A DNA stretch of 64,000 bases from Proteus faecis (GTDB lineage Bacteria > Pseudomonadota > Gammaproteobacteria > Enterobacterales > Enterobacteriaceae). Shown here piece after piece: positions 1-64,000 of this stretch (positions are counted from its first letter, which is position 1; each line of letters starts with the position of its first letter). The position numbers were made by a program, and so were the translations under genes. Below the pieces are notes generated by a model. The model was not told where the DNA came from, ran no database searches, and saw only the letters and a list, made by a program, of their open reading frames with translations. The stretch is taken from positions 124,001-188,000 of the forward strand of contig NZ_PENZ01000027.1 in the NCBI RefSeq assembly GCF_003144395.1, written 5' to 3'.

Positions 1-1
1 A

Positions 2-787
2 GGTCTGTCTAATGTTCCTTCTGCGGGTGATGAAGCAACGGTTGTTCGTGACGAGAAGAAAGCGCGTGAAGTTGCATTATACCGTCAAGGTAAATTCCGC
101 GATGTTAAACTGGCTCGTCAGCAGAAATCTAAACTGGAAAACATGTTTGCTAACATGGAAGAAGGTAAAACTTCTGAACTGAATATCGTTCTGAAAACTG
201 ACGTTCAAGGTACTTGTGAAGCGATTACTGATGCATTAGTTAAACTTTCTACTAATGAAGTTAAACTGAAAATCATCGGTTCAGGCGTAGGTGGTATCAC
301 CGAAACTGACGCAACATTAGCGGCCGCTTCTAACGCAATCATTCTTGGTTTCAACGTTCGTGCTGATGCATCTGCTCGCCGTATCATTGAACAAGAAAGT
401 GTTGATTTACGTTACTACTCCGTTATTTATAGTCTGATTGACGAAATCAAACTGGCAATGAGCGGCATGTTGGCACCTGAATATAAACAAGAAATCATGG
501 GTCTTGCAGAAGTCCGTGATGTGTTTAAATCACCTAAATTCGGTGCGATTGCGGGCTGTATGGTGGTTGAAGGTAACATCAAACGTAATAACCCAATTCG
601 TGTTCTACGTGATAACGTGGTTATCTATGAAGGCGAACTTGAGTCACTACGTCGCTTTAAAGATGACGTCAACGAAGTGCGTAATGGCATGGAATGTGGT
701 ATCGGTGTGAAAAACTACAACGATGTCCGTGTTGGCGACATGATTGAAGTCTTCCAAGTTATCGAAATCAAACGTTCTATTGATTAA
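2..787 (+). CDS. infB: translation initiation factor IF-2, C-terminal part
   Basis: This is the C-terminal part of the GTPase IF-2, which brings fMet-tRNA to the 30S subunit and promotes subunit joining. The reading frame is already open at the left edge, so the gene starts outside the window and only about 261 residues are seen. The GTPase domain is missing; what remains matches domains IV to VI-2, including the segment [17 protein letters not shown] and a C-terminal beta-barrel with NPIRVLRDN and [14 protein letters not shown]. Codon use is that of a highly expressed core gene. The rbfA, truB and rpsO genes follow in the order of the classic nusA-infB operon. Identity is very secure from near-complete residue conservation with enterobacterial IF-2. 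Confidence 0.97.
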
Positions 788-807
788 TTTAGTACGTCTT
801 GTTTTAA

Positions 808-835
808 AAGGGAGCTCAAGGGCTCCCTTCTTATT
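808..835 (+). terminator. hairpin terminator after infB
   Basis: An 8-bp perfect stem, AAGGGAGC (808-815) with GCTCCCTT (822-829) around a 6-base loop, is followed by a T-rich but interrupted tract. It lies 21 bp after the infB stop and could end or attenuate infB transcription before rbfA. The rest of the gap up to 1089 is AT-rich with no gene; a TATACT hexamer at 1008-1013 is a weak candidate -10 for rbfA. Confidence 0.7.
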
Positions 836-1089
836 CCTTTCTTTGTTGTATTCTCCTCTTATTTTCTCTCCATTTTTCAATATAACCGAAATAGATTGCC
901 TTTCAGTAATTTATGAAAGTGAAATAACAGGGTAAAATAGCACCAAAGAAACATTTTATTTCTAAAGAAAGAAATCAGAGAAAGCGGTTGTTAAATACCA
1001 CTTCATGTATACTCTTTAGATATCATTGATTTTAGATTTGAATTAATAATGACAAGCAGGGCGATACCCTATTGTCAGGGAGAGATAAA

Positions 1090-1491
1090 ATGGCAAGAGA
1101 TTTTAGCCGTAGTCAGCGCGTTTCTCAGGAAATGCAAAAAGAAATCGCCATCATTTTACAACGTGAAGTCAAAGATCCACGCATTGGAATGGCCACGGTT
1201 TCTGGCGTTGAAATTTCTCGTGATTTGGCTTATGCCAAAGTGTTTGTCACCTTTTTAAACTTATCTGGTGGTGAAAAAAGCGAAGAAGAAATGGTTGCAG
1301 AGGGGTTAACTGCACTTAATGAAGCCGCTGGTTTTATTCGTTCTTTATTAGGCAAAGCGATGCGTTTACGCATTGTGCCTGAGCTGACATTTGCTTATGA
1401 CAACTCATTAGTTGAAGGTATGCGTATGTCTAACTTAGTTTCTAACGTCGTTAAAAGCGATGAAGAGCGTCGTCATAAAGAGGACAAATAA
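1090..1491 (+). CDS. rbfA: 30S ribosome-binding factor RbfA
   Basis: RbfA is a small KH-fold protein that binds immature 30S subunits, helps process the 16S rRNA 5' end and is needed for growth in the cold. The 133-residue product matches the family length and shows the typical segments [20 protein letters not shown] near the start and [16 protein letters not shown] in the second half, ending in a charged tail. The ATG at 1090 is preferred over an upstream one at 1072 because an AGGGAG ribosome-binding site lies 7 bases before it and the product then begins MARDF, as in relatives. Its stop codon overlaps the truB start (TAATG), so the two are translationally coupled. Confidence 0.96.
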
Positions 1492-2444
1492 TGGGGCGTC
1501 GTCGTAAGGGGCGTGAGATTAACGGCGTATTGCTACTCGATAAACCCCAAGATATTTCATCTAACGATGCACTCCAAAAAGTCCGCCGTATGTTTAATGC
1601 CAGTAAGGCTGGGCATACAGGGGCACTGGATCCTTTAGCAACAGGTATGCTCCCTATTTGTTTAGGTGAAGCAACGAAATTTTCACAGTTTCTATTGGAT
1701 TCTGATAAGCGTTATCGAGTTATTGCCCGTTTAGGGCAACGAACCGATACTTCTGATGCACATGGTGAGGTTATTCAAGAGCGCCCTGTGCAATTTACAC
1801 AGAAAGCTTTAGATGATGCCTTGGATAGTTTTCGTGGCGAAACATTGCAAGTCCCTTCAATGTACTCTGCCTTAAAACATCAAGGTAAACCGCTTTATGA
1901 ATATGCCCGACAAGGTATTGAAGTTGAGCGTGAAGCAAGACCGATTACCGTTTATGAACTTCAGTTTATTCGCTGGGAAGGTGATGAATTAGAGCTGGAG
2001 ATCCATTGTTCTAAAGGTACTTACATTCGAACAATTATTGATGATCTTGGTGAGAAATTACAATGTGGTGCTCACGTTATTTTCTTACGTCGACTAGAAG
2101 TTGCAGATTATCCTAAAGAGCGAATGGTAACGTTAGAGCAATTAAGCGCGATGATAGAGAAGGCTCAAACTGCACAAGAAGATCCTTTCTTGGCGCTTGA
2201 TGCGCTGTTATTGCCTATGGATACTGCAGTTGCACATTTTCCTGTTGTGAATCTGACCACGATTATTGCGGGTTATCTTAAGTTGGGACAACCTGTTCGT
2301 GTGAATCATGACATCAGTGAAGGTGAATGGGTAAGAGTAACTGAGGGTGATGAAAAAAAATTCATTGGCCTTGCTATCATCAAAGATGGCTTAGTTGCAC
2401 CGAAAAGAGTTGTTGTAGACTATAGCGCACAAGATAACACTTAA
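1491..2444 (+). CDS. truB: tRNA pseudouridine(55) synthase TruB
   Basis: TruB converts U55 in the T-loop of nearly all tRNAs to pseudouridine and also acts as a tRNA chaperone. The 317-residue protein has the catalytic motif [15 protein letters not shown] near residues 41-55, whose Asp is the nucleophile, followed by the KRYR and [12 protein letters not shown] segments of the catalytic domain and a C-terminal PUA-like domain. The start codon overlaps the rbfA stop by one base, as in the operon of relatives. Length and motifs are standard for the family; nothing odd is seen. Confidence 0.97.
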
Positions 2445-2486
2445 TAGCAATCTTGCGCTAAAGGTGTTTGAAGCGTAGAATAATGC

Positions 2487-2567
2487 GGCTATCTGTTTAG
2501 GTGGCTGAGTTGGATAGCTGAATTAGAGATTGGCTATCTGAAAATTTTACTTAATTTGGAGTTTATT
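2487..2567 (+). promoter_or_regulatory. rpsO leader with alternative hairpins (candidate S15 operator)
   Basis: The leader holds GGCTATCTG at 2487-2495 and again at 2532-2540, with the complementary GATAGC at 2513-2518 between them. The middle arm can pair with either copy, giving mutually exclusive hairpins; the downstream one is extended by an AAT/ATT pairing. In E. coli, S15 represses its own mRNA through a pseudoknot in just this leader, so the same role is inferred here. The ribosome-binding site TTTGGAG sits just after the second arm. Confidence 0.5.
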
Positions 2568-2837
2568 ATGTCTCTAAGTACTGAAGCGAAAGCACAAATC
2601 GTTGCTGAATTTGGTCGTGATGCTAACGATACTGGCTCAAGCGAAGTTCAGATTGCACTGCTGACTGCAGAAATCAACCACCTGCAAGGTCACTTTTCAG
2701 AGCACAAAAAAGATCACCACAGCCGTCGTGGTCTGCTGCGTAAAGTTTCCAGCCGTCGTAATCTGCTGGACTACCTGAAACGTAAAGATGTTGCTCGTTA
2801 CTCTGCACTGATTGAACGTTTAGGTCTGCGTCGCTAA
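2568..2837 (+). CDS. rpsO: 30S ribosomal protein S15
   Basis: S15 is a primary 16S rRNA-binding protein of the platform of the small subunit and forms an intersubunit bridge. The 89-residue product [18 protein letters not shown]... contains the conserved [31 protein letters not shown] and [14 protein letters not shown] segments that make up its four-helix fold. The ATG at 2568 has a good GGAG seven bases upstream; an in-frame ATG 12 bases earlier would add MEFI and sits on the ribosome-binding site itself, so it was rejected. Strong terminator downstream, pnp beyond. Confidence 0.98.
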
Positions 2838-2855
2838 TCAAGAGAGTTTCACTGG

Positions 2856-2879
2856 AAAGGGGCCTGTTGGCCCCTTTTC
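2856..2879 (+). terminator. rpsO terminator
   Basis: A 9-bp perfect stem, AAAGGGGCC with GGCCCCTTT, around a TGTT loop, running into TTTTCT. It lies 18 bp after rpsO, the position of the rpsO t1 terminator in E. coli, which lets some transcription continue into pnp. Confidence 0.9.
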
Positions 2880-2962
2880 TACTAGAAAGTGCTATTTTTA
2901 ATATTAGTCGTTATGTTTTAATGTGGTGATTGTTATTTAGTCTCTCTAGTTACGACAATTCG

Positions 2963-3066
2963 CGCGGCTAATGAAAGTATTTCTCACTAAGTGGTTAATA
3001 TTTTCATTAGTCGCGAGGGGACGTAGCGGAGAAAAGATCATTCATCGTCGCTAAACATCTGGCGAC
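2963..3066 (+). promoter_or_regulatory. pnp leader stem-loops (RNase III processing site)
   Basis: A 14-bp stem pairs CGCGGCTAATGAAA (2963-2976) with TTTCATTAGTCGCG (3002-3015), with one G-U pair. A second small stem pairs GTCGC (3047-3051) with GCGAC (3062-3066), just before the pnp ribosome-binding site. In E. coli, RNase III cuts such a long leader stem and PNPase then represses its own translation. The arrangement here matches that model; processing itself is inferred. Confidence 0.75.
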
Positions 3067-3087
3067 AATAAGATAAAGGATATTATT

Positions 3088-5217
3088 TTGCTGAATCCTA
3101 CAGTTCGTAAATTTCAATACGGTCAACATACTGTTTCATTAGAAACAGGCATGATGGCTCGTCAAGCAACAGCTGCTGTTATGGTTGACATGGACGGCAC
3201 CGCTGTTTTTGTCACTGTTGTTGCAAAGAAAAAAGTTAAAGCTGGACAAGATTTCTTCCCATTAACAGTTAACTATCAAGAGCGTTCATACGCTGCTGGC
3301 CGTATCCCTGGTAGCTTCTTCCGTCGTGAAGGCCGTCCTGGTGAAGGCGAAACGTTAATTGCACGTTTAATTGACCGTCCTTTACGCCCATTATTCCCAG
3401 AAGGTTTTTTAAACGAAATTCAGATCGTTGCTACTGTTGTTTCAGTTAACCCACAAGTTAACCCAGATATCGTTGCAATGATTGGTGCTTCTGCGGTATT
3501 AGCGCTGTCAGGTGTTCCATTCAATGGCCCTATTGGTGGTGCTCGTGTTGGTTTTATCGATGGACAATATGTTTTAAACCCAACTGTTGATGAGCTGAAA
3601 GTCAGTAAATTAGACTTAGTGGTTGCCGGTACGGCAGGCGCAGTCCTGATGGTAGAATCGGAAGCTGATTTACTATCAGAAGAAGAAATGTTAGGTGCAG
3701 TTGTATTTGGTCATGATCAACAACAAGTTGTTATCGAAAACATTAATGCATTAGTTGCAGAAGTGGGTAAAGAGAAATGGGATTGGGCGCCAGAAGCTAT
3801 CAATCAAACTTTACATGACCGTATTGCACAATTAGCTCAAGCTCGTATTGGTGATGCTTATCGTATCACTGAAAAACAAGAACGCTATGAACAAATCGAA
3901 GCTATCCGTGATGAAGTTATTGCGACGCTAGTCGCTGAAGATGAAACTTTAGATGAAGCCGAAATCAGTGAAATCTTCTCAGGTCTTGAGAAAAACATCG
4001 TTCGTGCTCGCGTATTAGCTGGTGAACCACGCATTGATGGCCGTGAAAAAGACATGGTACGTGCATTAGATATTCGCACTGGTTTATTACCACGTACTCA
4101 CGGTTCAGCACTATTTACTCGTGGTGAAACTCAGGCTCTGGTAACGGCAACATTAGGTACTGCACGTGATGCTCAAACCATTGATGACATCATGGGTGAG
4201 CACACTGATACATTCTTACTGCATTATAACTTCCCTCCATACTCTGTTGGTGAAACAGGCATGATGGGTTCACCAAAACGTCGTGAAATCGGCCATGGCC
4301 GTTTAGCAAAACGTGGTGTGTTAGCTGTAATGCCAACAATTGAAGAATTCCCATATACTGTTCGTGTGGTTTCTGAAATCACTGAATCAAATGGTTCATC
4401 TTCAATGGCATCTGTTTGTGGTGCTTCTTTAGCGCTGATGGATGCAGGTGTGCCAATTAAAGAATCTGTTGCAGGTATTGCAATGGGTCTAGTCAAAGAA
4501 GGCGACAACTTTGTTGTTCTTTCCGATATCCTGGGTGATGAAGACCATTTAGGCGATATGGACTTTAAAGTTGCTGGTAGCCGTAACGGTGTCAGCGCAT
4601 TACAGATGGATATCAAAATTGAAGGTATCACTCGCGAAATCATGCAGGTTGCATTAAACCAAGCGAAAAGCGCACGTCTACATATTTTAGGCGTAATGGA
4701 AGATGCAATTAGCAAACCTCGTGCTGATATTTCTGAATTCGCACCGCGCATTCATACAATCAAAATTAATCCAGACAAGATCAAAGACGTTATTGGTAAA
4801 GGCGGTTCTGTTATCCGTGCATTAACGGAAGAAACTGGTACAACTATCGAAATCGAAGATGATGGTACAGTGAAGATTGCTGCAACAAGTGGTGATCAAG
4901 CAAAACAAGCTATCGCTCGTATCGAAGAGATCACGGCAGAAGTTGAAGTGGGTCGTATCTACAACGGTAAAGTAACTCGTATCGTAGATTTCGGTGCATT
5001 CGTTGCTATCGGTGGCGGTAAAGAAGGTCTGGTTCATATTTCTCAAATCGCAGACAAACGCGTTGAGAAGGTGAGTGACTACTTGGAAATGGGTCAAGAA
5101 GTGCCAGTTAAAGTACTGGAAATTGACCGTCAAGGCCGTATTCGCTTAAGCATGAAAGAAGCTCAAGCTAATCAGCAGGAAGCAACAGAAACTTCTTCTG
5201 AAGATTCTGCTAATTAA
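3088..5217 (+). CDS. pnp: polynucleotide phosphorylase (PNPase)
   Basis: PNPase degrades RNA 3' to 5' by phosphorolysis and is part of the RNA degradosome. The 709-residue protein has two RNase PH-like domains ([29 protein letters not shown] near residue 65; [15 protein letters not shown] and the [19 protein letters not shown] segment in the second), then a KH domain ([23 protein letters not shown]) and an S1 domain at the C-terminus. The start is a TTG, with AAGGA seven bases upstream; this uncommon start is shared with E. coli pnp. The leader carries RNase III-type hairpins, so autoregulation is expected. Confidence 0.98.
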
Positions 5218-5227
5218 TGATACTCTA

Positions 5228-5257
5228 CTACCGATATCTAGACATGGGTATCGGTAG
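5228..5257 (+). other. hairpin between pnp and nlpI
   Basis: A perfect 9-bp inverted repeat, CTACCGATA (5228-5236) with TATCGGTAG (5249-5257), around a 12-base loop. There is no T-tract, so it is more likely an RNA-processing or 3'-stabilising hairpin than a full intrinsic terminator. Confidence 0.5.
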
Positions 5258-5329
5258 AGACTTATTATGATTGACAAGTAGGACGTCTAGAACGCTTTTT
5301 GTTGAAAGGTCTGACTTTGGGAGTGAGAA

Positions 5330-6217
5330 ATGAAAACATTTCTGCGCGGTTGTTCTATTGCTGTTTTCATCTTTATTTCCGGATGCAGCACTAGTCCAGA
5401 GTGGCGTCAGAATGCGATTTTTGCCACACCATTGCAGCCTTCTTTACAACAAGAAGTGATATTGGCTCGTATAGAACAAATCCTAGCGAGCCGCTCATTA
5501 ACCGAAGATGAATACGCACAGCTTTTATATGAGCGTGGTGTGCTGTATGATAGCCTCGGTTTACGAGCTTTAGCGCGTAATGATTTTTCAATGGCGCTAT
5601 CAATACGACCAGATATGCTAGAAATTTTTAATTTTCTAGGTATCTATTTTACGCAAGCAGCGAATTATGATGCTGCTTATGAAGCGTTTGATTCTGTTTT
5701 AGAGCTTGATCCAACTTACAATAATGCGCGTTTTAATCGTGGTATCGCTTCGTACTACGGTGGCCGATTGAAATTGGCGCAGGATGATCTGCAGGCGTTT
5801 TATCAGGTCGATCCAAATGATCCCATTCGTTCGCTTTGGTTATATCTTGTAGAAAAAGAGATAAACACTGATTTGGCTAAACAACAGCTAAAACAGCGAT
5901 ACCAGCAGGCGGATAAAACGGGACAATGGGGATGGAATATAGTTGAGTTTTATTTAGGCGACATAAATGAGAAAACATTAATGTTGAAACTAAATGAGGC
6001 TTCAACCGATAACACTTCGCTCGCTGAGCATCTTAGTGAAACTAACTTCTATTTAGGTAAGTATTACCTAAGTCTGGGGGATACGGATAGCGCAGAAGCG
6101 TTATTCAAGCTGACGGTTGCCAACAACGCACATAACTTTGTTGAGCACCGCTACGCATTGTTGGAATTAGCACTGTTAGGCCAACAAGAAGACCTAGCGG
6201 AATCGGACCAGCAATAG
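5330..6217 (+). CDS. nlpI: lipoprotein NlpI
   Basis: NlpI is an outer-membrane lipoprotein adaptor that brings the protease Prc to the murein endopeptidase MepS and links peptidoglycan enzymes. The 295-residue product starts with a lipoprotein signal, with lipobox ISGC and the acylated Cys at residue 19, followed by Ser, which favours the outer membrane. The rest is made of TPR-type helical repeats (for example [19 protein letters not shown] and [20 protein letters not shown]). The ribosome-binding site GGGAG is clear. Position between pnp and deaD matches E. coli. Confidence 0.96.
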
Positions 6218-6388
6218 CTGACGAACATTTCTCTGATCAGTTTGAAAGCCATCATCTACACAGGATGAGGGCTTGTTTGTTCGTTTAATAATATAATTTG
6301 AGCCAGTTCACATTTTAGATGATAAAGACCGACAAACCATGCGGTATGTTATGTCAACTGGCTGCCATAATGAATGAGGCACAGTGAC

Positions 6389-8245
6389 ATGACTACTGAA
6401 ACCGATATGACTTTTGCTGATCTAGGTTTATCAGCACCTATTTTGACTGCACTGAATGACTTAGGCTACGAGAAGCCTTCTCCAATTCAGCAACAATGTA
6501 TTCCTTTCCTTTTAAACGGTAATGATGTTTTAGGTATGGCACAGACGGGTAGTGGTAAAACTGCCGCATTTAGCCTGCCGTTATTACATAATCTTGATGA
6601 ATCATTAAAAGCACCACAAATTTTAGTTTTAGCACCAACTCGTGAACTTGCGGTTCAGGTTGCTGAAGCAATTGAAGATTTTTCTAAGCATTTACCAAAA
6701 GTAAATGTTGTTGCTCTGTATGGTGGTCAGCGTTACGACGTTCAATTACGTGCGTTACGTCAAGGGCCACAAGTGGTTGTAGGTACACCAGGTCGTTTAT
6801 TAGACCATTTAAACCGTGGCACATTAGACTTATCTAAATTAAAAGGTTTAGTCTTAGATGAAGCTGATGAAATGTTACGTATGGGCTTTATTGAAGATGT
6901 TGAAAACATTTTAAGTAAGATCCCAGCAGAACACCAAACTGCACTGTTCTCTGCAACAATGCCAGAAGCTATTCGTCGAATTACTCGTCGTTTTATGAAC
7001 GATCCGAAAGAAGTTCGCATCCAAAGTAGCGTAACAACACGTCCAGACATTAGCCAAAGCTATTGGATGACATTTGGCGCGCGTAAAAATGAAGCGTTAA
7101 TTCGTTTCTTAGAAGCAGAAGATTTTGATGCGGCAATTATTTTCGTTCGTACTAAAAACGCAACATTAGAAGTAGCTGAAGCTTTAGAGCGTAATGGTTA
7201 TAACAGCGCAGCGTTAAATGGTGATATGAACCAATCACTGCGTGAGCAAACATTAGAACGTCTGAAAAATGGTCGTTTAGACATTTTAATCGCGACTGAC
7301 GTTGCTGCTCGTGGTCTTGACGTTGACCGTATCAGCCTTGTTGTGAACTATGATATCCCAATGGATTCAGAATCTTACGTTCACCGTATTGGCCGTACAG
7401 GTCGTGCAGGTCGTGCTGGCCGTGCAATTTTATTCGTTGATAACCGTGAGCGTCGTTTACTGCGCAATATCGAACGTACAATGAAGATGACTATTCCTGA
7501 AGTAGAGCTGCCAAATGCAGAACTTATCAGCCAACGTCGTCAGGAAAAATTTGCACAGCAAATTGCGCAACAATTAGAAACTAGCAACCTTGACCAGTAT
7601 CGTGCTCTGTTACCTAAATTAGCTCCACAAGGTGAAGAAGCGCTGGATATGGAAACACTGGCTGCGGTATTGCTGAAGATGGCTCAAGGTGAGCGCGCAC
7701 TTATTCTACCACCTGATCCCGTTCGTCGTCCTCGTCGTGAATTTAACGATCGTGACGATCGTCGCCGTGATAACGATCGCGAGCGTTCTCCTCGTCGTGA
7801 ACGTCGTGATGCTGGCGAAATGGATTTATACCGTATTGAAGTGGGTCGTGATGATGGTGTTGAAGTTCGTCATATTGTTGGTGCGATTGCTAACGAAGGC
7901 GATATCAGCAGCCGTTACATTGGTAATATCAAACTGTATGGTTCTCACTCAACCATCGAATTACCAAAAGGTATGCCAACAGATTTATTAAGCCATTTCA
8001 CACGTACGCGTATTATGAACAAACCACTGAATATGCAATTAGTGGGTGATGCACAATCTCAGCCTTTCCGTGAGCGTCGTAATAACAGTCGTCGTGATGG
8101 TCAGCCACAAGGTGGTCGTCGTTTTAGTAACGGTGATCAACCACAACGTCGTGGTAATAACGATCGTGGTGGTGAACGTGGTAACTTCCGTGGTCGCAAT
8201 AACGAAGGCACACCTCGTCGTCGTAGTAGCACTCATAACCAATAA
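6389..8245 (+). CDS. deaD: ATP-dependent RNA helicase DeaD (CsdA)
   Basis: DeaD is a cold-induced DEAD-box RNA helicase that helps ribosome assembly and mRNA decay at low temperature. The product of about 618 residues has the Q motif ([14 protein letters not shown]), Walker [12 protein letters not shown], the DEAD box in [13 protein letters not shown], and [11 protein letters not shown] motif VI, followed by the DbpA-like RNA-binding domain and an Arg/Asp/Gly-rich basic tail. ATG 6389 is preferred because GAGG lies 9 bases before it; an in-frame ATG at 6374 would add five residues but has no such site. A strong terminator follows. Confidence 0.97.
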
Positions 8246-8292
8246 GAGTTGGTAATTAACTTAATTTTAAATTGAGTTGATGACAAAAATAA

Positions 8293-8323
8293 AACCAGTC
8301 AACGAGAGTTGGCTGGTTTTTTT
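8293..8323 (+). terminator. deaD terminator
   Basis: An 11-bp stem, AACCAGTCAAC (8293-8303) with GTTGGCTGGTT (8308-8318), one T-G pair, GAGA loop, followed by a run of T residues. A textbook intrinsic terminator. Confidence 0.95.
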
Positions 8324-8384
8324 ATACTTATTTTAATGGTATAAAATTTGTCACGACCGACTTCCATTAATCATAGGAAAGTTC

Positions 8385-8885
8385 ATGCAAACCAATCAAT
8401 TAGAATTACGTTGTATTCAGCAAGATGATGATACTCAACGTACAGACTTCAATTTTTATATTGATGGTATAGCATTGGATAAATGGTTCGGGTTTGAGAA
8501 ATAAACAGATTTACGCTTTTCAGATTTTGACTTGGATTTTTTCGTTGTTGATAAAGCTCGTTTCCCGAATTATGACCGTCATAAAATTATTCGCAGTAAA
8601 ATAGAGCAATATTTAGGAAATAAACCTGTTTATACTCAATTAGATAATAATCGATTGGTGTTGTATCGTTGTCATTGTGGTAGCGATTATTGCTCTGTGA
8701 TCGCTTGTGATTTAGAAATTACAGAAGATCAGGTGAAGTGGAATAATATTGCTTATGAAGATGGGTTAGATAAAGAAGACGCACTAGAACTTGATGAACA
8801 TGGAATTACGCCTATTGAACAGCTTATTTTTGATCGTAAGCAGTATCAGCAAGTTTTTAATGAGTATTTAGAACAATACTTATGA
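8385..8885 (+). pseudogene. hypothetical protein interrupted by in-frame TAA
   Basis: A single reading frame of 167 codons runs from an ATG at 8385, with AGGA six bases upstream, to 8885. It is interrupted by one in-frame TAA at 8502-8504, after 39 codons. Both halves look coding: the first encodes LRCIQQDDDTQRTDFNFYI, the second a 127-residue acidic segment with CHCGSDYCSVIACDLEITED, whose clustered Cys residues could bind metal. I do not recognise the family. It could be a recent pseudogene, a base-call error, or two polypeptides, since no good second start with a ribosome-binding site is seen. It lies alone between the deaD terminator and the convergent btsR. Confidence 0.7.
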
Positions 8886-8921
8886 TTATCTAAATACCCA
8901 TTTATTACAGGGCGTTATTAA

Positions 8922-9638
8922 TTAGCTTAAACCAATCGCTTCTTTTAATGGTTTTAGATATCGGCGACTAACAGGAATTTGGCTATTATTGTGTAATATC
9001 AATTCTGCCTGCCCATTATCACCAAAAATAATCTCATTAACATAATCCATATTCACTAAATATTGGCGATGGCAACGAACTAATTGTGTACGTGTTTCTA
9101 AGGTACGTAGTGTTAATTCAGTAAAGCCTTCCTGACCTTGATTATTGGTAACATAAACACCACTGAGTCTTGATGTTGCAAATACAGCCTCATCAATGGG
9201 CATTAACCAAATTCGGCTATGACCGGTACATGGAATGCACTTTAAACGCTCTTCAGGCGGTGTTAAGAGATCAATATTCTGCTTCTTACCTTGGCGTAAA
9301 CGATTTAGTGTTTTCGTTAATCGCTCTTGCTCTAATGGCTTGAGTAAATAATCAAAAGCGTGCTCTTCAAAAGCCTGAATGGCATACTCTTCAAATGCAG
9401 TTAAAAAGACAATATAAGGGCGATGTTCAGGATCAAGCATTGTGACCATTTCAAGGCCAGTAATACGAGGCATTTGAATATCCAGAAAAACAACATCAGG
9501 CTTTTTACGATGTATTTCTCCTATAGCTTCAATCGCATTACTGCATTCACCAACAATATGAATATCCTTTTCAGTTTCAAGTAAACAACGTACATTTTCA
9601 CGAGCCAACGGCTCATCATCAACGATTAATATATTCAT
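8922..9638 (-). CDS. btsR: LytTR response regulator BtsR (YehT)
   Basis: BtsR is the response regulator partner of BtsS; in E. coli it activates the pyruvate transporter gene btsT in response to external pyruvate. The 238-residue protein has a receiver domain with the acidic pair in IVDDEP, phospho-acceptor Asp53 in VVFLDIQMP and Lys in LLKPLEQ, then a LytTR DNA-binding domain ([42 protein letters not shown]). It begins two bases after the btsS stop, so the pair forms one unit read from the btsS promoter. Confidence 0.93.
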
Positions 9639-9640
9639 TG

Positions 9641-11344
9641 TTATGTAACTTTATCCATGCTTTTTTCCAGAGGTAAGCAAATTTTCACCTTTGTATATTT
9701 ATCGGCTTGGCATTCAACTAAAACACCATAAAGCTCGCCATAGCGTAATTTTAATCGTTTATCCACTAGTCTCATGCCTAAACCTAATTGATGCGATGGG
9801 CATTGATGACGGTAAAGTCCGGCATTATCACAAATTTCGATAATGATTAAATGATGCTCTTGATATGCTCTAATTGTAATCTTTCCTGTGTCCAATAACT
9901 GTGATGTTCCATGTTTAATTGCATTCTCGACCATGGGTTGAAGAGAAAATGCTGGTAAGCGTGCATTAGCTAAGTTTTCGGGTATTTGAATATCAATCTG
10001 TAACCGTTCCTGAAAACGCGCTTTTTCGATTTGTAAATACGCATTCACATGTTCAATTTCGTCACTTAATGTCACCACTGCCTCGGGTCTTTTTAAATTC
10101 TTACGGAAGAAAGTAGAGAGAAATTGCACTAATTGCTTTGCTTGTTCGCTATCACGTCGAATAACCGCTTGTAATGTATTAAGTGCATTAAAAAGAAAGT
10201 GAGGATTAACTTGAGCATGTAAGAGTTTAATCTCAGATTCTAAAAGAGATTGCTTATTTCGCTCATATTGTCCTGCCAAAATTTGTGCAGATAATAGACT
10301 TGCGATACCTTCACCTAAGGTGCGATTAATAGAACTAAATAGGCGATTTTTAGCCTCATAAAGTTTAATTGTGCCAATGACTTGGTTATTTTCACCTCTT
10401 AGTGGAATAACTAAGGTTGAGCCTAGTTTGCAATGGGGGGAAAGGGTGCAACGATAGGGCGTTTCATTGCCATCAGCATAGACTACTTCATTATTATTAA
10501 TGGCTTGTTTGGATTGAATGGATGAAATAGGGGTTCCTGGTAAATGGTGATCAGCGCCAATACCAATAAAAGCCAGCAGCTTTTCTCTATCTGTAATAGC
10601 AACCGCACTGACTCTTAATTCCTGATAAATGACTTTTGCTACACGGGTACTGTTATCTTGGTTAAATCCTTTACGTAAAATACCTTCAGTACAGACAGCG
10701 ATTTTTAATGCTTGTGTTGAGAATGCACTGGTATATTTTTCAAATATAGCGCGTCTATCTTGTAATATTCGAATAAACATTGCAGCGCCAATGGTATTAG
10801 CTACGATCATAGGGGCAGCAATATCTTTAACTAAAGAAAGTGCTTCATTAAACGGACGTGCTAATAATAAGATGATGCTCATCTGTATTATTTCAGCAAA
10901 GAAGGTCACTGTTGCTGCCGTCCATGGGTTAAATATTCGATGCATCTGCCCATGTTTTACGTAATAACGATGAACTAGCCCACCAATTAATCCCTCTGCA
11001 ATAGTCGATACCATGCAGCTAAATGCAGTCATACCACCTAGTGAATAGCGGTGTAAGCCTCCTGTAAAACCCACAAGAAAACCGACGTAAGGGCCTCCTA
11101 GCAATCCACCTAAGACAGAGCCAATAGCACGCGTATTAGCAATAGAATCATTAATATGTAGCCCAAAATAGGTACCCATAATGCAGAAAATAGAGAATAT
11201 AACGTAGCACATCAATTTATGTGGTAGTTTTATCGTGACCTGTAAAAGTGGCGTAAATAGAGGTGTTTTACTTAAAAACCAAGCAATAATTAAATAAACG
11301 CACATTTGCTGTAATAACAGCAAAATAAGATCAAATTCATACAT
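9641..11344 (-). CDS. btsS: LytS-type sensor kinase BtsS (YehU)
   Basis: BtsS is a high-affinity pyruvate sensor kinase in the inner membrane. The 567-residue protein has about six hydrophobic segments in the first 200 residues (5TM-5TMR_LYT domain, with [15 protein letters not shown]), a GAF domain in the middle ([27 protein letters not shown]), then a HisKA_2-like region with the phospho-acceptor His in [13 protein letters not shown] and an ATP-binding domain with N-box MVENAIKHG and [12 protein letters not shown]. Close residue-level resemblance to E. coli BtsS runs along the whole length. The gap 11345-11578 between it and the divergent efflux operon must hold both promoters. Confidence 0.93.
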
Positions 11345-11578
11345 AAGTATTGAGTACCGTTCTCTTTTCTATCTGATATATATAAAAAGTTCAGATAAAA
11401 CGGGGATATTAATTAGACGATAAAGTTTGATATAAGAATAACTTAATCGCACTATCAAAGAAAATATTCCTTTGCGTCAGTGATCTGGCGCACAAAATTC
11501 TTAAAGAAATTCTGAGTTATTGTGTAATATAACTCTGTCAGTGAGTGTTCTACTTCACTATTAAGGTCTAATCGTTAT

Positions 11579-12550
11579 ATGAAAAAAAGAGCCATTTATC
11601 TTATTTTATTAATGCTAATACTAATTGCATTAGCCGTACTTTTCCGCGCGCATAATCAATATTTATTATTGCAAGGAGAAGTCGATGCGCCAGAAGTGAT
11701 TGTTGCCTCTAAAGCAAAAGGTCGTGTTATAGAACGTCATATAGAGCGAGGTGATGATGTCAAAAAAGGGCAATTGATGATCACATTAGAAAGCCCCGAA
11801 CTTAACGCACAAGTTGCAGCACTTGAGGCTGCTAAAGCACAATCTCAAGCTCAATTAGATTTGTCATTACATGGCACAAGAGAAGAGAGCATTCGTAATC
11901 TAGAAGCGGTGCTATCTCAAGCTAAAGTAGAAGCAGCAAATTCAGCAAGAGACTATCAGCGCATTAGTGCCGTTGCCAATAAAGGCTATGTTTCTGCAAC
12001 AGAACTGGATAATGCGCGTCGTAGCCGTGACGTTGCTTCACAACGTGTAAGAGCGGCGCAAGCCGAATTAGATGAAGCCAAAAATGGCGATCGCATTGAG
12101 TTACGCCATAAATATATGGCAGCAGTACAACAAGCTGAACAACAATTAATTGAACTAAAAATTCAGCAAGATGACTTACAGGTGAAAGCCCCTGTTGATG
12201 GTGAAGTTGGTCCTATTCCTGCGGAAATAGGTGAACTTTTTAATGCCAATAGTCCGCTCGCTACCCTTATTCGTATTCCTGAAGCCTATTTTGTTTATAA
12301 CCTTCGTGAAGATATTTTAGCGGATATTCGCAAAGGTGATCGCATTACGATCACGGTTCCTGCATTAGGTAATAAAGAGGTAGAAGCTGAAATTCGTTAT
12401 ATCGCTCCAATGGGTGACTACGCAACCAAAAGAGCGACAAGAGCAACGGGTGATTTCGATTTAAAAACGTTTGAGATCCGACTGTATCCTGTGACGCCAA
12501 TTGAAGGGCTTCGCCCTGGCATGAGTGCATTATGGCGTTGGGATAAATAA
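11579..12550 (+). CDS. HlyD-family membrane fusion protein
   Basis: This is a periplasmic adaptor of the HlyD/EmrA type, which links an inner-membrane transporter to an outer-membrane channel. The 323-residue protein has one N-terminal membrane anchor (about residues 4-22), a biotinyl-lipoyl half-motif (GRVIERHIERGDDVKKGQLMI), a coiled-coil hairpin (residues about 75-185), the second half-motif (VKAPVDGEVGPIPAEIGELF) and a C-terminal beta-barrel. Two ABC-2 permease genes follow immediately (9-bp gap, then 4-bp overlap), so the three form one operon. Substrate unknown; similar adaptors in E. coli include YbhG and YhiI. It is divergent from btsSR. Confidence 0.88.
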   Translation: MKKRAIYLILLMLILIALAVLFRAHNQYLLLQGEVDAPEVIVASKAKGRVIERHIERGDDVKKGQLMITLESPELNAQVAALEAAKAQSQAQLDLSLHGTREESIRNLEAVLSQAKVEAANSARDYQRISAVANKGYVSATELDNARRSRDVASQRVRAAQAELDEAKNGDRIELRHKYMAAVQQAEQQLIELKIQQDDLQVKAPVDGEVGPIPAEIGELFNANSPLATLIRIPEAYFVYNLREDILADIRKGDRITITVPALGNKEVEAEIRYIAPMGDYATKRATRATGDFDLKTFEIRLYPVTPIEGLRPGMSALWRWDK

Positions 12551-12559
12551 GGATAAATA

Positions 12560-13705
12560 ATGAGAGTAAAGGCAGCTTGGCGTGGCTTTAGTAGCGCATT
12601 TTCACGAGAAACTCATATGGCAGTTCGTAGCCCGGTTTTTCACTGGCTAAGCTGGTTATTTCCATTAATGTTGTTCACGTTAATTAGTGCTAACTTTTCT
12701 GAAGGTACATTGCTGAATTTGCCAGTTTCAGTGATCAATAATGATAATAGCCCATTATCGCGAACACTGGTTAGAGACTTAAATGCAGGCTCTCATGCGC
12801 AATTAAATACGCTAGATGGTAATCCTCGTACCGCAATGGAACGGCTTGGTAGCGCAAAAGATTACGCAATACTCACTATTCCTCGACACTTTGAAAGTAA
12901 GGTATTAGCAGGAAAACAACCTACTACACGTATGTATTACAACGGGTTGTATTATGCTGCAGGGAGCTATGCAATACAGGATTTTAGTGGACTAATTGCA
13001 GAACTTAATGCGCAATATCGCACGGTTTTAGCGCAAGAAATGAATAAACCTGTTCCCCCATTGGCAAAAGTGACCTTCTCTTATGACAGTTTGTTTAATG
13101 CCAGTGGTAGTTATATTTATTATCAGCAATTTGCGGCTACGATCCATATGCTCCAACTATTTGTCGTGACCTGTACGATTTATTCATTGTCGCGCGGTAA
13201 TATGCTATTGAATATTAAGCCCTTCACATTTGCACTTATTGGTAAGCTCACGCCTTACACGCTGTTTTTCTTAACCTTATTAATTGTTGAATTAGCAGCA
13301 TTAGTGCATTTTTCGGGGGCGAAAGTGAATGGTAATCCGCTCTATATGGTGTTAGTGGGATTCTTCTATATTATTGCAGCTCAAAGTGTGGGGTTGCTAC
13401 TTTTTGCATTTACCAATAGTGCGATAACGGCATACAGTATGATAGGTATGTTGGTGAGTATAGCATTGGCATTTTCAGGCATGGCTGTACCTGAACTTTC
13501 GATGATCTTACCTGCAAGGATCATCTCTAACTTAGAGCCATTAACCCACGCCTTAAATGCGATGTTTGATATCTTCTTAAGAGAAGTATCACTACAAGGT
13601 ATTTTATATGTTTGTTCACTCTTGCTGATTTATCCTTTTGCTATCGCCTTATTAGTTCGCAAACGTATTTTTAAACGGTTGGAATTACAGGTAGGTGTGG
13701 CATGA
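12560..13705 (+). CDS. ABC-2 type transporter permease
   Basis: A 381-residue inner-membrane protein of the ABC-2 permease family (ABC2_membrane_3 architecture): one N-terminal membrane helix, a large periplasmic domain (VINNDNSPLSRTLVRDLNAG and following), then five or six membrane helices at the C-terminal end. The ribosome-binding site AAGGA is clear and the gene lies 9 bp after the HlyD-type gene. The next gene encodes a paralogous permease, so they probably form a heterodimer. No ATP-binding subunit is encoded in the operon, which is unusual. Role probably drug or metabolite export; substrate unknown. Confidence 0.87.
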   Translation: MRVKAAWRGFSSAFSRETHMAVRSPVFHWLSWLFPLMLFTLISANFSEGTLLNLPVSVINNDNSPLSRTLVRDLNAGSHAQLNTLDGNPRTAMERLGSAKDYAILTIPRHFESKVLAGKQPTTRMYYNGLYYAAGSYAIQDFSGLIAELNAQYRTVLAQEMNKPVPPLAKVTFSYDSLFNASGSYIYYQQFAATIHMLQLFVVTCTIYSLSRGNMLLNIKPFTFALIGKLTPYTLFFLTLLIVELAALVHFSGAKVNGNPLYMVLVGFFYIIAAQSVGLLLFAFTNSAITAYSMIGMLVSIALAFSGMAVPELSMILPARIISNLEPLTHALNAMFDIFLREVSLQGILYVCSLLLIYPFAIALLVRKRIFKRLELQVGVA

Positions 13706-14868
13706 TGCAGATGTACTTCCAAACCTTTAAGCGTGTTCTATTGGGTATGTTAGAAAAACCCATGTGGATGTTACTTATCGTTTCCCTATGCATTATGAGT
13801 TTGGTATATGCTAAACCTGTTTTATGGGATTTACCTGTAGCAGTGATTAATCAAGATCATAGCCCCGCAAGTTATTCACTGATCCGAGCATTAAACTCGA
13901 CACCTAAATTAAGCATTAAGAACTACGATAATTTGGATGAAGCTCGACACGATATGATTATGCGTGAGCTTTTTGCCATTATTATTATTCCGACTGATTT
14001 TGAAAAGAAATTACTCAATGGTAAAGATGTCACCGTGCCGGTTTTTGGTGATGCAACAAACCGTCTTGCCAGCGGGCAAATTCAGCAGGAATTAATGTTG
14101 GCTTATCAACAGTTATTAGACTCTTACAATGGGCGCATTTTACAAAATGCAGGCTTTAGTGTTGAGCAATCAAAGATCCTATTAAAGCCTATTCAGGGTG
14201 AAACCATTGCGATGTATAACCCCGGAGTAAGTTTTGCTGCGATTATTTTCCCAGGCTTATTAGTGATGTTATTACAACATTCCCTTTTAATTGCCTGTGT
14301 GCGTGTCAGTATTGCCGTGAGAAGTACACCAAAAGGAAAGCCACCATTAGCGGTTTATTTAGGGGCGTTATCGGCACTTATTCCTATCTGGTTATTTTTA
14401 TCTGCCGTCTTCTTTGCATTATGGCCTTGGGTATTAGGTTATCGACAAGAGGCTCCGCTTTACCAAATATGGATGCTCACTTTCCCATTCCTATTGGCAG
14501 TATTAGGTCTTGGTAAGCTAATTACAGAATGCTTACGCAGTGTTGAGATGATTTATCTGACCCTAGCATTTGTCACCACACCCGTGTTCTATATTTCTGG
14601 CACGATCTGGCCATTACAAGCAATGCCTGACTGGGTATTTGCCATTTCATCTGCATTACCTTCTACATGGGCAGTAAATGCTATGGCAGGCATAAATCAA
14701 ATGGGATTATCATTCCAAAGTATATTGGGTGATATCGTGATGATGTTAGTTTTAGGCGTGATTTACACCGTGTTAGGTGTGCTGGTGGGGATGTTGCGTA
14801 ATGGTGAGTTAAGACATATTACACACCAACTTAAGCGATGGTTACATTATCGTGGTGAGTCAAAATAA
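13702..14868 (+). CDS. ABC-2 type transporter permease (second)
   Basis: A 388-residue paralogue of the preceding permease with the same layout: an N-terminal membrane helix, a periplasmic domain starting VAVINQDHSPASYSLIRALN, and a C-terminal membrane bundle. The start overlaps the previous stop (ATGA), indicating translational coupling. The last residues are basic (HQLKRWLHYRGESK), consistent with a cytoplasmic tail. A rho-independent terminator begins right at the stop codon and closes the three-gene operon. As with its partner, the ATPase that would energise it is not encoded here. Confidence 0.87.
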   Translation: MMQMYFQTFKRVLLGMLEKPMWMLLIVSLCIMSLVYAKPVLWDLPVAVINQDHSPASYSLIRALNSTPKLSIKNYDNLDEARHDMIMRELFAIIIIPTDFEKKLLNGKDVTVPVFGDATNRLASGQIQQELMLAYQQLLDSYNGRILQNAGFSVEQSKILLKPIQGETIAMYNPGVSFAAIIFPGLLVMLLQHSLLIACVRVSIAVRSTPKGKPPLAVYLGALSALIPIWLFLSAVFFALWPWVLGYRQEAPLYQIWMLTFPFLLAVLGLGKLITECLRSVEMIYLTLAFVTTPVFYISGTIWPLQAMPDWVFAISSALPSTWAVNAMAGINQMGLSFQSILGDIVMMLVLGVIYTVLGVLVGMLRNGELRHITHQLKRWLHYRGESK

Positions 14869-14890
14869 AAAGCCCTGATGGGCTTTCTAT
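14869..14890 (+). terminator. terminator of the HlyD/ABC-2 operon
   Basis: A 7-bp stem AAAGCCC with GGGCTTT around a TGAT loop (14869-14886), directly after the stop codon. The T-tract is short (TTTCTATTTC). It may also serve the converging ubiUV unit. Confidence 0.75.
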
Positions 14891-14920
14891 TTCATTACAT
14901 TATGATTTGCTAAAATATTT

Positions 14921-15799
14921 TTACTCTACCAATTCCAATCCAGCTAGCTTACGCCAATAGCCATTACAGTCATGGTGATGAACGGTTATCAGTGGCTGTT
15001 GACCTTGTTCATTTTGGCGAAATTGTTTCAAGGTATCAAAAATTGCATCAGATTCAGGCGAAAGGCGAATAATGTCTACTAACCCTGTCATTGATGTTTG
15101 ATCGTTACCCAAGTTATAACAGTAGCCACTTTGTGTTTGAATACCATTGAGCACAAATACTTGTTGGTTCTCTTGTGATAATACTTCACGACCTTGAGGG
15201 TATTTTTGACAGCAGGTTTCACAATCATCTTTAGAACGATTTTCAGAACGGGCAGTAAAACAACGAGCAGAATAGGCTAAAGGAAGATGTCCATAAGCCA
15301 ATACTTCAACTTCAAATTTATTGCGAATGCCTAATTCTTCACATTGATTTAAAAGATTATTTAACCACTCACGAGAAAGCTCAACAGGCATACACCAACG
15401 TATCATGCCTTGCTTATACAATAAACGTAGTGCATAAGCGTTGTAGCAATTTAATCCGTGACCTGCGACAAAAGGAAGATGGCGCTCATAAAGCATATTG
15501 ATCACGCCAAAATCATGTGCTTCAACTAAAAACTCACCATTATCAACTAACTTAGCAATTTCTTTTAATTCAGAAGGTGCTTGTAATAACGCTAAGGTAG
15601 AAAGAACTACTTGTTTACCGCTTTTAGCGACTTCTTTGGCTAGACTTATCCAATCTTGAGGCTTGATTTCTCTGCGCTTACTACAAACTGTTTCACCTAA
15701 ATAGATAATATCAGCATCACACTGTGTTGCTTTTTTATAGAACGCTTCAAGTGTCTCTTTTTGCCAATAATAAAGTACAGAACCTAATGCATATTTCAT
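14921..15799 (-). CDS. ubiV: O2-independent ubiquinone biosynthesis protein UbiV
   Basis: UbiV, a U32-peptidase-like iron-sulfur protein, acts with UbiU in the hydroxylation steps of ubiquinone synthesis without oxygen. The 292-residue product matches E. coli UbiV along its length and keeps the four-Cys cluster pattern: Cys39 (LGETVCSKRR) and Cys180, Cys193, Cys196/197 (ARCFTARSENRSKDDCETCC). The ATG at 15799 is chosen because AAGGAT precedes it; a longer frame would add 13 residues not present in relatives. It follows ubiU after 13 bases, so the two are one operon, probably anaerobically induced. Confidence 0.95.
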   Translation of the reverse strand: MKYALGSVLYYWQKETLEAFYKKATQCDADIIYLGETVCSKRREIKPQDWISLAKEVAKSGKQVVLSTLALLQAPSELKEIAKLVDNGEFLVEAHDFGVINMLYERHLPFVAGHGLNCYNAYALRLLYKQGMIRWCMPVELSREWLNNLLNQCEELGIRNKFEVEVLAYGHLPLAYSARCFTARSENRSKDDCETCCQKYPQGREVLSQENQQVFVLNGIQTQSGYCYNLGNDQTSMTGLVDIIRLSPESDAIFDTLKQFRQNEQGQQPLITVHHHDCNGYWRKLAGLELVE

Positions 15800-15812
15800 T
15801 TTTATATCCTTA

Positions 15813-16808
15813 TTATTGCCATTTGCGGTGATAAGCACCTAAAGTTGTTTGCGTTCCTTCTGATATTTTTCCTAATGCATTCATCCAACGCGGGTTGGTA
15901 CTAAAACCTTGAGGATCTTTCTTGCATTGATCAATTGCAGCGCGCCAAACTCTTGCGACCTCTGTTACATAAGCTGGGCTACGTTGACGGCCTTCAATTT
16001 TGACTGATGCAATATTCATCGCCATGAGTTCAGGTAATAGAGACAGTGTATTGAGACTTGTTGGCTCTTCTAATGCATGATAACAGTGGTTATCAACAAA
16101 ATAGCGTCCCTTACATAATGTTGGGTAACCTGCATTTTCATTGGGTGAATAGCGGTCGATAAGTACATCATTAAGACGAGATTCCATACCTTGTGGTGTC
16201 TGCTGCCAACGTACAAAACGAGCAGGAGAACAAGCACCAACGGTATTAGGAGATTCACCTGTTAAATAAGAAGAAAGATAGCATCGACCTTCAGCCATAA
16301 TACATAAGCTACCAAAGGCAAAAACTTCTAAAGGTACTGGACTCGTTTGCGCTAATTGTTTGACTTGATGAAGAGACAGAACACGAGGAAGAACAATACG
16401 AGCCACATCGAAATTACGTTGATAAAACTCAATAGCTTGTGTATTGGTTGCTGAGGCTTGTACTGAAACATGACGTTCAATATGAGGATAACGCTCTGCA
16501 GCGTACTCTAACATGGCGATATCTGCCAAGATAAGCGCATCCGCACCTAAAGATGCTGCCATATCAACGGCTTTTTGCCAGCGTTCAAATCCATCAGGAT
16601 GAGCAAAGGTGTTTATTGCAATATGCAATTTTCGCTGGTGGCGATGAACATAATTAACCGCTTCTTGTAACTTCTTTTCTGTGAAATTTAAACCAGCAAA
16701 ATGTCTTGCATTAGTATCATCTTTTAAGCCGATATAAACCGCATCCGCACCATTATCTATGGCCGCTTTTAAGGCAGGTAAATTACCTGCAGGGCACAGC
16801 AATTCCAT
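15813..16808 (-). CDS. ubiU: O2-independent ubiquinone biosynthesis protein UbiU
   Basis: UbiU is the U32-family partner of UbiV in anaerobic ubiquinone hydroxylation and binds a 4Fe-4S cluster. The 331-residue product MELLCPAGNLPALKAA... has the family signature ASATNTQAIEFYQRNFDVARIVLPR and cluster cysteines in FGSLCIMAEGRC, TVGACSPARF and TLCKGRYF, at positions equivalent to Cys169, 176, 193 and 232. ATG 16808 has AGGGA seven bases upstream; a GTG six bases earlier lies too close to that site. It heads the ubiUV operon and is divergent from ubiT. Confidence 0.95.
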   Translation of the reverse strand: MELLCPAGNLPALKAAIDNGADAVYIGLKDDTNARHFAGLNFTEKKLQEAVNYVHRHQRKLHIAINTFAHPDGFERWQKAVDMAASLGADALILADIAMLEYAAERYPHIERHVSVQASATNTQAIEFYQRNFDVARIVLPRVLSLHQVKQLAQTSPVPLEVFAFGSLCIMAEGRCYLSSYLTGESPNTVGACSPARFVRWQQTPQGMESRLNDVLIDRYSPNENAGYPTLCKGRYFVDNHCYHALEEPTSLNTLSLLPELMAMNIASVKIEGRQRSPAYVTEVARVWRAAIDQCKKDPQGFSTNPRWMNALGKISEGTQTTLGAYHRKWQ

Positions 16809-16902
16809 CTTCACTTCCCTTTAGAAATTAAGAATGATCAGAAATTGTAATGAGCAAGATAAAAAAAGGTTTTGATTTAGGGCAGAGAACTCTGTTTTTT
16901 GC

Positions 16903-16916
16903 TTAAGTAAAATCAA
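16903..16916 (-). promoter_or_regulatory. candidate FNR box upstream of ubiUV
   Basis: TTAAG-TAAA-ATCAA has one perfect and one poor FNR half-site (consensus TTGAT-N4-ATCAA). It lies about 95 bp before ubiU. Anaerobic, FNR-dependent induction of ubiUV is known in E. coli, which makes this plausible but not certain. Confidence 0.35.
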
Positions 16917-17024
16917 AGAACTCAAAATGTGAACAACGGATTAACTGAATATTGATATAGGATCGCAGAATAACTGTCTATATCTGGCACAATAGCCCAT
17001 AATTTTATTTATAGGAGTCCGAAC

Positions 17025-17558
17025 GTGTTTAACAAAATTCGTACCCATTTGGTTAAAGAGGGGCCTCGTTTTTTACGTTACCCTTTACAAGTTACTCCAT
17101 TTGCTTTGCAACGCGATATCTTAGAACAGTTTTTAAGTTGGCAGTTTCGTGAATCATTAGCCGAAGGCGATTTACACTTCTTAGAAGATAAGTGGCTAAA
17201 AGTTGAGATAAGAGACTTACATTTACAGTGGTTTATCAGTGTTCGTGATGATAAATTAGTGGTTAGTCGCTTAGAAAAAGAAGATGTCAGCTTTAGTGGA
17301 AACGCTAATGATCTTATTTTAATTGCTGCACGCAAAGAAGATCCCGACACCTTATTTTTCCAACGTCGTCTACAAATTGAGGGTGATACAGAACTCGGGT
17401 TATATGTTAAGAACCTGATGGATGCAATTGAATTAGACTCAATGCCATCTGTGTTGCGTTTTGGTTTATTACAACTGGCTGAGTTTGTAAAAAGTGGACT
17501 TCAAGAAGAAAAAGAAGACACGCTACACAGCCATGAACTGAGCTCAACTTCATGCTAA
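17025..17558 (+). CDS. ubiT: ubiquinone biosynthesis accessory factor UbiT
   Basis: UbiT (YhbT) is an SCP2-domain lipid-binding protein needed for the oxygen-independent ubiquinone pathway with UbiU and UbiV, probably binding hydrophobic intermediates. The 177-residue product has an N-terminal segment FLRYPLQVTPFALQRDILEQF and the SCP2 fold around GDLHFLEDKWLKVEIRDL and LQIEGDTELGLYVKNLMDAI. Translation starts at GTG 17025, with AGGAG seven bases upstream. It is divergent from ubiUV and overlaps yhbS by seven bases. Confidence 0.93.
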   Translation: MFNKIRTHLVKEGPRFLRYPLQVTPFALQRDILEQFLSWQFRESLAEGDLHFLEDKWLKVEIRDLHLQWFISVRDDKLVVSRLEKEDVSFSGNANDLILIAARKEDPDTLFFQRRLQIEGDTELGLYVKNLMDAIELDSMPSVLRFGLLQLAEFVKSGLQEEKEDTLHSHELSSTSC

Positions 17559-18055
17559 TACGTGTTGAAATTCCCGTTGATATTCCTGCAATTGATAGCC
17601 TTTTACGCCAAGCGTTTCCGACAAGTGCTGAAGCAGATTTAGTCGGACACTTACGTGAAGAAGGGTTATTAACATTAGGCATGGTGGCAATTAGCGATGA
17701 GGGCCAATTGATTGGCTATATCGGTTTTACACCTGTTGATATTGATGGAAAAGATTGTCAGTGGGTAGGGCTTGCACCACTTGCTGTTGCGCCTGATTTC
17801 CAAAACCAAGGTATTGGACGTCAACTGATAAATGAAGGATTAGATAGTCTAAATGAATTTGGTTACGGTGCTGTTGTGGTGTTGGGTGATCCTGAGTACT
17901 ACCAAAAATCAGGTTTTATTCCAGCTAAATCACAGGGCTTACATTGTAAATGGCCGGATACAGAAGAAGCTTTTCAGCTTTATGCGTTAGAAAATGGCAA
18001 TGTTGATGACATTCATGGTTTAGTCAATTATTCACCATTGTTTGACCAGTTTTAA
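17552..18055 (+). CDS. yhbS: GNAT family N-acetyltransferase YhbS
   Basis: A 167-residue Gcn5-related acetyltransferase, like E. coli YhbS, which sits in the same place next to ubiT. The acetyl-CoA-binding motif A is visible as LAVAPDFQNQGIGRQLINEG (about residues 79-98), followed by the GYGAVVVLGDPEYYQKSGF segment typical of this subfamily. Substrate is not established. The start overlaps the end of ubiT, so the two are cotranslated. No terminator separates it clearly from the convergent yhbQ six bases further on. Confidence 0.9.
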   Translation: MLIRVEIPVDIPAIDSLLRQAFPTSAEADLVGHLREEGLLTLGMVAISDEGQLIGYIGFTPVDIDGKDCQWVGLAPLAVAPDFQNQGIGRQLINEGLDSLNEFGYGAVVVLGDPEYYQKSGFIPAKSQGLHCKWPDTEEAFQLYALENGNVDDIHGLVNYSPLFDQF

Positions 18056-18061
18056 CTAAAT

Positions 18062-18355
18062 TTATTTATCTTGTCTTAAATACAATGCAATGTCTGAAGG
18101 CTGGTCAATGATCAGCTTTTCTTTTTGCATCTTTTTCAACTGCTTTAATTGGTATTCTAGTTGAGAAGCACGTTGTCTATTCCCTACCTGACAATAAAAC
18201 TCTAGTAATAAAGGGCCTTTCCCTTTCAGAGCTTTAGCACCAGTTCCATTCTGATGTTGTTGAAAACGCCGCTCAACATTTGTTGTGATCCCTGTATAAA
18301 GAGAACCGAGACGATTTCTAACTATATAGAGTGACCACATTGTCTCTGTCATCAT
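18062..18355 (-). CDS. yhbQ: GIY-YIG nuclease-superfamily protein YhbQ
   Basis: A 97-residue protein of the UPF0213 GIY-YIG family. The motif is seen as SLYIVRN followed by [20 protein letters not shown], which supplies the catalytic Tyr and Arg, and [23 protein letters not shown] gives the conserved Glu region. E. coli YhbQ has been reported to have DNA-nicking activity; the physiological role is open. It is convergent with yhbS as in E. coli. The start could be the first or second Met; the family begins close to WSLY. Confidence 0.9.
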
Positions 18356-18572
18356 TTTTCCCTTTTTGTGCTACTTTTTATTTTGATAAATAATATTTCT
18401 TAATTTTTTAAGTGAGTAATTTATCGTTTTATCAAAATGAAATCTATTAGATATATCAATATGTTGTGAAATATTTGTGACAGTAGATTCTATTATTTAA
18501 AAAATAATATTCAAATTTTTTGAAAATGAACAGCAATTATTGCTAATTTTAAAGTTAAACTAAAGCGCATAA

Positions 18573-18588
18573 TATGATCTGCATCACA
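18573..18588 (+). promoter_or_regulatory. candidate CRP site upstream of the DUF1471 gene
   Basis: TATGA-TCTGCA-TCACA matches the CRP consensus TGTGA-N6-TCACA at nine of ten half-site positions. It lies 51 bp before the DUF1471 start, within an otherwise AT-rich 284-bp gap. Confidence 0.45.
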
Positions 18589-18639
18589 GAGAGACACTCC
18601 GCGATACTTAGCAAAATTAGAATATATTTGGAGTTTATT

Positions 18640-18891
18640 ATGAAAAAATCTACATTAATCGCTGCCACATTAGCTTTAAGTGCTATTTCATTCGGTTCAA
18701 TCGCATCTGATAGTGTATCAAAAAGTTCTTCGATGAATGGTGAGTATATCACAATCACAGGTAGTGATACTTTAGATGGTTTAACCGCTAAGATTGCCCA
18801 AATCGCAAAAGATGAAGGTGCAAAAAGCTTTAAAGTTGTCGGTGCAACAGGTGATAATTACCTCACAGTAGATGCTGAAATTTATCGTTAA
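18640..18891 (+). CDS. DUF1471 (YhcN/BhsA-like) periplasmic stress protein
   Basis: An 83-residue secreted protein: a basic start MKKSTLIAATLALSAISFGSIASD gives a Sec signal peptide with likely cleavage near residue 23, and the mature part has the DUF1471 pattern GEYITITGSDTLDGLTAKIAQIAKDEGAKSFKVVGATGDNYLTVDAEIYR. E. coli members (YhcN, BhsA, McbA) respond to acid, peroxide or surface stress and affect biofilm. The ATG at 18640 has GGAG seven bases upstream; an in-frame ATG 66 bases earlier would destroy the signal peptide. A candidate CRP site precedes it. Confidence 0.88.
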   Translation: MKKSTLIAATLALSAISFGSIASDSVSKSSSMNGEYITITGSDTLDGLTAKIAQIAKDEGAKSFKVVGATGDNYLTVDAEIYR

Positions 18892-18937
18892 TATTAACTA
18901 TTTCAGATAAATAACCTGTAATAAGAGACACTCGGAA

Positions 18938-18985
18938 AGACGCTGGTTTTGGTGATATAATTATCAACTAAACAGCGTCTCTTTG
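18938..18985 (+). terminator. hairpin after the DUF1471 gene
   Basis: An 8-bp perfect stem, AGACGCTG (18938-18945) with CAGCGTCT (18973-18980), encloses a partly paired 27-base loop and is followed by CTTTG. Probably the terminator of the DUF1471 gene, with a weak T-tract. Confidence 0.6.
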
Positions 18986-19005
18986 TGTATCTATACAGGT
19001 ATATT

Positions 19006-19446
19006 ATGTCTCCTTCAGACTCGATCAAAATAATTAAACAATACATACGTGATAACCACGTATTTACCTTATGCACAACACGTTCATTGAGTGATGTTTG
19101 GTGTGCTAATTGTTTTTATTGGTTTGATGAAAATCAGATGAGGCTTGTTTTTCTTTCTGAAAAGAAAACACGGCATGCTCAAATGATGCAGGAAAATTTA
19201 TTAGTTGCAGGAAGTATTAGCACGCAAGAAATGGTTGTCTCAAATTTACAAGGGATCCAATTTACTGGCACGGTTTCTTTACTAACAGGTAAGGACGACA
19301 TCAACGCAAGAAAACATTATTGTTTACGTTTTCCTGTCGCATTAGCCGCCATTCATGTACCTTTATGGGCGCTACAATTGCAAGAAATTAAGATGGTGAA
19401 TAATCAATTAGGTTTTGGTTCTAAGCTCTATTGGCAACGTAATTAA
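19006..19446 (+). CDS. yhbP: UPF0306 protein YhbP
   Basis: A 146-residue protein of the YhbP family, which has a split-barrel fold related to flavin-binding pyridoxamine-phosphate-oxidase-like proteins; no reaction is established. Diagnostic segments are WCANCFYWFDENQMRLVFLSEKKTRHAQMM, NLQGIQFTGTV and the C-terminal NQLGFGSKLYW. Start at ATG 19006 with AGGT six to nine bases before it; the longer frame would add MYLYRYI with no better site. In E. coli yhbP also lies in the yhbQ-yhbS-ubiT neighbourhood, which supports the call. Confidence 0.88.
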   Translation: MSPSDSIKIIKQYIRDNHVFTLCTTRSLSDVWCANCFYWFDENQMRLVFLSEKKTRHAQMMQENLLVAGSISTQEMVVSNLQGIQFTGTVSLLTGKDDINARKHYCLRFPVALAAIHVPLWALQLQEIKMVNNQLGFGSKLYWQRN

Positions 19447-19469
19447 ACGCGTTTTTTCTTAACTTTCAG

Positions 19470-19832
19470 CTATTCCCAAAAATAATGATTTTTTTGTTCC
19501 CACCCTTTTAAAGACATACAAGAAGTGTAGAAGCTTTTTCTGTCTTCTTGATTAATGTCTTCAACATAGCTTTCTGTCATCGGTACTCGTTCAGTGTAGG
19601 TTTTTTTATCACCACAGTGGTCTTTATCATCTTTACGACATGTCTTTTGTACATCGCGATAGACCGTCCGTTGTAGCACTTCTTTGCGGATAGGGTAGCG
19701 AGTATTGGCATTAAGATCGCAAATGAGCTTTGCTTCTTGTAATGTGTAATCTGATATACCTTTGGGTTCCCAAGTAGTGCTACAACCTGAAAGTAAGATC
19801 ATTGAAAATACAGAGAAGAGGGCTAATTTCAT
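19470..19832 (-). CDS. predicted lipoprotein of unknown function
   Basis: I do not recognise the family. From ATG 19832 the 120-residue product MKLALFSVFSMILLSGCSTTW... has a clear lipoprotein signal with lipobox LSGC and the modified Cys at residue 17, followed by Ser, favouring the outer membrane. The mature part is polar and contains several Cys (LICDLN, KTCRKDDKDHCG, TSCMSLKGW) that could form disulfides in the periplasm. No good ribosome-binding site is seen; ATGs up to 60 bases upstream are in frame and would only lengthen the hydrophobic N-terminus. It ends convergently with yhbP. Confidence 0.72.
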   Translation of the reverse strand: MKLALFSVFSMILLSGCSTTWEPKGISDYTLQEAKLICDLNANTRYPIRKEVLQRTVYRDVQKTCRKDDKDHCGDKKTYTERVPMTESYVEDINQEDRKSFYTSCMSLKGWEQKNHYFWE

Positions 19833-19968
19833 ATCAAATATCATCGTAAAAAGAATAATTAAGAGTGTTAATAATAAAACAAAACTAATCACTTTGACTA
19901 TCTTTTTTGAAAATGATTCGCATTTGATAACAAGTGTGATTAAACAGGGTGGTTTAATAGTGAAGTGA

Positions 19969-20006
19969 CCCCTAATCGTTAGATAACAATTAGGGGCCTT
20001 TAGGGG
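19969..20006 (-). other. alternative hairpins after the 20007-20216 gene
   Basis: CCCCTAAT at 19969-19976 can pair with ATTAGGGG at 19989-19996, or alternatively with TTAGGGG at 20000-20006, directly after the stop codon of the leftward gene. No T-tract follows on either strand, so termination by this element is uncertain. Confidence 0.4.
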
Positions 20007-20216
20007 TTACTCAAATGATGAAAGATTTTTTTCTATCTCTGCATCTATTTCAGTGTGTTGAAGATGTTTAGCACCGAGTTTCTTTTTCAATTCAGTGCCT
20101 AGCTTCACGAGTTGTTCTCGATTCGCTTTAGACTGCTTCTTACCCCATTTTTTTAAATGGTAGTTCAGTTCATGATCTTCAGAAAAGCTTACATATTTAT
20201 TATCACTTAAAGGCAT
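20007..20216 (-). CDS. small hypothetical protein
   Basis: A 69-residue, highly charged, probably helical cytoplasmic protein (SEDHELNYHLKKWGKKQSKANREQLVKLG...). I do not recognise the family and no motif suggests a function. The ATG at 20216 is preceded by CTGGAGG in the leftward sense, a strong ribosome-binding site, so the gene is likely real. It follows nrdG by 26 bases on the same strand and could be read from the nrdDG promoter. Confidence 0.7.
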   Translation of the reverse strand: MPLSDNKYVSFSEDHELNYHLKKWGKKQSKANREQLVKLGTELKKKLGAKHLQHTEIDAEIEKNLSSFE

Positions 20217-20242
20217 ACATCCTCCAGTTAATTCAATGTGTA

Positions 20243-20707
20243 TTACTTCAATTTATGGATCACCTGATTACTACTACCGCGCCACAGTAATGCGGGATCA
20301 TAAAGTTCTTGGACGAACTTGCCATCAATCAGTACGTCAATATGGTTAACGACCTCTTGCTGTTCTGGGGTTAAATCAGCCAGTAGGTAGCCTGTCCAAA
20401 CCCAAATATCTTTTTCAGGGCATTGCGTTTTAATACGTAGTACCAATTTTAATATAGCAGAAAGATTTTGAGGGTGTAGGGGATCTCCCCCTGAAAGTGA
20501 TAATCCTTGTCGTTTGATTCGACTGTCTTGAAGATCGGCAATAATCTGATCTTCCATCTCTTGTGTAAATGGCTTGCCTGACGTTAATGACCACGTTGAT
20601 TTGTTATAACAGCCTCGGCATTGATGTATGCACCCTGAAACAAACAGGGTGCAACGAGTACCTGGACCATTGACAACATCAACAGGATAATATTGATGGT
20701 AATTCAC
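20243..20707 (-). CDS. nrdG: anaerobic ribonucleotide reductase activating protein
   Basis: NrdG is a radical SAM enzyme that installs the glycyl radical on NrdD. The 154-residue protein has the cluster motif CX3CX2C at Cys26, Cys30 and Cys33 (VSGCIHQCRGCYNKS), and the SAM-binding GGDPLHPQN segment. It begins four bases after the nrdD stop, so nrdD and nrdG are one operon, as in E. coli, and should be induced under low oxygen. Confidence 0.97.
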   Translation of the reverse strand: MNYHQYYPVDVVNGPGTRCTLFVSGCIHQCRGCYNKSTWSLTSGKPFTQEMEDQIIADLQDSRIKRQGLSLSGGDPLHPQNLSAILKLVLRIKTQCPEKDIWVWTGYLLADLTPEQQEVVNHIDVLIDGKFVQELYDPALLWRGSSNQVIHKLK

Positions 20708-20711
20708 ACGG

Positions 20712-22850
20712 TTAACCTAACTGACCATTTGCCAGATGTTTCACACGACGCTTAACTTCTTCTTGCTTACCCGCATTAAATGGACGTGAATCTGGGCTAC
20801 CTAAATATCCACATACACGGCGAATAACAGAAACTCTCGCTGGATTGTGATTACCACAACGTGGGCAAGTAAACCCTTTGCTAGTACAAGAGAATTCACC
20901 GGTATAACCACAGTCATAACACTCATCAATCGGCGTGTTTGTCCCGTAATAAGGAACTCGGGTATAGCTGTAATCCCACACATCTTCTAACGCTTTGAGG
21001 TTATGCTGTAGGTTAGGATATTCGCCATAACAGATAAAACCGCCATTAGCTAAAGGAGGATAAGGCGCTTCAAAGTCTAATTTATCGTATGGGTTTACTT
21101 TCTTTTCAACATCTAAGTGGAAGCTATTGGTGTAATAACCTTTATCTGTAACACCAGGAATAATGCCAAACTCTGCTGCATCTAAACGACAGAAGCGATC
21201 ACATAAGTTTTCACTTGGTGTGCTGTAGAGGCTAAAGCCATAACCAGTCTCTGCTTTCCACTGATCTGTTGCTTCACGTAGACGATTGATAATCGCCACG
21301 GCTTTTTCTCTTAAGGTCTCGTCGTCAAAAACGTGAGTTTGCGTGCCAAATAGTGCATTAATGGTTTCATGGACACCGATATAACCTAATGAGATTGATG
21401 CTCTGCCATGTTTAAAGATTTCAGCTACATTATCATCTGCTTTTAAACGAACACCACAAGCACCTTCCATATAAAGGATTGGAGCAACACGCGCTTTGAC
21501 GTTTTCTAAACGAGCAATACGTGTCATCAGTGCTTTTTTCGCTAATTCAAGGCGAGAGTCAAGTAGTGACCAGAATGTGGCTTCATCACCTTGTGCCTCA
21601 ATAGCAATACGCGGTAAGTTTAGGCTGATAACACCCAGATTATTACGACCTTCATGGATCATCTCACCATTTTCTTCGTAAACACCTAAGAAGCTACGAC
21701 AACCCATTGGTGTTTTAAATGACCCCGTTACTTTAACGACTTGATCGTAATTTAAGATATCGGGATACATGCGTTTACTTGCACATTCAAGAGCAAGTTG
21801 TTTGATATCGTAATTAGGATCACCAAATTTATGGTTTAAACCATCTTTAATGGCAAAAACGAGTTTGGGGAAAACCGCCGTTTTGCGGTTTTTTCCTAAG
21901 CCAGCCATACGATTTTCAAGAATAGAACGTTGAATTAAACGTGCTTCTTTTGAGGTGCCAAGGCCAAAACCAAAAGTGACAAATGGTGTTTGCCCATTAG
22001 CGGTATGCAGTGTATTAACTTCATACTCTAAAGATTGGAATGCGTCGTAACACTCTTTTTCTGTGCGCGCATTAGCATAAGCTTCTTTATCAGCAATTTG
22101 CCATTCTTGCGCGACTTTATAGTGTTTGTCATAACTTGATTTTACAAACGGCGCCAATACTTCATCGATACGATTTATCGTTGTACCGCCATAAATATGG
22201 CTTGCCACTTGTGCAATAATTTGTGCAGTTACTGCTGTTGCTGTTGAAATAGATTTTGGGGGTTCTATTTCCGCATTTCCCATTTTAAAGCCATTGTTTA
22301 ACATGCCCTTAAGGTCAATTAGCATACAGTTAAACATAGGGAAAAACGGTGAGTAATCGAGATCATGATAATGAATTTCGCCACGCTCATGAGCGAGTAC
22401 CACATCTCTTGGCAGGATATGTAATTTTGCGTAATGTTTAGCCACAATACCCGCAAGTAAATCACGCTGGGTAGGGATAACCTTACTGTCTTTATTCGCA
22501 TTCTCATGAAGAATAGAGACATCACTTTGTTCGATAAGGCCTCGGATTTCCTGAGTTAGTCTTCCACGTTGCTCACGAGCAACATCTCGGTCATGACGGT
22601 ATTCAATATAGGCTCTGGCAACATCTTTATGTTTGCCAGCCATCAGCTGATTTTCTACGGCGTCTTGGATCTCACGGATATCGACATTCGAACGTCCTGC
22701 GAGAGATTGTGAAACAGATTGAGCGACAGATACGCAATAATCATCATCAGTGATCTCACAAGCTACGGCGGCTCTTTTGATAGCATCACTGATGCGGGTT
22801 TGGTCAAAAGAGACTTTACATCCGTCTCGTTTTATCACAATGGTTTTCAC
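20712..22850 (-). CDS. nrdD: anaerobic ribonucleoside-triphosphate reductase
   Basis: NrdD reduces ribonucleoside triphosphates to deoxyribonucleotides without oxygen, using a glycyl radical and formate. The 712-residue protein has an N-terminal ATP-cone (IKRDGCKVSFDQTRISDAI), the catalytic barrel with PMFNCMLIDL and the Cys-containing GACGVRL segment, a C-terminal zinc site (CYDCGYTGEFSC, CPRCG) and the radical Gly in RRVCGYLGSPDSRPFN. Upstream lie two NrdR boxes, an FNR box and two perfect DnaA boxes, so control by dNTP/ATP state, oxygen and possibly replication initiation is expected. Confidence 0.98.
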   Translation of the reverse strand: MKTIVIKRDGCKVSFDQTRISDAIKRAAVACEITDDDYCVSVAQSVSQSLAGRSNVDIREIQDAVENQLMAGKHKDVARAYIEYRHDRDVAREQRGRLTQEIRGLIEQSDVSILHENANKDSKVIPTQRDLLAGIVAKHYAKLHILPRDVVLAHERGEIHYHDLDYSPFFPMFNCMLIDLKGMLNNGFKMGNAEIEPPKSISTATAVTAQIIAQVASHIYGGTTINRIDEVLAPFVKSSYDKHYKVAQEWQIADKEAYANARTEKECYDAFQSLEYEVNTLHTANGQTPFVTFGFGLGTSKEARLIQRSILENRMAGLGKNRKTAVFPKLVFAIKDGLNHKFGDPNYDIKQLALECASKRMYPDILNYDQVVKVTGSFKTPMGCRSFLGVYEENGEMIHEGRNNLGVISLNLPRIAIEAQGDEATFWSLLDSRLELAKKALMTRIARLENVKARVAPILYMEGACGVRLKADDNVAEIFKHGRASISLGYIGVHETINALFGTQTHVFDDETLREKAVAIINRLREATDQWKAETGYGFSLYSTPSENLCDRFCRLDAAEFGIIPGVTDKGYYTNSFHLDVEKKVNPYDKLDFEAPYPPLANGGFICYGEYPNLQHNLKALEDVWDYSYTRVPYYGTNTPIDECYDCGYTGEFSCTSKGFTCPRCGNHNPARVSVIRRVCGYLGSPDSRPFNAGKQEEVKRRVKHLANGQLG

Positions 22851-22869
22851 AATCTTGCTCCTTAACTAT

Positions 22870-22934
22870 TTATCCACAGGCTCAAATCCCATAAAAACAG
22901 GTGATGGCACAGCATTCAGGCTTATTGTGGATAA
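22870..22934. promoter_or_regulatory. two perfect DnaA boxes upstream of nrdDG
   Basis: TTATCCACA occurs at 22870-22878 and its reverse complement TGTGGATAA at 22926-22934, 56 bp apart start to start, in the nrdD leader/promoter region. Both equal the high-affinity DnaA consensus. DnaA control is known for the aerobic nrdAB promoter of E. coli; for nrdDG it is an inference. Confidence 0.6.
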
Positions 22935-22945
22935 GATGTGTATAA

Positions 22946-22993
22946 TTACTATATGTTGTATATCGGTATGTATTAAAGCACAATATATAGTAA
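22946..22993 (-). promoter_or_regulatory. paired NrdR boxes
   Basis: Two 16-bp elements with cores CTATATGTTG (box 22946-22961) and CAATATATAG (box 22978-22993) match the NrdR consensus acaCwAtATaTwGtgt with few differences. They are 32 bp apart, three helical turns, the spacing typical of NrdR operators. NrdR represses ribonucleotide reductase genes when dATP is ample. Confidence 0.85.
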
Positions 22994-23020
22994 TTGAAAG
23001 GGAAATAATCTTCATTAAAA

Positions 23021-23034
23021 CTGATCTACATCAA
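23021..23034 (-). promoter_or_regulatory. FNR box of nrdDG
   Basis: CTGAT-CTAC-ATCAA matches the FNR consensus TTGAT-N4-ATCAA at nine of ten half-site positions. If it sits at -41.5, the start of transcription falls within the upstream NrdR box, so activation and repression would meet at one promoter. The remaining part of the gap to ridA holds only the ridA terminator. Confidence 0.75.
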
Positions 23035-23134
23035 GGTATTTTTGCTACATCAGGCATCAAGAGGGATTGGTAGAATTGTAAATATGTGCCAAAAACAGAA
23101 GTGATAAATTATTCATCAAAAAGTGAGAACATAA

Positions 23135-23172
23135 AAAAAGCAAAGTGCTCATAAAGAGACCTTTGCTTTTTT
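23135..23172 (-). terminator. ridA terminator
   Basis: AAAAAGCAAAG (23135-23145) pairs with CTTTGCTTTTT (23161-23171). Read leftward after ridA it ends in a run of T residues. Located 22 bases after the ridA stop. Confidence 0.85.
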
Positions 23173-23194
23173 ATGGCTTGCTATTGAGACGAAA

Positions 23195-23581
23195 TTAACG
23201 GATAGCGATAACTTCGATTTCTACTTTTGCATCTTTTGGTAAACGAGCAACCTCAACACAAGAGCGGGCAGGGAATGCAGCGTTATGCTCTTTGAAGAAT
23301 GCTTCATAAGCAGCATTGATTGTACCGAAGTCATTTAAATCTTTTACGAAAACAGTGGTTTTGATGATATTAGCAACCGTTAAACCTGCTTTTTCAATGA
23401 TTGCTTTTACGTTTTCTAAAGATTGACGAGCTTGTTCTGCTGCATTATCAGAAACAAACTCACCAGTTGCAGGATCAACAGGTAATTGACCTGAAGTGAT
23501 CACTAAATTACCTAAATCAACACCTTGTACATAAGGGCCGATCGCTGCTGGGGCTTTATCGGTATTAATTTCGTAAGACAT
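23195..23581 (-). CDS. ridA: enamine/imine deaminase RidA
   Basis: RidA hydrolyses reactive 2-aminoacrylate and related enamines from serine/threonine dehydratase reactions, protecting PLP enzymes. The 128-residue protein matches the YjgF/RidA family over its length, with APAAIGPYVQGVDLGNLVITSGQLP at the start and the catalytic Arg in PARSCVEVARLP near residue 105. It lies next to pyrI as in E. coli, but has its own terminator and probably its own promoter in the 324-bp gap upstream, which otherwise contains only the pyrI terminator. Confidence 0.96.
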   Translation of the reverse strand: MSYEINTDKAPAAIGPYVQGVDLGNLVITSGQLPVDPATGEFVSDNAAEQARQSLENVKAIIEKAGLTVANIIKTTVFVKDLNDFGTINAAYEAFFKEHNAAFPARSCVEVARLPKDAKVEIEVIAIR

Positions 23582-23862
23582 GTAGAGCTCCTGTTTTTAT
23601 AAGATTAACGCTAACATTCGATTAGTGTGGCGCTATTATAGCCAGTGCTTTAGGTTAGCAATATGACAGATATCAGGCTTTATCATAAAGTCTCTATCGA
23701 TAAAAAGAAAATGAATGTAGAGTTATACGGCGTATTGACGCTGCTTTTAGTCCATAAAAATAGTGAGATCGTAGTAATATTTTTTATAAAAAAGAGGAAA
23801 TAGACTAATTCTATTTTTAGTAAAAATAGTCTTGGGGCTTTTAAGAGATAATTATTCTTTTT

Positions 23863-23898
23863 TTATAAAAAACTATCTGCCCTTGCGAGCAGATAGTT
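23863..23898 (-). terminator. pyrBI operon terminator
   Basis: AACTATCTGC (23871-23880) pairs with GCAGATAGTT (23889-23898); read leftward it is followed by TTTTTTAT. It starts 8 bases after the pyrI stop. Confidence 0.9.
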
Positions 23899-23905
23899 AA
23901 AAGAA

Positions 23906-24364
23906 TTAACGAATAACCGCGTGGCGTTCGAACTCTTTTTCACAGTATTTGCAGGTTAATACAACATCTGAGGCCAGTTTTTTGACTCGGAAACTGCTTT
24001 GTACTGGCTCGTTATGGCTAATACAGTTGCTATTAGGACAAGGCACCACATCTTCAAGTAGTTCAGGCAAGCTTAATGCCATCTTATTAACGACTTGATA
24101 ATCATCGATAATATTGACCGTTGCTTGAGGTGCATACATTGCTAAACGGTTTGCTTGCTCAGAGGTTAAAAAGACATTTTCGATTTTAATTAAGTCTTTC
24201 TTACCTAAATTTTCTGAAGGCAAATTAAAACCAACGGTGATTCTTTCGTCCGTTTCTGTTAAGCGAAACAGTGAAAGAATTTTAAAGCCCACCTGCGCTG
24301 GAATATGATCAATAACAGTCCCACGTTTGATAGCTTCAACTTTTAGTTTGTGATCATGTGTCAT
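23906..24364 (-). CDS. pyrI: aspartate carbamoyltransferase regulatory chain
   Basis: PyrI binds CTP, UTP and ATP and gives aspartate transcarbamoylase its allosteric control. The 152-residue chain has the N-terminal nucleotide-binding domain ([18 protein letters not shown]) and the C-terminal zinc domain with CPNSNC and CKYC, four Cys that hold Zn and contact PyrB. It follows pyrB after 13 bases in the usual pyrBI operon, whose expression is set by the attenuator upstream. Confidence 0.98.
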
Positions 24365-24377
24365 GGTGTGCTCCTTA

Positions 24378-25313
24378 TTAAAGAACTAAGTTTTTATTCA
24401 GAACTAAGGCAAGTAATGCCTGACGTGCGTAGATACCATTGCCTGCTTGTTGAAAATAATAAGCGTAAGGTGTTTTATCTACATCGGTCGTAATTTCATC
24501 AATACGTGGCAGTGGATGTAGGATTTTGAGGTTCTCTTTCACATTCACCAGATCTGCAGTGGTTAAGATAAATTGTGCTTTAACATTCGCGTATTCAGAG
24601 GGATCTAAACGCTCTTTTTGTACGCGTGTCATATAGAGAATGTCTAGCTCTGGCATGACTTCATCTACTGTTTCATGCTGGCTATATTCAACACCATTTT
24701 CTTCCAGTAAGTGAAGAATGTGCTCTGGCATGGCGAGTACTTTAGGGGCGATAAAATAGAGATGATTGCCTTTAAATTTCGCTAATGCTTGTGCCAGCGA
24801 ATGCACTGTTCGGCCATATTTTAAGTCACCGACCATCGCGATATTGAGATTATCTAAACGACCTTGTGTCTCTTGAATAGTAAATAAATCAAGTAAAGTC
24901 TGTGTTGGATGTTGGTTTGCGCCATCACCTGCATTGAGTACCGGAATATCGCCAGCAAATTCAGAAGCTAAACGCGCAGCACCTTCTTGAGGATGGCGAA
25001 TCACAATAGCATCGGCATAAGTGCGAAGAACCGAAATAGTATCCGCTAATGTTTCACCTTTCTTACCCAGTGACGTGTTGCTTCCATCAGAAAAACCAAC
25101 AACGGATGCGCCGAGGCGGTTGATTGCTGTCTCAAATGATAAGCGAGTTCGTGTTGATGCTTCAAAAAAGCAACTCGCAATCACTTTGTCTTTTAACAAT
25201 TCGTTATTAGGTTGCTGTTTTAGTTTATTAGCAACGTGAAGAACAGACTCCAAATCTTCCCTGTCCAGATCATTGATGGAGATAATATGCTTTTGGTAGA
25301 GCGGATTAGTCAT
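24378..25313 (-). CDS. pyrB: aspartate carbamoyltransferase catalytic chain
   Basis: PyrB joins carbamoyl phosphate and aspartate to N-carbamoylaspartate, the first committed step of pyrimidine synthesis. The 311-residue chain carries the carbamoyl-phosphate motif [13 protein letters not shown] (about residues 49-61), the 80s-loop [20 protein letters not shown], and the 240s loop with TRVQKER. ATG 25313 is chosen because the product then starts [16 protein letters not shown] as in relatives; the longer frame is really leader-peptide sequence. The start codon overlaps the end of the pyrL frame. Confidence 0.98.
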
Positions 25314-25482
25314 TAGAGTTCTCCTTTGCGATGAATTGTGCGATAGATGGTTTTCTATAGGCCAAAAAAAACCCCTCAATAAGAGGGGTTTTAAAAAATA
25401 GGACTATTGGAAAAAAGAGAATGCGCTTGCGACCAGTTAAGGTGCTTGTTTTTGTTACGAATTGGAATAGGCGCTGTTTCAT
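25306..25482 (-). CDS. pyrL: pyrBI operon leader peptide
   Basis: This short gene couples translation to UTP-sensitive attenuation of pyrBI. ATG 25482 has a near-perfect AGGAGG five bases upstream. The 58-residue peptide [20 protein letters not shown]... is rich in Phe codons ([10 protein letters not shown]) through the T-rich pause region, so RNA polymerase stalls there when UTP is scarce and ribosomes catch up, blocking the attenuator hairpin. The frame passes through the attenuator and ends at 25306, inside the pyrB start region. It is longer than the 44-residue E. coli PyrL. Confidence 0.85.
25364..25400 (-). terminator. pyrBI attenuator
   Basis: Read leftward, a GC-rich stem AACCCCTC with GAGGGGTT and a five-base loop is followed by eight T residues, preceded by T-rich pause tracts. 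It lies inside pyrL and about 50 bp before pyrB, the classic attenuator position. Confidence 0.95.
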
Positions 25483-25604
25483 CTTTCCTCCTGACAAATT
25501 GTGGCGCATTATACGCATCTTAAAGTTGTGCGCAAGCGTTTGCTTTTGTTTTTTGCTAAAAAATTTTTTTTAATTTAAAAATCAATAAGCTCGAGATAAA
25601 ACGA

Positions 25605-25645
25605 GAAAAACACCTATTTTTTTATCAATAAAAAAGAGGTGTTTT
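25605..25645 (-). terminator. argF terminator
   Basis: AAAACACCT (read leftward, 25636-25645 side) pairs with AGGTGTTTT (25606-25615 side) around an AT-rich inner stem and is followed by TTCTCG after the T-run. It lies 16 bases beyond argF. The rest of the gap toward the pyrL promoter is AT-rich without a gene. Confidence 0.8.
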
Positions 25646-25660
25646 GCATGAATATGTATT

Positions 25661-26665
25661 TTAGAACGGATTTGCAAGGGTCGCGACCATCACCGCTTTG
25701 ATGGTGTGAAGACGATTTTCTGCTTCATCAAACACAATGCTGTGTTTTGATTCAAAAACCTCATCAGTGACTTCAAAGCCACCATATAGGTTAAATTCTT
25801 CAGCTAATGCTTTACCCATTGTTGTCTCTTCGTCATGAAAAGCGGGTAAACAGTGAAGGAATTTAACGTCTGGATTCCCGGTTAATTTTATAACATCCAT
25901 ATTGACCTGATAAGGCTTAAGTAAAGCAATCCGCTCTTTCCAAACTTCTTTCGGTTCGCCCATAGAAACCCACACATCGGTGTAAAGAAAATCAGCTTTT
26001 TTAACTCCTTCTGCTATATTTTCAGTGAGTGTGATATTTCCACCATTTTTCTTGGCAATGTCTTGGCATTGAGCAATTAATTTTGCTTCAGGCCAACATG
26101 CTTTGGGGGCAACTAAACGTAAATCCATACCAGTTAATGCTGCCGCTTCTAGCATGGTATTTCCCATATTATTGCGTGCGTCACCAAGGTAAGCAAAGAC
26201 TGTTTCTGATAAAGGTTTAGTTTGGTGCTCAGTGATAGTTAATAAATCTGCTAATAACTGTGTTGGGTGAAATTCATTAGTTAAACCATTCCAAACAGGT
26301 ACACCTGAATATTGTGCAAGTGCATCTACCGTTTTTTGTCCGTAACCCCTGTACTGAATACCATCATACATACGTCCTAATACTCGAGCGGTATCTTTTA
26401 TCGATTCTTTATGCCCAATTTGGCTTCCGCCCCCTAAATAAGTCACTCTTGCGCCTTGATCAAATGCAGCAACTTCAAATGCACAACGGGTACGTGTTGA
26501 GTCTTTTTCAAAAATCAGTGCGATATTTTTTCCAGTAAGATACTGAGTCTCTTGGCCTGATTTTTTGGCTTTTTTCAATTGTGCTGACAATGCCAGTAGT
26601 TGCTGAATTTCTGCAGGTGAAAAATCAAGTAAGCGTAAAAATGATTTTTGATAAAAAGGGTTCAT
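25661..26665 (-). CDS. argF: ornithine carbamoyltransferase
   Basis: This enzyme makes citrulline from ornithine and carbamoyl phosphate in arginine synthesis. The 334-residue protein has the carbamoyl-phosphate motif [20 protein letters not shown] (about residues 52-71), [11 protein letters not shown] and the ornithine/catalytic motif [13 protein letters not shown] 26665 gives the family N-terminus [15 protein letters not shown]; a frame 11 residues longer runs into the operator. Two adjacent ARG boxes immediately upstream show ArgR repression. E. coli has duplicate argF/argI; this copy sits in the argI position next to rraB, so argI would be an equally valid symbol. Confidence 0.96.
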
Positions 26666-26681
26666 AGAGTGATATCCTATT

Positions 26682-26720
26682 ATTGAATTTATATTCAATT
26701 TATATCAATAAATATTCATC
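26682..26720 (-). promoter_or_regulatory. tandem ARG boxes (ArgR operator)
   Basis: Box one (26682-26699) is TGAAT-TTAT-ATTCA, a perfect match to the ARG core TGAAT-N4-ATTCA. Box two (26703-26720) is TCAAT-AAAT-ATTCA, one mismatch. They are separated by 3 bp, the spacing bound by the ArgR hexamer. Confidence 0.95.
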
Positions 26721-26849
26721 ATCAACCCCTAAAGGAAAACTTTTAATTTAAACAGTATGCGATAAGGGCATCATATTAAGTATGGAGTGTTGATCCTGCC
26801 TGTGGGAGAATGAACAAGATACCTTTTCAGACTATTGCGGAGCATGATT

Positions 26850-27275
26850 ATGGCGGACAGCAAAGAGTTAGCAGAACAACGTGAAGAAACACGTCTTATT
26901 ATTGAAGAATTACTGGAAGATGGCAGTGATCCTGATGCACTGTATGCCATTGAGCACCATATCTCTTGTGAAAATTTTGAAACACTAGAAAAAGCAGCGG
27001 TTGAAGTCTTTAAATTAGGTTACGAAGTAACGGAACCTGAGGAAATTGAAGTTGAATCTGGTGAGATCTTAGTTTGCTTTGATGCGGTGAGTGAGAGTGG
27101 TTTGAATGCTGAACTTATTGATGCACAAGTTGAGCAATTAATGAATTTAGCTGAAAAAATGGGTGTCTATTACGATGGTTGGGGGACTTATTTTGAAGAT
27201 CCTGACGCAGAGTATGATGATGAAGAAGGTGAAGACGACGAAGAAGAGTCTGATAAGTCATCACGTTTACATTAA
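26850..27275 (+). CDS. rraB: regulator of ribonuclease E activity B
   Basis: RraB binds and inhibits RNase E, changing the decay of a subset of mRNAs. The 141-residue acidic protein matches the family ([59 protein letters not shown]) and ends in an Asp/Glu-rich tail. ATG 26850 is chosen because GGAG lies seven bases upstream; earlier in-frame starts at 26835 and 26844 overlap that site. It diverges from argF, as its orthologue diverges from argI in E. coli. Confidence 0.95.
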
Positions 27276-27322
27276 TTTTTGCTAAATGTTGTCCTTTTGT
27301 ACCTGATTTGTCAGTGCAATAT

Positions 27323-27370
27323 AACACCAGCCACAAAATTATCGCTTTGTGACTGGTGTTATTGTTTTTA
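27323..27370 (+). terminator. rraB terminator (possibly bidirectional)
   Basis: AACACCAG plus CACAAA pairs with TTTGTG plus CTGGTGTT (one mismatch) around an 8-base loop and is followed by ATTGTTTTTA. It lies in the convergent gap between rraB and the pirin gene. Confidence 0.9.
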
Positions 27371-27381
27371 AAGTAATGTCA

Positions 27382-28251
27382 TTAATTCATGACACCAAAT
27401 TTACCAGTGTCATAATCATAAAAAGCTTGTTGTAGCTCTTCTTGCGTGTTCATCACAAAAGGTCCCTGACCTGCAATAGGTTCATTAATTGGTTCACCTG
27501 TTAGAATTAAAACAATGGTGTCACCCATTGATTCTAATATCAACGTATCGCCATGATTATCTAACATCACCATATCGTGTTGGCGCGCAATTTCACTGTC
27601 ATTGATATGTACAGCACCTTTTACCACAAACAGCATTGCATTATGACCTTCAGGAATACTGTGATGTGAAACACCCGCGCGATTTAAACGCAGATCCCAC
27701 ACATTTAGCGGTGAGTAGGTCATTGCCACTCCTTGTGTATTGGCGTAATCACCGGCAATGACTCTGACATAGCCTTGGTTATTAGGTAATTCAACATGGG
27801 GGATGTCCTCTGCTTTCAGTGCCTGATAACGAGGCTCTGTCATTTTGTACGCTGTTGGCAGGTTCACCCAAAGTTGCACCATTTCTAATACGCCACCTTC
27901 TTTGGTCATTTTTTCAGAGTGATACTCTTTATGCAAAATACCAGAAGCAGCAGTCATCCATTGCACATCGCCTGCGGTAATGGTTCCTGCGTGACCTTTA
28001 GAGTCATGATGAGAAACCTCACCTTGATAAGCGATTGTCACGGTTTCAAACCCACGATGAGGATGCGCACCTACACCACGGGCATTGGTAACAGGTTTAA
28101 ACAGTGTTGGTTCAGCATAATCCATCAGCAGAAACGGGCTATGTTTCTCACCGTTTTCCTGATAGGAAAATAAGGTGCTGACTGGAAAGCCATTGCCTAC
28201 CCAGTGTGAATTTGGCGCCGAATAAATATGATTAATCTGTCTGATAGTCAT
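27382..28251 (-). CDS. pirin family protein
   Basis: Pirins are bicupin metalloproteins; bacterial members can have quercetin 2,3-dioxygenase activity, though the natural role is uncertain. The 289-residue product has the N-terminal cupin with metal ligands in GVGAHPHRGFETVTIAYQGEVSHHD (His-x-His and later His) and a Glu in the GILHKEYHSE segment, followed by a C-terminal cupin (FVVKGAVHIND). ATG 28251 has GGAG upstream; the longer frame adds 15 residues not needed by the fold. It is not part of the E. coli argI-rraB-yjgM block, so it is a lineage-specific insertion. Confidence 0.9.
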   Translation of the reverse strand: MTIRQINHIYSAPNSHWVGNGFPVSTLFSYQENGEKHSPFLLMDYAEPTLFKPVTNARGVGAHPHRGFETVTIAYQGEVSHHDSKGHAGTITAGDVQWMTAASGILHKEYHSEKMTKEGGVLEMVQLWVNLPTAYKMTEPRYQALKAEDIPHVELPNNQGYVRVIAGDYANTQGVAMTYSPLNVWDLRLNRAGVSHHSIPEGHNAMLFVVKGAVHINDSEIARQHDMVMLDNHGDTLILESMGDTIVLILTGEPINEPIAGQGPFVMNTQEELQQAFYDYDTGKFGVMN

Positions 28252-28613
28252 GATTGTTCTCCAAGTTAAGGAAAGAAACCGCAATAACCAAGACACAGAA
28301 GGAGGTAATACAGTTTATTGCGATTTCTTAATGAAGCTGATCATAAAGTGTTCGCGAGATGAACAAAATAGGGGGATTTTGTTGATGGTATTCAAAAAAA
28401 ATGAATAACTTGAGCGGATAAAAATAAAAGACATGTAATACATGTAATAAGGAAAATAGAAACAATAAATAGGTTATATTTGAACAATTGAGTGACGATA
28501 TTTTAATTGAATAAATTTAATTATTATTTTTCTAGTAAATAGAAAAAAACCACATTCTTTCTTAGCAACAATAAGTCAGAATGTAGTTTATTAATATGAT
28601 TGTTTCTTAAATC
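28252..28613. other. intergenic gap with the yhfL terminator
   Basis: No gene is seen. At 28547-28590 a stem pairs ACATTCT with AGAATGT and flanking AAAC with GTTT; read leftward it is followed by a run of seven T residues and is the terminator of the small lipoprotein gene. The remainder is very AT-rich and must hold the pirin promoter. Confidence 0.75.
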
Positions 28614-28781
28614 TTATTTGTTTGTGTCGCCACAACCACCAATAATTTTAGAAACAGAAACTGCTGGGTGCAGTAAGTAGTCATAGTTACAGTCTTTTTC
28701 TTTATTGTATACGCTACCAGTACAGCCAGTCATTACAGTAATCACAGAAGCAATAAGTGCAATTTTAACAAAGTTTTTCAT
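28614..28781 (-). CDS. yhfL: YhfL-like small lipoprotein
   Basis: A 55-residue outer-membrane lipoprotein precursor: MKNFVKIALIASVITVMTGC gives a signal with lipobox MTGC and the lipidated Cys at residue 20. The mature part keeps the pattern of E. coli YhfL, with NYDYLLHPAVSVSKIIGGCG. Function unknown. Start at ATG 28781 with AAGGAA upstream; a longer frame would spoil the signal peptide. The 421-bp gap to its right (to 29202) is very AT-rich with no gene, apart from the yjgM terminator at its end. Confidence 0.85.
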   Translation of the reverse strand: MKNFVKIALIASVITVMTGCTGSVYNKEKDCNYDYLLHPAVSVSKIIGGCGDTNK

Positions 28782-29126
28782 GGAAAAATTCCTTTTAAAT
28801 TTTAGAGTTATAAAAGCCAATACATGACTTTATCCGTATAAAGATATTAAATTAGCTATAAATAGCAATATAAAAAAATCTTTTTTTTTAAATATAAAAC
28901 AAGATAAATAATATTTTATTTAAGAGGGGAAATATAATTATCTAGAGTGAAATGAAAAAAAATTTAAACTTGTGAGTTTTAATAATATTTAAGATAAGAC
29001 TTTCATTAATAATTTTTTGATAATAGTTAATTAAGAAATTAATTATGAAAATAAGCATAAGAATATACTGTATTTATATCATTCTAATAAATAGGATTTG
29101 TGTTAATAGATGCTATTAGGGCTAAT

Positions 29127-29152
29127 AAAAACCCGCATAAGAAATGCGGGTA
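29127..29152 (-). terminator. yjgM terminator
   Basis: ACCCGCAT (29131-29138) pairs with ATGCGGGT (29144-29151); read leftward it ends in TTTTTA. It lies 51 bases after the yjgM stop. Confidence 0.9.
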
Positions 29153-29202
29153 AAGTAGAACTTATTTTATTTATTGTATGACGTAGGGAACAGCAAGAAC
29201 GC

Positions 29203-29724
29203 TTAAAGTGGCTTCACCATACGGATCTCACAATCACTATGTCCAGTGTTACCTAATGCTTCATCAATAAATTCGAATCCTAGTTTTTCGTATAAACCGA
29301 CAGCCGCTTTTAAGATATCTGTGGTTTCTAAATAGCAACGGCTAAAGCCTTGTTCTTTACCAAATTCAAGAGATTGTAAAACGATTCTTTTCGCAATACC
29401 TTTGCCTCGTAGTTTGGATGAAAGGTACATTTTTTGTAATTCACAAGTATTGCCATCACCACCAGCCAGTGGTGCGACACCGCCACCGCCAACAACTTCT
29501 CCATCCATTTCTACAACCCAGTAAGCACTGCGTGGTTGATGATAAACTTCATAGAGGGTATCTAAAATAGGATCGGCAACAGCAAAGCCTTTATCGGCAG
29601 TTAAACCATGTTCTGCTGAGACTTCACGAATAACGCGTGCAATACCTGCGTTGTCTTTTTCTTCAATAGCTCGGATAACAATATTTGGGGTTATAGTTTG
29701 GATTGCAGTCATAGTTGCACTCAT
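29203..29724 (-). CDS. yjgM: GNAT N-acetyltransferase YjgM (OatA-like position)
   Basis: A 173-residue Gcn5-related acetyltransferase that closely resembles E. coli YjgM, including [20 protein letters not shown]-type N-terminal sequence, [18 protein letters not shown], the acetyl-CoA loop [15 protein letters not shown] and the C-terminal [25 protein letters not shown]. Substrate not proven here. It occupies the same place as in E. coli, between rraB and valS. The start could be Met1 or Met5. The 363-bp gap to valS contains its promoter region and the valS terminator, no gene. Confidence 0.88.
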
Positions 29725-30026
29725 CGTTTCACTTATTAGTAAAATATTTTTTGATTATTTATTGAGAGAGCACCGGAAAGGAACTTCTTCATTGAAAGTA
29801 GCACGGATGGCTACAAAAACTATCTTAATTGATTAAGCGTGTTTGTAAACCGTAAACCTTTTTTCTTTGCTTACTTACTCTCTTTATTTCTAGCGTTATA
29901 TTTTAGTGGATGATTAAATTTAAGAGAAAATAAGTAATAGAAATACATATTGACGAGAATAGAACCGAGAATAATAAGAAATAAAGTGAAAAATGGTTTT
30001 ATTTTTTGACTGAAAGAAGCTAAGTA

Positions 30027-30052
30027 AAAACCCGCGATAAAACGCGGGTTTT
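30027..30052 (-). terminator. valS terminator
   Basis: A 10-bp stem AAAACCCGCG (30027-30036) with CGCGGGTTTT (30043-30052); read leftward it ends in TTTTTAC. It lies 35 bases after the valS stop. Confidence 0.93.
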
Positions 30053-30087
30053 CATTATTAATCTCTGTGTCTTTAAAGCGATAGTGC

Positions 30088-32976
30088 TTATAAAGAGGCG
30101 ATAGAGATTTTCTGCGCGATCAGCTTCTCTTTTGCACTTAAGCATGTTGCTAAGCGTTCACGCTCTTTAGCTACAACTGTTTCTGGCGCACGGCTGACAA
30201 AACCATCGTTAGATAATTTGCTGTCTAAAGTTGTGATATCTTTCTCTACTTTTTCAATTTCTTTATCTAAACGTGCAAGTTCAGCATCTTTATCGATAAA
30301 GCCGGCCATTGGGATCAGCAATTCTGCACCGCTAACCAGTTTAGTCACTGATAATGGTGCTTCTTCACCTTCTGCTAATGGACGAATATCAGCCAAACGA
30401 CCCATAGCTTTTAAGAAACCAATATTGTCACTAACACGGCGTTTAGCATTGTCATCAGCGCCACGTAAGATAACATCAAGTGGTTTACCTGGTGCAATAT
30501 TCATTTCAGCACGGATGTTACGAACTGCAACAATCACTTCTTTGATCCACTCAAGATCGTTAAGTGCTTGTTCATCTACCAGTGAAGCATCGAACTCAGG
30601 GAAAGCTTGTAGCATGATGGTTTCACCTTCAATGCCTTTCACTTCCTTCACTCGTTGCCAGATGGTCTCTGTGATAAATGGAATAATTGGATGAGCAAGA
30701 CGTAGTAAGCCTTCTAACACCTCAATCAGTGTATGACGTGCTGCGCGTTTTTGTGCATCATTACCTTTGTGTACCGCAGGTTTAGATAGCTCAAGATACC
30801 AGTCACAGAATTGGTTCCAAGTGAACTCATATAAAATACCGGCAGCGATATCGAAACGATAGTTGTCTAACGCTTCTCGATAGGCTTTAACGGTATTGTT
30901 AAATTCAGCTAAGATCCAACGGTCAGCGAGTGAGAATGTCATTTCGCCACCTTGGTAACCACAATCTTGCTCTTCTGTATTCATCAGAACAAAGCGACTT
31001 GCGTTCCATAACTTGTTACAGAAGTTACGGTAACCAGATAGACGTTTCATATCCCAATTAATATCGCGACCTGTTGATGCTAATGCCGCTAAGGTAAAGC
31101 GCAGGGCATCTGTACCATGTGCTTCAATTCCTTCTGGGAACTCTTTGCGAGTACGTTTAGCAATTTTTTCAGCCATTTGTGGCTGCATCATATTACCAGT
31201 ACGTTTTTCTAACAGGTTCTCTAATGAAATACCGTCGATCATATCCAGAGGGTCAAGTACGTTACCTTTGGATTTTGACATCTTCTGGCCTTCTTCATCA
31301 CGAATAAGGCCTGTCATATAAACCGTATTAAATGGAACTTGCGGTTTACCGTCCTCATCTTTGATAAAGTGCATGGTCATCATGATCATGCGAGCGATCC
31401 AGAAGAATATAATATCGAATCCACTGACTAAGACATTCGTTGGATGGAATGTTTTCAGTGCTTCAGTATTTTCAGGCCAGCCTAATGTTGAGAATGTCCA
31501 TAGTGCAGATGAGAACCATGTATCCAGTACGTCCTCATCTTGGCGTAATGCGACATCAGCTGCGATATTGTTTTCACGACGAACTTCTTCTTCGTCACGA
31601 CCAACATAAACGTTGCCTTGGTTGTCATACCACGCAGGGATACGGTGACCCCACCACAGTTGACGAGAAATACACCAATCTTGGATATCGTTCATCCATG
31701 AGAAGTACATGTTTTCGTACTGTTTTGGTACAAATTGGATATCGCCATTTTTAACTGCTTCAACGGCTGGTTTCGCTAAAGGTGCTGCACGAACATACCA
31801 TTGGTCTGTTAATAAAGGCTCGATAACTACACCACCACGGTCGCCGTAAGGTACAGTTAAATCGTGAGGTTTGATCTCTTCTAGTAAACCTAGACGTTCA
31901 AATTCAGCGACTATTGCTTTACGGGCAGCAAAGCGTTCCATACCTTGGTAGGCTGCTGGAATTTCAGTGCTGTAAATATCAGACTCAACACCATTAGTAT
32001 CTAATACTTCTGCACTTACACGGATATTGCCGTCAAAATCCATGATATTAATCATTGGTAATTGATGACGACGTCCAACTTCATAGTCATTAAAGTCGTG
32101 AGCTGGAGTGATTTTTACGCAACCTGTGCCTTTTTCCATATCAGCGTGTTCGTCCGCTAAAATAGGGATACGACGGTTAACGATTGGCAGAATAATTTCT
32201 TTACCAATTAAATCTTTATAACGAGGATCTTCTGGGTTAACAGCAACACCAGTATCACCTAACATAGTTTCAGGACGTGTTGTTGCAACAATCAGGTAAT
32301 CTTTACCTTCCGCTGTTTTTGCCCCATCGGCTAAAGGATAACGCAGATGCCACATCGATCCTTTAACTTCACGGTTTTCGACTTCAAGATCAGAAATCGC
32401 GGTGTGTAACTTAGGATCCCAGTTTACAAGGCGTTTGCCACGGTAGATAAGATCTTCTTTATGTAAGCGGACAAAAGCTTCTTTAACAGCTTTAGATAAC
32501 CCTTCATCCATTGTGAAGCGCTCACGTTCCCAATCAACAGAGTTACCTAAACGACGCATTTGGTTAGAGATGTTACCGCCTGATTCGGCTTTCCATTCCC
32601 AAATTTTATCGATAAATGCATCACGACCATAGTCATGACGATTTTTACCTTCTTCAGCGGCAATTTTACGTTCAACAACCATTTGCGTTGCGATGCCTGC
32701 ATGGTCAGTACCTGACTGCCATAAGGTGTTTTTGCCTTGCATGCGCTGATAACGGATCATGGTATCCATAATGGTCTGCTGGAAAGCATGACCCATATGT
32801 AGGCTACCTGTGACGTTTGGCGGTGGGATCACGATACAGAAGCTTTCTTTCGTTGTATCGCCATTGGCTTTGAAATAGCCATTTTTTTCCCAATGCTGAT
32901 ACAGAGGTTGTTCAATTTCTGTTGGATTATATGTTGTGTCGAGCGATGGCTCTTTCGGTGCGGATTTATTTTCCAT
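30088..32976 (-). CDS. valS: valyl-tRNA synthetase
   Basis: ValS charges tRNA-Val and edits mischarged threonine. The 962-residue class I enzyme has the HIGH motif as HMGHA in [14 protein letters not shown] (about residues 51-64), the CP1 editing domain ([19 protein letters not shown]), the KMSKS motif in [16 protein letters not shown], an anticodon-binding domain and a C-terminal coiled coil ([18 protein letters not shown]). Length is standard. It follows holC after 13 bases on the same strand, giving the pepA-holC-valS gene order of E. coli. Confidence 0.98.
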
Positions 32977-32989
32977 ATTCTTTACGTAT

Positions 32990-33439
32990 TCAATAGGTTG
33001 GCGGCGTAGCCATTGTCAAAGTAAAGCCGACGCTACGATAAATTTTATATCGTTCACGCGCCAACTGTTTTAATTGTTCATCGATAGGCACAAAGTCTAT
33101 CACTTCATGGAAAGCTGTGGCAAAGTCTACGAATTGAGATTGTAAATTAATCAAGAGATCACGAGGTGCATTACCACGTTTTCCAGGCCAACATAATTCA
33201 ACAGGAGAACCATAACGAGGACCTTCACCTGCAAGATTATGAGGAACAAACTGATGTGGTTCTCTTGCCCATAATGCCTCATCAAGCAATTCAGCTTGAG
33301 CTTGAGACTCACAAACCAACAAAATACGTTTGCCTAATCGCCAATGTTCAGCGGTAAGTTGACAGGCAAGCCACTCATGAGCCTGTAAATCATCGTGTAT
33401 TGATGGTTGTTCCATTAAATAAAACGTGGCGTTTTTCAT
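32990..33439 (-). CDS. holC: DNA polymerase III chi subunit
   Basis: Chi joins the clamp-loader (through psi) to single-strand-binding protein at the replication fork. The 149-residue protein has the family pattern ATFYLMEQ at the start, [39 protein letters not shown] in the middle and [16 protein letters not shown] near the C-terminus. It precedes valS by 13 bases and is presumably cotranscribed with it. Confidence 0.95.
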
Positions 33440-33454
33440 GATATCCCGATAACA

Positions 33455-33481
33455 GAAGGGTATTGCGTTGCAATACCCTTC
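33455..33481 (-). terminator. hairpin between pepA and holC
   Basis: A perfect 12-bp inverted repeat, GAAGGGTATTGC with GCAATACCCTTC, around a 3-base loop. Neither strand shows a good T-tract, so it may be a partial terminator or processing hairpin between pepA and holC-valS. Confidence 0.6.
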
Positions 33482-33544
33482 TTGGAGTCTGCTCTATTTA
33501 CCATAATAATAGGGTAATACCTTAACCCTGATAATTATGCGGTA

Positions 33545-35053
33545 TTACTCGTCGCTATTCAAACCCGCGCGATTAAGTAAGAACTGAGATAATAAAGAAA
33601 CAGGACGGCCTGTTGCGCCTTTTGCTTTACCAGAACGCCATGCTGTACCTGCAATATCTAGGTGAGCCCAGTTATATTTAGTCGCAAAACGAGCTAAGAA
33701 ACAACCCGCTGTAATTGCGCCACCTAAACGGCCTCCTGTATTTGCTAAATCAGCAAAATTAGATTCGATTTGTTCATAGAACTCCTCGCCTAATGGTAAA
33801 CGCCAAGCGCGGTCACCTGCTTGCTCTGATGCATTCATTAATTCATGTGCTAATGGATTATGATTAGACATTAATCCGCTGTAGTGATGTCCTAAAGCCA
33901 CCATACAAGCACCCGTTAATGTAGCGATATCGACAACTAATTCAGGCTCAAAGCGTTCAACATAAGTTAACGTGTCACATAGCACTAAACGACCTTCAGC
34001 ATCGGTGTTTAATACTTCAACGGTTTGGCCTGACATGGTTGTTAAAATATCACCTGGGCGATATGCTTTTCCACCTGGCATGTTTTCACAACCCGCAAGT
34101 ACACCAATGACATTGATTGGTAACTGGAGTTCAGCAACAACACGCATCACACCATAAACCGTTGCAGCACCACACATGTCGTATTTCATCTCATCCATGC
34201 CGTCAGCCGGTTTGATAGAAATACCCCCTGAGTCAAATGTCAGCCCTTTACCTACTAACACAATTGGACGAGCTTCAGGATCTTTATTGCCTTTATATTC
34301 GATAATCGACATTAAAGATTCATTTTGAGAGCCTTGTCCTACTGCAAGGTAAGCATTCATATTTAGCTCTTTCATTTGCTCTTCGCCAATAACACGCGTA
34401 GAGACATTTGAAGATGAATCTGCTAATTGACGAGCTTGAGATGCCAAATAAGCGGCATTACAGATATTTGGTGGCATGTTAGCTAAATCTTTACATGCTT
34501 TAATGCCTGATGCGATGGCTAAACCGTGTGCAATTGCGCGTTCACCACTTGGTAGTTCACGACGAGTAGGTACATTAAAGACCATCTTACGTAATGGACG
34601 GCGTAATTCTGTCTTATTGCTTTTCAGTTGATCAAAGGTATAGAGGCAGTCTTTTGCAGTCTCAACCGCTTGACGTACTTTCCAGTAATTATTACGACCT
34701 TTAACATGTAACTCAGTCAGAAAGCATACGGCTTCCATTGAGCCAGTTTCATTGAGCGTGTTAATGGTTTTTTGAATGATCTGTTTATACTGACGTTCAT
34801 CCAATTCACGCTCTTTACCGCAACCAATCAGTAAAACGCGCTCAGAGAGAACATTAGGTACATGATGTAACAGCAGTGATTGTCCAACTTTGCCTTCCAG
34901 TTCACCTCTGCGTAACAGGGCGCTGATATAGCCATCACTGATTTTATCAAGTTGCTCCGCGATCGGAGATAAACGACGAGGCTCAAACACCCCCACGATA
35001 ATACAAGCGCTGCGTTGTTTCTCTGGGCTGCCGCTTTTTACATTAAACTCCAT
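33545..35053 (-). CDS. pepA: leucyl aminopeptidase PepA
   Basis: PepA is a hexameric dizinc/manganese aminopeptidase that also binds DNA in E. coli, assisting Xer recombination and carAB control. The 502-residue protein has an N-terminal DNA-binding domain and the M17 catalytic domain with [15 protein letters not shown], the metal-binding Lys and Asp region [12 protein letters not shown], and the signature [10 protein letters not shown]. The gap 35054-35339 separates it from the divergent lptFG and must hold both promoters. Confidence 0.97.
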
Positions 35054-35339
35054 GCGTTCTCCTGAATATTAAAGACAAAAACGGAAAGTATCGTTTAGAA
35101 TAGTGATCCGCATTAATCTACCCCATAGAAAGTTTACTTTTTATGTTAAGCTAAATGCATTAATTGAATACAACTAATTTAGCTAACTTATAAGCTTGTT
35201 CTTATTGGGAACCTGTTTATAGCATGTTTTGATATCATTTGGGCTGCAAGAATGTCTAACTGAGATGCACAAATGATAGATATACAACGAAGTTAGCGAT
35301 TTTCCTGCAAAAAGACAAGTTTTCACAGGCATAACTAGC

Positions 35340-36437
35340 GTGATTATAATTCGATATTTAGCTCGGGAAACCCTTAAAAGTCAGATAGCCATCTTATTTA
35401 TTTTGATGCTTATCTTTTTTAGCCAGAAATTGGTTGAAATTTTAGGGGCTGCTGTTGAAGGTAACATTCCTACAAACCTCGTGATTTCTCTGCTGTGGCT
35501 GGGAATTCCTGAGATGGCACAGCTTATTCTTCCATTAAGCCTTTTTCTTGGGCTTCTGATGACTTACAGCAAACTTTATGTTGAAAGTGAGATAACCGTC
35601 ATGAATGCGTGCGGAATAGGTAAGAAAGCATTAGTGCAAGCGGCACTGTTGCTCTCATTACTGACCAGCGCATTAGCCGCAGGAAATGTCATTTGGCTTA
35701 TTCCTTGGTCTTCGGTGCATCAAGAGCAAGTCCTTGAGGATGCTAAAGCAAATCCAAGTTTAGCTGCGTTGATGGAAGGGCAATTTAAAATGTCCAGTGA
35801 CCGCAATATGGTACTCTATCTTGGTAGTGTAAAAGGAAACCAATTCCAAGATGTGTTCCTTGCACAATTACGTCCAACGCAAGATCAGCGTCCTTCTGTC
35901 GTGGTGGCAGATAAAGGCTATACCAAAGAATTACCTAACGGGAATCAGATAGTCGTATTGAGTGAGGGAACTCGCTATGAAGGTACGGCAGTACTCCGTG
36001 ATTTTCGTATTACCGATTTTAATGACTACCAAGCTGTTATTGGACACCGTGAATCGACCATTAGCAGCAATCGCGTAGAACAAAAGACAATGTCTGAGCT
36101 TTGGCATTCTAATGAAACAGAGTCTATTGCTGAATTCCATTGGCGCTTAACCTTGATTTTCTCTGTTGTCATTATGGCGGTGATGGTCGTACCTTTAAGT
36201 GAGGTAAATCCACGTCAAGGTCGCGTATTAAGTATGTTACCTGCCATGTTGCTTTATCTGGTGTTCTTTTTATTACAAAGCTCATTGCACTCTAATGGTG
36301 AAAAAGGAAAAGTGGACCCCCTCATTGCAATGTGGAGTGTTAATGGCGTTTATCTCGCCTTGGCAATCTTATTGAATGTTTGGGATACCTTACCTATGCG
36401 GAAATTCCGTGCGCGCTTTAAGAAAGGAGTTGCCTGA
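35340..36437 (+). CDS. lptF: LPS export permease LptF
   Basis: LptF forms, with LptG and the LptB ATPases, the inner-membrane transporter that extracts lipopolysaccharide and pushes it along the Lpt bridge. The 365-residue protein has two N-terminal helices, a third and fourth around residues 55-125, a periplasmic beta-jellyroll (about 130-265) and two C-terminal helices. It starts at GTG 35340, giving MIIIRYLARETLKSQ as in relatives; the ribosome-binding site is weak. Its stop overlaps the lptG start by one base. Confidence 0.96.
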   Translation: MIIIRYLARETLKSQIAILFILMLIFFSQKLVEILGAAVEGNIPTNLVISLLWLGIPEMAQLILPLSLFLGLLMTYSKLYVESEITVMNACGIGKKALVQAALLLSLLTSALAAGNVIWLIPWSSVHQEQVLEDAKANPSLAALMEGQFKMSSDRNMVLYLGSVKGNQFQDVFLAQLRPTQDQRPSVVVADKGYTKELPNGNQIVVLSEGTRYEGTAVLRDFRITDFNDYQAVIGHRESTISSNRVEQKTMSELWHSNETESIAEFHWRLTLIFSVVIMAVMVVPLSEVNPRQGRVLSMLPAMLLYLVFFLLQSSLHSNGEKGKVDPLIAMWSVNGVYLALAILLNVWDTLPMRKFRARFKKGVA

Positions 36438-37516
36438 TGTTTGGTGTATTAGATAGATATATCGGGCGTACTATTTTACAGTCAATTTTGATGACACTGT
36501 TTTTGCTGGTTTCACTATCTGGCATTATCAAATTTGTCGATCAACTTCGTAAAGTAGGGCAAGGCGATTTCACCACGCTGGATGCGGGTATTTACGCTAT
36601 TTTAAATATCCTTAAAGATGTGCAGATTTTCTTTCCTATGGCTGCCTTATTGGGGGCGTTATTAGGACTAGGTGCATTAGCAACGCGCAGTGAGTTAGTG
36701 GTGATGCAAGCATCGGGATTTACCCGTTTGCAAATTGCAGGCTCTGTGATGAAAACCGCTATTCCGTTAGTACTGTTAACGGTACTTATTGGTGAATGGG
36801 GTGCACCACAAGGTGAACAATATGCACGTAACTATCGTGCTGAAAAAATCATGGGTAACTCTTTAGTTTCTACTAACCGTGGTATGTGGGCTAAAGATGG
36901 CAATCAATTTATTCATATCAATCGAATAAAGAGCCAAAATGAGATGCAAGGCATCACGCTCTATGATTTTAATAATGATAGAAAACTAGAAACGGTACGT
37001 TATGCATCAAGTGCAACTTACGATGTGAATAAAAAAACGTGGATGTTGAAGCAAGTCGAACAGTCAGACTTGACGGATCCACAAAAAATCACAGGTAAAA
37101 AACAGGTATCACTTGAATGGCCAACACGATTAACGCCAGAAAAGTTAAGTGTTGTGGCATTAGATCCGGATGCATTATCGATCAGTGGGCTCTATCAGTA
37201 CGTAAAATATCTAAAACAGAGCGGGCAAGAATCAGCAAACTATGAATTGAATTTCTGGAAAAAAATCTTTGCTCCAATCTCTGTTGCGGTAATGATGTTA
37301 ATGGCACTGTCATTTATCTTTGGCCCATTACGTACTGTACCAATGGGATTAAGAGTTCTAACAGGGATCTCTTTTGGTTTCCTGTTTTATATCGTCAATG
37401 AAGTTTCAGGACGATTAAGTTTGGTTTATGGCATACCTGCCGTGATTGCAGCATTAGTACCAGCAATATTATTCCTAACATTGAGTCTATGGTTATTGAT
37501 GAGACGTAATCGCTAG
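36437..37516 (+). CDS. lptG: LPS export permease LptG
   Basis: LptG is the second transmembrane subunit of the LptB2FG exporter. The 359-residue protein shows the same layout as LptF: N-terminal helices (YIGRTILQSILMTLFLLVSLSGIIKFVDQLRKVGQGDF), a periplasmic jellyroll domain, and three C-terminal helices. The TGATG junction couples its translation to lptF. A strong terminator follows 26 bases later. Confidence 0.96.
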   Translation: MFGVLDRYIGRTILQSILMTLFLLVSLSGIIKFVDQLRKVGQGDFTTLDAGIYAILNILKDVQIFFPMAALLGALLGLGALATRSELVVMQASGFTRLQIAGSVMKTAIPLVLLTVLIGEWGAPQGEQYARNYRAEKIMGNSLVSTNRGMWAKDGNQFIHINRIKSQNEMQGITLYDFNNDRKLETVRYASSATYDVNKKTWMLKQVEQSDLTDPQKITGKKQVSLEWPTRLTPEKLSVVALDPDALSISGLYQYVKYLKQSGQESANYELNFWKKIFAPISVAVMMLMALSFIFGPLRTVPMGLRVLTGISFGFLFYIVNEVSGRLSLVYGIPAVIAALVPAILFLTLSLWLLMRRNR

Positions 37517-37542
37517 GTAATATCTACTTCAGCCAGAAAAAC

Positions 37543-37572
37543 AAAAAGCGCCTTAAATAAGGCGCTTTTTTT
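37543..37572 (+). terminator. lptFG terminator
   Basis: A 12-bp stem AAAAAGCGCCTT with AAGGCGCTTTTT around AAAT, continuing into more T residues (37543-37572). Symmetrical A- and T-runs mean it can serve the convergent ampH gene as well. Confidence 0.95.
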
Positions 37573-37591
37573 ATCGTTATAGTGTTTGCGA

Positions 37592-38821
37592 TCACTGATA
37601 AAAATCTTTTGCTAATGCTCGAACAAGCGCATTAGTCCCCTGAGTCACTTCACTAAATTTAGTGCCATTAGGTTTGCGAGTGATCACCACAAATACACCG
37701 ATATTTAATTCAGGAATGGTTGCCATATAAGTATTAAATCCACCGCCACCGCCTGTTTTTTGGTAAATTGCCGGGATACCATTGGCGGGAGCCATATAAA
37801 CCCAGCCTAAGCCTAAACCATCAGCACGACCCGCAACATCCATTCCTTCTACTGAAGAGAGTCGATTACGAGGAAAGTAGACAGATTGCTCTTTGCTTGC
37901 CGTTGCTTTTCGCATGGCATTATGAGAAGTCAAAAAGCCTTGCATCCAACGTTGCATATCGGCAGGCGTCGAGTACACACCTCCACTTCCTGCTGCTGCA
38001 AGGGTGTTAGAACATGGACTGGGTTTATATCCCACGAGTAGCCGTTGACATTGTTCTGGCGTCGGCGTCAACGTGGTATTGGTCATACCGGCAGGTTGAG
38101 TAACATATTGTTGTAAAAGTTGAGGATAACTTTTGCCGGATGCTTTCACTAAAGCATCTGCTAATAGATCGTAAGCTAGGTTTGAATACGCCGCTTGCTT
38201 CCCTGCTGTGGATGTCAGTGTCGCTTTTTTCAGCCAGTTCCAGCGGTCGCCATGTGTTGGCCATATAAAAACAGGTCTTCCCCATTTTCCGCCGGGTTGT
38301 TCTCGTGGAAAACCACTAGTGTGGCTTGCTAAATGATAAAGACGGATAGGGGATTGAGCGCTGACTAAGGGGATGTTGACACCATAGTAGCTATATTTTT
38401 GCAGTGGATCTGTGACTAATAATTTTCCATCATCTTGTAATTTTAACATCACTTCACTCGTCATCAGCTTTGTGATAGATGCGATACGGATCAGTGAGTT
38501 CATTGAGGGGGCATTACGGCTTTCAGGTGTTGTTGTCCCAAAAGAACGATTCAAGGTCTGAGAGTTATTGATCATAACAATAACCATGCCTTGAGGATGA
38601 CTCTTTTGATAAATTTGTGATGCGTATTTATTAAACAGCGCACTTGCATTGCTTGCATTAGGGCTTAATGCTGTAGGCCATTGTGTTAATTCAGGCACAC
38701 TGTTCTGTTGATTTAACATAGAAGGTTGTGTTGCTGGTGGTAATGACGAACGTTGGCTACACGCATTCAATGTCAGTAAAGCGACGGGGATCATAAGATA
38801 TTTTAGAAAATGTTTTTTCAT
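37592..38821 (-). CDS. ampH: AmpH-like penicillin-binding protein / serine hydrolase
   Basis: AmpH of E. coli is a class-C-type penicillin-binding protein with DD-carboxypeptidase and endopeptidase activity. The 409-residue product has the catalytic SxxK as SITKLMTSE, the second motif YSN in AAYSNLAYDLLADAL, the KTG motif in YQKTGGGGGFNTYMA and long AmpH-like segments (ASHTSGFPREQPGG, GMDVAGRADGLGLGWVYMAP). Unlike E. coli AmpH, it has a lipobox LNAC with Cys21 then Ser, so it is predicted to be an outer-membrane lipoprotein. ATG 38821 is chosen; a TTG 12 bases upstream is also in frame. Not expected to be an effective beta-lactamase. Confidence 0.87.
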   Translation of the reverse strand: MKKHFLKYLMIPVALLTLNACSQRSSLPPATQPSMLNQQNSVPELTQWPTALSPNASNASALFNKYASQIYQKSHPQGMVIVMINNSQTLNRSFGTTTPESRNAPSMNSLIRIASITKLMTSEVMLKLQDDGKLLVTDPLQKYSYYGVNIPLVSAQSPIRLYHLASHTSGFPREQPGGKWGRPVFIWPTHGDRWNWLKKATLTSTAGKQAAYSNLAYDLLADALVKASGKSYPQLLQQYVTQPAGMTNTTLTPTPEQCQRLLVGYKPSPCSNTLAAAGSGGVYSTPADMQRWMQGFLTSHNAMRKATASKEQSVYFPRNRLSSVEGMDVAGRADGLGLGWVYMAPANGIPAIYQKTGGGGGFNTYMATIPELNIGVFVVITRKPNGTKFSEVTQGTNALVRALAKDFYQ

Positions 38822-38909
38822 TTTTACTTTCAACAGAAGTCAGTGAGGTGAAAGGAATGCGATCAACATAAAATGATTTATGTTTTAATTTGGTGCCTTT
38901 CTTATCGCG

Positions 38910-38993
38910 CTATTTTTTCTTTATCATTTTTAATACGGCCCCTAAGATAATACCAACAAATATACCTGTTATAATCCAGCCAACAATGCCCAT
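38910..38993 (-). CDS. small single-helix membrane protein
   Basis: A 27-residue frame from ATG 38993 encodes a Gly/Ile/Val-rich membrane segment beginning MGIVGWIITGIFVGIILGA and ending in the basic tail LKMIKKK. AAGGCGG lies upstream of the start. The Gly-spaced helix recalls the GlsB/YeaQ/YmgE family, but it is far shorter, so no name is given. It lies upstream of ampH on the same strand. Confidence 0.5.
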   Translation of the reverse strand: MGIVGWIITGIFVGIILGAVLKMIKKK

Positions 38994-39291
38994 AACACCG
39001 CCTTCTAATCCGATTTAAACCAAATTTTGATTATATTATCAGAAATAAGAATGTCTATCAGTGCAAGAGACAGTTATCAAAAAGTTGGCATTAAATGTGT
39101 CAAATTGTCTCTAAGAAAAAGATAGTGAAGAAAAATTGCATCATAAAAAGACATTTACCTCATATTTCTTCTCTAAAAATGAGGTAAGTATTACCGTTAA
39201 GTTACAATCTCCGATAATTTCCCCTGTTTTTAACCTAATTATTAGCTTTTCTTTATTATTAAGTTAGGATGTGTATATCAAGAAATTGTTA

Positions 39292-39360
39292 ATGAATGGT
39301 GTTACAATCTTTATTATTACATTTCTATGGATTATTATTCTTATTTTTATCTTTAATTGA
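39292..39360 (+). CDS. possible 22-residue hydrophobic peptide
   Basis: ATG 39292 opens a 22-residue frame MNGVTIFIITFLWIIILIFIFN, almost entirely hydrophobic, like known one-helix bacterial membrane peptides. There is no convincing ribosome-binding site and the region is very AT-rich, so such a frame can arise by chance. Listed only as a candidate. Confidence 0.25.
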   Translation: MNGVTIFIITFLWIIILIFIFN

Positions 39361-39751
39361 TTTTTTGTTGGATATTTATAAAAATAATATAAGGGTGTGT
39401 CATATTTTGTAATAATTTACTGATTGTAGGATTGTACAATTAAACTTATTATAGCTTCATCAAGTCGAGAGACTGAAAATATAAGCGTTACAGCGCAAAG
39501 ATAACACAGCAATAATAGAGTGAAGTAATAAGAAGACATATTATAAAATGGCCTCTTCAATAATAAATAATTTATATATTAGTTGTAATATTTCAACACC
39601 ATTATATTAAAGAGTAGTATCTTCGTTATAGTAGTAAATAAATACCTTTATATTAGATAGTAGTACCTGATTTAAAGTAATAAATCTTTTATATCAATAA
39701 CATGTAGTATAGATAAAGAAGTACATTATATTAATAAAACATAATTACTTT

Positions 39752-39881
39752 CTTCCTCACACCAGGGAAGAGAAGGGCAGTGACGCTATAAAAACAACTT
39801 ATAGTCATTAAAATAAAACTAAGCCCTCGTTTAGCAGTACTGTCGGATCAAAACACTAACCCAAGTTTTGATCCTTTTTTT
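39752..39881 (+). ncRNA. candidate small RNA upstream of leuX
   Basis: A gene-free stretch ends in a strong intrinsic terminator: GGATCAAAAC (39845-39854) pairs with GTTTTGATCC (39865-39874), followed by seven T residues. Before it, CTATAA/TTATAG forms a hairpin near 39785-39810, enclosed by AGGGC/GCCCT pairing. A CATAAT hexamer at 39740-39745 could be the -10; no clear -35 is seen. No coding frame leads into the terminator, so a structured RNA of about 130 bases is inferred. The remaining DNA from 38994 to 40164 shows nothing else recognisable. I cannot match it to a named RNA. Confidence 0.4.
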
Positions 39882-40164
39882 ATTTATCGCTATATATATT
39901 ATAATATATCGATTAAATAAGTTAGTTCTAATGAGTTTATTTAATGACGATGTAATCTTTAAAAGAAAAAAGGTAAGAAAAAGCATAAATAAGGTAAAAA
40001 TAAACTTAGATACAAAAACAACAAGATAATTGATTTATTGATACAACATGATTAAAGCATTAACGATAGATACCTCGATGTAACCTATAGGCCATGTTTT
40101 ATGATAGCAATAAAACCTAAATGCACTTTTTTTCGCCAATCAAACTGAAAACTAACAATAATTG

Positions 40165-40192
40165 TTGCGGGGGTTCTTTACGCAAGTATAAT
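40165..40192 (+). promoter_or_regulatory. leuX promoter
   Basis: TTGCGG and a perfect TATAAT (40187-40192) are separated by 16 bp, placing the start of transcription about 20 bases before the tRNA. Confidence 0.65.
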
Positions 40193-40217
40193 GGACAGGT
40201 TTTCCAAACACTTCAGT

Positions 40218-40302
40218 GCCGGAGTGGCGAAATTGGTAGACGCAGTTGATTCAAAATCAACCGCCTTCGGGTGTGCCGGTTCGAGTCCGGCCTTCGGCAC
40301 CA
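40218..40302 (+). tRNA. leuX: tRNA-Leu (anticodon CAA)
   Basis: A class II tRNA of 85 bases. The acceptor stem GCCGGAG pairs with CTTCGGC (one G-U), the anticodon stem GTTGA/TCAAC holds the loop TTCAAAA with anticodon CAA, there is a long variable arm, the T-loop GTTCGAGTC, and an encoded CCA end. It corresponds to leuX of E. coli, a well-known island insertion site. The integrase gene starts 188 bases downstream. Confidence 0.97.
40285..40302 (+). other. probable island attachment site (attL)
   Basis: P4-type integrases recombine at tRNA 3' ends. The 3' end of leuX (ending CCTTCGGCACCA) directly precedes the integrase gene, so it is the expected attL. I saw no second copy of this sequence in the window, so the right end of the island should lie beyond 64,000. 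The exact length of the core is not known. Confidence 0.55.
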
Positions 40303-40490
40303 TGAGAACATCAATGGACGTCAACTGACGTCTTTTTTTGTATCTGAAATCCCAGTTTTACAAGGCTTTTCCCCACTTTTCAGTCTTCTCAAGTATACTA
40401 AGGTCAACCCACATCAAGTACCAGCTGTTGGTATATGTGTTGGTATCTCTCGATTCGATAATAGTTTGTACCAACAGAAGGAGATAAATC

Positions 40491-41759
40491 ATGGCTCTTA
40501 CTGATGCTAAAGTCAGGGCTGCCAAGCCTTTGGATAAATCGTATAAATTGACCGATGGTGATGGTATGCACTTGATGGTACATACCAACGGCTCAAAATA
40601 TTGGCGTTTACAGTATCGCTTTGGAGGTAAGCAAAAAATGTTAGCGCTGGGTGTTTATCCTGATATTTCACTCGCAGAAGCCAGAGAGAAAAGAGATGCC
40701 GCCAGAAAGTTAATTGCTAATGGTTTTGATCCCAGTGAAAAGCGTAAGGAAGTTAAAGAAGAGCAACAAAAAGAATTTAATACCTTCGAAAAGGTTGCTC
40801 GTGATTGGCACGCGACCAATAAGAAATGGTCAGAAGGTCATAGTAACCGAGTCCTCAAAAGCCTTGAGGACAATATCTTTGCAACTCTTGGTAAACGCAA
40901 TATTGTCGAACTGAAAACTCGCGATCTCCTCGAACCGATTAAAGCCGTAGAGGTGTCTGGACGTCTTGAGGTGGCAGCTCGTTTACAACAACGTGTGACG
41001 GCGATAATGCGTTACGCAGTACAAAGCGGTTTAATCGACTATAACCCAGCTCAAGATATGGCAGGTGCAGTTGCCACTGGTAAACGAGTCCATAGAGCCG
41101 CTTTAGAGCTCAAACGTCTACCCGAGTTATTACAACGTATCGATGATTATAAGGGAAGACCTTTAACTAAACTTGCAGTCAAACTCACCTTGTTAGTTTT
41201 TATTCGTTCCAGTGAATTGCGTTTCGCCCGTTGGGATGAAATCGATTTTGACAATGCCATGTGGACGATCCCTGCTGAACGAGAAGCGATCGAAGGGGTT
41301 AAATACTCTCATCGTGGATCAAAAATGCGTACTACTCATTTAGTCCCTTTAAGCCGACAAGCCATTGAGATCTTAAAACAGATCTACCAATTCAGCGGTA
41401 ACAATGAACTGATCTTTATCGGTGATCATAATCCAAGAAAGCCAATGAGTGAAAACACGGTTAACAACGCATTACGTGTGATGGGTTATGATACTAAGAC
41501 AGAAGTGTGTGGTCATGGTTTCAGAACGATGGCATGTAGTTCGTTGATTGAGTCAGGGCTGTGGTCGAAAGATGCAGTAGAAAGGCAAATGAGCCACCAA
41601 GAGCGTAACTCAGTGAGGGCTGCTTACATTCATAAGGCAGAACATATTGATGAACGCCGATTAATGGTGCAATGGTGGGCGGATTATTTGGATGCTAATC
41701 TGGAACAAACTATTTCGCCTTTCGATTTTGCCAAGTTTAATAATCCAATGAATCACTAA
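40491..41759 (+). CDS. P4-type tyrosine-recombinase integrase
   Basis: This integrase should recombine the island in and out of the leuX 3' end. The 422-residue protein has the N-terminal DUF4102 arm-binding domain (MALTDAKVRAAKPLDKSYKLTDGDGMHLMV), an SAM-like core-binding domain, and the catalytic domain with Arg239 (FIRSSELRFARW), His342/Arg345 (GHGFRT), His369 (MSHQE) and the nucleophile Tyr379 (AAYIHKAEH). All catalytic residues are present, so it is likely functional. Ribosome-binding site AAGGAG. Its place next to leuX parallels intB in E. coli. Confidence 0.95.
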   Translation: MALTDAKVRAAKPLDKSYKLTDGDGMHLMVHTNGSKYWRLQYRFGGKQKMLALGVYPDISLAEAREKRDAARKLIANGFDPSEKRKEVKEEQQKEFNTFEKVARDWHATNKKWSEGHSNRVLKSLEDNIFATLGKRNIVELKTRDLLEPIKAVEVSGRLEVAARLQQRVTAIMRYAVQSGLIDYNPAQDMAGAVATGKRVHRAALELKRLPELLQRIDDYKGRPLTKLAVKLTLLVFIRSSELRFARWDEIDFDNAMWTIPAEREAIEGVKYSHRGSKMRTTHLVPLSRQAIEILKQIYQFSGNNELIFIGDHNPRKPMSENTVNNALRVMGYDTKTEVCGHGFRTMACSSLIESGLWSKDAVERQMSHQERNSVRAAYIHKAEHIDERRLMVQWWADYLDANLEQTISPFDFAKFNNPMNH

Positions 41760-41955
41760 GACTTTAACCATGTCATATAGGAAATCCATTTGCAATACGA
41801 GGAGTCGAATAATACGGTAGTATGCCGACTACATCGATTCTTTGGAAAGTCAAAATAAAGTGATTTCGAAATAGCTTATGCCTAAAAACGTAATCATAAT
41901 TACAATTTTATTGTAATGTATTTTAGTTTGTAGCCCATACCCCACCAAAAGCGAG

Positions 41956-42008
41956 AGCCTCTGTCCATCATAAACTGACTCCAGTTTATTGGACAGGGGC
42001 TTTTTTCG
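41956..42008 (+). terminator. long hairpin terminator after the integrase
   Basis: A stem of nearly 20 bp, AGCCTCTGTCCA...ATAAACTG with CAGTTTAT-TGGACAGGGGCT, has a 4-base loop and a short bulge and is followed by TTTTTTCG. It lies about 200 bp after the integrase. Apart from it, 41760-42234 shows no gene. Confidence 0.85.
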
Positions 42009-42234
42009 TTTTAACCCGCGCAAAGAAATCATGATAGAAAGCATAACATGTTATCGGGACTGTAAGGCAACTCATTATCCTGCTCTAAAACGTCATTAAT
42101 CATTTTTAAAGCAGATTGTCTATTTTCAACTGATTGGCTTTTTATATCAATATCATCTTCTAAAGGGAAATAGATCCTTTTATCAAAATATCGCCATTAA
42201 TTAAATCACAATACATCAATAATAGGACATGAAT

Positions 42235-42819
42235 ATGCGCATAACTGCGACGGCTTCCCCATGCCTAAAATCGGGGATAATTTCTGTTTTTATCACAAAT
42301 TTAGGAAAATATAACGAAGGAGAGCTGATTGGTGAGTGGCTTGAGCTTCCGGCAACCTCAAAAGAGATCGAACACTGTTTAATGCGGATTGGCATTGATG
42401 GCATTCACTATGAAGAGTATTTCTTGACCGACTATGAATCCTCCATTGATGGCCTTTCTTCTTACATTTCAGAATATAGCTTTTTAGATGAGTTGAATGA
42501 GTTAGCCACGCAATTAGCCATGTTATCGCCTGATGAAATTGACCTTTATCAGGGGGTAATTGAAATCGGTTCTTCAGCGAGTTCAATCCATGATTTAATT
42601 CATTTAGCGGATAATTTAGATTCTTTCCAGCAATTATCGGGGATCAATAATGAATATGACTTAGGTTATTACTGGATAGAAGAAAGTGGTTGTTATGATT
42701 TAGCACAACTGGGTCATTTATCCCATTACTTTGACTATGAACGCTATGGACGTGATGTTTGTCTTGAACAAGGCGGTATTTTTCACAGTGGAGGATATGT
42801 TTATCATACGGGTGGGTAG
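42235..42819 (+). CDS. ardA: ArdA-type antirestriction protein
   Basis: ArdA proteins mimic DNA with their acidic surface and inhibit type I (and some other) restriction enzymes, protecting incoming mobile DNA. The 194-residue product is very acidic and has the family N-terminus ISVFITNLGKYNEGELIGEWLELPAT, then YEEYFLTDYES, and a C-terminal YYWIEESGCYDLAQLGHLSHYFDYERYGRDV with the typical antirestriction-motif region. ATG 42235 is preferred to 42229 because AGGA lies seven bases before it. It sits alone behind the integrase with its own hairpin downstream. Confidence 0.85.
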   Translation: MRITATASPCLKSGIISVFITNLGKYNEGELIGEWLELPATSKEIEHCLMRIGIDGIHYEEYFLTDYESSIDGLSSYISEYSFLDELNELATQLAMLSPDEIDLYQGVIEIGSSASSIHDLIHLADNLDSFQQLSGINNEYDLGYYWIEESGCYDLAQLGHLSHYFDYERYGRDVCLEQGGIFHSGGYVYHTGG

Positions 42820-42938
42820 ATAGGACAACAACATGAGAGTCAAACCGCTTTCATCCCTCAAGGCGGGAAATAAAGAATGTCGAGGTACCCCAATGACATC
42901 CATAATCTAGAACGTTAATCAAACTAAACTCTATTTTA

Positions 42939-42992
42939 AGCCATCTTTACGGACATCCGTAAAGATGGCTATTATGGTGTTCTTTTTTTATT
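42939..42992 (+). terminator. hairpin after ardA
   Basis: A perfect 14-bp stem AGCCATCTTTACGG (42939-42952) with CCGTAAAGATGGCT (42957-42970), followed after about a dozen bases by a run of T residues. Probably the ardA terminator. Confidence 0.75.
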
Positions 42993-43129
42993 TAATGCAA
43001 ACCATTAAATGGATATTTATCTTACTGTGATGACAAATGCACTAGTAGAAGCAAGATAGCCAAATATTGGCTTTCAACATAACACCTTATGCACCATCCC
43101 CCTTGGTGTAAGTAGAATGGACGAGTGTT

Positions 43130-43374
43130 AATCAGGTGGCCTTGCGCACATTGCAGTTTCAGCTTTTGGTTGCCCTTTTCAGGGTTAAGCCATACACTAC
43201 CCTAGACCGCCACGATTTGGGCGATTTTGGCCTTAAGCTATTCAGAATAGGCTTGGATACTTTGCCCCACATTACTAGGCCAACTGTCAATCACAGCAAG
43301 AAAAGCGCGTTGTTGTTCCGGCGGCGCATGACGCAGAGCAAAGCCTGCTTTTGCGGGTAATTTAATCAATATCA
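43130..43374 (-). pseudogene. remnant of an unknown gene
   Basis: From ATG 43374 a leftward frame reads MILIKLPAKAGFALRHAPPE and continues as a plausible protein (FLAVIDSWPSNVGQSIQAYS, NPEKGNQKLKLQCAQGHLI) but contains two in-frame stops. Codon use is more GC-rich than in neighbouring ardA. I do not recognise the family; it is a decayed fragment of imported DNA. Confidence 0.5.
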
Positions 43375-43439
43375 TTAGTTACCTGCTTTGGTGTATGGGT
43401 TATAATCAAAGCAGATAACAAATAACTCACTGAATAAAT

Positions 43440-43741
43440 TTAAACATAGGAAAGTAAACGTTTTTTAAGATATTCTAAAAAATCAGCAGCATATAGCTGA
43501 CTATTATCACCAATTAATACATAGACCTTTTTCATATCATTAGTATCCCAAAAAAAAATTCCTCACCAAAATCCGTATTTGACAAGGAGATTCGTTCGGA
43601 TGCTAAATTCTTATTGGCGATTACATTCTGATATACTATATCTCCACCTATTGCTTCATCAAATGGTAAGCAATAAATACTATATATCTCTTCCCCACAA
43701 ATCATCCTGTTGCGGTGAGCAAATTGGTGGTGGGCAGCCAT
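43440..43741 (-). pseudogene. frameshifted small protein, possibly SUKH-like
   Basis: The frame starts at ATG 43741 behind GGAGGGGG and reads MAAHHQFAHRNRMICGEEIYS... up to a run of nine T residues (43552-43560 region), where the frame is lost. Shifting by one base there restores FFFWDTNDMKKVYVLIGDNSQLYAADFLEYLKKRL to a stop at 43440, giving about 100 residues. The C-terminal pattern (NTDFGEEFFFWD, VYVLIGD, DFLEYL) recalls SMI1/KNR4 (SUKH) immunity proteins, but this is a weak resemblance. The shift may be real or a homopolymer read error. Confidence 0.5.
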
Positions 43742-44178
43742 TATTGCCCCCTCCATTATTTCAGCAACTATGGAGTAAACATGTGAAAACTCACAACTAA
43801 ACAGGTTATTGCATACAGCAAAGCCGGCCCAAAAAAATATTCAGATGGTGAAGGTCTATACTTTTGCGTCCGCAAACAAGGCTCGCCTTACTGGATGATC
43901 CGCTACACCACAGCCAAAGGAAGACGAGAAGCAACCTTGGGGCAATTTCCTTTAATGTCGTTGGTAGACGCCAGAATTGCCGCCGCATACTTTCGAAAGG
44001 AAGTACGTGACGGCATAGATCCTCTTCTAGAAAAACAGAAAATCGAGTTACCTGACATTGAGACCGTGGATCAACTGTTCCATGACTGGTATCGAACCGA
44101 TCTGAGTAGACGACTAAAGCATCCCAAGATTCCGTATCGGGTTTACACTAAAGACATAAGCCCTGTCATTGGCATTAA

Positions 44179-45052
44179 GAGCCTATCCCAAAAGGAATTA
44201 TCGTATAATATAATGAATTACGATAATTTCTGAGGGCGAAGCGTGACGGGCAACAAGTGGCAGATCAGTGATGGACTCTGGGAGAAAATGGCTCCACTGA
44301 TTCCGGAACATAAAACTCACCATCCTCAGGGTACTCACCGCAAGCAGGTTGATAATCGCGCTGCAATGAACGCCATCTTCTTCGTACTCAGGACGGGTTG
44401 CCAGTGGAATGCGCTGAATGCCACCGGTATATGCTCGTCAAGCTCTGCTCACCGCCGATTTCAGGAGTGGCGGGATGCTGGCGTATTTGAACGCTTCTGG
44501 CAAAACGGGTTGCTTGCTTGCGAACAGTTGGACGCTATTGACTGGTCGTGGCTGTCGATGGATGGTTGTATGACCAAATCACCGCTGGCAGGCTCAAAAA
44601 AACAGGCAGGAACCCTACAGACCGGGGGAAACAGGGCGTAAAGCGCAGTCTGATGACTGACGCGAACGGGCTTCCGCTTGCACTGGTTGTAGCTGGAGCA
44701 AATACGCACGACATAAAGCTGGTTGCGGATACGCTCGATGCCCTCCAGACAGGCAGACCATGCAAGAGGCTCCGGTTGTGCATGGACAAAGGGTATGAAG
44801 CGGAATGGTTGGAATCGTATCTGAGAAGTCGTCGCTATGAACCTCATATCCAGTCACGGAAGGATGAGTCAGAAGCCATTAAAAACACGGATTTTAAGGC
44901 TCACCGCAGGGTTGTAGAGAGAACACACAGTTGGATGAATCGCTACCGTCGTGTCCTGACTCGTTGGGAGAAGAAAGTCGAGAATTATGAGGCGATGCTG
45001 CATTTTGTCTGTGGTATCATTGTCTGGAATAAAACCCTATTGGGATAGGTTC
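44179..45052 (+). mobile_element. IS5-family (IS427-type) insertion sequence
   Basis: An 874-bp element with imperfect terminal inverted repeats, GAGCCTATCCCAAAAGG at the left and, as reverse complement, GAACCTATCCCAATAGG at the right. It is flanked by a 3-bp TAA duplication (44176-44178 and 45053-45055). Size, ends, TNA-type target and two overlapping transposase frames fit the IS427 group. It interrupts the second integrase. Confidence 0.93.
44243..45048 (+). CDS. IS5/IS427 transposase (two frames, -1 frameshift)
   Basis: The transposase is split in two frames: 44243-44641 from GTG (MTGNKWQISDGLWEKMAPLIPEH...), and 44548-45048 in the -1 frame (TGRNPTDRGKQGVKRSLMTDANGLPLALVVAGANTHD...). They overlap at a run of seven A residues followed by C (44596-44603), a standard -1 slippery site, so the full DDE enzyme is probably made by programmed frameshifting. 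Catalytic residues are visible as Asp in MDG/VDGW, Asp in LCMDKGYE and Glu in RRVVERTHSWMNRYRR. The element looks intact. Confidence 0.9.
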
Positions 45053-45910
45053 TAAGTGTATTGCTGAGGTGACCGCACGAGACGTGCGCGAAGTATTAGA
45101 GCGCATTCGAGAAAGTAACCGCCCTACTATTGCCAACGATACCTTGATGTACATGAAGCAGCTGTTTCGACATGCGATAAAGCTCGACTTAACGCTGAAC
45201 AACCCAGCCGCAGCATTTACCGTGGACGATGCCGGTGGCGTGGAGTCCAAGTAAAGACAGGATGCTCAGCAAAGAGGAAATTCACTACGCCTTTAGCGTG
45301 TTTCATACCCATATCAATAGCTTTGGCCGCGACAACTACCTCGCTTGCTGTCTGTTTTTGGTGTTGGGCGTGCGCAAAAGCGAATTGTGCGAAGCCATGT
45401 GACGTGAAATGGATTTAACCACAGGCGTGTGGGATCTGCCCAAAGAACGCAGCAAAACCGGCGTGCCCATTAGCATCCCCTTACCGCGCCAAGCCATTGC
45501 CTGGTTTAACGAGCTGCAAGTCCGCGCTTGTGGCTCGCCTTATGTTTTCCCAGCCAGACGAGCAAGCCATCGTCCACATATGGGGCCAGATACGCTGAAC
45601 CGTGCCATTTCTAAACTCTTTGGTCGCGAGCCTGGGCGCAAAAAACAGCCACCGAATAAAATGGGCAAGCTTGAACACTTCACCGTACACGATTTGCGCC
45701 GCACCTTTCGCAGCCTTGCCGCCTCTTTGGGCATTGCAGGCAACGTAGCCGAACGCTGCCTTAACCATAAGTTAAAAGGCGTTGAGTGCATCTACGACCG
45801 CCACGATTACTTTGAGGAGCGCCGTATTGCCCATCAAATCGTGGCTGATGTGATCGAACCACTGGTGAACTTTGAGCACTCTTCACAGCACAACACAGGA
45901 GGGCATTAAC

Positions 45911-46248
45911 ATGCAATTTATGATGCGACTTGCCCCATTACCTTTCCAATCGCCATGCTGGCAGGCCTTGGTTGGTGTATTGGCATTGCCTTACTCGAAC
46001 AGCCTTATGGTATAGGCTACGCACTTACTCGGCATTGCCTGATGGTATTCGTGGTACTCGCTCCTTGGCTGATGCTAAAACCCATGTTCTACGTGATTGT
46101 CAGTTTAGGACGCAAACTGGGGCTCATCCCGCCTGCACGCCCAACGCACAGCTTGGGGTATGAAGAATCACTCTATTGGTTCAGAGTATTGGCCTTTTTC
46201 GATGGCAAACGCAGTCGCATGCCGAAAAGGCCCATCAGGCGAAACTAG
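45911..46248 (+). pseudogene. small membrane protein with N-terminal frameshift
   Basis: ATG 45911 has GGAGG eight bases upstream, but its frame soon diverges from the long downstream frame. The latter reads from about 45913 as AIYDATCPITFPIAMLAGLGWCIG and continues to 46248 with two membrane helices (LAGLGWCIGIALLEQPYGIG, VFVVLAPWLMLKPMFYVIVSLG) and a basic tail RSRMPKRPIRRN. A one-base change near the start seems to have broken it. Family not recognised; it could be a conjugation or mobilisation membrane component of the element that carried the dead integrase. Confidence 0.5.
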
Positions 46249-47059
46249 CAAGCCCCCATTTGCTCACTTACTGTGGGCAGTTGGGACAATGGGGCAACAC
46301 TTGATACAGCGAGCTTTAGAAAGTGAATAAGAAGAAATTAAACTGCCCCAAGGAATGGGGCAATTGGGGCTTTGATTGACAAAATAGGTCACTAAACATA
46401 ATCTTCAAGCCAATATGGCCGACGCCTCTGCATTTCTGTACGCGTCGGTTCTCATTTCGCCTTGTCACTATTCAGCCATTGCTTTTCCTACCGATAGCTC
46501 GCTTACAAAATACCACACCCAGCTTTAAGCTAAATCAACCAACCCAATTACTTACTTTGATCGGCTGATGCAATCCCCCCTAGGCGTCATTTGCTAATCC
46601 ATGAGTTTCAACAGCCGCCACACACTTCCCCATGCCTTTACCCCCTTACACCAAAACCACTATCCGTTTGGCTTTTGGATCGAAACGCCAAACAGGGAAA
46701 TTAGCCCATTCACTGTTTGGCTTCTCGATTGAAATCCAACGCTGCTAAGCCTTGCCAGTACTGGATAAAAGCAAGGTTTGGCACTTTTTGCGCCTTAAAC
46801 CAACTTCGAGCCCAAAGTACAAACCGTTTGATTTTTTAAACCCAAAATGCAAACGATCGTTTGGCGTCTCGATTTTTTGCACTTGGCGAATGCCGCCAAA
46901 CAGCACTGTATTGGACTATGTATATCAAATAGTTAGCCGCGAACAGGTCATCATAAAAAACCGATTTGACTGGTTAGTTTCATGGCCATTTCTTTCATCT
47001 ATTTCACCACCGAGTCTGCACCCGACGACTGAAAATAGACGGCAAGACGAACCAACAAG
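46249..47059. repeat. gene-free segment with GTTTGGC repeat cluster
   Basis: No gene is supported here. Exact GTTTGGC occurs at 46666, 46715, 46776 and 46859, and its complement GCCAAAC at 46687 and 46895, with a degenerate copy at 46826. Three direct copies extend to a longer unit of the type GTTTGGCkTyTcGAT. The first pair forms a 28-bp inverted repeat (46666-46693). A separate small hairpin TGCCCCA/TGGGGCA lies at 46344-46362. The pattern resembles iterons or a cluster of protein-binding sites of a mobile element. Confidence 0.6.
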
Positions 47060-47836
47060 GTGATAAGTGACGTGTTATGGGCAAGTGGCAACGATTGGGA
47101 TAGAGAATGGATACAGCAGGTGGTCGCTTTACTGGTTGGGGATGGTGCGTTTACTCTCTACCCAGCATTAAGCCAGTGCGATAATGCGGCCGAACGCTTA
47201 ACCCGCTGGTTGACCTATCAGTTACCACGCGTTAAACAAGCGCAGCCAGGCTGCCCGATTCACCAATGGCTAAATAGCATTGGCGCACAAGTGATCGTAG
47301 AAAAATAGCAAAGCCCCGAGCAATGGCCAAACCTATATTGGCTACCTTTACCTGAGGTTGATGGCAACGCGCAAGGCGGGTTAGCTTTGTTACCAGCGCA
47401 TTTATTACCGGCAGATTTTTTATCGGTATATGTGGATGGCACGATTCAAACCAGAACATTGCAAGCAAACACACTGGCTAACACCTGTATTTTTTGGTGC
47501 ATCACACCTTTATCTAAAACAGGAAAGCGCGCTACCTTGCACCCCAAACAGCAAAACCGAGCTTTTTGCCTGCCCAGCTCGCCGGAGCAAATGGGTAAAT
47601 CGTGCACAGGTTTATTACTGAGCGGTTTAAGAAAAGACAATGGAAAACGAAACGGCAACGTGATCAGCCACCAGATCAACCTAGCGCTGCTGCACCATCT
47701 TTGTAGACCGGAGAATGATGTTTGGATGAAAGCGAGTTTTGGTACCCTCAATGATGAGGGTACCAACAGCAAAATACTCGGCGAATGCTATTGTCTAAGC
47801 ACAGCGCCAAGCCTTAGCGGCACGAATAGTTGTTAA
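47060..47836 (+). pseudogene. unknown island gene interrupted by in-frame TAG
   Basis: One frame of 259 codons runs from GTG 47060 to 47836 with a single in-frame TAG at 47306. Both parts look coding: SDVLWASGNDWDREWIQQVV and HQWLNSIGAQVIVE before it; QWPNLYWLPLPEVDGNAQGG and LLPAHLLPADFLSVYVDGTI after it. No ribosome-binding site precedes the GTG and a stop lies shortly upstream, so it may also lack its N-terminus. Family not recognised. It converges on the res gene, ending 3 bases away. Confidence 0.55.
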
Positions 47837-47838
47837 CC

Positions 47839-50577
47839 TTACTCAGCTTTAGCAAACTGCTGGGTGAAGTAAACCAACGAATTAGCTTCTTTCACAGCAT
47901 CATGCGGAATGAGTAAGTATTTCCAGGGCTTGCCACCGTGCTGTGCAAGGTATTCGCTGGCATGACTACACCACTTCACACCACTGCGGGCTTTTTCGGT
48001 GACTTCCTCATTCCAACTGCCGTCTTGGTTTTGATGTTGAGTACTTTTAGTTTCAATCATCAATACATAGTCGGCGGTTTCAGCAACGAAATCCGGCACG
48101 TATTCAGGATGCTCGCTACCGCGTTTGTAGTACATCTTGAATTGGCCTTTGGCAGGCTTAAACCACTTCTCGCAGTCGCGTTCTAAAATCACCGCAAAAC
48201 GGCGCTCAGTGTCTGAATCAAACTTTTGCAATGGGTATAGACAACGGCTAAAGCCGCCAAAGAGCATTTGTTTGATGCGACTGACATCGCGTATTGTATC
48301 ACGGTAGCTTTGCACCGGCTGGTCTTGCGCTATGGTGTAAGCGCAGTCACGTAAGGTACTAAAGCCACTGCGTACATCGACGACGTACTCGGTTGCTTCT
48401 TCAAAGAAGTGGTTGTTCAGTTGCGCATGAATTAACTTCGCAATCGCATCACTCTGGTTTTGCAGAATGTTCTCAACCACATCATCGTCGTTTTCAGCGG
48501 CCAGTGTATTGACAGCTTGAGTGGCTAGGTCAAACAAAAGTTCAGCTTGCTCGTCGTAAGGAATATCGTCGTAATCGAACAGCTTCTTCAAAATATAGTT
48601 TTGTTTCACCGGCTCGTAGTTGCCCGAATCGCCTTCGCCACGAATGGTTTGGTGATTGTCTTGCAGGCTTTGTTGAATCAGAGTTCGGTCGATAGGTTTT
48701 AAACCTTTAATGGCAGCAATGTCCAAATCGAACGGGTAATAGCCGGTACGTACTTCACCTGATGGTGAAACAATAATACGCGGAATATCTATGGTGTTAT
48801 CCACCGTGAGCTGGGTGACTTGCTCAACAATCGCCGCAATATCCACCGATTCTTCAGTAAATAGCTCCCGTTGCTCTTGGGTTAACTGAGCTTTTACTTG
48901 TTCGGTGATCTGTGCTTTTACCTCAGTCGTTAACAATGCTTTGCTGGTCGGTGCATCGGTAGGGCGTGTTTGATATTGCTTGATCACGTTCAATGCAGCG
49001 CGGGCAACGGTTTGTTGGTTAGGCGTGGTATAAGTGGCTTTAGGTTCTTGTACCTCACGGTTACCGTCTGCACCGGTTGCGGTTACACCTGAACCAGTCA
49101 GTTGCTGCTCTAGGTTCGATTTAACCTGCACACTTTGTTTGGTTACATCGTCTTCTGGGCGATCTAATACGCGTGTTTTCAGGCGCAGTGGGTTATTCGG
49201 GTCGTTAGCCTCATCAACAATTTCTTGGAATTTGTCGTGCGCAACAATGCTCAGCGTATCGACGGCTTCAACACCTGTACGTTTGCCATAAGGTAAACGC
49301 AAACCACGGCCAATTGACTGTTCAATTAGGGTTCTGGCGTTGGCTGCACGTAGTGGCACAATGGTGTACAGGTTAGTAACGTCCCAACCTTCTTTCAGCA
49401 TGTTAACGTGAATGACGATCTCGGTTGGCTCATCGACATGCTCAACATTGAGCAGTGCTTGAATAGTTTCTTCTTCTTTTTTACTGCTATCCACTTGAAT
49501 GACTTTGCCACGGTAGCGGCCGTCAAACACTGTTTCAAGTTTGGTTAAAAGCTCTGCTGCATGCGTGGTATCACGGGCAATCACCAACATAAAAGGCTTA
49601 ACTAACTTGGCATCGTTTTCATGTGCATAAGTGATTAAATCCACCTTGGTTTGCTCATGTAAACGAATACCGTCCATTAACTTAATGGTTTCTAGTTCGT
49701 CTTTATCATATTGGCTGGCATCAAAGTTACGCTGAGTAACAACGGCCGGCTCTTTAACAAAACCATCATCCATGGCACAGGCCAATGGGTAATCAATCAC
49801 CACATTTTTAAAGTGCACAGGGCCACGACTTGATTCGGTAAATGGTGTGGCCGTTAGCTCTAATGCGAATAGTGGATTAAGCTCATTGAGCGCACGCATA
49901 CCGGCATCGGCACGATAGCGATGCGATTCGTCCATCAGCAGCACTAAGTCAGGTAAGTTCGATAGATACTCAAAGTAGCTTTCGCCTAGGGTTTCCGCTA
50001 AACGCTTAATACGCGGGGCTTTGCCTCCACGTACTTCGGTGTTAATTTTCGCGATGTTAAACACATTGATCCGAACCGAACCAAATAGATCTCCCATGAC
50101 TTGTGCGCCGCGGCTCTCATAGTTATCACCGGTGATCACTTCTGGCGGTGCTAGCACAAAATCGGTAATGCCTTTAAACACGTACTTCGGTGAGGCGGGC
50201 GAGAAATCGCTGATCAGCTTTTCATAAATAGTCAGGTTAGGTGCCAACACAAAATAATTGCGAATGCCGTGCACCTGATACAAATAGGTAATAAAAGCCC
50301 CCATCAAACGGGTTTTACCGACCCCTGTTGCCAAGGCAAAACACAGTGAAGGAAAGTCACGTTCAAAATCACTGAGCTTAGGAAACTGCGCTTTTAAGGT
50401 TTCTAATAATTCCGGCACATCGCGTTTTGGGTTAAGTAGTTTGTGCTCAGAAGCACTAATTGCCACCGCCAGCGCACGCAGCGAGTCTTGCTGTGGCTGG
50501 CGTAAACTTAAACGGCCAATAACATTGTTGATGGCGCGTAATTGCTCGGGTTTTAAGTTTGATAAATCCATGGTCAT
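47839..50577 (-). CDS. res: type III restriction enzyme, Res subunit
   Basis: Res is the helicase-nuclease subunit that, with Mod, translocates on DNA and cuts unmodified sites. The 912-residue protein has Walker A ATGVGKTR at residues 83-90, the DEAD-type motif II in LLMDESHRYRAD, motif III LTATPF, motif VI region SIGRGLRLPYG, and a C-terminal PD-(D/E)xK nuclease with PDFVAETADYVLMIETKS near residues 835-855. It begins 21 bases after mod, as expected for a mod-res pair. All motifs are intact. Last gene of the minus-strand defence cassette; no clear terminator lies in the 3-base gap to the convergent gene. Confidence 0.9.
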   Translation of the reverse strand: MTMDLSNLKPEQLRAINNVIGRLSLRQPQQDSLRALAVAISASEHKLLNPKRDVPELLETLKAQFPKLSDFERDFPSLCFALATGVGKTRLMGAFITYLYQVHGIRNYFVLAPNLTIYEKLISDFSPASPKYVFKGITDFVLAPPEVITGDNYESRGAQVMGDLFGSVRINVFNIAKINTEVRGGKAPRIKRLAETLGESYFEYLSNLPDLVLLMDESHRYRADAGMRALNELNPLFALELTATPFTESSRGPVHFKNVVIDYPLACAMDDGFVKEPAVVTQRNFDASQYDKDELETIKLMDGIRLHEQTKVDLITYAHENDAKLVKPFMLVIARDTTHAAELLTKLETVFDGRYRGKVIQVDSSKKEEETIQALLNVEHVDEPTEIVIHVNMLKEGWDVTNLYTIVPLRAANARTLIEQSIGRGLRLPYGKRTGVEAVDTLSIVAHDKFQEIVDEANDPNNPLRLKTRVLDRPEDDVTKQSVQVKSNLEQQLTGSGVTATGADGNREVQEPKATYTTPNQQTVARAALNVIKQYQTRPTDAPTSKALLTTEVKAQITEQVKAQLTQEQRELFTEESVDIAAIVEQVTQLTVDNTIDIPRIIVSPSGEVRTGYYPFDLDIAAIKGLKPIDRTLIQQSLQDNHQTIRGEGDSGNYEPVKQNYILKKLFDYDDIPYDEQAELLFDLATQAVNTLAAENDDDVVENILQNQSDAIAKLIHAQLNNHFFEEATEYVVDVRSGFSTLRDCAYTIAQDQPVQSYRDTIRDVSRIKQMLFGGFSRCLYPLQKFDSDTERRFAVILERDCEKWFKPAKGQFKMYYKRGSEHPEYVPDFVAETADYVLMIETKSTQHQNQDGSWNEEVTEKARSGVKWCSHASEYLAQHGGKPWKYLLIPHDAVKEANSLVYFTQQFAKAE

Positions 50578-50598
50578 TATAATTATCCTTATTAACCG

Positions 50599-52341
50599 TT
50601 AATCTTGCGCTGCATCGTCATCGGCAGACGCATCGTCAGTTAGGTTTGCCACATTTAACGAATAATCGTCCTGACCAAATTGGCACTTATTCAAAATGGC
50701 TTTTGGCAGTTTTTTCAAGGTTAAATTCGCAAAACGACCTGGCTCGCAGCGAAATGCACCACACATAACCAGTAAAGTTCGGTCACTGCCAACTTCTTCT
50801 GACAGCGCTTCTAATTTATCTACCGATAAGCTTTGTGTGGTGACATAAATATGATCCGTCTCGGTTGAATAACCGTGATCCCACCAATTCACTTCCGATG
50901 GCGCATAGGTAAAACCTTCCAGCTTACAAACCGCCTCAGCAAGCATTTCTGGGTTGTACTCTTTATTGATCACTTCCAAGCCAAACTTATCTTTCACAAT
51001 TAAGGTCGGGGCAAGTTTGTAATAGCGGAAGCCACCGCCACCTTGCCAGTTTACAAACTTAGAAATACCACCTTGATCTTCACCATCAATCACTTTTTGC
51101 AAGCGCGGGATGATGTGAGTGTGGCAATGCTCGCCTAGCTCCACCATGATCCAACGACGGCCCATTTTATGGGCGACTGCGCCAGTTGTTCCTGACCCTC
51201 CAAAAGAATCCAATACCAAGTCACCTGGTCTTGTTGTCATCGCAATAATGCGTTTCACTAACTTTTCTGGTTTTTTGCCATTTTTAAAATCTACTGAACC
51301 TTCATTATCAAGTCCTGTTGTTTTTATATCATGCCAAAAATCGCCGGGATGAACTTCTAAATACTTATCTGCAAAAAGCATTTTACATCGTGGTAGGCGC
51401 GTTTCATGATTAAACTCACCTCTAACAAGATATGCTTTGGATTGTTTTGTCGTGACAATGAATGCTGAAGGTATATCACCGTATGATAATTTCTTTTCAA
51501 CGGCCAGATCTCTAGCCCCGCCAGTAATAGTTGCAAATTGAACTACGCGCCAAGCATTATCAAATAGCCACTCTTCTGTAAGCTTAGAGTTTCCCTCTTT
51601 TTTACACGCTTCTGTAGCACTACAGAATTCTAGCTTTTTAGCTAAATCTTCTGCTCTCTTGATCTCTTCTTCCGTGCGTAATTCGTTGTCCAAAACATCT
51701 TTTATATATTCAAGTTCTAGTTGGCTTAGACCCAGACAAACTGTTTTATATTCATAGTCCCAACTTCCCTTAGGGATTTTTTCAAGTGTAAGACCACGAA
51801 TACCACTTTTTCCAGCCAAAATTATGTACTCTTTTAGCTTTGCAATACTTCCATTCTTATTAATGGAAGCCATTTTTACACCTGTAGGCTCACTCATCTT
51901 AACGCAGATGGTTTTTAAATTTTGCTCACCAAATATCTCTGCCATTATCAAATACAATCTTGCAAATTGTCGGTCATCTATTTGAACTGCAATAAACCCA
52001 TTTTCATGTAATAAAACCTCTAATATCTCTAACCTAGACTTCATCAAACTCAACCATATAGAGTTTTCCAGTCCGTCATCATAATGCTCGAATGCGTTCC
52101 CTGTGTTATATGGCGGGTCTATATAAATACACTTTACCTGACCAGCATATTCTTGCTCTAACGCCTTCAACGCCAATAGGTTATCGCCAAAAATTAGCTT
52201 ATTATCAAAAATATCATTTTCGGTGACTTTTTGGCTGGCATGGTAAGACTTGCTCGGGTCTTCTAATAAAATGCGCGGCTCTAGCTTTTTGCGCTCGTTT
52301 TTACCTATCCAGGTCAGTTCTAATTTAGTTTTGCTCATCAT
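50599..52341 (-). CDS. mod: type III DNA adenine methyltransferase, Mod subunit
   Basis: Mod recognises the target and methylates adenine (N6) on one strand. The 580-residue protein is a beta-class amino-methyltransferase: catalytic motif IV DPPYNTG at residues 75-81 comes before the AdoMet motif I in LVLDSFGGSGTTGAVAHKMG near residue 390, with the target-recognition domain between them. That middle segment (51.3-51.95 kb) is plainly more AT-rich than both flanks, suggesting exchange of specificity by recombination. The start is one of two adjacent ATGs. It lies 54 bases after the AIPR gene and 21 before res. Confidence 0.93.
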   Translation of the reverse strand: MMSKTKLELTWIGKNERKKLEPRILLEDPSKSYHASQKVTENDIFDNKLIFGDNLLALKALEQEYAGQVKCIYIDPPYNTGNAFEHYDDGLENSIWLSLMKSRLEILEVLLHENGFIAVQIDDRQFARLYLIMAEIFGEQNLKTICVKMSEPTGVKMASINKNGSIAKLKEYIILAGKSGIRGLTLEKIPKGSWDYEYKTVCLGLSQLELEYIKDVLDNELRTEEEIKRAEDLAKKLEFCSATEACKKEGNSKLTEEWLFDNAWRVVQFATITGGARDLAVEKKLSYGDIPSAFIVTTKQSKAYLVRGEFNHETRLPRCKMLFADKYLEVHPGDFWHDIKTTGLDNEGSVDFKNGKKPEKLVKRIIAMTTRPGDLVLDSFGGSGTTGAVAHKMGRRWIMVELGEHCHTHIIPRLQKVIDGEDQGGISKFVNWQGGGGFRYYKLAPTLIVKDKFGLEVINKEYNPEMLAEAVCKLEGFTYAPSEVNWWDHGYSTETDHIYVTTQSLSVDKLEALSEEVGSDRTLLVMCGAFRCEPGRFANLTLKKLPKAILNKCQFGQDDYSLNVANLTDDASADDDAAQD

Positions 52342-52395
52342 TTCTGTGCTCTTATTTTGTGTTCGTTACTTGGCGTTATTATTCCACAGCAATCG

Positions 52396-54234
52396 CTACG
52401 CAGGTTGTGCTTGGCGATTACTCGCTTGGGTGTTTTGCCCTTGTCGGCGTTGCGCTTGCTCGGCTAAGTAACTGAATAAATTCTGGTTGTGTGGGTCGTT
52501 CGCTTGAAGGCGTTCTTGTTTTGCTACAACTGCCGGGCTTTCTGTCAAGTTTAAATGGCTAATCCACACCGTTTGCATTAAACGTGCGGTATCGCCCAAG
52601 CGTTTGAAGTATGCGTGCGGCGCACTGCCTAATACTAATGCCGTAAAACTATCAAAAAATTGCTGACGAAGTTCATCAAAAGCGTGGCTGATTAATCTTT
52701 TAAATGCCGCTTGCTCGGTAATCTCAGGAGCCGTAATAGCGCCTTCAAACTGCGCCATTAATAGCGTGGTTATGCAGTAAGTAAAATGTCGATATACCAG
52801 TTTTTCTGGGCTTGGACTACTGCGCTCTGCGTTTGTACATAAGACTTGAATAGCCAGATAGCAGTTCACCGCGTTAATGGCGACGGCCCCCTGTAAATCT
52901 GTACTAAAAACGGCTTGGTACTCGGCACTTTCTTGGTTAGTGAATTTGCTTGGCTCTACTTTTAGCTGATAAGGCACGCGTACATCACCTTGCATACAGG
53001 CCAATGCTTTGGCCAAGGTGTCGATAGTAATGCTGCGAATACCCGCTGCTGCGCTTTGTTGTGGGCGGTAGAGATATTCAACACCAAACATTTTCATCTC
53101 TTGGCGCAAGCGTTCTTGGGTATCATCCAGCGCGGCAAAGTTGGCTAAATCGACCGGGTTTTGCAGGTTACGCGCTTTGGTTACTTGTTTGTGAAATGCA
53201 TCGTTACCCGTGTTGATAATGGTTACCATCACTTGAGCTTGGCTGATGTCTGCATTTGGGTTTTCACGCATAAACTGTGCAGCACTAGCAATGGTTTGTG
53301 CACCGTTAACGACGGACAGGCCATCGACTGCAACATGCTTGCTACCTGTGTGGCCTCTAATATTCCCTTTTGGTTTTACTGCATTGCCAACCAGAGTAAT
53401 GCCATTGTTAAGATAAATAAAATTTTCCGGCTCATGTAAAAGGGTGTCTTTAATCGCCCTATTTACCCCACGTCTGCCAGCACCAATAAAATAGCGAATA
53501 TTTTTCTCGTAAAGTTTACGGTCATGAGTAGTGTGCAAGGCAATTAAATCGGTTAGCTTGGCGATACCAAATACGACTTTTCGTGGTTGTTCTTGCACTC
53601 GGAACTTATATACAGCGACACGCTCGTTTACCGTATCAACCGCATGTTCACTGCGAAGAGCCTGCTCAACATCGGTGGCGGTGTATTCTTGATATTCAGG
53701 TGCGATTTGCTCTTCACCTTCATCAATCAGCTCTTGGATCGCTGGTTGTAGGTAGTTTTGTGCTTGTATGGTAATGCCATTACCTGTGTATGCGACAAGC
53801 AGTTGAATGCTTTCGCACTCGTCTAATGCGGCTTCAATATTTGCTTGAAGGTTTTGAACATTTTGATTAAAGCGGTGAAATTGCTTGTTTAAAAGTAACT
53901 TTACACCCTCAATAAAAGCCTGTGCTTCGCCCAATTGGAATTGCGCATCTTCCTTCATTTTTGACTGTACTAAGTACAGAGTCTGATCAGCTTCGTGATA
54001 ATAAATTGCATCAATACCATGGTCTTCATAGTCGTCCACCACAGCTTTTGCTGCGGTCACTACGTCTAAATCGAATTTTTGCTGTAGTACGAATGCGCTA
54101 AAAGCCCTGGAAATTTGCTTTTTAGGTTTATCTTCTCGCCCACCTTGCCCAAGCAATGGCGGTAAATGCGGCACAAAACGCTGCTGTAGCAGTTCTTTTA
54201 ATGGGGTAAGAAATTGTGGTTCTAATGCTGCCAA
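52396..54234 (-). CDS. AIPR-family (abortive phage infection) protein
   Basis: AIPR proteins were described with abortive phage-infection genes and are often encoded beside restriction systems. The product of about 612 residues has an N-terminal nuclease-like segment (DDYEDHGIDAIYYHEADQTLYLVQSKMKE, with Asp and a QxK pair as in PD-(D/E)xK folds) and the AIPR core (YLNNGITLVGNAV, DGLSVVNGAQTIASA, KARNLQNPVDLANF). TTG 54234 is chosen because AAGGA lies eight bases upstream; a TTG at 54261 would add nine residues and overlap the previous stop. It sits between abi and mod in one run of genes. Precise activity unproven. Confidence 0.82.
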   Translation of the reverse strand: MAALEPQFLTPLKELLQQRFVPHLPPLLGQGGREDKPKKQISRAFSAFVLQQKFDLDVVTAAKAVVDDYEDHGIDAIYYHEADQTLYLVQSKMKEDAQFQLGEAQAFIEGVKLLLNKQFHRFNQNVQNLQANIEAALDECESIQLLVAYTGNGITIQAQNYLQPAIQELIDEGEEQIAPEYQEYTATDVEQALRSEHAVDTVNERVAVYKFRVQEQPRKVVFGIAKLTDLIALHTTHDRKLYEKNIRYFIGAGRRGVNRAIKDTLLHEPENFIYLNNGITLVGNAVKPKGNIRGHTGSKHVAVDGLSVVNGAQTIASAAQFMRENPNADISQAQVMVTIINTGNDAFHKQVTKARNLQNPVDLANFAALDDTQERLRQEMKMFGVEYLYRPQQSAAAGIRSITIDTLAKALACMQGDVRVPYQLKVEPSKFTNQESAEYQAVFSTDLQGAVAINAVNCYLAIQVLCTNAERSSPSPEKLVYRHFTYCITTLLMAQFEGAITAPEITEQAAFKRLISHAFDELRQQFFDSFTALVLGSAPHAYFKRLGDTARLMQTVWISHLNLTESPAVVAKQERLQANDPHNQNLFSYLAEQAQRRQGQNTQASNRQAQPA

Positions 54235-54251
54235 GTGAGTTGTCCTTATTT

Positions 54252-55181
54252 TTATTGCCAAATTGGCCGCGCTTGCCAGTCGGCTGGAAAGCCCATGCGG
54301 TCAATGTCTATTTGGTGATGATTTATCAATTGGATGAGTCGTTGCTTCCAGTGATGTTCACCACTGATCACATCCATGAGGTAGCCCAACATCACCAAGG
54401 TGTTATAAATTTTTCGTAAACGCCGGTCGCTATCGGGCAGGTTTTGCAAGCTTTGAATCAGTGCCGGTTCACCATGGCGTGGCAGTACCGTGGTTTTAAT
54501 AAAATCACGGTTCCATAGCCTAGAATGATGGGCACTTAAATTGCGCACTAGCGACAAATGCTCACAGAATGAGGTAAGAGTTTTTTCATCTAGGCCGTAG
54601 CTTTTGCTTATTACCTGGCGGTCGGCACGCAGCTTGATATTGCTGTACCAACAGGAAAGTTGCCCCATGGTTAACAGCTCAACACAGGCCCAAATAGGGG
54701 GTAGTGGCTCTTGATATTTTTGCGTAAGGTGCTTGATGAACTCTTCACGACTGCGCTTTACCTCACCCGTGAGTTTGCCAAGGCTACTGGCGTATTCTAA
54801 TAAATCACCAAAGAGCTCTGGTTTTAAATGAGGGTGCGCGGTTTGGTATTTTTGGCTCAACTGATACGCAATTTGTGTGCGTAATGACACCTCAAAACGC
54901 TCGATGGCATCTAGCACTAACAAACGTAGTTCACGGTCGAAAACATATAGGCTTAGGACTTGGTCAAACTGAGTACCTGTGATAAACGTATGACTGGCAT
55001 GATCTTGCTCATAGGGCAAACAATAAGCCGCAAAACGATAGTAGTTCAGCTGTGCTAAGTAAAACTCAGCTTTCGGGACATCACTGATCACTAGGCCACG
55101 TTGTTGCAACAAGCGTACTTGATCGCTAAAGCTTGTAGGGGGCTTGGTAAAAGCGACTTTAGGGACTGGTTTGCGGCTCAT
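54252..55181 (-). CDS. AbiD/AbiF-like (Abi_2) HEPN protein
   Basis: Abi_2 proteins cause abortive infection in lactococci and carry a HEPN-type RNase fold. The 309-residue product starts [20 protein letters not shown], has [19 protein letters not shown] typical of the family, [21 protein letters not shown], and the HEPN motif [13 protein letters not shown] (Arg-x4-His), so RNA cleavage on infection is the likely role. ATG 55181 has GGGAGG five bases upstream; an ATG 12 bases earlier overlaps that site. It has its own promoter and starts the abi-AIPR-mod-res run. Confidence 0.85.
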
Positions 55182-55338
55182 TTGACCTCCCATGCAACAG
55201 AAGATCGAATTTTGCGGGTCCCAGAAACGAGTAACCCCTCACAGGGCGCTGATCTGACGGGTAGCGGGAGGGGTGTTGTTGCAGTGATCATAGCCCCAAA
55301 CTGAAAAAAGTCAATGCTGGCGTTGAAATTGATTGTCA
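55182..55338 (-). promoter_or_regulatory. internal promoter and leader hairpin of the defence cassette
   Basis: Read leftward, TTGACT (55309-55314) and TATGAT (55287-55292) are separated by 16 bp: a strong sigma-70 promoter for abi-AIPR-mod-res. The leader then holds a 7-bp stem ACCCCTC/GAGGGGT (arms at 55268-55274 and 55234-55240) around a 27-base loop before the abi ribosome-binding site, which could tune expression. Confidence 0.75.
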
Positions 55339-58233
55339 TCATTGAACCGTCCACCCAATGGTAAATAGGGTCTCTTGGCTGGTTTTTTTATTCAGTTTGC
55401 CTTCTAAGCTTTCAATAAGCTGTTCGCGCTTTTCGTCCACTTCATCTTGTTTATCAAAAAGTTCGCGGCGGCTTTTATTGCGCTGACTTTCTAACTGGCG
55501 CTGCTGTTTTTGCAGGGCAAGTTTCTCTTCTAGCGTTGGGGCTATTTTGGCTTCGCGGCGTACTTGCTTGATTTGCTTATCAAGCTCTTTTATGGATTGT
55601 TCAAGCCCTTCTTTTAAATCGTCTGCCCAAGAATCTAACTTGTTTACTTCTTGCTCGAAGAAGCTGAGATTACGATCGTTAACTTGCTTTTCGATGCCTA
55701 GTCTCGACTGCTGTAACGCTTGCTGCAGCGCATTTTGATAGCCAGGATATAAGGCGGCAAGTTCTTGCTCACTGACTTCACTTTGCACACAAGCACTGAG
55801 CTGCATCAACTTTTGCACGACTTCACTTGGCAGCAGGTTGCCATGTTCGTCTTGCGCTGCGAACAGTAAATGGTCTTCGCTACGCTCTAGTGATTCAACA
55901 CTGAATTTTTGTAGGCTTAGTACACCTGACGAACCCACTAAGGGTTCTAGCATACTGATTTTTGTTTGGTGGTTGCTGTAATCAAAAATTACGCTGGCAA
56001 TAGGTAATTCACGTTGAAGCGCGTTGCTGATCACCCATTCACCCAGCGGGTGGGTGATACGATAAACATGGGCATTGGCTAGTTTGCCGGTTTCAATACT
56101 GCCGCTTTGCTGTCCTCGGCGTACAAGTTGGTAGCTACCTGTAGGAGCCTGATTGATGCTCTGATTAAGCGTAAAACTATGGTTGCTTGGGTCAATGTCT
56201 GCGATAGCAGCGAGCTCATGCGTACTGAGTTGCCAAAACCAACGGCCTACTTTATCGAGGCGTTGCTGCGCGGCATCAAGCTGAATTTTGAGTAAGTCGT
56301 GAATATCTTCATCGAAATTTTCCAGCAGCAGTTGCTGGGTCTCGCGCATTTTTTGGTTAATGTCGGCTTCTAGCTCTTTTTGCAATTGATCAAAAGCTGC
56401 TTCTATTTCCGCCGGTTGCCGACAAGTCTCGTATATATTTTGGATGCGTTTTTCAAAATCAATACCAGATTCGATACTGCCTAGCACATCGTCCGATGCA
56501 CCAAACACGCCATCGAACAGATGGAATTTTTCTGTTAGTAGCTCTAAAACACGCTGATCGGCTTTGTTGGCTTCGTTGAGGAAGTTGATCACCACAACAT
56601 CAAATTGCTGCCCATAGCGGTGACAGCGGCCAATACGTTGTTCTACCCGTTGTGGGTTCCATGGTAAGTCATAGTTAATCAGTAACGAACAGAACTGTAA
56701 GTTAACCCCTTCTGCAGCCGCTTCGGTTGCGATCATAACTTCGGCATGATGGCGGAAGTAATCAATTAGGGCGGTACGGCGGTCAATTTGCGGTGAACCA
56801 CTAACCTTATCACTACCTTGGTTTTCAGCTAACCACTGCTGATAAACTTTGGTTGCTTCTGGATGGTTATTGCTGCCACTAAAAGTGACTAATTTATCAG
56901 CAAAGCCATTCGCCTCGAGGAAACGAGCTAAGTATTCTTGCGTGCGCTTCGATTCGGTAAAAATAATGACTTTACGCGGCGCACCCATCTCCTCCATTTT
57001 GGCAAACCCTTGATTAAGCGCCGTTAGCAAGGCTTGGGTTTTACTGTCGGTGGTAATGGATTTAGCCTGCTCGATATAATGCTCAAGCTCGGCTATTTCA
57101 GCATTGAGTAACTCAAAGTCAATATCACTCTCAGGGGTATTGCTTTGTGTTTCTCCTACATACTCGCTGTACTCTTCTCCTAAATCATCACTCTCAACAA
57201 GCTCACTGATAATATCGAGGTCCGATTTAGCCTGTACTTTCAAGTCAACCAATCGGCGCTTTATAGTTTCGAGTGTGTTGAGCACTGCGTGCGAACTAGA
57301 TGCTAATAGCTTTCTCAGTATAAGGCCGGTTAAATGACGTTGGCTCTTGGGTAGTGCATAGCTCTCGTCCTTTTCCAATAAGGCACTAATACTTTCGTAA
57401 AGTGCCATCTCAGCATTAGAGGGTGTAAACGGTACGGTGAGTGTTTGACGTTGGGTATAGCGGACGTATTCGAGTACATCTTTGCGCAAGGTACGCTGAA
57501 TAAACCCGGTAAGTCGTTTCTTTAAATGCCCTAGCGCACTTTCGTTATTGACAAAGTGTTGTTTGAAGCTTCGCTCATCGCCGAAGATTTGATCGTCGAT
57601 AATGGTTGAAAGTCCATACAATTCCATGAGCGAGTTTTGTAAGGGTGTTGCAGTAAGTAATAGCTTTTTACTGCCATCTAATGCGCGGCGTAGCGTTTGA
57701 CCCATTTTATTGCTGCTACGATGTGCATTACGTAGCTTGTGCGCTTCGTCGATGACGACAATATCCCATGGCTCTAGCATTAGCTGCGTTTCCATTCTCG
57801 CAGCATAGTGATAGGACATAATAGAAACGCAGTGATTAGCTAGCGGGTTAGTTTGACCATTGTTAACACTAATGCGCCACGTTTTTGCATCAAGCACTTG
57901 CGTTGGTAAATTAAACTTATCGCCCAATTCCTGCGCCCACTGGCGTCGCAATGACGCCGGGCAGATGATCAATATGCGGCGTTTACGCTCTGCCCAATAC
58001 TGTGACAGTACTAAGCCTGCTTCAATAGTTTTCCCTAAGCCCACTTCATCAGCGAGTACAACACCTTTGCTTAACGGGTTGTTGAGCGCAAAAAGTGCCG
58101 CATGAATTTGGTGCGGATTGAGATCAACACTGGCATCAAAAAGAGATTGAGACAATTTATCAACGCCATTTTCAGCGTGGCGAATGGTTAATTCCTGCGC
58201 AAAGTATTTTGCTTGATAATCAGTTAGTACCAT
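55339..58233 (-). CDS. SNF2/RapA-type DEAD/DEAH helicase
   Basis: A large SF2 ATPase of the SNF2 family. The 964-residue protein has motif I in LADEVGLGKTIEAGL, motif II DEAH in VVIDEAHKLRNAHRSSNK, motif III LLLTATPLQNSLMELYGL, and the C-terminal helicase lobe with ATEAAAEGVNLQFCSLLINYDLPWNPQRVEQRIGRCHRYGQ, followed by a long coiled-coil C-terminus (about residues 840-950, Glu/Lys/Gln rich). ATG 58233 is chosen since the preceding gene supplies AAGGA and the family starts near YQAKYFAQEL. Such helicases occur in several defence systems (for example DISARM drmD); here it overlaps the HTH gene and precedes abi. Role in defence is inferred from context. Confidence 0.85.
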   Translation of the reverse strand: MVLTDYQAKYFAQELTIRHAENGVDKLSQSLFDASVDLNPHQIHAALFALNNPLSKGVVLADEVGLGKTIEAGLVLSQYWAERKRRILIICPASLRRQWAQELGDKFNLPTQVLDAKTWRISVNNGQTNPLANHCVSIMSYHYAARMETQLMLEPWDIVVIDEAHKLRNAHRSSNKMGQTLRRALDGSKKLLLTATPLQNSLMELYGLSTIIDDQIFGDERSFKQHFVNNESALGHLKKRLTGFIQRTLRKDVLEYVRYTQRQTLTVPFTPSNAEMALYESISALLEKDESYALPKSQRHLTGLILRKLLASSSHAVLNTLETIKRRLVDLKVQAKSDLDIISELVESDDLGEEYSEYVGETQSNTPESDIDFELLNAEIAELEHYIEQAKSITTDSKTQALLTALNQGFAKMEEMGAPRKVIIFTESKRTQEYLARFLEANGFADKLVTFSGSNNHPEATKVYQQWLAENQGSDKVSGSPQIDRRTALIDYFRHHAEVMIATEAAAEGVNLQFCSLLINYDLPWNPQRVEQRIGRCHRYGQQFDVVVINFLNEANKADQRVLELLTEKFHLFDGVFGASDDVLGSIESGIDFEKRIQNIYETCRQPAEIEAAFDQLQKELEADINQKMRETQQLLLENFDEDIHDLLKIQLDAAQQRLDKVGRWFWQLSTHELAAIADIDPSNHSFTLNQSINQAPTGSYQLVRRGQQSGSIETGKLANAHVYRITHPLGEWVISNALQRELPIASVIFDYSNHQTKISMLEPLVGSSGVLSLQKFSVESLERSEDHLLFAAQDEHGNLLPSEVVQKLMQLSACVQSEVSEQELAALYPGYQNALQQALQQSRLGIEKQVNDRNLSFFEQEVNKLDSWADDLKEGLEQSIKELDKQIKQVRREAKIAPTLEEKLALQKQQRQLESQRNKSRRELFDKQDEVDEKREQLIESLEGKLNKKTSQETLFTIGWTVQ

Positions 58234-58420
58234 CCAACACCCCTTTTCCTTGAGCTGCTTGCGTACTGATCCATTCTTCAAGATCGGATTGTTTAAAGCG
58301 CCAAGCATTGCCAACTTTAAAAGCAGGAATTTTATGTGCCGCTGCTAGACGGTAAACAGTTCTCTCATTTACCTTCAAATACTCAGCTACTTCTTTAATT
58401 GTCAGAACAGTATCAGTCAT
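58220..58420 (-). CDS. excisionase-like helix-turn-helix protein
   Basis: A 66-residue DNA-binding protein of the HTH_17/excisionase type (LTIKEVAEYLKVNERTVYRLAAAHKIPAFKVGNAWRFKQSDLEEWI), a MerR-like winged helix. It overlaps the helicase gene by 14 bases and heads the defence cassette, so it may regulate it. ATG 58420 has GAGTG just upstream; a GTG six bases earlier is also possible. Upstream, TGTACTTATTTGTACT contains a direct repeat that could be an operator. The gap 58421-58667 otherwise has no gene. Confidence 0.85.
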   Translation of the reverse strand: MTDTVLTIKEVAEYLKVNERTVYRLAAAHKIPAFKVGNAWRFKQSDLEEWISTQAAQGKGVLDGTN

Positions 58421-58667
58421 TTTCACTCGGCCACTTTGAAAAGTGCGTCAATTATCTAATGCGAGTGTCAAAATAGTACAAATAAGTACATGAATCAATC
58501 TTATTCGGCACTTGCCGGAGCTCCTTGGCTTTAATCCTCATCAATTTTAGGTACACAACCAGTACACTAACGGTATTGTCCGCCTTAGCCTTTAAACCTA
58601 GCCAAGCTCTTAGGTTGACTGGCGATTCACTGCAAGGCGACAAGCCAATACAGGATTCATCGCCTTT

Positions 58668-59815
58668 TTAGTCATCCAAGATGCTGCCTTTAACACAATA
58701 CATGCGTGGGCGGGTGTTGTCGGGTAGGCTGACTTTGCGCTGTGGTCGGTTGCCATCGGGGACAAGGTAGCCTGCGGCTATCAGTGCTTTGGCGGCGCGA
58801 TCTGGGCTTAGGCCTTCGGTGGCTTCGCGCCAGCCGGTTGGGTAAAACAGGTAAAGGGTTTGTGGGCCTGTAGAGTCAAGCCAACCGGCGCGTTGGCGTA
58901 CTTGGCTGCTGTAACCGGTTTGTTTGGGCGTAAAGCGGCTTTCGCCATGTTGCTCAATAAAACTGCGTACTTGGCGAATGGCTTGTTGGTCTTCATTGGC
59001 GGCCACACCACCGCGGGCGAGTATCCATTGGTTAAGCAGGCTTAAACAAGCGGCTTCGACACTTTGAGCTGGCCAATCGAGTACTTTGGCTTGAATGGCT
59101 AACAGGCCTGCGCTGGCCAGTAAGGCAAACTTTTCGGCGACCCGGCGCACTTGGCCGTCAGCCTCGGTTGGTAAGCTGGTTAAAAAGCGTTGGCGTACGT
59201 TTTGGAAAACGGGTCGCACCTGTGCGCCGTGCTGCGTTAAATACCGTAACCAGTCCAAGGCCAAGCAGCCGTAATGTTGGCGACTTTGCTGTTTTAGATG
59301 ATCGGATAAATCGGCGGCATTCATACCATGACTCTGGTTAAACACGCCCATTTGCGCTCCGGCATCGGCACTGAGATCAATCACTCGCACTTGCTGGCCG
59401 GCTTTTACGCGCTTGCCGATACTGGCAAGATGGCTTTCGAGCGTGACTTCGCCAGTGGATAAAAACACCAAACGCCAACGGGCGGGTAAGCGCATTTCAC
59501 CGTATTTGCCTGCACGGGTTTTACCTTGTCCATTGGCAAGCATGTAAGCGACATCGCCCGCCTCTTTTGGGTCAACTTCGCCCATTTCATCGAGCGCCAG
59601 CAAGGCATCGTTATGCGCTAATGCTGTGCCTTCTAAACCGTTGGCCGTGGCCCGCCAACTGTGGCGTAGCTGATTAGGTTCGCCCCACACCGATAATGCC
59701 GGATACAGCGCTGCGGTTTTACCAGTACTGCTGGCACCATAGAGGTGTAAACCAAAACCATCCACCCCACACTCCAAGCTGAGCGAAGGTTCGACAATGC
59801 TGAGTTTCCCCAGCA
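58668..59815 (-). pseudogene. DUF927 helicase/primase-like protein, N-terminally truncated
   Basis: The frame holds the C-terminal part of a DUF927 protein, a family of ATPases in phage-like islands thought to act in replication. The Walker A region LYGASSTGKTAAL is followed by RATANGLEGTALAHNDALLALDEMGEVDPKEAGDVAYMLANGQGKTR, all typical. The protein-like frame can be followed upstream only to LLGKLSIVEPSLSLECGVDGFG at about 59,815, where it abuts a hipA fragment, so the N-terminal half is gone. Sequence is GC-rich compared with the core. Translation from an internal start is possible but function is unlikely. Confidence 0.8.
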
Positions 59816-60389
59816 GGCATATAAATTTGTGCCTTAGGTCTGGCCCCGCCCGAACTACCTCCGGCGACTAATGCGGCCAACACCTGTTGAGTACGCCCAT
59901 CTAACTCATCGTGATTATCATCCATATAATCTGGCATTGAAGCATCGAACAGCGTTTGTGCTTCTAAGCCCAAGGTGGCTAAATCAATATCCGCATGCGT
60001 GGAGGCTGAAAACTCAGACACCGGAGAAAAAGACAATGCTCCCATGCCTTTATCACCGATAAAGGCCAGTCTATCCATCGCCGTTAATTGATTAGGCAGG
60101 ATGCCCTGTTGCCGGAAAATACGATCTTGTAACAGCATGCCCCAGCCATCGGGCAAACAATCTCCAAATACGCCATGTACACCCTGGTGTGGCTGCTTAG
60201 GTGCAACTTGAACTTGCGCGTTCGCATGCAAGGTAAAAGGAGATAAATTGCCAAACTGCTGCAAATAGCTGTCTGCATACTGAAAAAAAAAACGCCTTGC
60301 CGATTCTGCGCCAAGATCCCTACAGCAACCTGCTCACCTGAGCTTAACGTACGAGTTACGGCGAGTTTTTGAATGGGTTTAAAACTCAT
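59800..60389 (-). pseudogene. hipA: HipA toxin kinase, truncated and frameshifted
   Basis: The N-terminal part of a HipA-type Ser/Thr kinase toxin. It starts at ATG 60389 (MSFKPIQKLAVTRTLSSGEQVAVGIL), loses frame at a run of ten T residues (read leftward, near 60,283-60,292), and continues as YLQQFGNLSPFTLHANAQ, GVFGDCLPDGWGMLLQDR and GGSSGGARPKAQIYMPAG. There the HipA sequence stops at the junction with DUF927, so the kinase catalytic core is missing. It overlaps hipB by 11 bases in the usual hipBA arrangement. Certainly non-toxic as a kinase. Confidence 0.85.
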
Positions 60390-60669
60390 CTTTTAGCACC
60401 TCATCAATACTCGCGGGTACAGCAGCGCGTTCTTTGCTATGTTGTGTGAGCTGATAAAGCCTCTCTAGCGAATCAAGTGTTTGCCAAAGCAACAGCAATT
60501 GGCGAAATGAAATTTGCCCAGTTAACTCAAACTTCTTAATGGTGGCCGCAGGCACACAGCTGCGCTCAGCAAGCGCCGCTCGTGACAGCTTTGCCTGCTT
60601 TCGTAACTCACGTAAATATGCCGCATAGGCTTGGCTTACATCGGTATCATCAAGTAAGGTAAATTTCAT
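60379..60669 (-). CDS. hipB: HipB-like antitoxin / XRE repressor
   Basis: A 96-residue XRE-family protein with an HTH (LRELRKQAKLSRAALAERSCVPAATIKKFELTGQISFRQLLLL), the antitoxin that normally neutralises HipA and represses hipBA. ATG 60669 is chosen: an ATG at 60702 lies inside the promoter/operator, as the -10 TATAAT is at 60701-60706. The gene seems intact although its toxin is dead, so it may survive only as a repressor. Confidence 0.85.
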   Translation of the reverse strand: MKFTLLDDTDVSQAYAAYLRELRKQAKLSRAALAERSCVPAATIKKFELTGQISFRQLLLLWQTLDSLERLYQLTQHSKERAAVPASIDEVLKDEF

Positions 60670-60684
60670 CCGCAAAGGCCAAAT

Positions 60685-60741
60685 GGATACATTAATATCC
60701 ATTATAGCGAAATAAAATAGAAAGTGGATATCATTGTATCC
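60685..60741 (-). promoter_or_regulatory. hipBA promoter with two palindromic operators
   Basis: GGATA-N6-TATCC occurs twice, at 60685-60700 and 60726-60741, 41 bp apart (about four turns), with a perfect leftward -10 TATAAT (60701-60706) between them. The half-sites are those of the known HipB operator, but in outward rather than inward order. Beyond this, 60742-61074 has no supported gene; a GTGGGCAnnnnGTGGGCA direct repeat lies near 60,890-60,910. Confidence 0.7.
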
Positions 60742-61074
60742 GTTATAAAGTGAAGTGTTGAAAAAATTACTCGATAAAGCCCTTCAAAACTGCTATGTTT
60801 TAGCTCTAACAGCAGCATAAAAACGGCACTGTTTTTCCGTAGTTTTAGCCAAGAAGCACCACTAAGATTTAGTAAAAGCCATAGGCAAGTGGTGGGCAGT
60901 TTGGTGGGCAAACAGGCATTTTTGAACGGTTTCTTTTCGATAACTCATTGAGTTTGTTAGGATTTAGGCCGCTACTCAATGAGCAAACACAGAATATAGG
61001 ATGGAGTTAGGTTATAAAGTGAATAGCATTATAATTATTAAAATCCATTAATATTTAAATCGCTTATATGGATA

Positions 61075-61488
61075 TTACCTATTTGTTTTAGGCTGATGTT
61101 CTTCTGTAACATTCTCCGCTGGAATACACCAAATCCCCTCATGACAGTTCGGACAACATTTTTGATTGTTTGTAAAGTATTCGCGGCACTGCACACAAAA
61201 CCAATTCGTGACCTTTAATATTGGTGAAACTGACCTAAAGTGTGTGTTCAGTCGTGCCTTGTCTTCTAAGTTCTTGATCTTACTGATGACCTGCGGACAG
61301 TGCTCTGCGGTCTGAGGATCAGAATGGGTAAACCATGACTCCGTTGGCGTCTTGTGCAGTGTGACGGGCTCACCGCAGTGAGCACAGTAATAGTTTTCTC
61401 GTGAATAACTCGGTTCTTGGGTGGCTCCAGCGAATCGATTGTTTTGTGTTAGGGCGAGAGACATTTTGACTTCGTGTAATTTAAGCAT
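61075..61488 (-). CDS. zinc-ribbon protein of genomic islands
   Basis: A 137-residue protein with three CxxC knuckles (YYCAHCGEP, WFCVQCREY, KCCPNCHEG) and scattered His, so probably Zn-binding. This type is common in enterobacterial integrative elements next to AlpA and Gp2-like genes; no activity is established. ATG 61488 has AAGGA eight bases upstream; a second Met at residue 9 is less well placed. The 249-bp gap to the alpA-like gene holds no gene. Confidence 0.8.
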   Translation of the reverse strand: MLKLHEVKMSLALTQNNRFAGATQEPSYSRENYYCAHCGEPVTLHKTPTESWFTHSDPQTAEHCPQVISKIKNLEDKARLNTHFRSVSPILKVTNWFCVQCREYFTNNQKCCPNCHEGIWCIPAENVTEEHQPKTNR

Positions 61489-61737
61489 GGGTGTGATCCT
61501 TTTTGGTTAATTCAAACTAAACGTTTTGAGTACCTAAAGCTCAGAACCGATTTGGTACCCACCTTGAAACTCAGAAGACCACTGAGCTGTGCCTGCATGC
61601 GTATCGAGTCAGGTTCGTATGTTTAGGGCGTAGCTTTGCCTAGAGCGCATTCAATCGCACCAGGTGTGGTTGAAATTGACTTGGTGGGTAATGGGTGGGT
61701 ATGCTATGGAAAATGCACGGCGACTCGCGCTAGTGCC

Positions 61738-61968
61738 TTAGGATCCAAGGGCGGAGTTGCCCCCTCTCGATTCATCAATGCGCGCTTGTAACCACTGTAC
61801 GACTTCACTTTTTAACCAGCGCGACATACGACCAAACTTGATGGGTTTTGGGAACTCTCCATTTTGGATCAACTTATAGAACCACTTATCCGTTAAGCCT
61901 GTGAGCTTTGTAATGAATTTCATATCGACAAATTGGTCATCTAGTAAGGAAATAGCTTGGGTAGTCAT
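61738..61968 (-). CDS. AlpA-family transcriptional regulator
   Basis: A 76-residue MerR-like winged-helix protein of the AlpA family, found in P4-like prophages and islands where it activates integrase or excision functions. The pattern DMKFITKLTGLTDKWFYKLIQNGEFPKPIKFGRMSRWLKSEVVQWLQARI is typical. Here it most likely controls island excision or the genes around it. It lies between the zinc-ribbon and Gp2-like genes on the same strand. Confidence 0.92.
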   Translation of the reverse strand: MTTQAISLLDDQFVDMKFITKLTGLTDKWFYKLIQNGEFPKPIKFGRMSRWLKSEVVQWLQARIDESRGGNSALGS

Positions 61969-62073
61969 TATTGAACTCCTGTCTTTAAAGTTAAAAGGCA
62001 GAAGGGATATCGATAAGTGTTTAGGGATATCTCTCTTGCAAAAGATATCCCCCTCATGTTTTTTATTGGTAGA

Positions 62074-62661
62074 TTAACGGCTGCACCCAAAAGAACGCTC
62101 ACCATCACCATAATATTTTGTATGTTCTTTGGCTAAGTAGCGACAGCGCTGGTTTAATTCGAATATCGTGCTTTCATTATTGGGTTTATTATTATCTAGC
62201 CACGTTATGGCGTTATCTGGAATATGAATTAAATAACGCTCCGCAGGGTAGTTCACACCAATAGCACTACACCATGCTTGCTGTATTAATGCATAGAGCG
62301 TCCCTTCAGTTTTAATAAAATCGCCCAGCCCCCAATAAACATCTTTATTTAACAGCAAAAGAACATGATAGTGTTTTTTATTATTTATCTCACCGAACTC
62401 TCTGACCCAGACATAAGATAACGGACATATGTGGTTACGCTTCCATATTTTATTCTTACGTTTTAGGTCAGCATTTATTTTGGCTTTTAACGATTCAAAG
62501 AATCGAGTGATGACCCTCGAATCGTTAAAGTGAAATATATTTTCAGATGGGAAACGTAAGTCAACTCGAACAGCAGTAACACGATTGTGAATTAAAAGTG
62601 CTTTACGGATAGTGTGGTTTATCTTTTGAATGTAATGCTTATTGTAGGTGTAACTAGACAT
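62074..62661 (-). CDS. inovirus Gp2-like / YagK-YfjJ C-terminal family protein
   Basis: A 195-residue basic protein like the Gp2-type replication proteins of filamentous phages and the YagK/YfjJ proteins of E. coli prophages. Diagnostic segments are RVDLRFPSEN, YVWVREFGEINNKKHYHVLLLLNKDVYW (with the His-x-His pair characteristic of rolling-circle Rep-related folds) and RCRYLAKEHTKYYGDGERSFGCSR. Proposed role: replication of the element or a regulator; not proven. The 434-bp gap to its right holds no other gene, only operator-like repeats near its end. Confidence 0.85.
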   Translation of the reverse strand: MSSYTYNKHYIQKINHTIRKALLIHNRVTAVRVDLRFPSENIFHFNDSRVITRFFESLKAKINADLKRKNKIWKRNHICPLSYVWVREFGEINNKKHYHVLLLLNKDVYWGLGDFIKTEGTLYALIQQAWCSAIGVNYPAERYLIHIPDNAITWLDNNKPNNESTIFELNQRCRYLAKEHTKYYGDGERSFGCSR

Positions 62662-63019
62662 GATTAATACCTGTGGTTGGTTTTATTTCATATCTAGAAG
62701 GGATGTTGTTAAAAATAGGCATTCATCATTTAACCAAGATGATGAATATATGGATAGGTGAGTCAGTGACAGGGTAATGTTTAATCTTTTAGGTGTGGTT
62801 ATGATGCTAGTTATCTTTATTAAAATAATACTATACCAACACGATAAAGCCTTTCTTTATCTTATCATCAATGCCCGTGACAGCGCGTTTTTGAACCACA
62901 ATGAGCAGCTTCTTTTTGAGGAGAGTCAACTCTGATATTAACTTATCTAAAGATTAGTCTTCACTCTAATAGTAATTAGTGCAGTTATCGTGAGTTTTAG
63001 CACATAAATAGGGGTTTTC

Positions 63020-63087
63020 ATGTAGTACAATGACACCTTAAACACTACGTAAAATACTATGTAAACATATGCAAAAAATACTACGTG
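63020..63087 (+). promoter_or_regulatory. phased operator-like repeats
   Basis: ACTACGTA at 63044, ACTATGTA at 63056 and ACTACGTG at 63080 are direct repeats at 12- and 24-bp intervals, and an inverted ATGTAGTA lies at 63020-63027. They fill the region just before the 63096 start. Arrays of short direct repeats of this sort are bound by ribbon-helix-helix proteins, and the next gene encodes one, so autoregulation is inferred. Confidence 0.55.
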
Positions 63088-63095
63088 GAGAATAA

Positions 63096-64000
63096 ATGAT
63101 AAATATAAATGTCAATGATAATTATTTGGAGTGCAGACAATATTATGCTGTTCTGTTCTATATATTTTCAGAAAAAATACTGTCGCCTAATGAGATTTAT
63201 AAAATGATATCTGAGGCAAAGAATAAGAATGTGTGTACATTACTTAGTGAGCTAAATCAATATGTCGGGAATAGATTTAAAAATGTTGATTATTTTTTAA
63301 GAACGATAGAGCAAAAGATTATCCCAATAGAACAATTATCTTTTTTAACGGATGAAAGAATATCATTTGTTATCTTAAACTTTCTCATGAAGTCGTATAA
63401 TAAACACCTTATAGAAAATGATTATCCATCAATTATGGGGGGCGTGTATAATTACTCTCCCTTGAACTTGAACCCTATCATGGGCAGGAATATCCCTTTT
63501 CATTATATTGTTTGTTTTTTGGACTTTTTAGTTTTGTTTATAAACCCTAAAGATTTTAATGAGACAGTCTTTTACATGAAAGATAAAGCTTCGTCTATTT
63601 CTAAAGAATACCCCGATCCTTTTTTATTTTTACCCAGAAAGAATGAAGCATTAAAATGGATAGCCGAGAGGATGATCCGCGCAAATATTGCTGTTGATGA
63701 TGATGTTAATGTTCTTATTCAAAATGAAAAATGGAAATTAATTATTTCCTGTTTTGATTATTGGGCTATTATTTCAAGTGTAGAAGCGGTCAAGCTTTTT
63801 CTATCTCAAACAAGAAAAGCTTGGAGCCAAAAAAAATATCGTGATGGTGTTAAAGATAAGGCTGTACTGAATACGTATATTTCCAAATCAGCAATGGTAA
63901 AATTAAAAAAAATAGCCAAAAATCATAATAAAAATATTAACGAAATTATCGAGGCGATGATTGATCAAATTGTTCTACCACGGGATTCCATTGAAGAACT
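63096..64000 (+). CDS. protein with MatP-like ribbon-helix-helix segment (partial)
   Basis: The frame opens at ATG 63096, with GGAG five bases upstream, and is still open at the window end (at least 301 residues). The first 250 residues are helical and AT-rich in codon use, with no motif I recognise. Near residues 255-295 it reads RKAWSQKKYRDGV, then AVLNTYISKSAMVKLKKIAKN and INEIIEAMID, which resembles the ribbon-helix-helix region of MatP, the Ter macrodomain organiser, where a similar layout (helical N-terminus, RHH, coiled coil) occurs. DNA binding is likely; the biological role is unknown. Repeats directly upstream may be its operator. Confidence 0.7.
   Translation, partial: MININVNDNYLECRQYYAVLFYIFSEKILSPNEIYKMISEAKNKNVCTLLSELNQYVGNRFKNVDYFLRTIEQKIIPIEQLSFLTDERISFVILNFLMKSYNKHLIENDYPSIMGGVYNYSPLNLNPIMGRNIPFHYIVCFLDFLVLFINPKDFNETVFYMKDKASSISKEYPDPFLFLPRKNEALKWIAERMIRANIAVDDDVNVLIQNEKWKLIISCFDYWAIISSVEAVKLFLSQTRKAWSQKKYRDGVKDKAVLNTYISKSAMVKLKKIAKNHNKNINEIIEAMIDQIVLPRDSIEE

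What the first reader, a model, noticed from the sequence alone, without database searches (positions are those of the whole stretch)
47839..58420. Composite defence operon: HTH, SNF2 helicase, HEPN Abi, AIPR and type III Mod/Res
Six co-oriented genes with overlaps or short gaps combine a full type III restriction-modification pair with a SNF2-type ATPase, an Abi_2 HEPN RNase-like protein and an AIPR nuclease-like protein. Each family is known in phage defence, but I do not know this exact set as a named system. The layout suggests restriction backed up by an abortive response, perhaps triggered when restriction fails, with the helicase as sensor or translocase. All catalytic motifs are intact. 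Family calls rest on visible motifs; joint function is inference.
Basis: partly seen in the sequence, partly recalled or inferred. Interest (0 to 1): 0.82.

Follow-up and report, generated by a model that had tools for sequence, protein, structure and literature searches.

The report
Restriction operon carrying swappable toxin cargo
This bacterial DNA-cutting defence operon pairs a conserved helicase, methylase and nuclease core with interchangeable backup weapons, one of which is a ribonuclease toxin preceded by a previously unannotated RNA that very probably acts as its antidote.

Summary
They are not one fixed six-gene system. Relatives show a conserved core, HTH + DrmD/RapA-like SNF2 ATPase + type III-like Mod + Res: 29 of 30 related SNF2 loci with full flanks have Mod and Res, and Mod stands beside 16 of 17 readable SNF2 loci in an evenly drawn class sample. 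Genes between are cargo: absent in 9 of 29 cassettes, else AIPR or other families (Schlafen, AAA+DUF4276, SMC-like, YhcG, RhuM, GmrSD, Fic among representatives scanned). A Salmonella plasmid copy with 97% identical SNF2 and Res has other cargo and no AIPR; an E. coli copy differs chiefly in Mod's recognition segment.

New here: the gap before Abi_2 holds a promoter-like site and a structured RNA (55219-55282, minus) of the abiF kind, missed by Rfam but found by a model built from RNAs not on a contig with this SNF2 (E 1.9e-14); 7 of 10 pairs covary. So Abi_2 is most likely an AbiF-type RNase toxin with an RNA antitoxin. AIPR's N-terminus resembles PD-(D/E)XK nucleases.

Observation confirmed; interpretation partly supported; new variant of a known kind. 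No experiment was run.

The parts
58220..58420 (-). small HTH_17 (excisionase-like) DNA-binding protein, probable operon regulator
   Evidence: Pfam HTH_17 E 5.8e-21; NCBIfam MAD1 83.5 bits vs cut-off 80; overlaps the SNF2 start
55339..58233 (-). SNF2-family ATPase, 964 aa, DrmD/RapA-like
   Evidence: PADLOC DrmD 694 bits; NCBIfam DrmD_b 696 bits, below its cut-off 950; RapA best in PDB; motifs intact
55287..55314 (-). sigma-70-like promoter TTGACT-16-TATGAT for the RNA (prediction)
   Evidence: best-scoring site, 10 of 12, though the region has no excess of sites: 14 found, 17.3 expected; a -10 match of 5 or 6 of 6 at the same place in 18 of 25 related RNAs, mean 5.08 vs 3.67 shuffled
55219..55282 (-). 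structured non-coding RNA of the abiF kind, candidate RNA antitoxin
   Evidence: model R1 56.5 bits, E 1.9e-14; 10-pair structure, 7 pairs with double changes
54252..55181 (-). Abi_2/AbiF HEPN ribonuclease-type toxin, 309 aa
   Evidence: Pfam Abi_2 E 3e-52; PDB 8vz6 Abi family protein E 4.6e-52, the Arg and His of RNLSAH aligned to its R210/H215
52396..54261 (-). AIPR protein: N-terminal PD-(D/E)XK-like domain plus AIPR domain
   Evidence: Pfam AIPR E 3.2e-38; D73, Q88, K90 (numbered from the start at 54228) invariant in 8 of 8; best fold matches are restriction-type nucleases
50599..52341 (-). type III-like Mod, adenine methyltransferase
   Evidence: PADLOC MTase_III 680 bits; PDB EcoP15I Mod E 1.3e-20
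51290..52023 (-). recognition segment of Mod, replaced in sister copies
   Evidence: 34-74% identity to E. coli L012 in the 200-base bins from 51200 to 52000, 86-100% in the other bins from 47800 to 58200
47839..50577 (-). type III-like Res: helicase plus C-terminal PD-ExK motif
   Evidence: PADLOC REase_III 634 bits; EcoP15I Res E 3e-6; motifs

Best explanation
A mobile type III-like restriction-modification operon built as a platform. The core is HTH regulator, DrmD-like SNF2 ATPase, Mod and Res. Mod marks host sites (specificity set by a swappable recognition segment) and Mod-Res cuts unmarked invading DNA; the SNF2 ATPase most likely acts on DNA bound by Mod-Res, as an extra translocase that clears, loads or licenses it. 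Between SNF2 and Mod sits a cargo slot. Here it holds two back-up effectors: (1) an AbiF-type HEPN RNase kept inactive by a small structured RNA made from its own promoter, which would be freed when a phage shuts off or degrades host transcripts and would then stop growth; (2) an AIPR nuclease found so far with this class of Mod-Res, probably attacking DNA. Shown by comparison: gene order, core linkage, cargo exchange, recognition-segment exchange, RNA conservation and covariation, toxin homology. Inferred: phage defence, the role of SNF2, the triggers, and binding of this RNA to this toxin.
For: Core linkage: 29 of 30 full-flank relatives; Mod in 16 of 17 readable class-sample loci and Res in 13 of these 17, several contigs ending first; Mod and Res near in 13 of 13 annotated loci that I chose to read. 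Cargo varies: 20 of 29 with, 9 without; many families. On the SNF2 tree the Res class changes 4 times (shuffled mean 21.7) but the three cargo states 24 times (shuffled 31.5). Near-identical copies with changed cargo (L013) or changed Mod recognition segment (L012). RNA: 99.6% of cells paired vs 85.0% shuffled and 35-56% slid; 7 of 10 pairs with double changes; independent model E 1.9e-14; same element, found by eye and anchored by script, upstream of 20 of 20 Abi_2 homologues read. Toxin: homologue of 8vz6, which PMC12373285 describes as AbiF bound to a ncRNA (passages).
Against: No expression, methylome or phage data. Res of this class occurs without this SNF2 in 8 of 21 other Res-bearing genomes, so Mod-Res does not need SNF2 to persist. 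Cargo states are still more clustered on the tree than chance (0 of 200 shuffles as low). The full 101-nt window stretch does not fold better than shuffles (z +1.12); the 44-nt core only modestly (z -1.60, 17 of 200 shuffles as good). The window RNA lacks the strong U-run seen after many standalone hairpins. L037 has Abi_2 in a cassette without this RNA. The linkage control is small and viral: 1 of 16 other SNF2 loci, one of the 16 (L130) being a contig-end piece of the clade itself.
Confidence: 0.6

Rival explanations
1. One integrated six-gene system: all six proteins act jointly, Abi_2 and AIPR released when restriction fails, SNF2 as sensor.
For: Same six-gene order in E. coli and the same five genes in Nitrincola; AIPR lies between SNF2 and Mod in every cassette where my profile found it; PrrC-PrrI precedent (passages of PMC3710099).
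Against: Abi_2 beside this SNF2 in 2 of 33 places; core without cargo in 9 of 29; cargo replaced in a core with about 97% identical SNF2 and Res; Abi_2 has its own promoter-like site and RNA.
Confidence: 0.12
2. An ordinary type III R-M pair in a defence island; SNF2, Abi_2 and AIPR are passengers with no functional tie.
For: Res of this class occurs in genomes without this SNF2 (8 of 21; 7 of these neighbourhoods show Mod-Res); Abi_2 is mostly not beside this SNF2.
Against: SNF2 of this clade is found with Mod in 29 of 30 and 16 of 17 cases on one strand, in loci from many phyla (titles).
Confidence: 0.1
3. A reduced DISARM: DrmD and a methylase left over after loss of DrmA, DrmB and DrmC.
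For: SNF2 matches DrmD at about 695 bits; L093 has DrmD, Mod, Res and DrmA together, and L124, L091, L127 hold relatives of the DrmA- and DrmB-like genes by clustering (DrmB scanned in L091).
Against: Below the DrmD cut-offs (696 vs 950; 304 vs 610); no DrmB, and DrmA only as a weaker helicase match of SNF2, among listed hits of the window genes (some lists cut at 25); the SNF2s of L091, L093, L124, L125, L127 form their own group. I did not scan every locus for DrmA/B.
Confidence: 0.08
4. The abiF RNA-toxin pair mainly stabilises the mobile island (addiction) rather than defending against phage.
For: It lies beside an integrase and tRNA-Leu and in E. coli L012 beside an integrase and tRNA-Sec; RNA antitoxins are generally labile (recalled).
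Against: AbiD/AbiF proteins were first found in phage resistance (passage of PMC12373285); the two roles are not exclusive.
Confidence: 0.1

Closest known systems
Type III restriction-modification (EcoP15I, EcoP1I)
   Same: adjacent mod and res; Mod and Res match EcoP15I subunits; PD-ExK at the Res C-terminus
   Different: an SNF2 ATPase and HTH gene head the operon, and cargo genes sit between them and Mod; Res similarity to EcoP15I is weak
DISARM class 1 (DrmD, DrmMI, DrmA, DrmB; gene set recalled)
   Same: DrmD-like SNF2 next to an adenine methylase; L093 combines both with Mod and Res
   Different: no DrmA, DrmB or DrmC gene seen in this operon; type III-like Mod and Res instead; DrmD score below the family cut-off
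ARMADA (PMC12458937)
   Same: a BrxHII/RapA-like helicase paired with a methylase (section 5 read)
   Different: no YprA-family helicase here; the methylase is type III-like Mod, not PglX-like
AbiF / abiF RNA toxin-antitoxin (Rfam RF03085; C. difficile AbiF-RCd22; PDB 8vz6)
   Same: HEPN toxin with conserved R and H, preceded by a structured RNA with a promoter
   Different: RNA too diverged for Rfam, one motif not two, weak U-run, and embedded in an R-M operon
PrrC-PrrI
   Same: HEPN RNase inside an R-M operon as second line of defence (passages of PMC3710099)
   Different: type I R-M there, and the toxin is held by R-M proteins, whereas here an RNA antitoxin is the likely keeper

Membership tests
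Type III restriction-modification | adjacent Mod (N6-adenine methylase) and Res (SF2 helicase with nuclease) | tested here: met
Type III restriction-modification | Mod-Res complex cuts unmethylated DNA at a distance from its sites | not testable with these tools
   needs protein and methylome work
DISARM | DrmD passes the curated family score | tested here: not met
   696 bits vs 950 and 304 vs 610
DISARM | DrmA and DrmB genes present | tested here: not met
   every operon gene has another Pfam identity and no MZB/DrmB-type hit (lists complete); in PADLOC no DrmB among listed hits and DrmA only as a weaker match of SNF2 (SNF2 and Mod lists cut at 25); the window beyond the scanned genes was not tested
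MADS | mad1 HTH protein | tested here: met
   83.5 bits vs cut-off 80; RefSeq names the E. coli copy MAD1
MADS | the remaining mad genes in the operon | tested here: inconclusive
   only mad1 among listed PADLOC hits of 9 proteins, but the lists for Mod and SNF2 were cut at 25; the name MAD1 alone does not make it MADS
AbiF with abiF RNA (type III-like toxin-antitoxin) | Abi_2 HEPN protein with the R-x4-H motif | tested here: met
AbiF with abiF RNA (type III-like toxin-antitoxin) | abiF RNA structure directly upstream | tested here: met
   R1 E 1.9e-14, covariation; Rfam's own RF03085 model does not reach it
AbiF with abiF RNA (type III-like toxin-antitoxin) | RNA neutralises the toxin | not testable with these tools
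   shown elsewhere for C. difficile (PMC12373285, abstract text and passages)
AIPR family | AIPR domain (PF10592) | tested here: met
   132.6 bits vs 25; the MzaE equivalog is not met, 49 vs 1050
PD-(D/E)XK nuclease (AIPR N-terminus) | fold and D...QxK residues | tested here: inconclusive
   AF2 pLDDT 93.2; best Z 9.0 FokI and AF1548, 8.3 MspJI, but Foldseek had no E of 0.001 or less; D73, Q88, K90 invariant in 8 of 8

The most novel reading that the evidence does not exclude
HTH-SNF2-Mod-Res is a distinct, phylum-spanning class of restriction system in which the DrmD-like SNF2 ATPase is the constant part: it has paired with two classes of Mod-Res and serves as the platform on which exchangeable effectors (RNase toxin with RNA antitoxin, AIPR nuclease, Schlafen, AAA-DUF4276, Fic and others) are mounted and perhaps gated by the restriction complex.
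Probability: 0.3. Interest if true: 0.75.

Novelty: new variant of a known kind. Interest (0 to 1): 0.56.

Why it matters
It turns a six-gene puzzle into a testable design: a conserved restriction core with a slot for interchangeable suicide or nuclease modules, where nature has already swapped the cargo or the recognition segment in near-identical copies. It also adds a diverged abiF-type RNA that Rfam misses, which would explain how the Abi_2 gene can sit in an operon without harming its host. Coupling of restriction with suicide was proposed in 2012-2013 (PMC3506569, PMC3710099); these natural swap pairs make it directly testable in E. coli.

Tried and rejected
Fixed six-gene system: rejected on Abi_2 linkage (2 of 33 places) and cargo replacement. 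DISARM membership: DrmD cut-offs not met. MADS membership: only the HTH name is shown to match. AIPR as a HEPN protein, as a passage of PMC3506569 says: the predicted N-terminal fold instead resembles PD-(D/E)XK nucleases (RNA polymerase subunit RPB5 chains follow at Z 5-6); Foldseek alone gave no significant match for the whole protein or the domain. No PDB relative of AIPR by sequence. Rfam found nothing in the gap. A 101-nt fold of the gap looked random; the core hairpin appeared only by comparison. Island end: the 25-base 3' end of tRNA-Leu occurs once in the own genome, up to 2 mismatches, so no second attachment copy was found. L078 has a weak RNA-model hit (30.2 bits) without an Abi_2 label; hits of 29-31 bits also occur elsewhere in the own genome, so I treat it as background.

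Rows dropped: the 29 of 30 count keeps 30 of 80 genome loci (score >900, length >850 aa, both flanks >=9 kb); over all 80, Mod was seen in 59 and Mod+Res in 48, many contigs being short; the exception among the 30 is L077. Both locus searches were capped (best 80 kept). Of 21 viral clade loci 18 have Mod (17 on the same strand) and 16 both; the three without, L110, L117 and L118, end right after SNF2. In the class sample 4 of 21 were set aside because the contig ends before a Mod could be seen (L214, L215, L217, L225). Tree: FastTree only; L092 removed and L021 relabelled AIPR by hand before the counts; loci without both Mod and Res are not in the cargo count. The other-SNF2 control (16 viral loci) leaves out loci whose SNF2 fell under 150 bits and includes L130, a piece of the clade at a contig end. 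Cargo families were named for 20 representatives plus AIPR and Abi_2 by profile; singletons were mostly not scanned. Of 32 other Abi_2 places 20 were read for the RNA.

The statement that this SNF2-Mod-Res-cargo design was not found in print rests on searches of one open-access library; subscription papers are not covered (one sought by DOI was not held). Associations of AIPR with R-M and type III R-M, and of Abi2/AbiF with R-M operons, are already in print.
Full report
What is there. The window holds six minus-strand genes in the order HTH, SNF2, Abi_2, AIPR, Mod, Res. Pfam and PADLOC confirm the families and a motif script places the expected catalytic motifs. Small corrections: SNF2 starts at 58233 and overlaps the HTH gene; Abi_2 most likely starts at 55181. 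Nearby lie tRNA-Leu (40218-40302), a tyrosine integrase and an ArdA gene, so the operon is probably part of an integrated island.

The same operon elsewhere. 29 of 5,426 E. coli genomes have a match and 24 hold at least 80% of it, all on chromosomes; the copy read (L012) lies beside tRNA-Sec with an integrase and an ArdA remnant. On plasmids, 982 records have an SNF2 match; 45 cover at least 80% of the protein in one place and 22 are 95-99% identical, of which 15 Salmonella rows and a partial Providencia row are listed. I chose 13 loci to read with annotation, L012-L024: all have Mod and Res nearby, some in pieces, but the genes between differ.

Core and cargo. A profile search of species genomes returned the best 80 SNF2 loci, with titles from many phyla, and viral contigs 79, only part of them of this clade. 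Gene maps show SNF2, then nothing or one to several genes, then Mod, then Res; a few have Mod-Res-SNF2. Of 30 loci with a full-length clade SNF2 and both flanks of 9 kb or more, 29 have Mod (same strand) and Res; of 16 other SNF2 loci, 1 has. In an evenly drawn sample of 369 genomes of the class, this SNF2 is in 22 including the own one and this Res in 22 including the own one. Reading the 21 other SNF2 places: 4 contigs stop too soon, 16 of the remaining 17 have Mod on the same strand (13 of 17 have Res in view), and the last is a degraded SNF2 with Res pieces. Conversely, of 21 other Res genomes, 10 have SNF2 beside Res, 3 have it on another contig (G136, G169, G360), and 8 lack it; in 7 of these 8 the neighbourhood could be read and shows Mod-Res. 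So SNF2 depends on Mod-Res more than the reverse.

What the cargo is. Of 29 full cassettes, 9 carry no cargo and 20 do. Families among 20 representatives from all loci: AAA_21 + DUF4276 (PADLOC HEC-01), Schlafen AlbA_2, SMC-like AAA_23, YhcG nuclease, RhuM, GmrSD, Bro-N, HerA, Fic, and an SbcCD-like pair downstream of Res. AIPR occurs in 6 of the 30 and lies between SNF2 and Mod in each. Close AIPR relatives are rare: 3 of 369 class genomes, the window, one in a cassette (G391), one not (G127). Abi_2 is common and mostly elsewhere: 33 places in 30 genomes, of which 2 lie beside this SNF2.

Exchange seen directly. Against E. coli L012 the operon is 97-98% identical in two long pieces, separated by window 51290-52023, inside Mod between motifs IV and I, where the recognition segment lies. 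Against the Salmonella plasmid L013, SNF2 (97.2%) and the Mod end plus Res (97.7%) match, the start of Mod is 85%, but the cargo is a different abiF RNA and Abi_2 (66% identity, now in two ORFs) beside an IS256 element, and AIPR is absent. On the SNF2 tree the window's starred group of five joins it with two SNF2s whose partner is the long Mod-Res class, yet its own Res and AIPR are most like those of short-class, AIPR-bearing loci. L026, the fourth-best SNF2 match, is short-class, and my one-segment comparison of Mod was not informative. The simplest reading is that an AIPR-Mod-Res block came under another SNF2. Counts of change: Res class 4 (shuffled mean 21.7), AIPR 4 (9.5), three cargo states 24 (31.5; 0 of 200 shuffles as low). 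The tree is a FastTree tree, so details are soft.

The RNA before Abi_2. The gap between SNF2 and Abi_2 has the best-scoring promoter-like site of the region (55314-55287), although the region shows no excess of such sites. The same element, AACAA then stem-loop-stem, stands before Abi_2 in 20 of 20 homologues whose upstream DNA I fetched, out of 32 other places; it was recognised by eye and then anchored by script. An alignment of 24 gives a 10-pair structure by RNAalifold: 99.6% of cells paired (shuffled 85.0%, slid 35-56%), 7 of 10 pairs with changes on both sides. Rfam's abiF family RF03085 matches 15 of 19 of these stretches at E up to 5, and 4 reach its gathering score, but it does not match the window. 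A covariance model from 18 of them, none on the same contig as this SNF2, finds the window copy at 56.5 bits, E 1.9e-14; the next window hit has 16.8 bits, the next in the whole genome 31.2 bits. It also finds the copies upstream of Abi_2 in L012, L013, L025 and L030, not in L037. Most have a -10 box just upstream (18 of 25 with 5 or 6 matches).

The toxin and the nuclease. Abi_2 matches PDB 8vz6 (E 4.6e-52) with its Arg and His aligned; PMC12373285 (passages) describes that structure as AbiF bound to a ncRNA and reports RNA neutralisation of an AbiF toxin in C. difficile. AIPR's N-terminal 198 residues fold confidently (pLDDT 93.2), and the best structural matches are AF1548, FokI, MspJI, AspBHI, Avs4, nickase BspD6I and HamA, Z 6.7-9.0; D73, Q88 and K90 are invariant in 8 of 8. 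Z near 8-9 is only moderate and Foldseek itself was not significant, so the nuclease call rests on fold plus motif.

Relation to known systems. PMC3506569 and PMC3710099 (passages) already state that AIPR is linked to type III R-M, that Abi2/AbiF is embedded in R-M operons, and that toxins replace each other in R-M loci; PMC12458937 (abstract, passages, section 5) pairs a RapA-like helicase with a methylase in DISARM class I and ARMADA. The SNF2 here fails the DrmD cut-offs. L093 combines this SNF2 type, Mod and Res with DrmA, and L124, L091 and L127 hold clustered relatives of the DrmA- and DrmB-like genes. What I did not find in print (ten searches, see Tried and rejected) is the SNF2-Mod-Res core with its cargo slot as a defined system, or an abiF RNA inside it.

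Mechanism. Shown by comparison: a conserved core, exchangeable cargo, exchangeable specificity segment, and a conserved RNA before an RNase-type toxin. Inferred: restriction by Mod-Res, motor help by SNF2, growth arrest by Abi_2 when its RNA is lost, DNA attack by AIPR. Nothing here shows that failed restriction is the trigger.

Noticed in passing
window 42229-42819: ArdA antirestriction gene beside the integrase (40491-41759) and tRNA-Leu; an ArdA remnant sits beside the E. coli copy of the operon too (L012), so restriction and antirestriction seem to travel together.
   Followed up: partly
window 43895-45909: Pieces of a second integrase (arm-binding piece and catalytic piece) around a transposase fragment, suggesting stacked or disrupted islands.
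   Followed up: no
window 58668-60702: DUF927 fragment, HipA N-terminal fragment and an HTH gene just upstream of the operon, looking like broken pieces of other mobile modules.
   Followed up: no
L093, L124, L091, L127: DISARM-like loci: in L093 DrmD-like SNF2, Mod, Res and DrmA share an operon; the others hold clustered relatives of DrmA/DrmB-like genes, and L091 has a Res-like helicase and a C5 methylase. A possible link between DISARM and type III R-M.
   Followed up: partly
L067, L068, L074, L131: An SbcCD-like nuclease pair directly downstream of Res in four related cassettes (one scanned, the others by clustering).
   Followed up: no
L196: Two abiF RNA matches on one strand upstream of one Abi_2 gene, recalling the two-motif antitoxin of C. 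difficile.
   Followed up: no
L078:16693-16748: Weak abiF-model hit between Mod and Res with no Abi_2 label nearby; probably background but not explained.
   Followed up: partly
window 58220-58420: RefSeq names the HTH protein MAD1 in the E. coli copy although the operon is not shown to be MADS; the curated cut-off is barely passed by the window protein (83.5 vs 80 bits), so the name may mislead.
   Followed up: yes
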